Below, piece after piece: positions 1 through 64,000 of a stretch of DNA of 64,000 nucleotides. Where the stretch lies: assembly GCF_964355755.1 (NCBI RefSeq), contig NC_092676.1, positions 1,408,288 to 1,472,287 of the forward strand, read 5' to 3'. Source of the DNA: Antedon mediterranea (lineage: Eukaryota > Echinodermata > Crinoidea > Comatulida > Antedonidae). The position numbers were made by a program, and so were the translations under genes. The notes under the pieces were generated by a model. That model was not told the origin of the DNA, made no database searches, and saw nothing but the letters and a program-made list of their open reading frames with translations. Numbering within the stretch: position 1 is the stretch's first letter; every line of letters starts with the position of its first letter.

Positions 1-546
1 GTTTTAAAATGACTACTTCAATAAGCCTATTCCAAACCATTGGTGACCTTGGAGTCACTCAGGCAGGCTGAACGCATTTTTGGTTGCGCTAGCAACCATG
101 CAGCACCACTTACCGTCGTGACGTCAGCACAGTGATACTCTATAGGAAAATTTTTAATAATTTTAACTTTGAAATTTTCAACGTGTTAAAGAAGAAATGA
201 TTTACCTCACCTCAATTTCATTTGATACAAATCAGAGTTTCCATCGCCATGTGTTTAAACATATTTTGCTATTCATTAAATACATTTGCCATCTTCTCTT
301 GTACTGGTTTGATTTCATGTTGTTCATGAATATTCATGATTTACTTTATATGACACCACTAAAAGCTGATTTAAAAATCTCAAATAAACACGACGACTTT
401 ACACAAACACAAGCATACCGAGATGTATAGTTTCACTGTATATTATTTATTTGTAATATTTACAAAATATAATTTATTTAAATTAAATATCATATACATG
501 TTTTATATACATTCAAGATACAGTTATAGTCATTATTATGTACCAA

Positions 547-664
547 ATAACATTCTTTATGTTAACTATTTAATGTAACATTAATTTAAAAGTAGCCTTA
601 ATGTTATAACATTCTTTATGTTAACTATTTAATGTACCATTAACTTAAAAGTAGCCTTAATGTT
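547..664. repeat. 59-bp tandem duplication
   Basis: Two nearly identical 59-bp units follow each other; the motif ACATTCTTTATGTTAACT begins one period apart in each. Only a few substitutions separate them, so the duplication looks recent. Confidence 0.85.
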
Positions 665-1362
665 TCAATGTAACTTAATTCAAATCTTTCTATTTCTCTC
701 AAAATATGCAAGGCAAGTTTCCATGTAGTACTCTGTCGGACACACAACCGCAGAACACTATAAATCTGTAGACATGGTAACTTAAATCATGATACACAGC
801 TAACTAATTAATCAACAGTAGTCAGAGAAATATTTTGAACAAAAATGTTTAAAATAGACTTGTTTTAGCATGTTTACTAAATATAAATACATTATGTTAT
901 TGATTAGCAAATAATCAGACTTTAATGTCCAAACTGTGTATTATTATTAATATTATTTAAAGTTGTTTTACCACATTTTTGTTATTTTTTTATTCAGTTT
1001 AATATTATTATCCACCGTTTAGTATATAAATCCTGTTTCACACAATAAAAAATGTTTTCCTACATCTCCACATTATATTCATTTTTTTACCACTGTTTTA
1101 TCACAATTTTACTGGTTAAATTTCATATTTTGGTAACTTTTTGTTTACCAGCCTGACGATTTGTTTTTCTCATAAAATCAATTCACAAAGGACGTGACAC
1201 ACAGATCATCTGAGTTTTCCATTCTCGGCTGCCGACATCACTCATACCTCAACAACACAACTTAGAATAGAAGGATGCTCTCATAAGATGTCTGATTTCA
1301 GAACCAACACACATGTTTTTATAAAAAAGATCACATTTAACTTTGGAAAAACGGAAGTATTC

Positions 1363-1532
1363 TTAAACACTGTCTAAACTATCAAACTAGTTTGACAAAC
1401 AAAAGTGTGATGTACCCAAATATTGTAGGGATATTCTCAAATATGGTATTGATATGACATCACCATGTCCATATATGGGCACATCACATTGTTTTGTCAA
1501 TTAAAGTTTGATAGTGTAGATAGAGCTTTAAA
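1363..1532 (+). mobile_element. MITE-A copy 1 (full length)
   Basis: Both terminal inverted repeats are present (a diverged CTGTCTAAACTATCAAAC on the left, GTTTGATAGTGTAGATAGAGC on the right), flanked by TTAA and TTTAA. Two internal CAAATATGGTAGTGATAT-like units. Confidence 0.85.
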
Positions 1533-1772
1533 TATCTCAGTACACCATGAAATGTACTTTAATGTATTTCAGGGATTCGAAACGATAATGTATTACCATT
1601 ATTACACTCACACACATTTATTCAGTACAGTATTTAAATATTAACCAATCAAATTAGAGAAAGTCAGGATGTTTAAATTACTTTCTATTATCATTGGATT
1701 GAAAACCTTTTTTGTATTCTTATTTACTTCACTTTTCTACTCATTTTATAACAATATGAATGTTATGCCTTT

Positions 1773-1935
1773 TTTATGTTTTCTACTATTTTTACCTTCT
1801 TATTGTACAGTAAGTGTTTTGTATTTGTTATCTTGTTTTGCCCTGCATATGCTTGGTCTTCCAAGCTGTAACCTGAGATGTTTGTTACATTCTTATGTTT
1901 TTAAAATAAAGGATGATTTTTACAATTTCTCTAAT
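1773..1935 (+). repeat. Dispersed ~165-bp repeat, copy 1
   Basis: Matches 26671-26841 over most of its length, including CTTGTTTTGCC, TTGGTC.TCCAAGCTG and ACCTGA.ATGTT.GTTACATTCTT. Both copies are open in one frame, which produces similar hydrophobic ORFs, but the divergence includes indels. I read it as an unclassified repeat, not a gene. Confidence 0.6.
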
Positions 1936-2476
1936 CCATTCATTTTTTCACTGTAAAGATTCTCGTTTCCGTGACCACCTCATTCTTTTCTCATATCATA
2001 ACGCCTTTCATTAAACCTCTTAATGATTTGTTTACGTTTCTTCTACTTCCTATTACCATACAGCGAGTCACTCATTGTTACAGTAGGTTATATAACATTA
2101 AAACACATTATAAACACATTTCCTCAGAAATGATTAACTCATAAATATTTAAATGAAATCTGTTATGTAACAACTGATAAGTATTGTAAGGTATTTCCTT
2201 ATACAAATTATTTAATTATTAGTTATAAAGGATTATTTGATATTAAAAACAAAAATGATGTTATATTTTGTTATATTCCTTGTTTAGTTTGTTATTTTTT
2301 ATGATTATTGTATATTATTGTAGGTATTGACTGTTCCAGAGTTCTTTGTCATCAAAATATATCATCATCAAAGTTCTCTGCTCGCACAAAAATCAGGGTC
2401 ACATTTTGTTAATGAAGTAAAAAATGTTTTAATTGCCAGATATTGGTAATTAAACATTTCCTACATGATGCATTGT

Positions 2477-3772
2477 TCAAACCGGATTAGATGGTGTACT
2501 GTCAGTCACTTGGAATTCTGTTTCAATGGGCAATTTAACTCCGGTCTTTGTCTTGAAACAAATGCAGTGACACGCAATTAAATATATCATAAACTGAAAA
2601 ATTATTATTGCAGATAATGCTATGAAAAGTGTACCACCTTCAGAAGTTTTTAAATTAGAAATTGGAACATCTGGTAAAGAATATAATGTGTTTTCTGTAA
2701 ATAAAGTCCTGTTTGTAGTATTTAGTATTGTGTTAGTTACTGTCTGAATTTCTGTAGTGCTCAATTGTTCCACTATTTTAAGTGTTTTTACTTTTTGAAT
2801 TGTAAGGCGTGTTGTTGCCATTGATATACCTGCTTTTGTTCTCATATAACATGAAATAAGTTTGTTATCATCACTTTCAGATATTTCAGATATCGTAATC
2901 ATTCTGTTATCATCAAAATATGAAATTCTATTTGTGCTGATACTCGTCTGTACTTGCCATGTATACTCTAAGATAGGCAGGTGTGATTCTCCTTTGCATA
3001 GATATGTGGCATCCCCTCCAATGCTTACAGATGGCTGCACAGATTCAATATAAGGTTCTTTGACAACATTTATATATCCCAGTAAACATGAAACTTCATA
3101 ATTTGGAAAATGTGTTGACCTGGCGCGACAGCGAAATATAAATCCTTCCAGTTTGCGTGTGACGTTGACAAACAAGTAAACAAACGAAGGCTTGTACGAA
3201 TAATCCAAATAAACTCCATCTTGATATACTTTACCGAGGTGATCCACAAGGTCAAGATGTATAGGAGGTGTACCGACCTGGGAGAAGCATAACGGAACTA
3301 TCTCATTTTCTCGTATTCCACTTTCGCTTTCTCCTCGAATGCACTCTGGGTATTTGTCCGCTTTTGGGAGGTACGCCACTTGTACAAAAGACGTACGTGA
3401 TTTTAACATAAGCATCCGATCTAGTGTTCTGTATACATGACACGTGTAATTCCCAGCATCGGCCCGCTGTGCATTTTGAATTCTAAGATTATACTGTCCT
3501 TTAGATAAGTCTCCAAAAATAACAAATCGCTTCTTATCTTTAATTGCCGTAATATTACGTCCAGTTGTTATCATCTGATCTCCTTTATACCATTCCACTG
3601 TATATTTGTTGTTAAGATGTGAGACACGACATGATAGTTTAATCTTTCTGTTCTCTGCAACTATTTTATCCTGCGGCTGATTTAATATTTCTAAATTTAA
3701 AGCATCCACTAATGTTGTTACAGATGCCATCAGTGTGAGTACAATCCAAGTATAAATAATCCTACGATACAT
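2477..3772 (-). CDS. Intronless three-Ig-domain type I membrane protein
   Basis: A 431-residue single-exon ORF. Residues 1-24 form a signal peptide (basic start, then a hydrophobic run). Ig domain 1 spans about 28-133, with Cys48, Trp61 and Cys111 in the classic D-A-G-N-Y-T-C context, so V-like. Ig domain 2 spans about 155-237 (probable Cys162/Cys215). Ig domain 3 spans about 240-328 (Cys259, Trp272, Cys308). A Thr/Asn-rich stalk (330-378) leads to one transmembrane segment near 380-402 and a ~25-residue tail without ITIM or ITAM motifs. N-glycosylation sequons are at 73, 108, 203, 351 and 354. ATTAAA lies at 2428-2433, 44 nt past the stop. The architecture suggests cell-surface adhesion or recognition; no specific family was recognised. 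A single coding exon for three Ig domains is unusual, so a retrocopy is possible, and a 5'-UTR intron is not excluded. Confidence 0.82.
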   Translation of the reverse strand: MYRRIIYTWIVLTLMASVTTLVDALNLEILNQPQDKIVAENRKIKLSCRVSHLNNKYTVEWYKGDQMITTGRNITAIKDKKRFVIFGDLSKGQYNLRIQNAQRADAGNYTCHVYRTLDRMLMLKSRTSFVQVAYLPKADKYPECIRGESESGIRENEIVPLCFSQVGTPPIHLDLVDHLGKVYQDGVYLDYSYKPSFVYLFVNVTRKLEGFIFRCRARSTHFPNYEVSCLLGYINVVKEPYIESVQPSVSIGGDATYLCKGESHLPILEYTWQVQTSISTNRISYFDDNRMITISEISESDDNKLISCYMRTKAGISMATTRLTIQKVKTLKIVEQLSTTEIQTVTNTILNTTNRTLFTENTLYSLPDVPISNLKTSEGGTLFIALSAIIIFQFMIYLIACHCICFKTKTGVKLPIETEFQVTDSTPSNPV

Positions 3773-4470
3773 TGCGTTCTTTCACTTCACAGACCCAGGA
3801 GAATTCCGAACACAAACGTTAAAGTTGGTCCGCCGCTGCAAGTTCTCGTATGTGCGTTTGCATCGGCAGTTATTCTCGAAATGAAGTATGAGTCAGACGT
3901 TGTTTGAATGCTCTCAAGCCTGAGCTAAAGCCATGTAGTTGTTCCCCTTGAGGTCAGACGTATTTCCTCTAGGTTTTTCTACGTTGACAGATGACAGTAG
4001 ATTCAACGCCTATTAAACCAAGGTTTCAACCAACCACAGCCAAAAAAACCACTGTCACTCTCTTGTTTTTCAGCTTTACCTACGATGACACAGTTCGCAA
4101 GCAACAGGAAACAATCTCACTTTCCTAATTTTATATTCCTTTTATGTAATTGAAGGTATTTCTCTGGCAAATTGTTCAAAGTATTCAAACTTTAAAGGCC
4201 ATTTTAGTTCATGAACTTTTAGGAATCGCTATTGAAATGTCCAAATTTCATTTATCTTATGAGTGTTTTCGGTCGGAACATAGCAATTGCACTTTTAGAC
4301 CATGTTTCATTTCACATGTGCTATTCTTTGCTATTAATCAATTAAAGTGTGGTTTAAAACATGCCAAAAGAGAAGTACTGTAATAGTTGACAATATCCTT
4401 CTCATTATTTTAATCTACATAAACCTGACAATTCTAAATGTCACTCACTCAAAGTTCACTTATCCTTTAG

Positions 4471-4581
4471 AAAGCTCTGTCTATCAAACTTTATGTTATA
4501 TGCCCATATATGGAAATGATGATGTCATATCACTACCATATTTAGGCATATCATTTGGCACATCACTACCATATAAAGTAT
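4471..4581 (-). mobile_element. MITE-A copy 2 (truncated)
   Basis: Reverse orientation. The left terminus AAAGCTCTGTCTATCAAAC has an internal deletion and the right terminal repeat is missing; the central palindrome around CCCATATATGG and GATGATGTCATATCAC is clear. Confidence 0.7.
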
Positions 4582-4881
4582 GAAAGGTACAATGTCAAAC
4601 ATTTCATACTGAGTGCAGAATATACATGTTTTTATTGTTCTAAAGATTGAGTCCGTTTCTGTTTTTTGGTTTATAAAAAATAACTTTTTTTAGCCAAAAA
4701 TTGCTCCATGGAAACAGTTTCAGAGACCCAATTCATTTTTTTGATTGATTTAGTAGTGTTAAACATAATTTGATGTATTTTTTATGGGTCTCCCCTATTT
4801 TAAAATCCCCGGAACTTCCACTTCAAAATATATAAAATCAGATATTTTAGTATGAATCAGCCTTGTCATACAATTGTAAGA

Positions 4882-5018
4882 TGTTATGAAATCATAACCA
4901 AAAGATCTCCACTCATAAACTTTATTTGAAAAAAAAAATTGTACTGACATGTTATGAAATCACAACCAAATGATATCCACTGTTAAACTTTATATGCAAA
5001 AAAAAAATTGTACTACAT
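4882..5018. repeat. ~67-bp direct repeat, interrupted downstream by a SINE
   Basis: Two consecutive units contain ATGAAATCA(T/C)AACCAAA and then an A-rich run plus TTGTAC. The start of a third unit (ACATGTTAT) breaks off at the SINE and resumes after it as ATGAAACCACAACC near 5336. This dates the SINE insertion after the repeat expansion. Confidence 0.65.
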
Positions 5019-5026
5019 GTTATATG

Positions 5027-5336
5027 TGGAGTGGAGCTGTGGCTTGGTGGTTATGATGCTTGGCTACCAATCTAAGGGTCCTGGGTTCAAGTCCTGTCAT
5101 ATGTCAGGGTTTTTTTCTCATGACAATTTACAACTCCACTCCCAAAGACTTAATAATAAGTCTTTGTCTATGTAGAGCATCTTGTGTATATGTTTGTCTT
5201 ATATGTTCTAGTGCAGTATATGGAGAGCCATCTCGATAGTGCTTTGCACTCATGGCAATCCTCAGGGTGCTGCACCGCTGTGTTGTCATGTATGTTTGCC
5301 TGAAAATTAAATAAAATAAAATAAAATAAATAAATA
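5027..5336 (+). mobile_element. tRNA-derived SINE
   Basis: The head has a pol III box A-like motif (TGGCTTGGTGGTTA, 5040-5053) and a good box B (GGGTTCAAGTCC, 5083-5094). An unrelated body follows, ending in an AAATA-type simple repeat tail (5306-5336). No cloverleaf with a 7-bp acceptor stem can be drawn, so this is not a tRNA gene. It is inserted in a tandem repeat whose third unit is split around it. Diverged relatives are at 49985-50110 (-) and 55535-55600 (+). Confidence 0.8.
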
Positions 5337-5926
5337 TGAAACCACAACCAAATGATTGATATCCACTGTTAAAGTTTAAAAACAAGCATATCCCTATTAA
5401 ATGTAATATTAGCATGCTAATAAAACAATAACATCCTAAACATAATTGTTCAGAAGTACAACCTTCCTACACAGAACTCTGTCTTCTTGTATACTTTTTA
5501 TTTTAATGATAAACATTCTTCCGTTTGTAGTAGAATGCTGACAGTCATTGAAATTTCAGTTATTGCCTTTGAGTTCACTAGCTAAAGTTTTGTACAACAA
5601 CTCCCACACACTTATCTCAATTTACCGATCTTTATTAAACAATTAGTTTGTCAATTCAAACACAAAAACAACAGTTAGGCCCATTAAACAACAGTTGTGG
5701 TTTTTATTGTACTGTGTTGTTCCTGCCCACAAATGTCTTTTTTTCATAAAATGATTGAAAATTTGATTTATTCACTGTAGTGTCACTGTTGCAGTTTAAT
5801 GGTGATCACTCAATGACACAATTCGCATTTATATACATAATGAAATTTATGGACAAACAAAACCAATGATATTTCAGATATTTCAGAAAAAAAAACCACA
5901 ATTATGTGTTTAGTTTTGTTTGCTAA

Positions 5927-6016
5927 GCATTAAAGATATATGGTCCCCCTAAAAAAAATAAAACATAAAAAAAAAAAATTATTTTCCTAAAAAAAATGTA
6001 ATTTAAAGCAAAAAAT
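5927..6016 (-). repeat. Family D short repeat, copy 1
   Basis: Runs on the minus strand from TTTGCTTTAAATTACATTT to TTAGGGGGACCATATATCTT. The same two ends occur in the same order at 62787-62930. Partial copies with the first end only are at about 29578-29625 and 56090-56135. Poly-A/T runs fill the middle. Confidence 0.55.
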
Positions 6017-6169
6017 ACATGAATTGTCTATGGTTAAATGCAACCATTTATTTCATATTTTTCTAGGCAAAATATTATTTTTTTTCATTTTTGGCTAATG
6101 AATAACTATAATTTGATATAATTTTGTTTTGCTGATGTATCTTTACTGATTTTTCTTTTCAAATTACAG

Positions 6170-9100
6170 CTGATGGTTCTTCTGGTGGGTTCAAAGCGGA
6201 GCCAAATCGGTACCATCTGTACGTTTCACTGGCGTGTCCATGGGCTCACCGCACGCTTATTATGCGCAAGTTGAAAGGTCTGGAAGACGTGATTTCATAC
6301 ACGGTTGTTGACTGGCTTATGGGACCAAAGGGATGGAATTTTACTGATAAGGTTTATCTTCTATTCTATCTATTGTTACATTTTATTAATTTTATAGTTT
6401 AAGTGTCAACTACATTTATATTAGATAAAGATAATTAAAGATAAAGTATAACATAAATGCAGCTGACACTAAAATTATAAAATTAATATTATCATCACAA
6501 TCAAAATCTGTCTGCACACTTTTCTTTACGTTAAAACATACGGCAAACATCATTGCCAGATGAAGATTTGTTGACAACACGCACGTATCTTACTGGTTTA
6601 AGGTGAATAATTGTATACAGATAGTTATTAAATATAAAACCAGACGAACATTTGTTGTATTTTAAACTTTCTAATTCTTTCTTCTTAATATTGACCTTCC
6701 CAATTGTAAGCAGTTTTTCCCCAAAAGTTTTATTTTATTGTTTACCTTTCCCTATGATGTTATATTTACTTTTTACCTTAATCATTAAAATCTGGGAATG
6801 CAATTATATAATACAAATATAATATAAGCAGTTTACTATACAGTTGAAATTAAATTGTACAATACTGGTGCAACCACCTGCTGCTAAATAGCAGAAATAT
6901 ATTAATCAGTGTAATTTGCAACTGACGCCAATTTTCCTCGTTTCTGATCCCATAATATATTACTACAGTAAGCGTGTTATTTTAAGGGTCAAGCTATATA
7001 CTGGAGCATTGCGCCAGTTTTCTATACGCTCTTCCTAAATTCCTCACGCCACAGCAATTTTTATTTCACTTCCTTCCGGATTTGTCGTGTTTATTTAACT
7101 TTTACTCATTCTATTGGCATGGTAATGGTTTATTTTAAATGGCCTTCGCTAATATTCTGTTTATTCTTGTCATATTTATGTATTTAGATAGTCCAAGGAG
7201 TTGTACTAAAGTTCATCAAACCCCTTTACCACCTCTAAGCTGCCTGATCACAGCAATTATCCTCTGCTTTTTGCATCGCAAAATTATGCAGTTTACTTGT
7301 CAAAATAATCTTGTTATATTATAAGAATTAAATTCTAATTTTAAATCCAGTCCTCCTTCAAGTTGTGAATCATTTCCCAGAATGCATTTGTTCTCTTTTA
7401 CATAAAACTCAGCTACATTGTAACTGTTGGTATCATGTTTTTATTTTTGAGAAATAAATGTTGATTGACAGATTGACTGTGCACCATTTGAAATAAATCC
7501 AGTCATTGATTATTATTTCGTTATAAAATTTAGCGTCGAATCCTTTCTTGTTAATGTTATTATAAGAATTATTTTTCATAAAATGTCTTTATTTTCTTGT
7601 AGTGTTGACAAAAATGTTTTCTGGTTTTCTGATAATTGTTGTAATTTGAATTTGTTCATAGAATAGTTCTAGTAGATAAACAGTAGTATATTTTTCATAG
7701 CTAAAGAATATCTGATCTTTTCTAATCGAGTGTTATTTTGCGATTTTTCATAGAATACCTAATCTTTTATGATGGTTGGTGTTGTTTTGTCATTTTTTTC
7801 TAGTAGTATGTCTGTTTTTGCATTTGTTGACAAAATTGCAATTTTTCATAGAATAGTAGATACAGTAGTATGTTTTTTTTTTTATTTTTCATAGAAAAAT
7901 TAATCTAATCTTTTCTAATAGATCAAGTGTTATTTTGCGATTTTTCATAGAATACCTAATCTTTTAATTATGGGTGTTTTTTGGTGTTTTTTTCTAGAAA
8001 TGTGTTTGTTTTTGCATTTGTTCACAAAATTGCAATTTTTCATAGAATAGTAGATAAATTAGTATGTTTTTTTTTTCATAGAAAGAATATCTGATCTTTT
8101 TTAAAAGATCAAGTGTTATTTTGCGATTTTTCATAGAATACTGTAGCTAATCTTTTATGATGGGTGTTGTTGTGGAATTTTTAACTCGTTGAAGATACCT
8201 TGTATGGTTTGTGTTTTTTTGGTCCTATAGGACTAACTCCAAACCGGATATCCTCATCAAATACATACACCTGGAACTTGATAAAAAACATCTGAAGGTG
8301 TCAATCATCGCAAATTGGTGACCTTTGACATTGTTTGCGGCCTTTCCCAGAATCCATCATGCTACGGATACTTCCATCTATGCAGTCACCGCAAACTTTT
8401 TGTAAAATTATTCCGCTTTCTTGTTTGATATTGTTGTCGTGGAAATTAAACATGTGGAATGGATTTTTATCCCTTTCAAATTGACCTTACATTTCTAGGC
8501 CTGGGATTAAAAAATTATGCCCTAATGTTTTTCTTTCGCTTTTCCTAAACGATCAATAGATTTATCTCCGATAACTCTTTTTTATTGTTATTTCTTTCTT
8601 TCTTATTTGAGTTACCATTGTTGCTTCAAGGATTGTTTGGTATTTTATCATTATTAGGTTATATGCATGCATTCATGCATATAACCTCTTGATTCTGTCA
8701 GAATCTTTATTTATTTATTTATTTATTGGTTATCCGCAACGAAGTTGCAGGATAACCTCTTGTGATTGTACGAAATCATCATCATCATCATCATCAACTT
8801 TTTATTCTTCTTCTTTCTTTCTGTATGATTTTTGTGTAACGCTTTTCTGTAAAACTCGCAAACATAACATTTTGTTAACTATGTTAACATTTTGACATTT
8901 ATGTAACGTCGTCAAGCGAAGCTTTTCATGATGTTTACAATTGCGCAACGTGACGTACGCGCGATTTAACGATTTTATCGTATTTAACATATGTCGAAAA
9001 CCAAATAACATTTTAAAGTGAAACTTTGCAAAAGTTTAATTTATATCATGCGCTAAATTTCTGTTGAAAAAAAATTGCATGTTTTACACAAAGTTACGCG

Positions 9101-12100
9101 CGCACGCACATTTAAAATTTCAAAATGCGCAAAATTAATTTATAATCAACTTTCTACGCGTTTCATGTCGTTTTAAGCATGTCAAAAATTCCCACGCGTG
9201 CGCACATTTCTACGTGTGCGGTGCGCACGTAGCATTGAAAACGTATTTTTTTCGCGTGATTTATGTTTTTCCAGCCTTTTCTAGTAATTTTACCAAATTT
9301 TAAACAATTTCGACTTAAAGATACGTCATACGAGCACGTCGAATTGGACAATTTGCGCGCGTTTTTTATGAAAAGGTTAAAAAATTCGTTTAAAATATGC
9401 CTTTTTTTAAACAGTCGTAATTTCTAAACTAGACGGTCAAATTTTTGTGGATGACATATTCTGGAAGTAGATGAGTTGTAGATATCGGATCAGGTATTAA
9501 TATGGCTAACCGGACATTGTGACGTCATCGTATGGCCACGCGAATATAAAATTTAGTATTTTTGTATCTTTCGTCATAGCTCATCACATTGAATAGAGCG
9601 CATCTCCACTTATCCGTTTTCCATTTTCACCCCGATTTTGATATTGTCTAGGTCAATCAACTATCTTTCGCATGAGTTAAAAATATTTTATTTTTTTTGA
9701 CGTCATCATGCCTAAAAATTTAAATCACGTGTGGCATCAATTTCATGTTTACAGTAAATTTTAATCTGTTATAGCTCGTAAGAATAAAATGTGATAATCA
9801 CGATTAAAACTTTTTCTGGAAGCTATTGGATTGTAGATATGGAATTATGTAAAAATGTTGCCAATCGGATGTTGTGACGTCATCATATGGCCAGTTAAAT
9901 AAAAAAGGTCGTATTTTCATCTTTTTCGTCATAGTTCATTACATTTAAAAGAGCGCGCATCAATATTTAACGTATTCAAATTTCTTCTACACGCTAATAC
10001 GTTGTTGCTGAGATAATTTGCTTTCGGAATTGCTAACTTCGCGTTTCATTTTAAAACCATCAACATGTTAAAAATTGCAATAAATAGCGGGTCCCGTAAT
10101 TTCACCTATTCTACACTGTATGTGATATGGATACAGATTATACTGTGTATACTATATATGAATTTAAATAATAAAATTCAGCAATAACAACAGATCATAT
10201 TCTTCAGTTCAGGTCATAATGCCAACGTGAACACTTCCTTTTGTCCTCAACCTATCCCCTTAATGTTAATGTTGCACCACTTGCGCGGCGGATAACCAAA
10301 CTCGTCAAAGTGACGAGTTACATGTCTAGTTTATTTATTTATTCTTTCCTTAGCACTATTTGTCCGTCAATTATCTTGATATCAGTTTCATCTAACTAAG
10401 TCAATTTTTCAGAGTATATTCCTTATGGCCAGGAATCGATGTGGTTATGTTTTCACGATGCGCAATCAAAAATTACGCGGTCTACGCGCGATTTAACGAA
10501 ATCACGTTTGTAATCATATCTTCACAAGCATGAATCACAATTAAACAAAATTTGGTACTCATAAATTTCAGGTCATATTTCATCATATGGCAATACAATT
10601 ACGTGCGTAGCGCATATAACGCATGCGTACGCGCGCTTAAAATGTTGAAAATTGTCAGAATTTATTTTCGATGAAATTAGAGTACGTTTCAGGCAATTTT
10701 AAGCGTTTAAAAAATTGCCATGAGTGCGCAGATTATTGCACGCGCACTGCGCGTCAAACGTTAATGCGCACTGTTTTTGTCCGATTACTGTTGTATAACC
10801 TTTCTTTAATAATATCATCATATTTTATTCACTTTTCAACGCGAAACAGCGTTATACGAGCACGTCAAAAGTGACAGGCTACGCACGTGTAAGTTAACAA
10901 AATGGTGAAAATATGCAAAATTTTAAAATTAATATATATCGTTAGAATGCTCGGGAACACCTATTTTTTATTTAATTTTCTTGAAGTGTATGTATCATAT
11001 GTATGATTTATTATGAAATTAGAAGAACAAAAGTTGATTAAGTCATCATTAATGGCATATTCACAAACAAGAGGTGAAATGGAATACGAGGAACGTCTCA
11101 CTAAGCTAAATTGGCCTACACTATCTAATCGAAGAAATTATCTTCTGTTATCCTTTGTTTGTAAATCACTTATTGGAACGGTTGATTGTAGTAGTGTTCG
11201 TCAATCTTTAGTTGTTAATGGCCGTCACCTTGATACACTTAAGTTCATTCATCACTATGCTCGAACCAATTGTCTTCATCATTCCGCTATTAATATATTC
11301 CCTAGGTTGTGGGAAGAATTAACGGAAATGATTAAAAATTCTTTAATTTTAGACAGTTTTCAAATATTTTTAAATTCACTTAAATCACATGTTTTATATT
11401 GACTTTGTTGAATCGACTATTATGTATTTTATCCGTTTATTTTATATTGACACTGTTGATTCGTCTATTTGTTTTTTAATATTTTTATATAGTTTATTTT
11501 ATATCATTGTTGTTACTTTGGGAGTACGGAACCTGAACTCTTGTTATAGTGATTAGGTTCACTTTTAGGTTCCTGCCTACTCCCTTAGTTTCTGTGTTTT
11601 GTTTGTTTGTAACTGGTTTTTGGCAATAAATAATAATAATAATAATAATTAAATTTAACAAAATTAATTTCGACAATCAAACAAATTATAACATTTTCTT
11701 AGGCCAAAATAACAAACTTAACATTAACTTTCTTCCTTAAGAAGTTCATATATTAAAGTTAAAAGTATATAGTTTGACAGTGCATCATTTTAAAAAATTG
11801 TTAAAGATGTCATCATAGTAAAACATTATAATTCATTGCGGTATGTAATAATCTATCTGCACCAAAGTGGTTACTGCATAGTAAATACACGGAGGAATTT
11901 TTCCATAACTTTTAGTCAGTTGTGTATGGCTCGGTGGTCTTTGCTAGTGTCTATAGCAGTCAAGTACCGAGTTCGAGTCTCACCTTGGGAAACCAAACGA
12001 AATAAGATTTTTTTTATTATCCGTATTGGTTGTTCAATTATATTTCTTAGTGTATAGATTATACACATGATTTATAATGAAATCTAAATAAAAACACCAA

Positions 12101-15100
12101 TGTGGTTTATGACATTATATACGCAGAAAGATCTTTGATCGGATTATGATACCGGCTATTGTATTTGCGTTAGCAAGATCCTGTCATATATTATAAATAA
12201 CTAATGATTCTGAGAAAATCAATCGATCAATATATCTTAAATCCATCAATTATCTTTATTTAAATCAATGCATATAACCTATAATTCGTCATAGTGACGA
12301 ATTAAATCTAGTTTTTATTTTGAAATTATCAACTTTTCTACGAATCTGCTTGGGGTGTAATCATTGTGCCATGTTGTGCCATAAAGTGTAGGTTCAAATC
12401 CCCATTGTAGGTCACAGCATCCCTAACACTGTTCTTACCTTTGTTAAGTATATATTATTATAGATAGAAGAGAATTTTTCTTTCTTTTTTGTTGATCCAT
12501 GGACCTATAAATTAGGTCCATGGTTGATCCAATAGATCGAAAGTACTAAACAAATTCTCTTCTATAATATTAGGATCCAAATGAAATTATTTCAAGATTA
12601 TTTACATTATTCTCGAAAAAAATTCATCTGTTTTCAAATGATTTATGTTTTTACTAGTATTTTTTCCTTTATTATTTGTATTAGAAGCCAAAGTGTACGC
12701 TTGACAATGTCAACAATGCACAGTATATGCGAGAAATCTACCAAAAGGTTGAACCAGGTAAGTTTTCAAGAAATTTCCCTTTCTTTTCCTTACCAATCTT
12801 TTCCCTCCCTTTTTACCCATCTTTTCCCTCTATTACCTTAACCCATTCTTTTCTTGGAAAAACTTTTTACATTAATTTAACCAAAGAATTTAACATTAAC
12901 AATTTATAGCGCACATTTCTATGATAAGCTCATAATCAGCGACGCTTCACATACTCTCATAACATTGGTTGAAATAAAAAGTCTTTCTTTTTTTTTTTAC
13001 TGATAATTATTGTCATTCAATATTTTAATTGTTACTAAATTTCTAACAAGTTAACTCAGTAAATAAAATGATATCATAACTTTTTTTGTTATTTTTCATT
13101 CTCGATTTAATCCTGTATGTACAAGAAAATGTCATAATCAGTATGTGTATTTTTTTCTCAAAATTTTCCAGTGAAAGATTTTATTTTGCCAAAACTATAA
13201 TTACATTTAAAAATGTCAGATTCCGTAATAAATTTCGTAACTGTATATTGATAATTTGGCATCAATTTAAGGATGTGTCTTCTAGACAGATATATCTTAA
13301 TTAATCAACTTGTTCCCCCGGAAGAAATTACAAATTGAGAGCAAAAACGTGCAAAAAAAAAAGCAAATGTTGCTGGGAGCATTCGTCTCTATTGTCTTGC
13401 CAAGATTTTAATAGCAAAAAGCCCCAAAGAAACCCTGTGCCAATTAATAGCTACTTCCTAAACGCATCAAGTTTCCTGATATCTGTACAGATAGCTGTCC
13501 CATGTATTTGACATGTCAATGTAGAATTTTAAATGTTTGTAAGAATTTCCCTATTATCCCTTCCTTTGAATTTCCTCAAATCAGTGTAGATGAATTGCCT
13601 AACATTCTGACTACAGCAACCCTGAACTATTGTACATCTTTTTTCTATATAGGCCTATCACAATCTACTTATTTTTTTCAATATCAAAATGGTTCATTTG
13701 AATAATTATCTGTACTTATTATCTGTACTTATTATCTGTACTTATTATCTGTACTTATTATCTGTACTTATTATCTGTACTTATGATCTGTACTTCATGA
13801 TTATGTGAAGCTCTTCTAAATCTTTTGCTTTCTTAAGCTCTGTCTACACTATCAAACTTTATGTGACAAAAAAATGTGTTGTATCCATATACTGTATGGA
13901 CAAAAAGACATCATATCACTACCATATTTGGGAATATTACTACCATATTTGGGAATATCACTAACTTATTTTGGAATATCACTACCATTTTTGGGCACAT
14001 CATATTTTTTTAATCAAAATAGTTTGCTAGTGTAGACAGAGTTTAAGATTTTGCCTCTCTTAATTTTACTCATGATCTAATACAGCTCAGAAAATAGAAA
14101 TAAACATTCCAAAAAAATGTTAATAAAAGTTTTATTCAAAGGACATTGTTTTAGTGTCTAAAAGTTGAAATGATTTTTTGTAAACATTTATACTAGAAGG
14201 CATAAGTGTTAAATTGCTTTTTTTAGTTTTGCACTTAAACCGAATGCCTCGTATCTCAATCTTTCAGTTCATTCAAAATAAAAATATAATATACATTTTG
14301 TAGGATACTCTGGTGCTGTTACTGTTCCATGTTTGTGGGACAAAAAAACTTCAACAATCGTGAATAACGAATCTTCAGAAATTATACGCATGTTTAACAG
14401 CAGCTTTCAAGAATTCTGCAAAACAGACGAACAACGAAAGCTAGATTTCTATCCAGAGAATTTACGTGAAGAAATTGAAGAATTGAATAGCTGGATCTAC
14501 CCGTAAGTGTTATACTTTTATACCTTGAATGGTACAGATAATGGTAAGGTTCATGTTGTATACACGCGCGGCAATTCCAGTATTTGTTGCTGCTCATGGT
14601 ACTGTGGACTTACATTACAGATTTACACTTTTAAACGACATGTCCCATATCAGTACCCCCATAATTCAGGTACTCTTTCTACTGTTTATGACATCATGGT
14701 ACCGCTATGATGACAGTAGGGGTATACAACTAGCCCCCTCAAATTTTGGTTGTTGGCAGTAGGGGAAGGTGTGTATATACACCTCAAATGTTGGTTGTTG
14801 GCAGTGAGGAAAGGTGTGTATATACATCTCAAATTTTGGTTGTTGACAGTGGATAGGTGGGGGGTTATACACCTCATTTTTTTTTTTCGTACATGATACA
14901 TGGAGCATTATAGAGTTAACCACGCCCTTCCTAATAAGATCAACATTAAAATTATCTTCAATATTATGAACAAATTTTTGAGTACATTTAAACCTTTAAT
15001 GACAGCCTTGTATGATAATGTTGAATTACAAATTCCTAAAATTTGCTATCTTTTTCGAAGGACAAAATTGATCCATATTTGTCTATTTTTAGTTTGAAGG

Positions 15101-18100
15101 TTTCAAGTGAGTCAACTAAAATCTTTACTAATTTACCAAATGTAAAAAAACATTGATCGAAATTGCAAAATTAATGTAATAATTCTTTATATATATATAT
15201 ATATATATAAACAAATCAGGCAAAGAACATTAATTCTAAACCGCCCGGTGATATACTGAAATTTAATTAATTAATTTGAAACGATAAAGATGAGGAAATC
15301 TGTGAGAATGAGAAAAAGTCGCCCCAACCGAGACTCGAACTCGGACCTATATATACATTTTTCCGGCACACACTAAACAAAGTTGTAATCTTTATGGTAA
15401 AAATGAATTTCAAAAACCAGAAATTATCAAAGGCATAATGTTCAGGGCATAAATGTAGAATGTATATTGGCATTTATAGTTTTTATGTTTTAACTTAACA
15501 TTTCTTTTTTAAAATCACAAAATTTATTAACATTTCACAGTTTCACTTAAACCATACAAACAATATTCCACAATGCATTTGCTTTATAATTTAATACAAT
15601 ACTTTTAATTGATTGGCCGGATGCATTGCAAAACAGAATTGTTAAACCATGGGCCTATAAATTAATTTATAGGTCCGTGGTTAAACACAATAAAACTGTG
15701 GTAGTTAAGAATGATTTAAGGAATTATTTGTGTTTATTTAATTATCATCATCACAAACAATGACAGGATACAAATTTGTTTGTTTAATTAATATTGGAAG
15801 TCAACATTTGTGAAGTTTAATTAAACAATCTCCTACTCCAACAAATCCTTTTTATTAATTAATGATGGAAGTTACATTTTTTATGTTTAATTAAACAAAG
15901 TCCTGTTAGAATTCTCTAATTATTCTGTACTAGTCAAACAAGTTTGACAAAAATGTATGATGTGCCCAAATATGCTAGTGATATTCCCAAATATAGTAGT
16001 GATATGACATCATCATGTTCATATATGGGCACATCACATTTTGTTGTCACATGAAGTTTGATAGTGTAAACAGAGCTTTAGTTGGCAGATATAGGACTCG
16101 TATCCAAGTGAAATATTCCGGTTATTTACATTAATTTCTTATGAAGACAAATTTGTTACTCAACTTCATTCTCAACAAAATATAATCTAATTATTAGTGT
16201 GTGGTTTATTATGTAATAGATGGATATATCCAAGTTAATTAAGATACAGGACATGTAAGTCTAAAAATAAAATACTTAAAGGAACTTAAAATGACAGATA
16301 CTTGCTTCTCTGGAAACGTCTTATTATTTTTGAAAGAACTATTTCACTGAAACTAAAATGGTGCTTTAGTGGTGTATGGTGCCTTTAATTGCTTATTTCA
16401 CAAACAATTAATGTTTCTTGACTAGACGTTTATTAAGGTTCTAAAAAGATTGCGAAAAATTATATTTAAAGTGCATACATGTATATATTCTTAACTTTTG
16501 ACCAGTTTAGATTGTATGTTCTGAAGTTGATCATTCTCAGGTTTTAAGCAGCAGATCTTTGGGTTTAGATTTTATTTAAGCATGTCTTGTAGCCTATATG
16601 CTGTACTGAATTAAATTATGCAAAGATAAGTCCATCATTCTTAACTTTTAACCAGCGGATCTATGGGTTTAGATTTTTTTAGCAAAGTATGGTATTAATA
16701 TCCTGTTAAGAAATTGAGTTATACCATTGAACGACTCGTCATGTGGTATTTGGTTCATGAAAGGTCATCTCAACGGCTACCACGATGTTACAATTAGAGA
16801 GAGGGTGGTACCGCTTCTTAAGTTTCATAACAAAATCTGTCACGAAATTGTCTTTGGTTTTAGAATTTACTATCTTTTGAAATGATGTTAAAATACGATT
16901 TATTTTAAAAAAGAATGCCGAACTGCAGGAATTACTTTCAGTTTTGATGATTTGCGGAATATATTATTTTATACCTGATTAAACTTATTTCTTGTGCAAT
17001 TTGTATTTTAATATATGAATTAGATACACATATGGTACTCAAAAACATGAACACAACTGAGACGCGCAATATCTAATGACGATTAACGTTTAAAATTATA
17101 TGAATTAGATGAATAACTTAATTTCTCAAGTCAATTATTTATAATACAAATTAATTTTTAACATGTTTTTATAATTCAACCAATTACAACTCACCTCATT
17201 AAAACGTTTAACGTATAATTGATGTCATACTAAAATCAATTAAACTATCTGTATCTTATTTTCTTTTTTTCTATAAAACTGAATACTGTAGCGTTTAGGT
17301 TAAATATCACAGTTATTAGGACTAGAAATCTTGGATGATCTCAGGATGTTTCAAAGTCACTCATAAAGTATATCAAAATATATTGAAAATTTGATTTAGT
17401 TTACACACATGGTGAAAACCCTAGTAACCAAACCCTAGTAACCAAACCCTAGTAACCAAACCCTAGTAACCAAACCCTAGTAACCAACTTGTTAAAGTAC
17501 ACCAGCTTTTAAGTTTTATATAGTATCATATTACTTATAACTTTGTGAGATAATTTCCTGCATGATCGTAATCAAAACGGTACTGGGTTTGGTCTACTAG
17601 CGTTCCTGCTCCCAACTTTTCATCCATTCATAGAAGGCTTGATGAAGTAAGCCTACCTGGTGGTGGCCATAGAACAGTCCCGAGATAATGACTACACTTC
17701 GACCTTTATTGGCGATAGAAGATTGAAATATTGTTAGAGATAGAGTATACGATGTTTGATTATGTGTAGATCGTGAGGTAATTTCCCGCATGATCATAAT
17801 CAAAACGGTACTGGGTTTGTATCATATTACTTATAACTTTTGGAGGACAGTTTACTGGGCCCATTTTGTCTTCAGTCATTCCCTCCCTCTATTCATTTAA
17901 GCATAGAGCAATTTGACTGTGATTTAACTTTCTTTTAATCTCACCACACTAAAACATCTCAAAAGCAAATTTTATATAGTAGATTTTTTTTTAAATATTT
18001 TTAGGATATTAAATACATTAGATTAGATTACAATAGTAGGCCTATATTATGCACTGCGACACACCCGACACACCCGACAAACCCCGCTCCCACTTCCAGC

Positions 18101-21100
18101 ATTTCATTATGCCATAACATATACATGTATATAACTCAAAGCTAGATATGATTTTATCTGATGGATTTTGACAACTTCTACATATAGCCAAGGCTGATAG
18201 AATCAACTTAATTACCAAATTAGGATTAATTTAAAGTCGCAGAGCCCACAGCAAAGTTCTTGTTCTATTTCAATGTAATTAATTGTATAGCCTTGAATAG
18301 ACCAAGAATTATTATGTACTTTTACTAGTTTAACAAACTGGAGGACTGATTTGGTGACCCTGTGACCTGCTATTTCTAAATTATTACTTATTAAGTTGTC
18401 ACAAAATACCCTTTGTGTTTCCTAAAGTTTTGAGATGTTTTAAGGTTGGTCGGGTGATCACTTATTAGCTGATTTGATTATTTTATCAAAGGTACAGTAG
18501 CCAGTGAAAATGATCATTTAGTAGAGAGAGTTGGTCAGGGTAGAAAGATTGCCACTCAGAGAAAGATGGTAACTTAGTATGAGAGAGATGGCTACTTAGA
18601 GAAATGGCCACTTACTAGAGATATGGTGACTATTGTATAGAGCTCAGTTGATACTTATTATTACTGCAGCAATTTTGTATAAAGGTAAAAATATTTTGAA
18701 GCCCATAGTCAACTTCCGTTGAATGATAGTCTTTAGTTTGAATAGTGCCCATCGACAAAAAGAGAGGTGAGTGGAGGGTTTGTTCAATTAATTTTTGATG
18801 CAATTTTGGTTACAAAGCTAGAGAAACGCATAAAAGATAGACACCAAAAAAAACCAGAAAATATACCAACTTTCTATTACTGATTATATATACTACTTAT
18901 TCTTTCTGATTTGTTACAAATATTTTTGACAAACACAGAGGGGATTGTAAAAAAATCCCCTTCCTCCTGCTCCATCCTGTTATTTTACTGAAACTGCAAG
19001 TGGGTGGGTAGCTACAAGGCAAACACAAGGGTCATGATATGTGACTAACACTTAAGTTAATTATATTATATATTGTGGGTTGAGACAAGTTAAATTATAC
19101 AGTGAAAACAGATGTATTTTGGTATAGATTTTACAATAGATTATTATCCAAGTATTGTTAAGTCATTGTTCTGAAAACAATACAGTGTTACTAATTTAGA
19201 AATGTCTGGTAAACTTCTGTCATCGATGACATTGTTAGCAGTAATGCTGTATAAGCATTTTCCTGTATATATTGCATACCAACTTACTGTATAACCCGTC
19301 ATATGGGACCTTAAAATATAGGAGATTTTATATAAGCATGGTAAATCAATTGAGGGTTCTATCATAAAAATAATGATACTTCAAAACATAGAGGGCTCAA
19401 TTTAAACAAACAGTGACTGATTCAGGGAGCTTAGTGCGCGCTCCCTAATTTTGACAGTTAAAATGAATTCCTCTTTTGGACTATTTAAAATTAGCTCTCC
19501 CTGTTTGAAAAATGCTGGATCTGGGCCTGACGAATATCAGGCATCAGCATCTATAGTCACTTTCCGAAGCATAGCACCGTTACCATGTGCATTGTGCATT
19601 ATCATATCTATATAGTAAACTATGGGTGTGCAACTCACAAGTCCAAGGCATGGCACCATATATATATCCAAAACAATCAAGAGAAATTACTTCTTGGACA
19701 AGAAATATGGTATTGGGAAACTCTTGTGATTATCAGAAGACTTTGGAGGTCTGTAAAGGCAGTGTTACTGATTTTGAAAATAATAGAATAATAATTATGC
19801 TATAAAGGATTTCACTATATGCATTGCATTTCACTATATGCATTGTATTTCACTATATGCATTGCATTTCACTATATGCATTGCATTTCACTATATGCAT
19901 TGCATTTCACTATATGCATTGCGTCCTTTTAAAAAAATCCTATCTACTTTTACAGGTTATTATTTAAGTATCACATATCACATTATAACATATGATCACA
20001 TTAAAAATGAACCTTTATCCCCGTAACTAATTACTAAATTAACATTAGGTTAAAAATTTAAAATTGAATGTTGAGTGATTGATGTTTAAAAGCGATTCCT
20101 GAGATGTGTTCGGTTTGCAGTGAGATGCATAATCCAATCACTGCATGTACATAGCATATCCTATCATAGCGCATGTATACATTAATATTAATGCAACTTT
20201 TTATTATCAAATATTAGGCTTCTTTCAACACGTGACAAAGTTGATATAATCATGTGCATTTGTAAGATTTACAAATTAGCGGGAGGAAATTAGCATTCAT
20301 CGACAGAAGCTGTTTACACTCTCTTCTTTTAATGCATTCAAATCCTCAATTGCTAATTTTATTCAACTTTCTGAGAAGATTTAACAGAATTGTGTTTACT
20401 GAGAGAATGTTTAATAAGTTCTTTATTTCTTGTCCTGTCTGCTGATGAGACATCCTTATCTTTGTTTATCAAATGTTTATATATGGTCATACAAATTACA
20501 ATTGTTATTTTTTTAATAAAAAAAAAATATTTCGGAAGAGAATTTAGTGATTACGTGAGTGGAGTCATGCTTCGTACGTAATTTATTAATGGATTTAACA
20601 AGATTGACATTTTTAGATTTAATAATTCATTAATTGTGAGAAAAGATTATGTGGCAAATAGTAAGATAATATAATTTGTATCTATGTTGTTATCTAAGTT
20701 TGCGGTACACCACGTATATTAGTTCTGAAAAGAACTGTTGAGTTTCTCGACGTTTCAATCAATATGCTTTGATCATCTTCAGGAGTGAGAATGCAGAAAG
20801 TCCAGGAACTTTTTATCTACCAACACTATTAAAGTACCATAAAGTTTTCATACATATTTTGTTTTAATGGTTTCTTTTTGTTTTTTGCACAGGTCCTAAT
20901 TAGTATATAGTATATAAAGGTATATTCTACATAGTTTTTTACTTGTAGTTTTCTTTTCAAATCTGGACCTATGTGTGTCACAGACATACATACATAAAGA
21001 TCTGGTCCACTGAGCTGTAAATGAGTACTTACAGTGCAGTAGTTGAAAAGAGAAAAAGGCTGCATGGAAGCCACCCTACCACATTCAGCTGATTTCCTTA

Positions 21101-24100
21101 CCTTCATAATTAATTCACCTTTTCCTTACCCTTACTTACAAAATGGCAAAATAATATTCAATTTTAAGATTAATTAACAATGATTTGATGACATAATTTC
21201 AAGAACGAAAAATAAAAAGAGAATTGAGGAGGGATTGAGAGAAGCCCATATTTTTGCGGATCCTAAATTATACCTGGATGTAACATCAATTAGCTGTTTA
21301 TTTAAATCTTTCTATTTTTAAACTTGTAAATTAAAAACAACACAGACAGACAAATGTCAAATAGTAGTTTTTCAATTAAAAAGAAAACCAAAGATTGTCC
21401 TCAAATGAAGGTCAGATATTCTTAGATCTTTATTTGTACTAAATATATGTATCCTGACTACATGTCATATATATGTATATTAGAGGGTCCCCAAGAGAGT
21501 TTAAGTTTACAAGATTATGAGCTAATTGTGATAGGAAGTGGGTTTAGTAAGGCTTTACCATCCACTGCCCCTGGCTTGTTATTTCACACTGATATACCTA
21601 ACACATAGGGGCAGATCCAGGGAATTTTTAAACAGGGAGAGCACTAACATATAATGATATTAATAACAGTCTGTTAAAACTAAATAAAGAAATGTTAGTT
21701 CATAATGAAATTTTAGCTGTTAAGCTCTTCTACACTATCAAACTAATTTAACGACAAAAAAAGTGTGATGTGCCGCCCAAGTAGGGTAGTGATATGCCCA
21801 AATATGGTGGTGACATCATTATGTCCATATATGGCACATCACATTTTTAAAATAAAGTTCGATAGTGTAGACAGAGCTTAAACAGCCTCTTTTGGGTCAC
21901 CCTCATTAAACAAGAAAATAATAATCTGAATCTGCTCCTCCAAAAAAAAGGTCCTACATGAAAAAGAATTATATATTATCAGTTAATTTTTGTTATAAAT
22001 TTTGTGTTTAATCCTGTTGTACTGTGTATACTAATAAAAATTAAAAATATGTATCATACATTCAAATTCCAAATTTAATTTTTAAAAGCTGTTATTAGGG
22101 TAAAAAGTATTCCAGCATTAATTCAAAATGATGCAAAATTTAATTTAACATTTAATTTTATCAAATCAAAAATTTATTTGAAAATTAAAAGTGAACTTTA
22201 AAAGTACAAAGCTTTGAATCAAAAGGGCACAGAATCAACATTGGTAGGATTGAGTTTAAGAAGTATAGAAAGGGTGGAGAAATTAGTTTAAGTTTGCTTA
22301 AAACTAAGCCTATGTCCCTAGATTTTAAGACCGTCTAAATGACACCAAGGCCATTCCTGTACACGTGATTGCTATCTTTACTCTGCTCTTAATTTAACCC
22401 CTGCTAGCTTGTGTGAATCATTTGGTTTATTCAATTAATTTCCTTACAATTTCACTTTTTCATCAAATCTTAAACGATAGTTAAAATTAAATTTTACCAT
22501 ATCTGGTTTTACATCCTTTGATAAAATTATGTGTAGTGTAAATTACCTCGGGTATCATTTCATAATTATTACAATTTTAATATGAAATATTTGTAAATTC
22601 TGTGTTTTCAATTAGGAACCATATCAAAATTTTTCTACTGCAGTTACTGCAGAACTTGGGTTATCTAGACTAAAGCAATCTATTTTTTAAACCTTCTATT
22701 GTTAATGTGATGTTGTTTTTTTTTAGCAATTTAATGAATTAACCATCACAAATGCAGACAAAATCATAAACAGCCTTTATTTCACTTTTATTTCATATCA
22801 AAATTAGATAATGATATTACCAAAAAGAGTAAACAATATTACAAAGTGGAAGGGGAATTGAACCTAAAAAAAGCACCCATCACAGAGCAGGCCTTGCTGT
22901 TTATATAACTGTCCCATATATTATTACATATTAATTTGGCACCACTAAACCATGAACTTAGTGGATGAATAGAATAAGTAGAATTAATAATATAATCAGA
23001 ACTGTCAATTTTTATTTTGCTGATAATTTGTTTTTGTCAATCATTTTAGTGTTATTGTTCTGTTTTATTGATGAATCGGCAAAAAAATAAATATTTTTGC
23101 CACGCTGAAGATAATTGATGATATAAAAATCAATCACTCATTCATTGAAATATTAATAATTTGAGACGACCAAGTTTGATCATACTAACAGTACCATCAA
23201 TAACCAGGAATAAATTGCTGTCAAATTGCAGTCAGTAATACCACAGTCCAGGGTTCAAATCGTATATTGCTCACAATTGTTTTTTTAAATGTTCTTTTCT
23301 GAAATTATTTCAAATATATGTAGTAATCATGACATTTTCAGAAATTATTCAAACTGTGAATGTATATAATTGCCTACATTTTATTTCAACAATATTCTAC
23401 AAGGTCTATCCAGCTGAAGCTGATCATTAGGGACCCTCACAAAAACACAATATGACAAGACATAAACATGAAACAATTGAAATTAAAATTAAAATAAATA
23501 GATTTATAAAGATTAACAAAATAAAATAATGTGTAATAACGAATGGCATAATAATGAATGCAAAAATGTATTTGGAAACTACACTTTTGAAACAGTAGCA
23601 CACTTCTTGAATGAAGATGCGTCCGGAGTAAGTAAAATAGAAGTTAGAGAAAAAATGATTAACAATAGGCCTATTTACTAACTAAATTATGTACAAGAAA
23701 AAATAACATTGACAAACTAATACAGGATTTAAAAAGATAACGAATGCAATAATGACCTATATAAAATTATGATTGAATAGAATACAAAAATGTACAGTAC
23801 TAACTCAATAAAAAAAAATTATGAGAAAGTGTAAACATGTATAATGTATATTGCAAAGTGGGAAATAATTAATAACCCTTCTTTCTTGATATCAGACTTG
23901 TCTGTCTACCTTAATAAGTATCAGAATGGACATACAAATATGTGGAATAAGAGTTTAGGAAGATGTAAGAGGAAAGATTGTCGTTTTACAGTATTTAAGA
24001 TTACAAGAGACGTAATAATAAATCTGATAGACGCTTAATAAATCATCCTGGACGCCACGCCATCCTACTAAACCCAACATCCAATTACACAAGTTCCTGC

Positions 24101-27100
24101 TTTTTGCCGAGAAAATCACGAATAAATCCACCGTCAGTATTGCAGACTGTCAACTCATTACGACGAGAGTGACCGTGACATTGGGAATATACCCGGCACC
24201 AACTTTCTACGGGAAGTTATCACAAATACCAATCTTGTCAATCAGTTTTTGTCATGGCGTTATCGATGCAAACTATCTTGTCTGCATTTGTAATTTTTTA
24301 AACATTTTTCTTCATCTTTTCAAAGTGCAATGACATTACGATGCCACTTGTTTGTTTGCTTGCTTTCGGGTTTTGTTTGTCGTTGGTTTTTGCAGTCCAT
24401 AGATGTTTCTGTTTTTTTTTTGACGAATGCATTTACTATTATTACTAATTTGTCCATAAACAAATAATTTTTTGTAATGAAAATTCCTTTACTATTATAA
24501 ATTAATTTCTATAAATGTTGCATTTTCAAAATATCCCTTTTAAAATAAGTATTTTATTTTGCAATTTTTTTATTTTAGCAGTATACCTCTAAAAAAGTAA
24601 TGATCTTCTTTTAATTACACTTTTCCAGAAAATTTCAAAAAAGTTAATATGTTATAAATCTCAAGGGGAAAAATGTGTTCAGTGTTGCACACAAAATCTA
24701 AAAATAGCATAAAATTAGTCGGATATCATCTTGCTATGTAAAATCTGGAAGTAAAATGGAATTGACATGTTAGATTTTAGGAGTTAGTAATTAAATAGTG
24801 ACCATTCATCTGTTGTAAATTCTAACTCTCTGAGTCATCATATCCACTACAAGTTATCAAGGGTTTATTTTTTGTACCATTCAGGTTGTAAAAGCGATGT
24901 GTTGTTAACTTAAGCTCTGTTTACACTATCAAACTAGTTTGACAAAAAAGTGTGATGTGCTCAAATATGGTAGTGATATGATTAAATATGGTAGTGATAT
25001 GACATCATCATGTCCATATATGGACACATAACATTTTTTTGTCACATCAAGTTTGATAGTGTAGACAGAGCTTTAGTAGCATTTTTTACTTTGAAAGAAA
25101 CATTTCACATTTATAGAAATTCATTTAAATATTATTTTTTTTTTTAGATCATATTTTTTCTTCCAATATGAAAATTAAATAATCGTTACTTCTTTTATTA
25201 TTTAACTAAAAAATAGATTTTTTTGTAAATCTACTGATTGCAACCTTCACTTAGCTAATGACAATATCCCGTGACTACATTGCCGCAGAATGCATTACTT
25301 CCAATTTTACATATAGTTTACTGGTTGTATAAAATAGTTTACATATTAATTTATAGAAATACTGATAGCTCTACATCAATTATGAAATGGTATATCAATA
25401 GGACTTTGCACAACAATGCCCTGATATTTTTTCAACTTCTTTTGAAGAACTTTACACTAGTGATTGTAATCCACATGTTGTTCAGCATCAAAACAAACAA
25501 GCCTGTAGTCGGGATTCTTACAGGAAAGTTCTTATTTTCCTCAAATGGCACTTATTTCCACAAACTAGCGGACAAAATCATCATAAGCTAGGCTTAGTCA
25601 GTCTCCTCCAAACCCAAACTCCAAAAAAGTTTTAAATTTATTCAAATATTTTAAATGTTTTTGTTGTTACAGGACAATAGTGATGGACTTAGTTTCTCTG
25701 TCGCCCAAAAATGACTTTTTATTTGTTTTGTCTATGTACATATGTTAATGTTTGATTTCGGTCTAAGTAAATGTTCAATTGAATGAGATTATAGCATTTA
25801 GAACAATATTATTTGGAAATGATATGCACTTTATATTTAGATTATTTTATGAACAATTGAGTGCTGAATAAAAGCTAGGAAGGAAACGAACGACAAATCA
25901 ATCAAAGTGCATACTACATACGTCAAAGAAATAGTTGCTCACACATAAAGCTCTGTCTACACTATCAAATTTTATGTGACAACAAAATGTGATGTGTCCA
26001 TATATGGATACGATGATGTCATATCACTACCATATTTGGGCATATCACTACCATATTTGGGCATATCACTACCATATTTGGGCACATTACACTAGCTTGA
26101 TAGTGTAGACAGAGCTTAACATAATAAAGCTGAACACAGGAAACATATCCTCAGCGAAATCTGGACTAGAGAAGTCACAAACTTTGAAGCGGGTACATTT
26201 CATGGATATTGATAATGTACGCGGGAAACGATCTCTGACAAGTACAGTTCATGTTCTAATATAAACCACATGTTTACGGTTGTCCTTATGAAATCCAATT
26301 GCTTAGTATGCTATCTGTGTACCTTGCTAAAAAGCATCTTCATTGAAATAAGCAATGAATTTTAAAACACATTTTATTCAGATATTCTTTTAATGTATGA
26401 TTGAATGTAAATGTTAATGTGCCTACAGTGTGCTTCTGTAATGACATTTTCAGATAGAAATGATTAGCTTTTCTTAATATACAACATATTATTATTACGA
26501 TTATTCTATTATATTTTATAGTTTATGTACAGCGCTTAGAGGTTTCACAATATTAAGCGCTATAACTCCAGGATATTATTATTATTATTACTGTACAATG
26601 TTTACAAATTTAAATTTTTTTTAAAAATTAATTTTCAATTTAAACTATAAATTTTTATAATAATCTGAATTTTATGAGTTTTATACTATTTTTACTTTCT
26701 TATTTTAGTGTTTTGTATTTGTTTGTCTTGTTTTGCCTTACATATGTTTGGTCCTCCAAGCTGAGACCTGAAATGTTCGTTACATTCTTGTGTGTTTTAT
26801 TTGAAACAAAAGATGATTTTACACATATTCTACTCTCTAAGATTTCTCAATGCAATAATGAGTGTACCTTAATACCTTTCAGGTATATTAACAATGGCGT
26901 ATATAGATCTGGGTTTGCTACGACACAAGAGGCATATGACACAGCAGTGAGGGCTCTGTTTGTGCATCTTGACAAGGTAATAGCAAACGTGAAATGTGTA
27001 CAATCAAGTGATTGTGATAATCATTTGTGAATAAAATCAAATCACATATTTGATGACTTTGATGTTAAAGCCACTGAATCATTTTAACTATTTCAAAAAT

Positions 27101-30100
27101 AGTGAGTGAACTTCCCGACACATATCATTTTAGTTTATCATTTTCAGGTTGAAGAGATTCTTAGTCGCAAGAGATACCTGACAGGCAACACCCTAACTGA
27201 AGCAGACATTAGACTCTTTACAACTCTTGTGCGCTTTGACACCGTTTATGTTGGCCATTTTAAGGTATCACACACATTACATTACATATTTGACACCGTT
27301 TATGTTGGCCATTTTAAGGTATCACACACATTACATTACATATTTGACACCGTTTATGTTGACCATTTTAAGATATCACACACATTACATTACATATTTG
27401 ACACCGTTTATGTTGGCCATTTTAAGGTATCACACACATTACATTACATATTTGACACCGTTTATGTTGGCCATTTTAAGGTATCACACACATTACATTA
27501 CATATTTGACACCGTTTATTTCCACCATTTTAAGATATCATTCACAATATATATTTTATGCATTTCATACATCTTTTCAACATTTTTTTCCGATTTTTAA
27601 GAAATAAAATCACCCTTTAATGTAGACAAAACATTTTTTGGATGAAATAAAAACTCCTTTTTTTTATCTTTTTTTTTTACATATATTACCTCTGGATAGA
27701 TTCATGATTTATGTCTGTTAGCTCTATGTCAATAGTTTTGTAAATTAACTGACTTTATTTTTATAGTGCAACAAGAAACGTATAATGGATTATCCAAATA
27801 TTTGGGGATATGTACGAGATATCTACCAGATGGATGGAATAGCAGAAACCGTTGATCAAGAGCATATTCAAAAACATTACCAGGTTTGTAAACATTACAT
27901 GTTTCAGAGGCTCCTAGACTGTGTGCGTTGTGAGGACCCTCTGAGTGAAATATTGAATAAAAAAAATGTAACAAACGTTCCAGTGTGGCAGGTATTTTGG
28001 ATGCCAGGGTGTGGTCATATGTGGATAAAGCCAATTCAAAGAATGAAGAAAAAAAGATTTGGATTCTTATTTGGCTTTGTAGCAGTCCCAGTGTGGTTGG
28101 ACCCAAAACAAATATTTTTATTTAATTCTCACAACATGCTTCCAAAGTTTATTTTTTCGATTCTGTGAAGTTCAGGGCATAGAAACCCTACTGTAGACCT
28201 CTGAGTAATCAATCAATCAATCAATCAATCAATATTGATATGCCACTATTATCCCTCAATACGTAATAATTTAATCTTTTCCTATTTTTTTTTCAAATCC
28301 CTGGCCACAGGCCTGCATTTCCGGGTAAACAGAGACCTATTGTCATAATGTAATTGGCCAAAACCCATTTACTTCGGCCATCTGTGTTTGCGCGTCACTT
28401 CCAATGCCAAGAACTGTCCCACAAACTATTTGATTCGACCTCGCGATCTCATCAGAATAGTGTGGCTCATCTTCAATGAAATGTAAGGCTCAATGGTCAT
28501 GTATTCAGTTAGTTGATCACTCTTTGCTGTCCACTTGGCACAGGACTACCATAAACACACATTTTTTGGCCTTAAGCTCTGTTTACACTATCAAACTTTA
28601 AGTGACCAAAAAATGTGATGTGCCCATGATGTCATATGACTACCATGTTTGGGCATATCACTACCATATTTGGGCATATCACTACCATATTTGGGGATAT
28701 CACTACCATATTTGGGCACATAACATTTGACATAAAGTTTCATAGTGTGGAGAGCTTAAGGGACTTTGTCAACATTATTCTACTGGACAGTTACTGCAGT
28801 ACGTTTTTCATGCTGCTGCTCTAGCCTGCTACGTTACTGCAGTACGTTTTTCACGCTGCTGCTCTAGCCTGCTACGTTACTGCAGTACGTTTTTCACGCT
28901 GCTGCTCTAGCCTGCTACGTTACTGCAGTAGGTTTTTCACGCTGCTGCTCTAGCCTGCTACGTTACTGCAGTAGGTTTTTCATGCTGCTGCTCTAGCCCG
29001 CTACGTTACTGCAGTACGTTTTTCACGCTGCTGCTCTAGCCCGCTACGTTACTGCAGTACGTTTTTCACGCTGCTGCTCTAGCCCGCTACGTTACTGCAG
29101 TACGTTTTTCACGCTGCTGCTCTAGCCCGCTACGTCCCATTACGACTACTCAATCAGAAGCTAAAGCAAGCAGCAGTTATAGTTCTAAGGACAGACAGTT
29201 TTGTGAAAATGGAAACTCCACTATAATTTATTGATTCCAGCTGCTACAGTAGACCCAAAAAACGTCTGGGAAAGAGTCTATTAGGACATGTCATGCTAAA
29301 ATTACAAATTCCTAAGCATTTCTGGTATATTCACTGTCAGATATTCATTGAATTATTATCGAAACAGTCCATTAAAGTTTGTGTTTGTAATAGGATACTT
29401 CACAATTGAAATATCTAGGGTGATGAAGTGACCCCCAGATTTGACCTTAGCAATAAAATTAACTAAAGTGACAGAAATTGAGTATTCACTTCTATAACAA
29501 AAAAATAATATTTATTCACATATAAAATAAGAAAAGAAACCCCAAAACCATTGTCTGACAGACAATTTAAGTATTTGTTGCTTTAAATTACATTTTTTTT
29601 CAGGTAAAATAACTATTATGTGACAATAAAATGACACATTCAAAAACATATGAAATAAAAAATATTTTTCAATAAGCGAGCAGCGTTTTTTGTAAGAAAT
29701 ATTTCTTGTTTAACCTGTTTATGCAATTATTTAGCAAACTTGTTATTTTTGTAATCACACACATTGTTTATTACAGGGACTGCTTAACTTAACTTAAATC
29801 ATACATTGCATTACTGCAGTTACTGCAGTAAAATAAGTTTTGACAGGATCCATCATTGCAAATTTGATCTAGAGAATGTAATATTTGAAACATGTTTGGT
29901 TATAAAGACTTTATAAAATTCATTTTAACTATTAATTAAATTCCCCTAGCCAAAAAAGGTAATATATAATATAAATTCAGATGATATTCAACAACTTGTG
30001 TTTCACTTTTAGTCTAAAAAACTTTAAATGTCACATAAAATAATTCATTTTTAAACATTCCTAACATATCATATTAATCATACTATTTATTGTGAATGAT

Positions 30101-31829
30101 TATTTATAGAGGCTAGAATATTAAATATGAATACTTTTTCCTATATGAATTTGACAATTGGGTTTACATATGGGGACTTGTTGACCATGGAATTGTAGTC
30201 TATTATTAGCTTATAATTAAACATTGTGGGTCAGGGATAAAGGAAGATATAGTCCCTTGGGTTTAGTAGGAACAGGAGACAGCTACAACCCACTGTCCCC
30301 ATGTTTGTGTAGATGACAGGGAGCCACTGACAACTCACTCATGTCTACAAATGTCACACACAGGTCAATATGTGTTACTCCCCAGTAGAAACTGCTCTTC
30401 AATGTCTACAATGTTAAAGCTCTGTGTACACTATCATACTAGTTTGACAAAAAAGTGTGATGTGCCTAAAAATGGTAGTGGTATGCTTAAATATGGTAGT
30501 GATATGACATCATTTCCATATATGTGCACATCACATGTCTCATAAAGTTTGATAGTGCAGACTGAGCTTTACAGATAGTTTTATTCATTTACTTCGGATT
30601 CAGTTAGCTCTTTTTTATTAACAATTAAAGTAAAATTATTAACTACCTTTTCAAGACTTTTTATTTTACCCAATGTTATGAAAGTATGTAAAGCGCCGCT
30701 GTTTATGAACTTTTCATAGAAATGTATGCTATATAAAATCTGTTTACATTTCAGTGCTGCCATTTGAATCCTCCCAGTTACTTTCCGCCTTTACTCCACA
30801 GTCACATCCCCCCACCCCTAAGCAATTACTTTATCTCAGTGTGTACAAAGGTCACGTAACAGATAGTTAAATACATTCTACCATCAGACAACACCACTAC
30901 AATGATCATGGCACATAGCTTGTGAGATGACCCGCAATTACTAATTATTTTATTGATTAGGTCATCAAAAATGGGCGACTACCTGCTGCCCCTTGTCAGT
31001 TGCGATTTGGCTGCAGGGAAGGGGATGTTAGCCAATGTGCAAGTTTTTAAATACTTCCCTGTTACCAATTAGCATCATTAATCAGGTTTACAGAATCAAG
31101 GTTGTTATCAGTTTGATTATAATTTGACAGCCTGTTCATGAGTAGTAAAGTTAATATGCAAATTATTCAGCAGCAAATTGGACTCTGTTGGGCTGCATGT
31201 CACCAAAGGCGTTACAAAACCATTTTCACACTGATCCGGCCGTCTCTTTTCGGTCCAATGGACACAGAAAACTCCGGCTTACATTTTTCGATCACACACA
31301 TAGTTTGAATCAGATACGAGTTAATATTAAAGGTTATATTCTTAGGCTCTGTCTACACTATCAAACTAGTTTGACAAAAATGAGTGATGTGCTCAAATAT
31401 ATAGTTGTGATATACCAAAATATGGTAGTGATTTATTTTTGTTTAATCTGTTGACTGAAAGAGGTTAACAAACCAATTCAGTTCAGTTCAAAAAAGTGTA
31501 ATATATAGGTGTATAAATTATTTAAATGAAACCCAAATATGGTAGTAATCTGACACCTTCATGTCCATATATGGACACATCACATTTTTTTTGTCACATA
31601 AAGTTTGATAGTGTAAACAGAACTTTAAACACTTTTAAAAAATGTTCACAGAATCCAGGCTCAGTGTGAGCATGGATTTTAAATTAATACACCGTAAATC
31701 TAAGAAGAATTTTAAAATACATCTGTTGTTTTATAGGCAAGCCATCTGAAAATAAACCCGCTAGGCATTGTTGCTATTGGCCCTGATGTGGACTTCAACT
31801 CTCCTCATGACAGAAAAGATAGGACTTAG
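6170..31829 (+). CDS. Glutathionyl-hydroquinone reductase (Xi-class GST), first exon missing
   Basis: Reduces glutathionyl-hydroquinones to hydroquinones (family knowledge: E. coli YqjG, yeast Ecm4). Seven coding exons were joined by splice sites and phase: 6170-6351, 12685-12757, 14304-14502, 26883-26976, 27148-27264, 27767-27883, 31737-31829 (stop TAG). Exon 2 carries the thioredoxin-fold catalytic motif A-C-P-W-A-H-R-T with the nucleophilic Cys. Later exons carry the C-terminal helical domain, including [20 protein letters not shown] and [14 protein letters not shown], and the family end G-I-V-A-I-G-P. Exon lengths 182, 73, 199, 94, 117 and 117 equal those of the minus-strand paralogue; the last exon is 93 against 99. 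The expected ~73-nt exon 1 (start Met, ~24 aa) was not found upstream, so the gene is 5'-partial or its first exon is outside the window. Introns are large (up to 12.4 kb) and full of mobile elements. The exon 6 donor sits in a tandem array. Confidence 0.9.
7645..8170. repeat. Three-copy ~190-bp tandem repeat
   Basis: GTGTTATTTTGCGATTTTTC recurs at 7730, 7927 and 8113 (periods 197 and 186), each with neighbouring TAGAATA, ATCTGATCTTTT/TAATCTTTT and TTTTTGCATTTGTT(G/C)ACAAAA segments. It lies in GS-HQR intron 2. Confidence 0.75.
8728..10329 (+). mobile_element. Helitron-like element, inner (nested) copy
   Basis: Same architecture as the outer element with different arms: 5' hairpin GGTTATCCGCAAC-GAA-GTTGCAGGATAACC parts at 8728-8757; 3' GCGGATAACC, hairpin ACTCGTCA-AAG-TGACGAGT, then TACATGTCTAG at 10329 followed by T. 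It sits in a TTTA run that resumes as TTTATTTATTTATT at 10330. Internal sequence is CpG-rich for this window, has two diverged ~120-bp repeats around TGTGACGTCATC (9511 and 9875), and shares motifs with the outer copy (GCGCGATTTAACGA at 8959 and 10486; TACGAGCACGTC at 9327 and 10855). Noncoding. Confidence 0.6.
10980..11655 (+). mobile_element. 5'-truncated non-LTR retrotransposon (L2/CR1-like)
   Basis: An ORF at 11013-11402 (129 aa) matches the usual C-terminal tail of L2/CR1-type reverse transcriptase polyproteins: [13 protein letters not shown] followed by an R-R-x-Y region, then a P-R-x-W-E-E-L segment and a final S-F-x-x-x-L-x-S-L-K. After the stop comes a ~240-nt 3' UTR ending in AATAAATAATAATAATAA, the (TAA)n tail expected of this group. 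The catalytic reverse transcriptase domain is absent. It lies within the outer Helitron-like element. Confidence 0.65.
12453..12572. repeat. Palindromic element with nested hairpin
   Basis: The outer arms (TATAGATAGAAGAGAATTT and AAATTCTCTTCTATAATA) are inverted repeats. At the centre is a second palindrome, CCATGGACCTATAAATT-AGGTCCATGG (12497-12523). The central palindrome recurs at 15645-15681. It ends about 110 bp before GS-HQR exon 3. Probably a small MITE. Confidence 0.65.
13704..13798. repeat. 13-bp minisatellite
   Basis: About seven copies of ATTATCTGTACTT, nearly perfect apart from the last unit. Confidence 0.9.
13833..14046 (-). mobile_element. MITE-A copy 3
   Basis: Full length in reverse orientation, with both termini and TTAA-like flanks (TTAAGCTC at the left, GAGTTTAA at the right). 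Four internal units make it the longest intact copy. It ends 257 bp before GS-HQR exon 4. Confidence 0.9.
15187..15210. repeat. (TA)n microsatellite
   Basis: About 11 TA dinucleotides in GS-HQR intron 4. Confidence 0.95.
15645..15681. repeat. 37-bp palindrome related to 12497-12523
   Basis: ACCATGGGCCTATAAATT pairs with AATTTATAGGTCCGTGGT, leaving almost no loop. Same core as the hairpin at 12497-12523, here without the GAAGAGAATTT outer arms. Confidence 0.7.
15920..16080 (+). mobile_element. MITE-A copy 4
   Basis: The right terminus is well kept (GTTTGATAGTGTAAACAGAGC); the left has degenerated to TTCTGTACTAGTCAAAC. Two internal units. Confidence 0.85.
17414..17487. repeat. 14-bp minisatellite AACCCTAGTAACCA
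   Basis: Five tandem units. It contains AACCCTA but is not the TTAGGG telomere repeat. Confidence 0.9.
17540..17820. repeat. Pair of ~55-bp direct repeats flanking a ~160-bp segment
   Basis: GTGAG(A/G)TAATTTCC(T/C)GCATGATC and AAAACGGTACTGGGTTT occur at about 17545-17592 and 17772-17818. The adjoining TATCATATTACTTATAACT also occurs twice, on the outer side of each copy. A third copy of the first motif is at 53807-53865, where it cuts off a MITE-A. This is an unclassified repeat family. Confidence 0.6.
19806..19924. repeat. 18-bp minisatellite TTCACTATATGCATTGCA
   Basis: About six and a half tandem units in GS-HQR intron 4; one unit has GTA for GCA. Because 18 is divisible by three, the array is open in one frame, but that ORF is not a gene. 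Confidence 0.9.
20700..20800 (-). mobile_element. Penelope-like element fragment with hammerhead-like core
   Basis: On the minus strand: CTCCTGAAGATGATC, a short loop, TTGATTGAAACGTCGAGAAA, then a GAACT-containing hairpin and ACGTGGTG. CTGAAGA - stem - GAAAC - GTC is the hammerhead ribozyme core order (consensus CUGAUGA...GAAA...UH), and TGAAGATGATC...GAAACGTC is a familiar signature of Penelope-like element termini. No reverse transcriptase or GIY-YIG ORF is nearby. Confidence 0.45.
21720..21881 (+). mobile_element. MITE-A copy 5
   Basis: Both termini present, with TTAA at each end; the left terminus has lost two bases (TTAAGCTCTTCTACAC). Two internal units. Confidence 0.9.
24910..25075 (+). 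mobile_element. MITE-A copy 6 (near consensus)
   Basis: Both termini and the long inner arms (TTTGACAAAAAAGTGTGATG against CACATCAAG) are intact. Two internal units. Useful as a reference copy of the family. Confidence 0.92.
25946..26119 (-). mobile_element. MITE-A copy 7
   Basis: Reverse orientation, with three internal units (ATCACTACCATATTTGGGCA) in a clean tandem row. Both termini are intact. Confidence 0.92.
26521..26590 (+). mobile_element. Retroposon 3' tail with (ATT)n
   Basis: CAGCGCTTAGAGGTTTC, then AAGCGCTATAACTCC, ending in ATTATTATTATTA. This AGCGCTATA-plus-trinucleotide tail is a common end of L2-type LINEs and their SINEs in marine invertebrates. The body upstream is not recognisable. 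Confidence 0.45.
26671..26841 (+). repeat. Dispersed ~165-bp repeat, copy 2
   Basis: Partner of 1773-1935. It ends 41 bp before GS-HQR exon 5, so part of it may act as the upstream end of the intron's acceptor region. Confidence 0.6.
27235..27558 (+). repeat. 54-bp in-frame tandem array containing exon 6 end and splice donor
   Basis: Six 54-bp units start at 27235, 27289, 27343, 27397, 27451 and 27505. Each begins with the last 30 nt of GS-HQR exon 6 (encoding [10 protein letters not shown]) and continues with 24 nt of intron. Units 1, 2, 4 and 5 are identical and keep AAG|GTATCA donors (GT at 27265, 27319, 27427, 27481). Units 3 and 6 have AAGATATCA, so no donor. The unit is 18 codons and has no stop in the exon's frame, so each donor choice would keep the frame (exon 6 of 117, 171, 279 or 333 nt). 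The paralogue on the minus strand has one copy only. Confidence 0.93.
28572..28759 (-). mobile_element. MITE-A copy 8
   Basis: Reverse orientation, four internal units, TTAA at both ends. The right terminus is slightly shortened (TAGTGTGGAGAGC). Confidence 0.9.
28790..29134. repeat. 43-bp minisatellite, 8 units
   Basis: The unit holds the palindrome TACTGCAGTA, then CGTTTTTCACGCTGCTGC and TCTAGCC(T/C)GCTACG. Two variants differ by CCTGC or CCCGC and group together: CCTGC in the left units, CCCGC in the right. Confidence 0.93.
30414..30571 (+). mobile_element. MITE-A copy 9
   Basis: Ends in TTAAAGCTCTG and GAGCTTTA. Two internal units (one ATGGTAGTGGTATG variant). Confidence 0.88.
31342..31627 (+). 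mobile_element. MITE-A copy 10, interrupted
   Basis: A full copy split by ~95 bp of unrelated sequence (about 31436-31530) between internal units. Both termini are recognisable (GGCTCTGTCTACACTATC; GTTTGATAGTGTAAACAGAAC). It ends 110 bp before the last GS-HQR exon. Confidence 0.85.
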
Positions 31830-31974
31830 ATGGCAATTGGAATCTCTGAAATCAAACAAGAATTGAATGATGAATCTATTTATGATTGATAATTAATTGA
31901 AATTGGAAAAAAGGTTAATTATTTGTATAGTGATGGTCATTTTAAGTTTGTTTTAGTATTCATTTTATAAAATG

Positions 31975-32235
31975 TTAGTGTGTGTGTGGATATAGCTACA
32001 TGGTGTGTGGGGTAAAAGATAATAATAGGTGTATATAGTACAGTAGTGTGTATATAGCTACATGGTGTGTATGTGGATATAGCTACATGGTGTGTGTGTG
32101 GATATAGCTACATGGTGTGTGTGTGGATATAGCTACATGATGTGTGTGTGGATATAGCTACATGGTGTGTGTGTGGATATAGCTACATGGTGTGTGGGGT
32201 AAAAGATAATAATAGGTGTATATAGTACAGTAGGT
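31975..32235. repeat. 24-bp minisatellite with duplicated flank
   Basis: Units of GTGTGTGGATATAGCTACATG recur about seven times. The segment GGGGTAAAAGATAATAATAG with the following TATATAGTACAGTAG appears at both ends (about 32009 and 32195), so the array expanded inside a larger duplication. Confidence 0.88.
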
Positions 32236-32356
32236 ACAAAGTGGCAACAACATTAGAAATAACATTCAAAATAATTATATTTATTTAAGGTAATGATGAG
32301 AAATTTTCAATTTTTAGAATATTTTTACTATTAATAGATCCAAAGGCAAATTACTG

Positions 32357-32950
32357 AAAAAATGACAATTCTGTGGGTATCAGTTGCTGGATCTCAATGG
32401 AGATACCAAATAAAATAAGCACTGACAAAATGACAATTCTGTGGGTATCAGTGACTGGATCTCAATGGAGATACCAAATAAAATAAGCACTGACAAAATG
32501 ACAATTCTGTGGGTATCAGTGGCTGGATCTCAATGGAGATACAAAATAAATAAGCACTGAAAAAATGACCATGCTGTTGGTATCAGTGGCTGGATCTCAA
32601 TGGAGATACAAAATAAAATAAGCACTGAAAAAATGAAAATGCTGTGGGTATCAGTGGCTGGATCTCAATGGAGATACCAAATAAAATAAGCACTGACAAA
32701 ATGACAATTCTGTGGGTATCAGTGACTGGATCTCAATGGAGATACAAAATAAATAAGCACTGAAAAAATGACCATGCTGTTGGTATCAGTGGCTGGATCT
32801 CAATGGAGATACAAAATAAATAAGCACTGAAAAAATGACCATGCTGTTGGTATCAGTGGCTGGATCTCAATGGAGATACAAAATAAAATAAGCACTGGGA
32901 AAATGACAATTCTGTGGGTATCAGTGACTGGATCTCAATGGAGATAAAAA
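32357..32950. repeat. 68-bp minisatellite, about 9 units, each with AATAAA
   Basis: The period is 68 bp (TGACAATTCTGTGGGTATCA starts at 32363, 32431, 32499). Units vary between CCAAATAAAATAAGC and ACAAAATAAATAAGC, and nearly all contain the hexamer AATAAA on the plus strand. It begins about 530 bp past the GS-HQR stop, and the first AATAAA after that stop lies inside it. Confidence 0.92.
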
Positions 32951-35619
32951 AAATTCACAAAGAAAGGTTGAGTAAGAGACTGTACTTAACCATTACTACA
33001 GTATGAAATTTTATAAATTTGAAATATTTAATATAATAATGTACATATCATATGCATAAAATCGAATGAAAACTTGTTAAATATTTGGGCGACAAAGTTA
33101 CTGACACAGTAACCGAAATTAACTTATTCTGGAGACGTATTTCCGCATTTAAAAATACATTTGTCATAAGTATTTTTAATCAGAGTAAAATTGTTCTTAT
33201 ATTGTTAATGAATGATTTCCAAATTATATTTAAATATGAACATTGGAAGGTTTTACCGGATACAAACTTATTCATTGGCCTTGTGTCCAGTGTTCTTGTT
33301 TGAAACAACAGGTGGTCGTTTCGAGTATGTAAATTTGATACTCACGAAAAGTAATGGAAATTAACATATCATGGTGCTTTTATGATAATCAAATATTTTT
33401 AATTGTATAATGATGGTCACCTTGACAACGCCTATGTCCGTATCAGTGTGTGATGCCGACTGTTCGTCGTAACAAAAAAAGGTTAAACTTAAAAGCTGGT
33501 ACTGTACGTGTTACTGTTCGTCGTAACGCTACGTGGTACTTCAACTTTTAAGTTAAAGATAGGAGTATCCGATATTTACCCTATACACTGGTGTATCTGA
33601 TATTTACCGTCCGTAATTGTATATTTCCAACATAAATGTCGGAGTTATAATAGTATTAGTTGTCGGTTATTGGATTATGACGTCATCAAATACGTCTAAA
33701 ATGTGACGTCCGTATTTTCCACAACTTTATTAATATCTTCCTCTGTTTCTTCGGAATTTAATATCGGAAGAGTAAACACAGACAGGACCTTGCGATGTAC
33801 ACCATGAATTCACTTCAATAACATTTAAAGTTCAAAACACTGTTTTAGTTCCGTTTAGAGGAACTTTAATCTGTTTACGCTGTTAGCGGGGTTTAGCGAT
33901 GTACAAGAGATAAACCACACATTCGTTTGATGCGTATGAATGAATTGTGAAGAGTTAATCGAGGAGAATTGACAGACACGTGCATGAAGGGTGACATATC
34001 GTACACACATCAGGCAAATAACTTGCTCACATCAGGATGAGAAGGGGAGGAGAACGACGCCAGTGATGTTCATGACAAAACATCCCGATGATATTTTTGA
34101 GAAAAATTAAATTGTCTAGGCCTATAACAACATCTTTCTGCTACCGATGCCGTTATTGTGTTGGGGATTGTTGAACTGTTGACATAAAGCATTGACAGCA
34201 GTCAACTTATAAATGGTCCTCCAGCAAAATTTATTTTGGCTTTTTAAAATAATATGGCCTATCATTTTGAATATTCATTAAAAACAAAATATAAACACAA
34301 ACGTAGATAGATCCATTCATTTATTTGCCCGAGAAAATGTGTTTCATTGGCCATTTAGGCTATCTCTAACTTTGTTGAGTAGAGCTGGCCACCCTTACCA
34401 GGGTGAATATGCCTGAAATGGCCCCATACTAATGCTCGGACGATCGAAAACTTTTTGGAAAAAGAAAGAAAAAGGCATATATGGCGGAAGGCAGAAACCT
34501 TTTGCGCATTTTATCATCATATTTTATGATCTTTTGTGATTTGTGATCTTTTTTTAGTTCATTCAAAAATGTTTTTTTTAATTAGCCACCTAAATTTGTT
34601 CTTATCTTCTTTTCTTGTATAAAGAAAGTTAGAAAAAAAATCGAACTGTTGTATTTATCAAATTCTAATAATTGATGAACAACAGGTTTCTGTGAAATGG
34701 TGATTCCCACGTCACTTATTAAGTAATAAATGAACATATTTATTATGTCAAACAGTTTACTCATCAATTTATATCATTATTGTATGCTAAATTATAAGAC
34801 ATTTCTCAAGGTGTTCGAATACTTTCACTTCTTTATCGTCGATACAAAACTCAGGCCTAATCAGTTGAGATAATGCATGCAGGAGGAAGCGGCAGGAAGC
34901 CCGGGATAAAACGAGGAAACCAGGTGATGTGTGATGAGAGACATCATAATGAAGAGGAAATAACTAGGGCTAGGGGATCGCAAGAAAACATGAAAACAGA
35001 CAACAGATGATGAGCTGAGTTACGAAAGAAAAACTGCAACAGGAAAGGAATGAAAGCCCCGAGGTACGACGGGGTGTTAATATACGGTTGTTTACATAGA
35101 CCTAAGATGATGTTATCATTTTGATGTGCCTGTTACTTGTTAGCAATTTCTTCTTTGATGTTTTCATGAGTTTTAGCGTTATTCAGACCCTGGAAATAAC
35201 GGTTGTTGTATTCTTCACAAAATTAACATTTATTTGGATACGAGTTTAAAAGATATCGAAGCATAATAAACTTTTACAACTCTTACGGTACTGCACTAGG
35301 AAAGGTTCTCCAATTAATGTCAGATGTTAATGTCAACTCAGAAAATAAGTTTGCAGAAGTCTACACTAGTAAACCTGAGCAAAATCCAAATTTGTCAAGA
35401 AAGGTTTTCCAACGTTTGTTCTGTAAGTTCCAGTCGAAGTTTGCAAACTTCGGTAAACTACAGAAAATAAGTTTGCAGAGCACTAGTAAACTTTAGTTTG
35501 ATTTGATTTGACTTCATCACTGTAGGCCTAAACCGGGGCCTAAACAGAGATAGTTTTTTTTTAACCAAGCACAGCGAAAATTCGAGTAAAGTTTATTTAT
35601 AGTAACATTACTGTGTTTT

Positions 35620-35718
35620 GTTGCGTGGTTATATTTGAAATAAAGTTGCGTGGTTATATTTGAAATAAAGTTGCGTGGTTATATTTGAAATAAAGTTGCG
35701 TGGTTATATTTGAAATAG
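35620..35718. repeat. 25-bp minisatellite, 4 units
   Basis: Four copies of GTTGCGTGGTTATATTTGAAA plus TAAA, almost identical. Confidence 0.92.
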
Positions 35719-36149
35719 TACTTTAGGCCCCTACTGTGTATTATTGTTCATTAGGCCTACATGTTCAACCAACAAGCTAACATCTGCATATGACAAAAAA
35801 AAAACCATTTTGATTTTAAACCACAAAAAAAAACTTGTTAAAAAGCCGGCATGAGAGTATTTCGCAATGTCTTTATTTAGGTTTACTGTTTCCTCTTCTA
35901 AAGTAGTATTTAAGAGCTTGTAAATTACATTTGTACGCTCAATTACATCTCGGTGGCAAATTGATTATGTCTTCCATTGTGTTTCAATTAAAAACTCGGA
36001 AGTTTTAATGCAAACTTCAACAACAATATTTCTTCACAAACTGAGTAAGGATCTTCTTACTATATACCGGTATATTGAATTATTCCAAGACAGGGAAGAT
36101 TTTAGCGACATATTCAACGCGTATGCGCACTTTACTACGGAGTGCGATA

Positions 36150-36800
36150 TCATTTTATGTTTGTCGCGACACAACAGGCGGTGCTTTTTAGTCTCGCGAA
36201 CATTTCAACTCTATGCGCTTTTTACTATAATTATGGTGCCGTAGATGTTTGTCGCGACACAACACGCGGCGCTTTTTAGTCTCGCGAACATTTCAACTCT
36301 ATGCGCTTTTTACTATGGTGCCGTAGATGTTTGTCGCGACACAACACGCGGCGCTTTTTAGTCTATCGCGAACATTTCAACTCTATGCGCTTTTTACTAC
36401 GGTGCCAATTAGATGTTTGTCGAGAGACAACAGGCGGCGCTTTTTAGTCTCTCGCGAACATTTCAACTCCATGTGCTTTTTACTACGGTGCCAATTAGAT
36501 GTTTGTCGCGACACAACACGCGGCGCTTTTTAGTCTATCGCGAACATTTCAACTCCATGCGCTTTTTACTACGGTGCCAATTAGATGTTTGTCGCGACAC
36601 AACACGCGGCGCTTTTTAGTCTCTCGCGAACATTTCAACTCTATGCGCTTTTTACTACGGTGCCAATTAGATGTTTGTCGCGACACAACAGGCGGCGCTT
36701 TTTAGTCTCTCGCGAACATTTCAACTCAATGCGGCCGGTTGTTATTTTTACTACAGTACCATAGATGTTTGTCGCAACACAACACGCGGCGCTTTTTAGT
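36150..36800. repeat. 86-bp CpG-rich tandem array, about 8 units
   Basis: Units contain GATGTTTGTCGCGACACAAC, CGCGGCGCTTTTTAGTCT, CGCGAACATTTCAACTC and TATGCGCTTTTTACTACGG; starts at about 36158, 36245, 36327, 36413, 36499, 36585, 36671 and 36766. TGTCGCGACA is a perfect palindrome. The central units have an exact 86-bp period; the outer ones vary in length. Many CpGs are kept, unlike most of the window. The 86-bp period is not divisible by three, so the ORFs across it are chance. Confidence 0.93.
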
Positions 36801-39800
36801 TTACATTGAAATTTAGAAATGTATTAAGTCAATCTCTTGTGTAATAGACACATATAGTTCGTGTAATGTGTATTAACTATCAGAGACATTAATACCAAAC
36901 ATACGTACAATTAGACATCAATTCGATATTGTTGCAAAGGCGATAGAAAATCACATGATTTTAGCATTTCGACCTTATTTACATTGTTTGGTATGCTATT
37001 GATTATCGTATGAAAACGCATTTAATATGGGGAAACAATCACGAATGGAATTAATTTCCACAACCAACTTAATATATGGACAAGGATTTGCAACGATATA
37101 CCCGAAATACTTTCCCTTTCTGCGATTCGATTGACTTACCAAACAGGCTTAGTAACAATTGAAAGTGAATCCTTGTTGACCCCCTAGCAGATGTGTTCAA
37201 TTAACAAGGGGATGTGGTCGAGTCTTTCTTTTGTCGGCCTAAATTGAAAAGGTACATAGCTTGAGAGGGCAAGCAAGCCCCGGTCATATCTCTGCCATCT
37301 TTTCTCTAACGGCAGGTGAGAATATACGCGTTTCCGTTGTAACGCAATCCAAACGGAACAACGCAAATTAAACGCTTTTCCGTTTTCTGCTGCTCCCTCG
37401 TGTCGTTGACAGGGAGTGACCCTTCAATATCTATGGACTTTTACAGGAAAATGCCTGTGACGCACTATTGACGAATCCAGGGGACATGTTGACTGAATAA
37501 AGCTAAACGATCTTACTAAATAATTCTCACGTTTTAGACAGACACCGAGTCGAGGGACTTCAATATAGGCCTACTGGCCTATGGTACCTTTTTTAAATGC
37601 TCACGATCAGAAAACATTGTGGTCATATCTACGTTTTAGTCACCATATACTTACTTATACTTTTTAAGCATTGTGGTCAATCTACGTTTTAGTCAACCTA
37701 CATTTTCTCTTTCTAAGTATTTTGTAAAAATGTTTCTCTATTTCGAGAAATGTCTCACACTGTAGTTACAAACAACCTGTGCAATTTGGACTAATACACC
37801 TTTTTGCACAAAACAATTAATTAAATAATAATTGTTAGTGTAAAAATGTATAAATTAAATAATTGTAGGCCTACGTAAACTTAAAACGATTCATTGAAAT
37901 GATAAACATTTGTGGGGAGAGAGAGAGGGACGCAATTCGTCGGCGGAAGGAGGAACAATCCTTAAGCGGCATCTTATTCATGTTTATTGAAGTTTAGAAA
38001 TTGTATTCGTGATTTGATTCGTGTATTCGTGATGACCAGTAACTCCTTTTAATACAGTAGAACCTTTTGGACACCCGGTGCCCTAAAAGAAGAGGACAAT
38101 TTTGTTGGTCTGAAGGTGTTTATACATAAATAATAATTAGGTCTACAGGCAAATTTTAGTAAATCTCTGCTTAAACCTCGAATTATCAATTATGAATTTC
38201 AAAATCACAGCCTCTTCTTGCTGAAAGGTCGATCGGAAAACCCGCGTCCTGGTACGCATGCGCGTAAGCGACAAGATGGATAGATTAAATTGTTTATCGA
38301 GACCTTGACATATATCTCATTTTCCAATAAATCTATTCATCGGGGACTAAACTTGTTTTGTTTTATGTAGGTATCTGTCGTATCATATCTGTAATCGTTC
38401 AATTTTAGGATATAGAGATTAGAAATATTAAAATTGTCTAAATATATATTAAAGGGGATCTTTAATAGTGTGTAGTCCGACGTATGGCCACTACTTAATA
38501 GCAGTGATTTATTTACGATGTCACGAATAAGCCTATATTTGTATCGATTAAAAAAAGTGTCGCACCTTTAAATCTCTCTGGAAACCCTGATTTAAGTCCA
38601 GTTAAAATGTTGACATATCTTTGAGGTGTTGTGTGCGCGATTTGAGGTCTAAAACAAAATATTGAATTCATTTATATTTACGACATTCCGGTCTTGTTAT
38701 AGCATTTCGCTCTCAAAGTTTCCCATAAAAAAATTCAAAAAATGAAAGCGCCATCAACGGTAGTGTAAAGTTTTTGATCGATGACGTAATGCAACAACCG
38801 CTTGTTTGAAACTTCATCATTATTTAATATGTAGGTTTATTTCCATCGTTTAATTTCAAAAGAATTTAATTTCCCATAGCAATGTCTCCGAAGGATACAA
38901 CAAGTCTAAAATGTGACGTTTTATAAATATATTGACAGCGAAAAGAGCGCGTATCGCAAAATTTACAGTAGCTCTTTGAAGTATTGTAGGCCTACTTAAA
39001 ACGGGTGACGAGGAGCAATTCAAATGTCATTTCTAATACTCGTAATCGTATTGTGGTTTTGGGAAGTCAAGTCGTAGCGAAGCCGTATTAATTAGAATGA
39101 TGGAATACAAACAAGACGTTTAATTGATGATGTGAAGGGCCTGGCGCCGACACCGGTAGTTGAGTTCAGCTCTAAAGCAAATGCTTAGTTTAAAACAGTT
39201 GTTAGTTAAAGGAGAATTCTTTTCTTCTCGGCGAGGGCGCGATTGAATTTAAAGCAGTATTTTTCCTGTAATTTATTAATGTGGTAGTTCAAACACATAG
39301 GGAACATTCAATTTACAATCATGTAGGCCTACTAAGTTAATAAGTTAAGTTTATGGTTTGAAATAGAGTTAACCAAATACTGCGAAAGCTGTAGAACATC
39401 TTTTTAGGTGAGGTAGAGGCGTTTAATGTTGGTTACCACGCGCAAAGAAGTTCCACGTGACCACTCAAGACGAACTGACGCTTTCGATTGGTCAAATGCG
39501 TTGCGCGTACATCATTACGTTGTGTCTTTTGTGAGAAGGGCTCTTAAATGTGCTGTTTTTGGATCAACTCATTAAGTGATATGTCTACTATGGTATGCCT
39601 TCCTCCCCTTCATTACTCACACCTGCCCTCTCCCTCAATGACCACATCATTATCTATACACGACCTCGTTAAACGTTACACTATAATATTAGAATATTCA
39701 GCCTTATGAGTCACAGATCGATCACTTATACCTCTGACAGGCTGAGCATTCCACAAGTACATAATAACTTAATTATTTGTGCACTTGAAGCAATGCTTTG

Positions 39801-41113
39801 TCAGAGGCTCTTCGCCAAAAAAATGTACGCGTCGTATAACGTACTTCGTGCTCATATTTTACGCGTAATAAATTGTTAGCGTCTATCGAGAGGTGGGGCC
39901 CTGATGAACGCTGAGAGAGAGTCAGAGGAAATGCATTAATAGCTGTGAACGAAAGTAGTTTAGACAGGCAACCTTGGACGGCAGCCAGGCCTAATAATTC
40001 CGATTTATATCGGAGCCAAGTTGTGTACGTTGCATTCCGCCAATGTCGGTGATTTGCTTCGATGATATCTTTAATTGAAAAGTGTTCGGTGTAATAATGA
40101 ATTTTCATGTTCTATGCGAGTGGTGAAATCGAAGTATTTCGATAATAAAGATAAGCTTAATAGACATAGCTAATATAAACATAACCGACTTTCTTTGAAT
40201 TAGCACTTCCGATCGTCCACTGTCAAAGTTGATTATTATCGACAATTAGAGAGTCACGTGTCAATCAACTTTAAACCAATCGTTGATAGATATTCTGATC
40301 ACATGGTACTAACGTCACGCAATGCTAGTAGTAATGTAATAGTATAATAATATTTATTTAATGTAACATGTTTATCTAAACCACATACACGAGTACAGAG
40401 GCCTGACGTGACGTGTTGGTGTTTTTATGGGGTGTACATTTAAACAGTATATGACTCGATTTTTTCTCTTGTCAAATTTGTTGTTTCTTGTGATATTAAA
40501 GAATTGCAATTACTCAGAGTAGCATATAGGCCTAGTGTCTATTGGCATCGGTAAATTCCCGAGCGGCATTGATACCTACACAGAGAGGTCCCCAAAAAAG
40601 CTAATTGTTTCTGGAACCAATCCTAATATTTTCTAAAAAGATCTGGTTTTTAAAATATTCTCAATGTACCGCTTTCATACGGTTTAATACGCCACGATCT
40701 AACCTATTCTCGAATAAGTTGGCATATACAGTATAGGCCTAGAACAATCCAAGGCTATATGAAACGATAAAGATAACGCCAGCCAATCTCATATCTTCAC
40801 AATCCGGTTTTGTCAATCAGTTCTGTGTTGATGTTCCACCACTTCCCATCCCCTTCTTATAAATATGAATTATTTTATATTGTGTGATGACATCTGTTTT
40901 TGTTGTTTTACACTTTTTTTTTGCTGAATCAGTATATTTTGTATTATATTATTTGGCATGAGTTCAGTGAACAACATGCCAAGCTGAATGAGTATCAGGA
41001 AGAAGACGTGTTCCGTAAACAAGCCCAGACTATTAGATAACAATCAAGTATGTTTCCTTGGCGTTCCATACATTGGTGACTCATTCCATGTTGTAAAATA
41101 TATAATAAATATT

Positions 41114-41283
41114 CTTCTCTTGTCTACACTATAAAACTTTATTTGACAAAAAAATGTAATGTGCCCATATATGGACACGATGATGTCATATCACTACCAT
41201 ATTTGAGTATTAGGCCTACTGCAATATTTGGCCACATCATACATGTTTTGTCAAACTAGTTTGATAGTGTAGACAGAGCTTAA
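41114..41283 (-). mobile_element. MITE-A copy 11
   Basis: Reverse orientation, both termini present. One of its two internal units is altered by a TAGGCCTA palindrome (about 41211-41218). Confidence 0.88.
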
Positions 41284-42009
41284 AATATGAGAAAGCCGAC
41301 TCTATGCATCCAACACATTTGGGATGATCTTAATATTTTTCGTGACCTAGTTAAAAATAAATCTTAATATGTCATTTAAAAGATTCACATCTTGGAAATT
41401 GCCGAATTTGAAATCACCGAATTAAGAATTGATAACACTATTTTATTGTAGTACTATAATGAGGGGCTTAAATAGTGTCAGTATAGAAAATTGACACTTA
41501 ACACAGGCACGTGTATTGTTTCTATGATACTGTAGTGTATTTTATTTTCAATATCAATCCATTTTACTTTTTAATGGAGATTGTCAAATACACAACGCCC
41601 CAACTTAGCATAAACGCCCTCTCTTGGGAGAAAACTTCCGAAACAAAGTTTCAAGTTGTAGGCACACAATGCATGTTTAATATCCCAGGAGAGGTCAGTT
41701 GCTAAGACTTGATCTGTGCCCCTGATATGCACCAAGTCTTTAAACAAAACTTTGTTAAGAATTAATTCATTGTTTGGAATGACATGTGAGAATGCGTCAC
41801 GTCAACACGTCCAATACACGTACGTTTTATTTTGTCTTTTCGTTCTCTAAATAATACAAAGATGAAAAGTATATAAATAACCTATTAATTGTAATTTATT
41901 TATTTTCAATGGTGTCTCCCGATCCAAACCATTCAAATTTAGAAAAGTGAGGATGTTAAAATCTTGAAAGCTGGAAAAAAGTGAACCTTTAAATTAAAAA
42001 AAAATATAT

Positions 42010-42196
42010 ACACAATCGAGCAACAGAACACTAAACTCGCCTTACCAAGATAGAAACTCATAACAGTCTTTGATCTTATGTCTGTCTGTATATATTCTCC
42101 GCGACGCGCGGTGTCTGATAAGGGGCGTGGAACTGATCGTGTCGCATCCACAGATAAACCTTTTGATCTCCGGAGCTCAGCATTATGTTGTTAAAT
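42010..42196 (-). mobile_element. MITE-B copy 1
   Basis: Shares CTCGCCTTACCAAGATAG, AACAGTCTTTGATCTTATG and CTCCGGAGCTCAGCAT with 48218-48411 (opposite strand) and 56996-57165. The ends are inverted repeats around GAGCTC (best seen in the 48.2 kb copy). Confidence 0.75.
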
Positions 42197-42374
42197 TGCC
42201 TTGGTACTAGTAATACTACTGATTAGATTGCGTCGATGCTTAACACAATTCGAAACATCTTGATCAAGTGCTTATTGTTACAGGAGGCCTATGTATTGTT
42301 TGAACACTAAAAACGATATGATGTTCAGCACATTAATTCTCGTTAGTATGTTCTTTTGTAGTTAGCGTGCCTCC

Positions 42375-42533
42375 TTAAGCGTGGTTCCCACTAGAACGTA
42401 ACGCAAGGACGTAAACGCAACGCAAGCGTTTTAACCAATGGCAAGCGAATATAAGCCATCGCTTGTGATTGGTCAATTCACTTGCGTTGCGTTACGTCCT
42501 TGTGTTGCGTCGCTAGTGGGAACCACGCTTTAA
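42375..42533. mobile_element. MITE-C copy 1 (long inverted repeat)
   Basis: Nearly the whole element folds back on itself: TTAAGCGTGGTTCCCACTAG pairs with CTAGTGGGAACCACGCTTTA, and inner arms ACGTAACGCAAGGACGTAA and CGCAACGCAAGCG pair with TTGCGTTGCGTTACGTCC. TTAA/TTTAA flanks resemble those of MITE-A. A diverged copy is at 63177-63367. Confidence 0.88.
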
Positions 42534-43380
42534 TGTTCGTTTGGCGTTACTATTATTCTGTTTACATGGCATGAAATATTATAAGACATTAAAAAAACTT
42601 CAGAACAGTAGGCCTATGCAAACATTATGGGGATAGACGATGATAGTGTGCAGCAGCAGGAAATATGTTTGTGATCGTCGCTCGATATCACGCTCAATTT
42701 AGCATATCATGTAAAAAAGGTTATACTGTCATATAATACATTTAGATTGTGAAAGATTATTGGTTGGTTTGGCTGCTGGTGAACACGTGACATTTCACAT
42801 TCATCAATGAGTATACCAGATGGTGGTGATATGCCAATGACATTCGTTTACCGTAAAAGGAAATTTGACTTCCTTATTTGGCCTCTTTTACCTTATTTGG
42901 CGCTGTATAGCAGTTTTGTTGGCAACTGTAGTAAGCAACTATTAAATTAAATTTTAAGAAGCGTGGGATAAGCAGGGGACTTTTGGGGTGTGGGTTGTGT
43001 TGGAAGAAGGTTTAGATAAATTCATAATCACTATTTTCAATAAATAAACAGTAAAACAACACCATAATAGCCATTGGTAACATGTATTTTAATGAAAAAA
43101 ATACATGAATTGGTAGCACCTAGACTTGCCTCAAGTCTTTTTTAATTGGCTTTGTTAGTCTACCAGTCGGCGTTTCGATTTTTGTCCGAAAATACGAGCT
43201 AATGTATTATACGTATGAAACGCCATATGTGCCAAAATATTTATCTTTTTACTAATTTCGATCCACAACCAAGGCTTCAGCCATGTTTAGTCAATATTGC
43301 ACAATATGTTACTCTATATCATCAAGTTTATTCAATTCAATTACTTAATTGTCCAGTTTATAATGTACTGTAGTATCTAT

Positions 43381-43386
43381 TTTATT
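43381..43386 (-). terminator. Poly(A) signal of DGCR6
   Basis: AATAAA on the minus strand, 8 nt past the TGA stop, so the 3' UTR would be very short. Confidence 0.6.
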
Positions 43387-43393
43387 AACAATA

Positions 43394-44693
43394 TCACGTA
43401 ACTATTTGATATTTATTTCGTAATTTGATAATAAATTGTAATAGGTACATCTGTAATTTGATTTCTTGAGGATTGGTGGTGGGGAAGAAGCCAAGAACCC
43501 CGCTCTCTTGTAGCGTCACCTGTTGTTCATTCACGCGTTCATCCAACTGATTTACAATTTTTTCATCTAAGTTCTGAAGCTCTTCTTTTAGTCTTTCTTC
43601 AAGTTCCTATTATTATAATAAACAAAATATTTATATTAATGAAACCCGTAATGAAACCATCCAATATATACCAGAGATATATTGTCGGATAGAGGGCGAA
43701 ATACAAAGAGATGAGAGGTACCTCCATATTATGTTATATTAAAATGTACTGCAAATAAAAACATCAAACCAGTTTAGTTTTTTATTAATTTGTCTATATG
43801 TAAAACATGCAGCATCTATACCTCCCTGTACATTATAATAGTTGCCAATGGTGGAATACTCGCCTGTTTTTCCCTCTCATTGGTTGCCTTGACAACATTC
43901 AAGTGATGCAGTCTGTTCTGACATGCTAGTAAATTAGCTTGGTGCATTCTTGCTTGTTCCAACTTTTGAACTGAAAAAACCTCTTTCTGTTAATTTTACT
44001 TTTCACATGTTTTTTTTTTTGTGATGTAGTGCAATTTACTGTACTAATTTATGTATTTAAATATAGAGGGCAGCAAACATTGATATTGCATGTACCACAC
44101 TACCAAACTGGTTTGACAAAAAAAGTGTGATGTGCACAAATATGGTAGTGATATGACATCATTATGTCCATATATGGGCATATTTTTTTTGTGATAGTGT
44201 AGGCTTTAGATTTTTATATTGAAAGAATATTACAAGTAATTTATTGAAATAAACCTTTAATTGAATTTAGCAGTTTAGAACGCTGATCTAGCATCTTTTT
44301 TTCAGTCATTTGTTGAATTTCTTCCAAGTACTGAACAATTTCAAAAACGGTTCCATCAAGCAGAGCAAAGGCAAGATTTGACAATGTTGTATATGGAAGT
44401 CTTTGCTGGAAACTTCTGTAAAAAAAAAATTCATTTAAAAAAATCATATTATTGATCCCATTATTAGGTTCCCTATTAATGAAAATTGTACCATGAATTT
44501 GAATTTTTTTTTTTAAATCTAGATTGGATGATTATTGATTAAAATATATTTTTGTTAATTTCATATCTGCTATGCCATCAACTTACAAGGGTAAATCTCT
44601 AGACATTTCTTGAAAATCATTTAGCAATGCGTAATGTCGGTCTTGCTTTTCTTTATTAGAATAGTCTCCTCCAGATGATGATGATGGTTCCAT
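43394..44693 (-). CDS. DGCR6: DGCR6 family protein
   Basis: Four exons (minus strand): 44587-44693, 44255-44415, 43864-43970, 43394-43606; 195 aa (human ~220). The conserved N-terminal block [15 protein letters not shown] and [12 protein letters not shown] is present, then E-I-Q-x-x-T-E-K, a long Glu/Gln/Leu-rich coiled-coil region, and the C-terminal block [11 protein letters not shown]. These are the hallmarks of DGCR6, a protein whose vertebrate members are linked to neural crest and to GABA-B receptor trafficking; the molecular role is poorly known. Intron 3 uses a GC donor (CAG|GCGAGT), the only choice that keeps phase 0. A MITE-A lies in intron 2. The start Met lies in a Ser-rich lead (M-E-P-S-S-S-S). 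Its 5' side faces importin-alpha 1.7 kb away. Confidence 0.93.
44090..44209 (+). mobile_element. MITE-A copy 12 (DGCR6 intron 2)
   Basis: Short copy with one internal unit. Both termini have degenerated (ACCACACTACCAAACTGG; TGATAGTGTAGGCTTTAG). Confidence 0.82.
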
Positions 44694-46387
44694 CTTCTCA
44701 GATCTTATTCCTTCCTAGTACTACTAGTAGTATAGTAGTGTAGGTCTAACTAGGCTGGAATCTAGGGGGAAAATGTTTTACTTTAGTTCCACATAATTCT
44801 TCATAAAGATTAAGTCTAGGCCTAATTTAATCTCAACTTAAAAGAGTAAGGGTAAAGTTCAGGTAAAACAGTGTATGGATGGGGGCGAAACGACTCGAGC
44901 GAGAGTTTAACACTACAGCAGAGCAATACAACAGGCGACACAAACATCAGATACTCTATCAGGCCTACGCTAAGCCTAGACCGATTTTGTGAAATTGAAG
45001 GCTACCAGCATCATCCCAACTACAGAAAAATTATTAAAAAAACATAATATTGGGATTCGTTGGTTTAATTTACCCTATTTAGTCCTACTAAACGTAATTT
45101 ATAAAGTCCTGTCCTGATTTTGACCTTTTGGCCGACTTCTTCTTTAAAAATTAATGTAGCGCCCTCTTTGGCAAAACATACTTCCGGTGGTAATTTAAAA
45201 AACGTTGATGGATCATATGGAGTAATATTCAAGGAAACCCTTATTTATTAATGTTTTTTATAATTAAATACTAATTACATTACATTTAATGTTACTTTAC
45301 CGAAATTATTTGAAGTTATAGTCTAGAAAATAGCTAAATAAAGCATGCCCTGTTTAGCGCCTCCTACCTGCTGCTGAACAACTAGCCAATCACAGTCTGC
45401 TATTTTGTCCCTTTAAATCTCGCTCAAATTTTAAAATTTTAATTCTCAGCTGGTTTTCAGAGAGAGGTGAGCGTGTTTTTTTGATGATGATTTTTTTTTT
45501 CATAATTTGTTTTATTTCTAATTATTAATCCATTATTAATGTTAATTTAAGTTGTTCTTGATTTATTGTTTTCTTTTTATCGGTTATTTTAAGTTTGATA
45601 TTGAATTTATTTCATTTAAAAATCATACACCACGAGAAAGAGATCATAACTTGTTTTACACGCGGCTGCTACACAGTTTTAGTGCAGCGCCGTCTTAGTT
45701 GTCTAGAATCTTCCTATGGCTAGGCTAGTGAGGGTACCTAAACTAGAGGTTTATATTTACAGTATAGGCTAGGCTGGGTCTAGGCTAGGCCTAGGCTAGC
45801 TAGCCTAGGTTTTAATTACCCTTAGTTAGTAGACTAGCTAGGCCTGTAGAGCCTACCTAGGCTAGGCCTAGTATAAGTAGGCTAGCCCTCTAGGTAGGTT
45901 TAGGCCTACCTACTAGACCTTAGGCTAACTCGAATCTCTGTATTTTTTCTAATCTCTGTTCTGACATTGCTTTTTTTTTGCTATTTAAAAAATGTAAATA
46001 GAATAGAAATGAATGTGTGGAGATAATTGATGATATTGATAAATCATAAATGATGTGCAGAAAACTGCTAAGGTGGTCTAGCCTTGCCTAAATAAATTCA
46101 AAGTAGGCCTAGCCTAGAACTAGGCCTACATGTCATGATAATAGATAGGACTCTTCTTAATCTTGGTAAACACAAGCAATTTCCTGGAAACCTGAATAAT
46201 GATGCATATTAGACTGTATAAAAACTATATAAGCCTAGTAGTGTAGTCCTACTCCATTATTAAAAATTAACATTACAAATACAATTTTTAAATTTTTTTT
46301 TTTTCTTTTATTTCTTCAAGTATCAAAAATAAATTTTATAGTCACTCAGTTTTTCATCGAAACCGTTAGACACATAAACAACCAATC
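44694..46387. promoter_or_regulatory. Divergent DGCR6 / importin-alpha upstream region
   Basis: The two start codons are 1.7 kb apart. A CCAAT box (AGCCAATCACAG, about 45383-45394) lies ~75 bp upstream of a likely noncoding first exon of importin-alpha that ends TTTTCAGAGAGAG|GTGAGC at 45466. The second 5'-UTR exon would start at 46321 after TTTCTTCAAG and run into the ATG at 46388. No TATA box is evident. The intron in between contains the CTAG/AGGCCT-rich block. Confidence 0.5.
45715..45935. repeat. CTAG / TAGGCCTA-rich low-complexity block
   Basis: Dense short palindromes (TAGGCTAGGC, CTAGGCCTAG, GCTAGCTAGC, TAGGCCTA) with no fixed period, in the 5'-UTR intron of importin-alpha. Single TAGGCCTA sites are scattered through much of the window. 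Confidence 0.8.
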
Positions 46388-49300
46388 ATGTCGAACCAAG
46401 AAAACCGAATGAAATCCTTCAAGAACAAAGGTCGCGACAACCAGGTATACATTTTTTTTTATTACTGTATTAACAAATTTTATCTAAAATAAATGGTAAA
46501 GTGTCACATTAAATTTTATCCTTTTTTTTAAACACAGGAAATGAGACGAAGGAGAGCAGACGTTTCTGTGGAGCTAAGAAAAAGTCGCAAAAATGACCAG
46601 CTTCTAAAAAGGAGAAACGTGACCGTTGATAATGAACCCACAAGTCCGCTCCAACAACAAAAACAGGTTTGTTATTAAGCTTGCTTTAGCCATTGATCTG
46701 CTGATTGTATATTAATACATCATAATTATTCTTTTTTTAAAGTAAAAAATTTGAAAGTTAGCAAGATAGCTATTCTGGTTAAAAAGCTGAGAATTTCTTC
46801 TTTCTTTTTTTCCAATTTTAGTTATAAAGATTTTAAAGATAATGATTAATTCAGGAAAAAATGCATTTTCAACATCTTTTGTTTGATAATATAAAATAAT
46901 GTCTACACTATCAAATATGGTAGTGATATGACATCATCATGTCCATATATGGGCACATCACATTTGTTGTCACATCAAGTTTGATAGTGTAAACAGAGCT
47001 TAAGTTAACCATCTAATGACAGCTTTTCTCTTAACTATATTTAGCCCACCAATCAATTGTCCACATCAGAGATTGTGCAAGGTTTGAAAACTGTCAATTT
47101 CAAGGACACCAAAGCGTTATTCTTGGCGGTGCAAGCCATAAGAAAGCTGCTTTCACGTGAACTTCATCCTCCGATTAACGAAGTCATTGATGCTGACATC
47201 ATACCGGTATTGAAAGCGCTTCTAGATCGTAATGATGAGTATGTTGGTTTGTGTGATGTCTATTGTCCTCCTTAATTTTAAAGCCAAACCTATAACAACT
47301 TCTGTGATACAGCCAGCCCCTATTAGGACCAGTTGCCTCCTTTTACAGGCACCACATGTGGCACTATTATTTGACTGTGATACCGTCCTTCAATGCTACA
47401 CATTTGATGTAAATACAGTGTTCTTCATTTTATTGTAATTATTTAGACCCAGCATTCAGTTTGAAGCCGCCTGGGCTTTAACCAACATAGCATCTGGTAC
47501 ATCAGATCAGACAAGGACAGTGGTAAATTCCGGAGCTGTGCCAGAGTTCATTAAACTGCTCTCATCACCACATAAAAATGTGAGTGAGCAAGCTGTTTGG
47601 GCTCTAGGAAATATCGCAGGTAATTTCTCTTTACAAAAATAAGTTTACCTAGGCAATGTGGACCAAGAAGATTTTTGGGAAATTCACATTCTAACTAGGG
47701 ACCTGTCTACACTATCAAACTAGTTACCCAAATATGGTAGTGATATGCCCAAATATGGTAGTGATGTGCCCAAATATGGTAGTGATATGCTCAAATATGG
47801 TAGTGATATGACATCATCATGTCCATATATGGGCACATCACATCTTTTTGTCACATAAAGTGTAGACAAGACATTTGAAAAATATATTTAAAAAAACTTT
47901 TTCTTCCAGGTGATGGACCTGATATGAGAGACTATGTAATTCGCAACGGGGTAATCCCGCCCCTAAAAGCTTTGATTGGTCCAGACACCGCTGCAACTTT
48001 TCTACGCAACATCACATGGACATTTTCCAATCTGTGTCGTAACAAGAACCCGTCGCCACCAGCAGCGGTAGCACAAGCCGTTCTACCCACTTTGACTGAT
48101 CTCATTTATCACTGTGATAATGAAGTACTTGCAGATGCATGCTGGGCACTATCATACCTCACAGACGGCACCAACGATAGAATTCAGGTAACAATTTAAC
48201 CATTTGATCAAGGCAATCTAACAATCGGGATGCTGAGCTCCGGAGATCAAAGGGTTTATCTGTGGCTGTGACACGATCAGTTTAGACACCGCATGTCACA
48301 GATTATGTACATGGTATAGAACTGTTGATATTTGTTGCAGCCAGACATAAGATCAAAGGACTGTTACGACTTCCTATCTAGGCAAGGCGAGCTCAGTGTC
48401 CTGTTGTTAGGACTGCCTTGGCTTGAAGTTTCTTTAGCCATTATGAATGAAACAAGCACGAATGTGCAATACTCGGGGTACAGCGAAAGAAGCTGTAATG
48501 ACGTCATAAGACCGGATGTAACGTCACATACACATTAATAACCGCGCTACCAAATACTGCTATACGGTACCATCTTCGTGACGTCATGGCTGCATCCGGT
48601 ATGAAATTACAAAATCCGGCTCTATAGCTTTGAGGACATGTCCCTGTAGTATATTCATATGCTAAATCCGAGCTCAATACTACAATAGTGTCCAGATGGA
48701 GAAAATGAGTAAGTACTAGACTCGGGTACCCCGAGTTAAAATAGTAGGGACATTTAAAAATTTTTAAATATTTATAAAATTTATTTTTCCATTGTAGCAA
48801 GTTGTTGCTGCCAATGTAATTCCACGACTTGTTCATCTTCTTAGCTGTGGTGAAGTGTCCGTTATGGTGAGTGTTTATTCAAGTAGTTTTAAATAAATTT
48901 TATGTTATATATCGTGGCTATAGTAAATTTAAGAGAGATTGAAGCAATTTTTTAAATGTCATGTAATTGTAATATTTCAGACACCATCACTACGAGCTCT
49001 TGGCAACATTGTTACTGGAACTGATGAGCAAACACAGGTATGGGAGTTCTTTTTTACTGCTTGAGCTCTGTCTACACTTTCATTGTCAAAGAGTAATGTG
49101 AAAAAAAAATGTGATGTGCCCATATATGGACATGTCACATCACACTTTTTTGATAGTGTAGACAGAACTTAAGTTGGCAAATAAATATATAATTTCTATT
49201 TTTTTCTACAATATGTATATTTATTGCTCACTGTATTCCTATTCAGCCCTTAAAAACAAATTCTAAAAACATTTGAATACTGTGCACTCTTTTTCAGGCT

Positions 49301-50865
49301 GTCGTGAATGCGAATGCTCTAGGCGGTTTTAAGACACTGTTGGAAAGTAAGCGTACCAATCTATGTAAGGAGGCTTGTTGGACATTGAGTAACATAACAG
49401 CTGGCAACGTAGATCAGATCCAGGCTGTGTGCGAGGCATCCAATGGCAAACTTATTGAAGCTTTGGTTACAGTTCTTCAATCGGTAAGCTTTGGACACCC
49501 TAGCTCGCTAAATATTCTTCTAACATAAATTGAATCAAACTAGTTTGACATGGTAGGGATATAAAAACATCATGTCCATATATGGGCACATCAAAATTTT
49601 CAAAGTTTGCTAGTGTAGACGGAGCTTAACAACATAAATTGAATCAAACCTCTTGTATAGTAACGTTTAGTAGAGTAATGAAATCAACATTATATTGTAG
49701 GGTGAATACAAATGCCAGAAAGAAGCCTGCTGGGCTGTGTCCAACTTTACAACCGGTGCCAACGTTCAACAGATTGTGGCTCTTGTACGTGCTGGTGTTG
49801 TTCCTCCACTCTGTAAAATGCTTGATGTTAAAGAAGCAAAGATTGTTATGATTTCACTTGATGCTCTTAACAATATTCTTATCGTAAGTTTGCTTCTTTT
49901 CTTTTCATACGCATCCAACAGAAAGCACAAACTGACTTACAGGATGGATAAACTATTTTATAGTTTATCATGCTTATAAACTAAGTCTCATGTGAGGCTT
50001 AGGGAGTGGAGTTAAAAGATTCGTGAGTTGCAACCCTGGCACTAGGTCAGGATTGTACCACGGACCTTGGGATTGGAAGGCAAGCACCAAGCTACAGCAC
50101 CACTATTAATGATTTTGTTTACATTTGGTATACATGCATGCATGCATCATTTGTTTTATGAAATAGGCATTAATGTCTACATTTTTGCATGATTATGAAA
50201 TACCAAGGTAGCTTCAGGTGAAGTTTTATAATGAATAATTGGTAGCATCTCTTAACATTATTACATTATGTTGTTACAGGCAGCGGACAAACTAGAACAG
50301 AAGCCTAAGATTACTGCAGTAATTGAGCAGATCGGTGCTCTTGACACCATTGAGAAACTACAAACACATACCAACGAAGAAATCTACCAGAAGGCTCTAA
50401 ACATTATTGACAATCACTTCCCACTAGAGGTAGGTTGAAGCATAATTGACGTGAATAGCTTAAAGCTCTGTATACACTATCAAACTTTATGTGGCAATAA
50501 AATGTGATGTGACCATATATGGACATGATGATGTCATGTTGTATTACTGCTAATTATATATTGGGCTTATCAATACCATATTTGGGCCTATCACTACCAT
50601 ATTTGGACACATCACACTTTTTTGTCCAACTAGTTTGATAGTGTAGAGAAAGCTTAAGATAAAAAAGTTGGCGAAAGAACATTTTTGACTTTGCACATGT
50701 AGAATTGAATTCAATGGGAACGATAGAACCGTAGCATGTTTACCATTAATTTGTTTGATTTGTTAGGAGGAAGAGATTGTAGAAATTATGCCTGAAACAA
50801 ACCCGCAAGGAAACTTCCAATTGAACGTAGCGGCAAGCCAACCAGTAGGTGGATTTAAGTTTTAG
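46388..50865 (+). CDS. KPNA2: Importin subunit alpha (karyopherin alpha, KPNA2 clade)
   Basis: Adaptor that binds classical NLS cargo and importin-beta for nuclear import. Eleven coding exons: 46388-46444, 46538-46666, 47045-47238, 47447-47619, 47910-48187, 48798-48866, 48981-49037, 49298-49483, 49701-49883, 50280-50429, 50767-50865; 524 aa, normal for the family. Residues 1-60 are the importin-beta-binding domain (F-K-N-K-G-R-D ... E-M-R-R-R-R ... V-E-L-R-K-S-R-K ... L-L-K-R-R-N-V). Ten armadillo repeats follow with the NLS-binding W-x-x-x-N series: WALTN, WALGN, WTFSN, then the usual degenerate WALSY and RALGN, then WTLSN and WAVSN. An acidic tail (E-E-E-E) ends in G-G-F-K-F. The N-terminus and tail fit alpha-1 (KPNA2-like) better than KPNA1/3. 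All splice sites are GT-AG. Five introns carry MITE-A and one MITE-B. AATAAA at 51738 and 51827 suggests a ~1 kb 3' UTR. Confidence 0.96.
46895..47003 (+). mobile_element. MITE-A copy 13 (KPNA intron 2)
   Basis: The left half is deleted (GTCTACACTATC runs straight into an internal unit); the right arm is intact to GAGCTTAA. It ends 41 bp before the exon 3 boundary, inside the acceptor region. Confidence 0.88.
47701..47870 (+). mobile_element. MITE-A copy 14 (KPNA intron 4)
   Basis: Four nearly identical internal units in a row. The left arm lacks most of the TTTGACAAAAAA segment and the right terminus is shortened to AAAGTGTAGACAAGAC. Confidence 0.88.
48218..48411 (+). mobile_element. MITE-B copy 2 (KPNA intron 5)
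   Basis: Terminal inverted repeats of ~25 bp: CTAACAATCGGGATGCTGAG at the left and, reversed, CTAACAACAGGACACTGAG at the right, both running into AGCTC. Inside, GATCAAAGG appears near both ends in direct orientation. The best preserved copy of three. Confidence 0.78.
49061..49172 (-). mobile_element. MITE-A copy 15 (KPNA intron 7)
   Basis: A compact copy without internal units: GAGCTCTGTCTACACTTTC on the left, TGATAGTGTAGACAGAAC on the right, and GTGATGTGCCCATATATGG between. Confidence 0.85.
49522..49650 (+). mobile_element. MITE-A copy 16 (KPNA intron 8), flanked by direct repeats
   Basis: Left terminus missing; the body runs from CAAACTAGTTTGACATGG to GTGTAGACGGAGCTTAA (ends ~49629). ACATAAATTGAATCAAAC occurs at its left edge (49524-49541) and again just after it (about 49632-49649), an 18-bp direct repeat too long for an ordinary target-site duplication. 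Confidence 0.75.
49985..50110 (-). mobile_element. SINE remnant (KPNA intron 9)
   Basis: On the minus strand: GTGGTGCTGTAGCTTGGTG (box A region) and AAGGTCCGTGGTACAATCC (box B region, decayed), in the same order and spacing as the SINE at 5027. Confidence 0.55.
50460..50657 (-). mobile_element. MITE-A copy 17 (KPNA intron 10)
   Basis: Reverse orientation, both termini (AAAGCTCTGTATACACTATC; TTTGATAGTGTAGAGAAAGC). Two internal units plus a diverged third stretch. Confidence 0.87.
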
Positions 50866-53166
50866 ATCCTACTGTCAAACTACGCAAACGGTACCCTTTG
50901 ACCTTTTAAATCCATTTTTATTTCAATCGTAAACTGGTCTGGTAGGTGCTGTCAAACTTATCAATGTCAGTCTATTCAGATAATACCTTTACTCATAGTC
51001 GCATAGTGAATATTGGATGGGTAACCCAGAGGTGGCCAAGCCATCGTCATACACTACAACTCAATCTTTGTAATTCCTTGTCTGGTTTCAAACCGTTTAA
51101 ATTGAAAGAAAAAATAGAAAGACTAAGAAATTCAGTCTCTATAATTGTGAATATTTCTTGAAAAGATGTTTTCATATTAGAATAGTTTAATTTGTAGATA
51201 GATATAGGCAGAAGTAGAAAAGAACAGAAAAAAAACTTCTGTACAAAGAATTTGTATTGGCAAATTATCGGAAAAAATAATTGAAAAAGACCAAAAAAAT
51301 GGTAAGAAATCTTTTAAATGTTTTTTTTTTTCAAAATCGTTTTTGCTTTCATTCCAGCCATTAATGTGATATATTTTTTGTATAAAGTTATATTTAATGT
51401 AGAATTGTATGCGAATGGTGCGTTGGAAAATTCATAATCCCCAGCTGCGTGTACATATCACCAGAAATATGATCTTCTAAACAAAATGCGAATAGCTGCA
51501 ATGCGCGTGTATATTATGTATAATGCAATTCATACCAAATATGCGCAGCATGTATAGACAATGTACAGTGTATAAAATTCAAATGATAATGTAATAGGGC
51601 CAATAGACAATATATTAACAATATTGTGATACACAATGGTTTGTTTTGTGTTTGATTTGACTGATAGTAATAACGTATTGTAGCTGGATATAGAGCTCAG
51701 CTCTATGACATATGTGCCAAAATGGTTTCTTTATACGAATAAATGGCAGTCAAGAAACATTAGCTGTACACATGTTTCTATATCTGCTGATGTTATTGTC
51801 CATATGATTTTACCAAATATTCCCGGAATAAAGATACAGTACTTTCACATCGTGCCTGGATTCGGTTCAGCGGCCTAAGAAAAATATCGCGAGCGTCAAG
51901 TGTGCTTTCACGTCGAGCACGAATTCAGTCAAGCAAGGTTCTTCATGCTCACTAATTCGATTGTACGATTTAAGAAAACAATCGCTTCTTGATCGCTACT
52001 AATTCAGAGCCTGAATCCGGTTTTATCGCACAAATTTGGTGTGAATGATCTGACCCCATTTTCCACGAAATCCAGTTATATTTAGTAAGTAGAGATGGTT
52101 TTGTTTTGTTTATTTACTAACCAGCAATATATGCTACTGAACAGACAACATGTAAAGAAAAAGAACATGCTGAAATATTCACACAATTAAATACATTTTG
52201 CTTGAATAAATAGCTTACCTAAAATGGCAACTTCTTTAAATATTGTACTAAAAGGCAAGTTATATATAAACTCCTACATACTTAAGAAACCATAAATATG
52301 AATGAACCATAACATGAATACCCTTTAGTTTACAATATAATACTGTATATTAATGTAAATACAGTATTAAGCTGTACACAATACTCTAAAGTACTACTGT
52401 ACAAAAAGTTATAAAAAATTACACACTTTGGTTGATATCTTAACTACTGTATATACTGTATCTAGTTATTTTGTATTTCCTCTACTGTTATGTTATAATA
52501 ATCAAAGGGGTTGTCAACCGGTTTTCTTCATTGGATACTGTATAGGCAGGTGGGTGTGAGTGTTAGTGTTAGAGCCCGTTCGGACGGAACAAATTTACGT
52601 GTGTGGTGTAAATTTTGAGATAAACTTGCTGTTTTAAAAATCCACCTCGCCTTTTCAATTACACCTTAAACCGCAAGCTGATTAACCGCAAGATAAGGAG
52701 CAATTTGACCTTAATAGTGTAAAGAGATGCATGAAATATGACCTTCACATGTGTTAATTGTTCAAATTGTTCATCGTCCGAATGATCACGGATTACGCAT
52801 GTAACGTTACTTACACATGTAACTGATTTTCGTTCGAACACAGCCATATAGATCTAAGAATGATATCCGTTAGTTCTTATCTTAGTTTTGGTCTTAATGA
52901 TTTGTCTCGGATCTTGTTTTCTAGATTCATTTAGGGGCGTCAAATGCTGTAGCATGTTCCATTTCAAACAGATTTTAATTAAATTACCATGGGTTATATT
53001 ATATATCAGGTCCTCCCGAGTATGAAGAAAAGAATCATCAGGTCCATATTGAGGTAATACTAAAGATAGGTAGTATTTTTTTGGCAAAAATACTGCATAT
53101 CAAAAATTATTTGGCATCCCTATATTTTATACAGTATATTTGCCAATACTGACAATAGTGTGGTAT
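50866..53166. other. Importin-alpha 3' UTR and intergenic spacer
   Basis: The first ~1 kb is probably 3' UTR. The rest (51.85-53.17 kb) is AT-rich with no exon, MITE or tandem array seen. The minus-strand GS-HQR 3' UTR must begin at its right end; no clear AATAAA was found for it, only a TATAAA variant near 53130. Confidence 0.5.
51738..51832 (+). terminator. Poly(A) signals of importin-alpha
   Basis: AATAAA at 51738-51743 and again at 51827-51832, the first canonical hexamers after the importin-alpha stop. Confidence 0.55.
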
Positions 53167-56100
53167 CTATTTTGCAACCATATTATCTCTGCCATGCGGT
53201 GCATTGAAGTCCAGCTCTGGTCCAATAGCAACAATGCCATTTGGGTTAATGTGTCTATGGCTAACCTGCAATATAAACAGTTTGTCTTTAGTCAGGACAA
53301 ATCCAAACTTTTTATTTAAACGGTTGAGCACTAACATAATATTAATTGTCTGTCAAAAATGGATATAAAAAGGTTAGTTAAAAAGGAGAGCATGTGCTAG
53401 GTGTCCAACCCTGGATCAAAATTGAATAACAAGGGCAAATGTTCTTAATTACCAACACATAAATAATGCCACATATTTGTGTAATTAGATGTAAATGTTT
53501 ACCTGATAATGTTCTTGGATGTGTTGTTGGTCCACTGTGTCTGCCATGCCTTTCATCTGATATACCTCTCTCGTATAACCCCACATATTGGGGTAATCCA
53601 TCACTCTCTTTTTATTACACTGTCAAAATAATTTATAAGATTATTGAGCCGTTGTCGAACATAATACTGTAATTGTAGTTTTTGCTACCAAACTAGTTTG
53701 ACAAAAAAAAAGTGATGTGCCCAAATATGTTAGTGATCTTAAATATGGTAGTTCTATGACATCATTATGTCCATATATGGCCACATCAAATTTTTTTGTC
53801 ACATGTTAGGTGAGGTAATTTCCTGCATCATCGCAACCAAAAACGGTACTGGGTTTGGTCTACTCGATATGATTCAGTTCTACTTAACTCTGTTCTATCC
53901 TAATTACTGTGGTAGTGATTTTTTGTTAACTAACCTTAAAGTGGCCCACGTAGACGGTGTCAAACCTCACAAGAGTGTTAAATAGACGGACGTCGGCTTC
54001 AGTGAATGTATCGCCTGTTAGGTAACGATTCTTTGACAGCACGTCTTCAACCTGTAACAAAATGTATTAAATTTAAAAGTTTGATCGTGAGAAGGCCAAA
54101 ATGAACCTGGTGCTAACTGCATATCATTAGTACTTCAAACCCTGGTTAGTGACAATAAGGGCTATGCCTATACTTCAGTTTACCTGTTGGCATGAACCCC
54201 CTCTCTCCCATTTTCATTCATTTTTTATAAATTCAAACCTTAAATGTACAATTCATTTTATTACCCTGTCAAGATTTTCAAATAGGATTTTAACACCATT
54301 GTTGTAAGCTTCCTGAGTTGTGGCAAATCCAGCTTTGTAGACGGCCTGAGTGACATTCCTGTACACAACAAAGAAAACGTAAACCAATACGGTATTAAAT
54401 TAGTATTCTACTTGTCTGTGTTTTATGCCCTTTTTATTTCTAGTTTATTGTTCATTGTTTGCAGAATGTTTCTGACTTCTGTTTACATAGTTCTGTATGA
54501 ATGAATATAATATCTGAATATTCTATGAATTTAGAAAAGCATATAATAATGAAACACTTGTTCAAGTCTGGTTACTATAAAATATTTTAGCACATTTAGA
54601 CACGTTGTATATTGTATAAATTTAAGCTGGAATTTATGGGATAAAAATTCCTGCGGTGGCGTTTGGTATTCAAAGTGAAGACTTTTTATAAATTTAGAAA
54701 GAAAATTCACAAAATTTTTACTTATTTGGCACGCTTAAATAAAAATTATTAAAAAATACTTACGGCGTAACCCATTCATTGACCTCGTCAATCTTGCCTC
54801 TCAGCAATTTCGGATAGAGGTCCAGATTCTTCTGTTCATCTGTAGCACAAAATTCATTAAATTCGCTGTTAAACATTCGCAGTATGTCCGCCGATTCATT
54901 GCTGACGATGGTGTTTTCCTTTTTGTCCCACAAAACTGGTGTAGATACTCTACCAGTATAATCTACAAAAAAATAAGATATATCAATTATGAGGTGGGAA
55001 AATTGGAGACATATCCCTGAATGGAAATGGTCCCCTCATTTTTCAACGGCATACCTCTTGCGTTGTACAGGTACTCTCAGAAACACAGTTTGATGTGGTT
55101 TTGCTTCCCTGATGTTACCCCTCCATCACCCTAACATTAAAAACGGATTGGCAATATGTTGGTAATAGTGCTGCATGGAGTAAACATGGGTGCAAATTGT
55201 GTGATCTCATCGTAACTGTGGGTAGGTATTAAAACATTTAATTTTTATATAAAGATTAGTTGTCTATTACTGTGCCACTACTTACTTGGGTTGGCTTTCA
55301 AGTAGATATCTCTGAGATATTTGGCATTAAACAGTGGATCAAGTGTACACTTTGGTCTCTGAAAATTGGGGAACAATGATACAAATTAGCAATTTGAATC
55401 TCATATCTACATATGTTCTGGTGTATTACTCATGCATTTAAAATTTAAATACAGTAATCTATTGGCACATCAATCTAAAGTATGTGGTCATGTCATAATA
55501 TAGCTTTTTTATTTATTTATTTATTTGTGCTGGAAGTTTTTGCTGGGTGGTTACTGGTGCTCAGCTACTGGCGTCAGTGTCCTGGGTTCAAATCCTTGTC
55601 CTGTGTGTGTGTACAATGAGTGAATCCTTGGCAATTTTAAATGTTAAAATAAAAAAAATTACTATGGATTTTCGTACCTGGTCCGTAAAAGTCCAGCCAT
55701 TTGGATCCAGTCTGATGTAATCAACGCTAGTCATAGAGATAACGTCCTCAAGGCCTTTAAGTTTGCGACCAACAACACAGCGACTAGCGAAGGGACATGC
55801 GTATGAAATGTAGAGATGATAGCGGTCACGTTCAGATTTGAATCCACTGCTGCCGTCCGCTGTAAATATTAGGGAAAAAATTGTAAAAACATAAAATGCA
55901 AATCATTTAATTTTTTTACCTTTTTAATTTAAATTTATTAACTTAGATGTATTGTTCTTGGCCCCTAAAAACATGAAAAATGAAGATTAATAAAATCGGA
56001 CTTTAAATAGGCCATTTTGTAGTTTTAATAAAGTTATTCATTTCTGTAGAAAAAAAAAATATTATTTCACTTATTAAAGTATAATGTTTTGCTTTAAATT

Positions 56101-56661
56101 ACATTTTTTTCAGGTGAATTATTTTTTTTTTTTAAGTTTAAAAAGCATAATAGGGTAATGCGCCTCCATAGTAACTGTTTAATTAACTGTATTTTCACCA
56201 TTGTATTTGAAGAACCCGCATTATTTTTAAGTATTGTACAGTACAAACAGGTTGACGCACTTTTGCTAGTTGAACTTTTTCTAGGTCATTTCCGTTCCAT
56301 TTTCACAAGGCTGTTTTATCTATATGATCGGAGTTATCACAATACGGAAATTTATTATCAATACTATGTTTAATTCATTTTCCTGGTACTGTATTTGTTT
56401 TATTTTTAATATTGATGAAATTTCTCCAGTTTAATACGTAAGAATCAATGAGCGAACACGCACTCATCAACCAAAGCTCAGACTCACTCGCTGATCATCA
56501 CCCAGCTCACTCAGCACGACACAACCAATTCTCATTTGTCTCCCATCCAGGTACCACGACACCCAGGGACCAGCAGTAAAATTCTTACCTGTGATCCACT
56601 TTGTAAACTCCCCATCTGCTTTCACAAATTCTCCTTTAGCATTAGTAGACGGCAAAGACAT
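53167..56661 (-). CDS. Glutathionyl-hydroquinone reductase paralogue (Xi-class GST)
   Basis: Complete gene of 8 exons (minus strand): 56589-56661, 55678-55859, 55286-55358, 54764-54962, 54265-54358, 53935-54051, 53503-53619, 53167-53265; 317 aa, normal for the family. The start Met (M-S-L-P-S-T) gives the expected short N-terminus; an in-frame upstream Met at 56736 would add 25 hydrophobic/basic residues and is a less likely start. The catalytic Cys is residue 46, but the usual C-P-W-A-H-R is C-P-F-A-S-R here, so Trp and His next to the nucleophile are changed. The C-terminal domain keeps [20 protein letters not shown] and [14 protein letters not shown]; the end is [11 protein letters not shown]. 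Intron phases and exon lengths match the plus-strand gene, so the two are duplicates. Expected soluble enzyme reducing glutathionyl-hydroquinones; the motif change may alter activity. Confidence 0.95.
53684..53865 (+). mobile_element. MITE-A copy 18 truncated by another repeat (GS-HQR intron 6)
   Basis: The MITE runs from CTACCAAACTAGTTTGAC to TTTTTTTGTCACATG (about 53806), where it is replaced by AGGTGAGGTAATTTCCTGC and ACGGTACTGGGTTTGG, the repeat also found twice at 17.5-17.8 kb. Confidence 0.8.
55535..55600 (+). mobile_element. SINE head fragment (GS-HQR intron 2)
   Basis: TTGCTGGGTGGTTACTGGTG (box A region) and CCTGGGTTCAAATCCTTG (box B) with the same spacing as the SINE at 5027; the body and tail are not recognisable. 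It follows a TTTA microsatellite. Confidence 0.55.
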
Positions 56662-56995
56662 ATTTAAATGCGATATTGTTGAGAAGAAAATAAAATTACA
56701 TCGAATACGAACTGACGCCGATAACCAAAATGGCATTTATTATTAATCCGTAATTTGATACATACGCCAAGCGCGTCATTTATTTTGATATAAAAACGCC
56801 ATCTATTGGGTCGCCAATAACTAGGTCAAAGTTATTGGTTAAAATGGGATTATGGAACTATTGTGTGTAGCCCATATTTTGATAAAATTATCATCAGTTA
56901 AATAAATAATTTAAATCTTGTACGTTTTTATTAAATCATAGAGATATTAGAGTAGAGATATTATAATATCTCTGATTCAACCAAGGCCATCTACT

Positions 56996-57165
56996 AACAA
57001 CAACGCGGAGCTCGCCTTGCCAACTCGTAACAGTCCTTTGATCTTTTGTCTGGCCGCGACAAATACCAACAGTACTGGACTATGTATATATTTCTCTGTA
57101 AGGGGCGGGTAACAGATAAACCTTTGATCTCCGGAGCTCAGCATCCTGTTAGTCCTGTTTCCCGT
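56996..57165 (-). mobile_element. MITE-B copy 3
   Basis: CGGAGCTCGCCTTGCCAAC, AACAGTCCTTTGATCTTTTG and ATCTCCGGAGCTCAGCATCC match copies 1 and 2, in the same order as the 42.0 kb copy. Confidence 0.75.
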
Positions 57166-57764
57166 CGGTCTGACAGAATTAAATTGTCTATTAGATGGTT
57201 CTATTTATTTTAATAATAATAATTAATAAAGGTACAGTATTTCATTTTGTTTACACATGATTTTTTTTAATTTTTACTATAATGATTTGAATGAACGTTT
57301 TTATCTTAAATTTAACTTCTTATTTAGTAGTTTTTACTTGGCGTACTAGGCCTACTTTCTTTATATTTTTGACTTCAAATTTCCATGACTACAAATTAAC
57401 ATCTTTTTATTATTACGGCAGCGTATTCCAGACGCAACCCCATCTCTCCACGCAATCCCACATTCAAAACGGATAGGCACCAACATTGAGGCAAGACAAA
57501 AACCATTCCATACCATAATAGCAATCATTTATTGATATATACAATATTTTAGTTGTGTTTATTATTAGTTTTCATAAGTGTTTAAATTATGTTTTGAGAA
57601 GCTAAAATGGAAAATTAAATATTTCAATCTTTTGGAAACGAATCAATCTTATAGATTGAATTGCACTCCCACAGGTTTGAATGGTACTCTTGATGGATTG
57701 AATTTCCAGGTTAAATATAAATATTGTTCTATTACAAGCCTCAAGGCAGAGTGTCCAGTCAATT

Positions 57765-58690
57765 TATAATGTGTAGTTAAACCACTGGGCTAGTCATTTA
57801 TAGAGTGTGTAGTTAAGCCACTGGGCTAGTCATTTATACAGTGTGTAGTTGAAACCACTGGGCTAGTCAATTATACAGTGTGTAGTTAAGCCACTGGGCT
57901 AGTCATTTATAGAGTGTGTAGTTGAAACCACTCTGGGCTAGTCATTTATACACTGTGTAGTTGAAACCACTGGGCTAGTCATTTATAAACTGTGTAGTTA
58001 AACCACTGGGCTAGTCATTTATACAGTGTGTAGTTGAAACCACTGGACTAGTCATTTGTACACTGTGTAGTTGAAACCACTGGGCTAGTCATTTATACAG
58101 TGTGTAGTTAAACCACTGGGCTAGTCATTTATACAGTGTGTAGTTGAAACCACTGGGCTAGTCATTTATACACTGTGTAGTTGAATCCACTGGGCTAGTC
58201 ATTTATACACTGTGTAGTTGAAACCACTGTGTAGTTAAGCCACTGGGCTAGTCATTTATACACTGTGTAGTTGAAACCACTGGGCTAGTCATTTGTACAC
58301 TGTGTAGTTGAAACCACTGGGCTAGTCATTTGTACACTGTGTAGTTGAATCCACTGGGCTAGTCATTTGTACACTGTGTAGTTGAAACCACTAGGCTAGT
58401 CATTTATACACTGTGTAGTTGAATCCACTGGGCTAGTCATTTATACACTGTGTAGTTAAGCCACTGGGCTAGTCATTTATACACTGTGTAGTTAAGCCAC
58501 TGGGCTAGTCATTTATACACTGTGTAGTTAAGCCACTGGGCTAGTCATTTATACAGTGTGTAGTTAAGCCACTGGGCTAGTCATTTATAAACTGTGTAGT
58601 TAAGCCACTGGGCTAGTCATTTATAAACTGTGTAGTTGAAACCACTGGGCTAGTCATTTGTACACTGTGTAGTTAAAACCAACCATAGTC
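57765..58690. repeat. ~37-bp minisatellite, about 25 units
   Basis: Units of the type GTGTAGTTGAAACCACTGGG plus CTAGTCATTTATACACT. Variants: GTTAAGCC, GTTAAACC, GTTGAAACC or GTTGAATCC in the first part, and ATAAACT, ATACACT, ATACAGT, GTACACT or ATAGAGT in the second. Variants occur in runs (several TTAAGCC units near 58450-58610), suggesting local expansion. Confidence 0.95.
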
Positions 58691-58866
58691 AACTTATCTT
58701 TATTTTGTGTACCAGTGAAAAGCATGCAGTAACTTAACAATTGTACCCTGTTATTTCATGAAGTGAATTTGGGCTAGTAACATAAACAGCTAACCAGCCC
58801 AGTGTGCAGAGAGGAAAAAAATATAGAATTGACTTTTCACTATTGACAACAATAATACAGTAATAA

Positions 58867-58872
58867 TTTATT
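58867..58872 (-). terminator. Poly(A) signal of PCNP
   Basis: AATAAA on the minus strand, about 200 nt past the PCNP stop codon. Confidence 0.6.
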
Positions 58873-59067
58873 CCTTTGAGCAAAACCAATTCATACATGT
58901 TAGTTCCACATATTGACGTACTTTGAACAATACTCAACACCAAAGTGTGCATGCAACGGGGCAAGTGGTAAGAAGTAGACCCAGCGACAATCTTAAATTA
59001 ACTCCAGTAGCAACGGGCAAGTGTCGGGTTTGCTTACTTTCAGTACAACAACAGTTTTTAATTTTTT

Positions 59068-60510
59068 TCATGTGTCTTGGTTCTTTTCATGTTGCTGTTT
59101 GCCCACTTCATCTATTTCGCGTTCCCAGTTACGAGACGTGTTCTGAAATCCGCTTTTGGATTTGTTGAATGACTTTGGTCCAGCAGACGTCGGAGTATCT
59201 CTATATTAACAACAAGTAGGTCATTATCAACATTTACATTATCTTAAACTCTGTTTACAATATCAAACTTGACAATAAAATGTGATGTGCCCATATTGGG
59301 ACATGATGATGTCATATCATTAAAACTAGTTTGATAGTGTAGACAGAGCTTTAGAATAAGTTCTATTCTATTTATACAGTATTTCTATAGGATTCATATT
59401 TTATAATGAGCTGCCACAATAGATTAATTTCTTGTATGGTGTATTATACAAGACCAATAAAGCTTTCTGTATTTTTGTATTTGGACCTACCTGCCTATAT
59501 TTTTCATCCTCATTTTTGCTGATTTTGGCATTTCTTCAACATCCTCCTAAAATAATTCAGAGATTGTTTAATGGATTGCCTATTGTACTATTCAAGGTAC
59601 TGGACGCTGGGAAACAGAACATGGAATCTTAAAAAAAACCTTTAATTGCTTTTGGTAATTTGTATCAGAGAACGCTAAATAAGCATTCATTAGTAGTCAC
59701 ATATTATCTTACATCACTACTGTCTTTAAAAGCCGCAGCAACTGAAGAGCTTTGTACTGGTGGCAAGGGATCTGGCTCCTTAAGTTTCTGAAAAAAATAA
59801 AAATGTTACAAACGATAGATTTAAATTGTTTATTTTATGATCACTCAGTTTAACCACACCAGAGGTCAGAGGTCAGAACTGCTGCCACTACTACATTCTA
59901 TAACAGGAACATTATTCATTCATAATTCAGAAGCCTACCTGAGAACCTAGTTTCATAGCAATTGAATTTGGTTTCTTGGTCATTGTTATCTGCATATTCT
60001 TTTTTGTAGAATCTGCTGAGACTAAGTTAACCTTTTAAGAAATCAAGACAAAATGATGTATTAATAAATTATACAGATAAAAAAGATGGTAATTAATAAA
60101 ATAACTTTCTTTTATTTGAAGTCTTTTAAAATCTTTTTATTCGAAGTCTTTTCGGACCAGGTTGATAGTGTAGACAGAGCTTAAGTACTGTATTGCCAAG
60201 TAAAGTTACTCACTTTTGGTGTAAAACTTGGCGAGACTAATTTCACCTTGAAGAATAAGCCGTTAGTTAGTATGTTATGAGAAAATGAGATGACGGCTTG
60301 ACATTGACCTTATCATGATTGTAATGAAAGGAAAGAAAACGAAGAAATAAGATTGAATGATAAAGAATAAGGCAAAACAGATCAACTTACTTTAGGCACT
60401 GCTGGCTTGGCAGAGAGGTTGATGCTAATACCACCAATTGATTTCGGTTTCTTTTCATCATCGTAAGTGAGTGTTTTAGAGCTCTTTCTCTTCACGGCTT
60501 TAGCTTCCAT
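59068..60510 (-). CDS. PCNP: PEST proteolytic signal-containing nuclear protein
   Basis: Six exons (minus strand): 60391-60510, 60214-60246, 59939-60031, 59713-59787, 59491-59546, 59068-59200; 169 aa (human 178). The diagnostic C-terminal half is clear: S-S-V-A-A-A-F, then E-D-x-E-E-M-P-x-x-A-K-M-R-M-K-N-I-G-R-D-T-P-T-S-A-G-P and S-F-N-K-x-K-x-G-F. The N-terminal half is basic and Ser/Lys-rich (likely nuclear targeting), with three short exons repeating a theme of S-I-x-I-x-L and V-x-L-V-S. In mammals it is a small nuclear protein ubiquitinated by UHRF2 (NIRF) and linked to cell-cycle control; its exact action is not known. All introns are GT-AG. Introns 2 and 5 carry MITE-A sequence. It is head to head with PAGR1, 1.25 kb apart. 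Confidence 0.93.
59244..59353 (-). mobile_element. MITE-A copy 19 (PCNP intron 5)
   Basis: A compact copy without complete internal units: TTAAACTCTGTTTACAATATC on the left side, TAGTTTGATAGTGTAGACAG on the right. Confidence 0.85.
60156..60184 (+). mobile_element. MITE-A terminal stub (PCNP intron 2)
   Basis: Only one terminus remains: GGTTGATAGTGTAGACAG followed by AGCTTAAG. A similar weak stub (ATCTACACTACCACATTTTA) is at about 62453-62474 in PAGR1 intron 1. Confidence 0.7.
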
Positions 60511-61765
60511 CTTGGTCCAGCTGCCAGGTGAGTCAGGTTGCGTCAGTTTGTTTTAGTCTGAAGTTGAAACAACTGGTAAACGTGAAACTCGATCTTACCT
60601 GCATTCTGTTGTTAACTGCATTTCAACATGAAAACAAATAAATATTTTATTTGTTTTTTTTTAAATTATTGTTTTTTAATATTTATTAATATAAAGACCA
60701 TGAGTTTGTAAGTTGGGTCTCTCCCTCTTTTGGTTTCATCTCTCCCTTCCCTAAATGAATGCTTGGAACAGGAATTTTCCGGTACAATAGTCCTAGGCCT
60801 AACCAGCTGCTGTAGTCTAGTACTAGACTGCTCCATCTCGACTGAATAAATAAGGGCCTAAATCTACCAGCAGTTTTTAGGCCTCTAGCTAGCCAGTTGA
60901 GTTAGTTGAAATTAAAGGCATAATTAAAAGTCCCAGAGGTTTACATGCCGGTCTAGAAATAATATTGCATCATATTTACAAACCAAAAGGAAAACACCAC
61001 GAAAAACACTCTTTACTTATGATAATTTAATGATGATGATGAGCTGGAAAAAACACAACTCTCACAAAACAACAACAGAGACCAGACCTGGACCACGACA
61101 CCAATTTGGTATCCATGTGTTGAGGGCGATATCACAACAAAATTACGTCGTTTGCACGTCCACACGTTTGTTATGTTTTTCGAAAATAAATAAATAAATG
61201 TTACCTTAAATAAATATTACAATTTTGTATTTCAAGCTTGTGTTGAGATCCTGTGTTGTTTAATTGTAAAAATATAAACTCATAAACGTATTAGAGTAAG
61301 TAATAATAATTGGTAGCTCTTGTAAAAGATGACAACTTTTATAGGCCTAGCCTAGGCTAGGCCTTCCTTGATTTGTGAATTCCGACGAGCCAACAAACGA
61401 ACAGAGAGGGGCACCGACTGCGGTCTGGTGGTGGTGGTGGCAGGAGGAGGATGCATTGTTGTATATCATGGCCTAGCCCTATAGTATGTAAATCCACTAA
61501 CCAACTACAGTAATAGATTAGTGCTTTTAAGTAGGCTATTAAATCTTTAAATATATACATTCACTTTTTTTTCACCTGGACTGGAGTTCTGAGTTAGTTT
61601 TGTCATATATTTGATTGATATAGACCTAATTATAATTCTACTTATTTTATAAAATAATGAAAATAAACGTTTTCTTATTTACAGATACATCAGACACCAG
61701 ATATGTAAATTTCATAGTTTAATATATAATTTTTTAAGTTTTTGACAACTAAAGATATTGTTAGC
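60511..61765. promoter_or_regulatory. Divergent PCNP / PAGR1 upstream region
   Basis: 1.25 kb between the two start codons. It probably holds both promoters; no TATA box is convincing. TAGGCCTA-type palindromes are present (about 60795 and 61343-61361). The PCNP 5' UTR may extend across 60511-60600, where on the plus strand GCTGCCAGGTGAGTC is only a chance donor. Confidence 0.4.
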
Positions 61766-63163
61766 ATGGCACTGGAAGAAGACTGCGTAAAACAAGAAGT
61801 CACAGACTTAAAATCCACCGAACCAGATAAAAATACAGACACTGCTCAACAAGAGGAGGTTGATGGTAGTGAACAGAAAGAATTAATAACAGAAAATAAA
61901 GATAATGATGTCCCTGTACCAGATGATAAAAGTGATAAACAAATAAACGATGACAAAGAAACAGTTAAGAATACTGAAGAAGATGAAAAGATGGATGTTA
62001 CTGAAGAGAAGGGTGAAGTACAGGAAGAAAATAAAGAAGAAATAAAAGAAGAAGAAAAGAAACAAGAATCGGAGGATTGGATGATAGAATCAAGTGAAGA
62101 TGAGTCTGAAGGAAAAGAGGGTGATATAAAAAGGAGGAAAAGATTATGGGAACCACCTGTAGATGTGATTGTTAAACTCTATGAAGAGTTGGACAAAAGG
62201 GGTGTTCTGGAACTGAACTGGAAATGTCCTGGTAGAAAAGATCTAGAGCAAGAACGAAGGGAGAAAGAAAAAGCTGTTGAAATAGTGACAGAAGAAGTTG
62301 TGGTTCCAGAAGAAAAGTATGCATTATTTTGTCCTATTTGTTTGCAAAATTCAAAATATTAAATACTTGTGTATAACATTGTTTTGATATAATAATTTAT
62401 ATTGTTTTACTAAATACACCAGTATTTTTATTGATTTTAGCTATAGATATATCTATCTACACTACCACATTTTATGTGAATATATATTAATTTTCTGTTA
62501 AATTTTGTTCTTTATGCAGAGAAGAGGAACCAACTGCTTTTGATGACTTTGAGGAAGAGACCACGCTAGTGAAGATAACTCCTCGTAGAAATACAGGTAC
62601 GTAAGATGTCTCCGCGATCTCGTTCGCGAATCTCCACTTGCTCCATTCATCCATCAACAAGGCATTATGGTTATTGTTCTTTTACTTGACCTTTGTCCGG
62701 AATGTTTACCAACATTTAAAACAAGATGTTTTGATGTGTCCTGTACTACCTGGGGTGTAATGTAATGGACTAGTACACATACCTTTGTTTTGCTTTAAAT
62801 TGCATTTTTTCCAGAAATTTTTTTTTTATCCAGTTTTTTAAACTATTATTTTATATATGTGACATTAAAATGTAATATTCAAAAAATTAAACAAACATTT
62901 TTTTAGGGGGACAATATATCTTTAATGATAATATAAAAAAAAATATAATAATTTTTTTGAAAACAGGTGACAAAGCACAAGGAAGTGGGCGGAAGCGGAC
63001 AGCAAAGATGGAGAGCATTCTAGGTAATATGATGCGACATCAGAAGATTGATGAAGATATGGAAAAGGGAAAGACTGATACTGAAATTGATCCAATGCCA
63101 AAATCTGATATAACTCCACGTCGTCTTGGCAAGATTCATATAAGGAACAATATTGACAGTTGA
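61766..63163 (+). CDS. PAGR1: PAXIP1-associated glutamate-rich protein 1 (PA1)
   Basis: Three exons: 61766-62316, 62520-62596, 62967-63163; 274 aa (human 254). The first ATG in frame is 61766 (M-A-L-E-E-D), with G at +4. Residues 1-115 are highly acidic and Glu/Lys-rich. The conserved part follows: S-E-D-W-M-I-E-S-S-E-D-E, then R-L-W-E-P-P-V-D-V-I-V-K-L-Y-E-E-L and G-V-L-E-L-N-W. Exon 2 has P-T-A-F-D-D-F-E-E-E and T-P-R-R, exon 3 has K-M-E-S-I-L-G-N-M-M-R-H-Q-K-I-D. These match the PA1 core that binds the BRCT protein PTIP (PAXIP1) in the MLL3/MLL4 histone H3K4 methyltransferase complexes. It acts in the nucleus. Splice sites are GT-AG. AATAAA follows at 63419. A family-D repeat fills part of intron 2. 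Confidence 0.92.
62787..62930 (+). repeat. Family D short repeat, copy 2 (PAGR1 intron 2)
   Basis: TTGCTTTAAATTGCATTTTT at the left, TTAGGGGGACAATATATC at the right, then TTTAATGATA. Inverse orientation relative to 5927-6016. Confidence 0.55.
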
Positions 63164-63176
63164 TGTTTATTTGTTG

Positions 63177-63367
63177 CTAAAGTCTGGTTCCCACTACGCA
63201 ATGCAACACACGTATTGATGCAAAGTGCTGTATTGCATAATCACAAGTGGAATACGACAACGCAAGTTTGATTTCATGCAGCAGGGGTAAAACACAATTA
63301 TTGGAAGGGCATTTTCTTACGTTGTGTAGGTTGTGTAACATTGCGTCACTAGTGGGGACCAAGCATA
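63177..63367. mobile_element. MITE-C copy 2 (in PAGR1 3' UTR)
   Basis: TAAAGTCTGGTTCCCACTAC at the left pairs with CACTAGTGGGGACCAAGC at the right; GCAATGCAACAC and TGTAACATTGCGTC are inner arms. More diverged than the copy at 42375. Confidence 0.75.
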
Positions 63368-63418
63368 AAACAATTTGAATTATCTGCTGAATTTTAAAGC
63401 TTCAGTTGATCAACAAAC

Positions 63419-63424
63419 AATAAA
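63419..63424 (+). terminator. Poly(A) signal of PAGR1
   Basis: AATAAA about 256 nt past the PAGR1 stop, just beyond the MITE-C copy. Confidence 0.6.
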
Positions 63425-63785
63425 GTTTATGGGTTATGGACAGTAAACTGAGCCATATTTTGTAAATATGAATATGGCCATGGTGACCCTTCAAAATAGC
63501 TAAGAAGAGGAGGGAGGAGGGATAAATTAGCGTAATACCAATTTTGTTTAACTGTCATTTATGTATATTATATTTATACCTGAAGCAAGAAAGAAAATGT
63601 GAGTAAAAAGTGGCGAACACATTTGAAGTCCAAATAGTTACAAAGTCTCCTGATGTATGTGTTTTTATGATAGGAAATATGCCACTAAGTTGTTATCATT
63701 CCTAATAAGGATGATTTAATAAATATTGACATTTGTAATAATTATTTTCTTCTCATTATTTTATCATTTTATGAGATAATTAGTA

Positions 63786-64000
63786 AATTTATAGTACAGT
63801 ATACAGCACTAATTTATAGTACAGTATACAGCACTAATTTATAGTACAGAATACAGCACTAATTTATAGTACAGTATACAGCACTAATTTATAGTACAGT
63901 ATACAGCACTAATTTATAGTACAGTATACAGCACTAATTTATAGTACAGTATACAGCACTAATTTATAGTACAGTATACAGCACTAATTTATAGTACAGT
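63786..64000. repeat. 25-bp minisatellite running off the window
   Basis: About 8.6 units of AATTTATAGTACAGTATACA plus GCACT, almost perfect (one GAATACA variant in unit 3). The true array length is unknown. Confidence 0.95.

Follow-up and report, generated by a model that had tools for sequence, protein, structure and literature searches.

The copy number of minisatellites is expected to vary among individuals. In human IFI6 (6-16, G1P3), a minisatellite reportedly provides multiple splice donor sites, as Turri, Cuin and Porter are said to have described in 1995 (NAR 23:1854). Another source describes splicing from two downstream repeat units of IFI6 and a predominance of the 130-residue form (PMC4526556). 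Three further systems involve tandemly duplicated splice signals. In a potato RdRp gene, a tandem duplication over an intron-exon boundary created an intron whose acceptor was inherited (PMC4974935). In the C. elegans allele unc-73(az100), two donor copies with a spacing of 18 nt both take part in splicing, the upstream one more (PMC8865678), and in Drosophila introns were gained via tandem duplication of proto-splice sites (PMC2891723). Our literature search, which covered open-licence papers, found nothing closer than IFI6 to the locus described here.

This locus is a tandem array at the end of exon 6 of a gene of the feather star Antedon mediterranea (gene A), which we analysed within a window of 64,000 nucleotides, the whole stretch of DNA studied. 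As in IFI6, which gives several mRNA lengths (PMC4526556), the array lies at an exon end and its units carry donors; the use of later donors is described for IFI6 and is a prediction for gene A. As in potato, the tandem duplication extends across a splice junction and takes splice signals with it (PMC4974935), but the gene A array copies the donor side, has six units and contains no acceptor of the usual type in its unit. Like unc-73(az100), it has a single intron that begins with tandem copies of an identical donor (PMC8865678), although the worm allele is man-made and consists of two copies 18 nt apart that form an unusual overlapping donor pair. The Drosophila cases likewise multiplied AG/GY motifs by tandem duplication, but they arose inside coding exons and created introns, whereas the gene A array sits at an existing donor (PMC2891723). 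Gene A shows sequence features of the IFI6 type, namely an array over the normal exon end, GT donors in four of the six units and a unit that preserves the frame. We consider the array a candidate minisatellite providing multiple splice donors of the IFI6 type, and the use of several donors in gene A plausible. The units differ in size and setting: that of gene A measures 54 bp and lies within a conserved enzyme motif, whereas that of IFI6 is said to be about 12 bp.

Placement of the array in one of two GS-HQR genes

Gene A was placed by comparison with its paralogue, gene B, and its exons 2 to 8 span 6170-31829 on the plus strand. Exons 2 to 5 lie at 6170-6351, 12685-12757, 14304-14502 and 26883-26976; exon 6, ending at donor 1, at 27148-27264 (117 nt); exon 7, which is joined in phase 0 from any donor, at 27767-27883; and exon 8 at 31737-31829. 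Gene B, on the minus strand at 53168-56661, follows the same exon plan with a single exon 6 donor (AAG/GTTAGT), and matches the Antedon mediterranea protein P0081 over 317 of 317 residues. Exon lengths and phases are equal in the two genes through exon 7 (182, 73, 199, 94, 117 and 117 nt for exons 2 to 7). The gene A product scores above the cut-off for PF13409 and PF13410, the GST N- and C-terminal domains, carries the CPWA motif as ACPWAH in exon 2, and has its nearest solved relatives in the Xi class (YqjG, 3r3e, E 3.3e-110). These similarities point to a relative of the Xi-class glutathione transferases and a predicted glutathionyl-hydroquinone reductase (GS-HQR).

The array (27235-27558, plus strand) consists of six head-to-tail 54-bp units, in the order A-A-B-A-A-B', that straddle the exon 6/intron 6 boundary of gene A. 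Tandem Repeats Finder called it at 27235-27540 with 5.7 copies, 96% matches and a score of 563, and the comparison of units agreed, in line with the six units across this boundary proposed in an earlier note on this DNA. Each intact unit comprises 30 nt of exon and 24 nt of intron, with the donor AAG/GTATCA at the boundary; by sequence and alignment, the exonic part of unit 1 (27235-27264, plus strand) contains the catalytic-triad tyrosine. Relative to unit 1, units 2, 4 and 5 have no changes, unit 3 has two and unit 6 has 13, the last being a decayed final copy. Two changes are common to units 3 and 6, the one at the donor (position 31) and another G-to-A change at position 20, so that the donor losses are best read as one loss by descent; the donor was probably lost once, and we reject two independent losses on account of these common changes. 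The unit is found nowhere else in the window except at the exon end of the paralogue. Outside the array, the 30-nt exon part is matched best there, at the end of exon 6 of gene B (26/30), and the 24-nt intron part reaches at most 17/24, which confirms that gene B has a single copy, as had been claimed. The identity of four units could also point to an assembly artefact in a repeat, but the array is short (324 bp), units 3 and 6 are distinct and the flanks are unique, and we regard such an artefact as very unlikely.

Tandem repeats are common in the window, where 30 merged arrays account for 8.3% of the bases. When the 21 arrays of at least 60 bp were placed at random, they met the 27 junctions of genes A and B 1.39 times on average, with at least one overlap in 77% of trials (39 intervals from 43 repeat rows, equal coordinates merged). 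Because random placement gives this many overlaps, a minisatellite meeting a junction here is unremarkable. Real overlaps should be rarer than random ones through selection, and among all exons of genes A and B an array reaches only exon 6 of gene A. Long tandem arrays were also seen at 36157-36800 (period 86 bp), 32353-32951 (68 bp), 57757-58681 (37 bp) and 63786-64000 (25 bp), and intron 7 of gene A holds a recent minisatellite (28790-29135; eight 43-bp copies, 98% match).

The window also contains a short inverted-repeat family, for example at 13838-14041, 24915-25070, 25951-26114 and 47701-47810, which is probably MITE-like. Its end CTCTGTCTACACTATCAAAC has 25 matches in the window and its internal 21-bp sub-repeat CATATCACTACCATATTTGGG has 33, with none expected by chance in either case. 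Other coding features are an uninterrupted 434-residue open frame with immunoglobulin domains (2477-3781, minus strand), an armadillo-repeat exon (47879-48199, plus strand) and a frame resembling PAXIP1-associated protein 1 (61730-62362, plus strand).

Four identical donors in one open frame

The intact donors, all on the plus strand, have their GT at 27265-27266 (donor 1, normal product), 27319-27320 (donor 2, 18 additional residues), 27427-27428 (donor 4, 54 residues) and 27481-27482 (donor 5, 72 residues), whereas the corresponding positions of unit 3 (27373-27374) and unit 6 (27535-27536) read AT within AAGAT and are lost. Exon 6 would thus measure 117 nt with donor 1 and 171, 279 or 333 nt with donors 2, 4 or 5. 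The earlier note had described identical donors in units 1, 2, 4 and 5 and a frame kept by any of them, and both points hold: the 54-nt unit is free of stops and each of the four versions runs on to the normal stop. Donors 2, 4 and 5 match donor 1 at every position of the 30 nt preceding and the 24 nt following the junction, and pairing with U1 is equal in the four intact units (-5.7 kcal/mol) and lost in the two AT copies. By this measure the array donor ranks 9th strongest among the 13 donors of genes A and B and within the best 2.2% of the 7310 GTs in the window, and is ordinary for these genes. As the four donors are locally indistinguishable, position, exon context and distance must decide the choice among them.

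Several special mechanisms were considered and set aside. We found no special RNA structure that would hide donors (fold z-score -1.45, with 10 of 100 shuffles folding equally well). The U12 donor consensus is RTATCCTT; the GTATC start of the array donor is similar, but GTATCACA departs from this consensus at +6 to +8, and the equivalent donor of gene B, GTTAGTTA, is U2-like. Each intact unit contains TTTTAAG/GT. Splicing from unit to unit, of a recursive or mini-intron kind, is conceivable and would yield the donor-1 mRNA, but none of the 14 acceptors of genes A and B is AAG, all being CAG or TAG.

Given the upstream preference in C. elegans and the predominance of the 130-residue form of IFI6, mainly donor 1 would be expected to be used, with some in-frame leakage. 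Older work on duplicated donors is said to have found that the donor nearest the 3' splice site is favoured, which would predict unit 5, counter to donor 1. On balance, we favour a passive tandem duplication, with donor 1 dominant and in-frame leakage to later donors tolerated, and give this reading a probability of roughly 0.6. A silent intronic array, with donor 1 alone used and the later copies ignored, seems improbable to us but deserves some weight. It would fit the lack of inserts at the junction among aligned homologues (0 of 247 rows) and the favoured upstream copy in the C. elegans duplicate, but the later donors of gene A equal donor 1 locally and in U1 pairing, and in C. elegans both duplicated donors are used (PMC8865678).

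The active-site motif and the longer forms

The unit lies over a catalytic motif. Tyr216 of gene A, in the motif FDxVY (FDTVY here), aligns to position 254 of the 6gzf chain and would correspond to Tyr247 of the Natrialba enzyme, in the tyrosine triad of Xi GSTs, with a tag offset of 7 that we infer from Met(-6). In the yeast enzyme the triad consists of Y224, Y301 and Y346, with Y301 in helix alpha-6', and Y301 is presumably equivalent to the FDTVY tyrosine of gene A. This tyrosine is kept in all 247 aligned rows. At the exon 6/7 junction, which lies next to the catalytic tyrosine, none of the 247 aligned GS-HQR rows has an insert, the rows being the 245 best-scoring matches plus genes A and B, so that lower-scoring relatives bearing inserts would be missed; in P0104 a single residue is missing close to the junction. 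The Anneissia orthologue has a confident structural model (mean pLDDT 92.0), in which the junction falls between residues 246 and 247, within a coil (residues 242-251) between helices, the preceding helix ending at 241. An insertion at this point would, on this model, part the active-site motif from the next helix. Taken with the lack of inserts among the 247 rows, this suggests that the longer forms are more likely to be poor than useful enzymes.

Among the 245 homologues, two carry the catalytic motif twice: the copies are separated by 100 residues in P0161 (a metagenome protein, 288 aa) and by 286 in P0235 (604 aa, from Actinostola). Both are repeats of a whole domain or fusions, unlike an 18-residue insert, but they show that the motif does become duplicated among homologues, counter to the passive reading.

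The earlier note had read the array as a protein switch, and of that reading the four identical frame-preserving donors are supported while the length switch itself is unsupported. Since the donors preserve the frame, the unit holds the catalytic-triad tyrosine so that each step repeats the active-site motif, and the junction lies in a coil between helices, donor choice or array copy number could in principle tune the enzyme. However, an open frame carries little weight in such an argument. In the window, about 61% of GTs precede 24 nt that contain no stop in the required frame, and a period divisible by three (1/3) combined with 24 open intron bases (about 0.61) gives a chance of about 0.2, given an overlap. 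Ten of the 18 unit codons are coding in any case, which weakens the argument from the frame. In addition, no aligned row has an insert, and the substitutions that distinguish units 3 and 6 change amino acids and give no hint of coding constraint, although few sites are involved. We consider a length-variable switch highly improbable. It is similarly doubtful in the extreme that the repeat allele sets the number of catalytic-tyrosine motifs, each with an eight-residue linker, in the active-site loop and thereby tunes activity or substrate range among individuals.

State of gene A and origin of the array

Another explanation is that a downstream donor is preferred and that gene A, producing mainly a long or defective enzyme, is decaying. 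The seven exons of gene A are open, its introns are GT/AG and its stop is normal, all of which argue against decay. So does conservation: the donor-1 product is 85.7% identical to its Anneissia japonica orthologue over 287 columns, compared with 81.0% between gene B and another Anneissia japonica protein, and gene A has therefore been kept at least as well since the lineages parted. The Anneissia counterparts of the two genes are assigned to contigs of equal length, which suggests an old, linked pair. On the other side, pairing of U1 with the exon 2 donor is weak (-0.8), and exon 1 was not found in 1-6200: upstream of exon 2 there was no donor-compatible candidate of note, and three N-terminal peptides gave nothing convincing in this region (best plus-strand E-values 0.75-1.0). 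A weak match to an N-terminal peptide of a GS-HQR relative lies 5' of exon 2 at 4070-4135 (plus strand, E about 1), and is possibly a decayed first exon or chance. Protein searches with candidate lengths of 169-539, 98-311 and 209-665 residues (98-665 in all) listed no Antedon gene A product, long or short, among the best 120 matches each of 8000 or 7976, whereas gene B was listed in two of the three length ranges. The missing entry is weak evidence of decay, and the gene may be unannotated, badly modelled or weakly expressed. The health of gene A is uncertain because of the missing exon 1 and protein, but we think it unlikely that the gene is decaying under a preferred downstream donor.

Returning to passive duplication, we propose that the minisatellite was born when a tandem duplication took in the exon 6/intron 6 junction of this feather-star gene, and that the array expanded in steps of one or several units, giving the order A-A-B-A-A-B'. 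Donor 1 would account for the bulk of the mRNA and for the normal enzyme, while donors 2, 4 and 5 would be used at a low level and produce minor forms with 18, 54 or 72 additional residues, probably poor enzymes. The array would be tolerated because leakage leaves the frame unshifted, usefulness of the longer forms not being the reason.

If the later donors are not used, position or exon context strongly overrides donor sequence. If they are used, the locus would show, as a natural experiment, how the spliceosome selects one of several identical donors whose only difference is their position, here in an animal distant from humans, and would be a second case of a donor-multiplying minisatellite, now in the active-site region of an enzyme.
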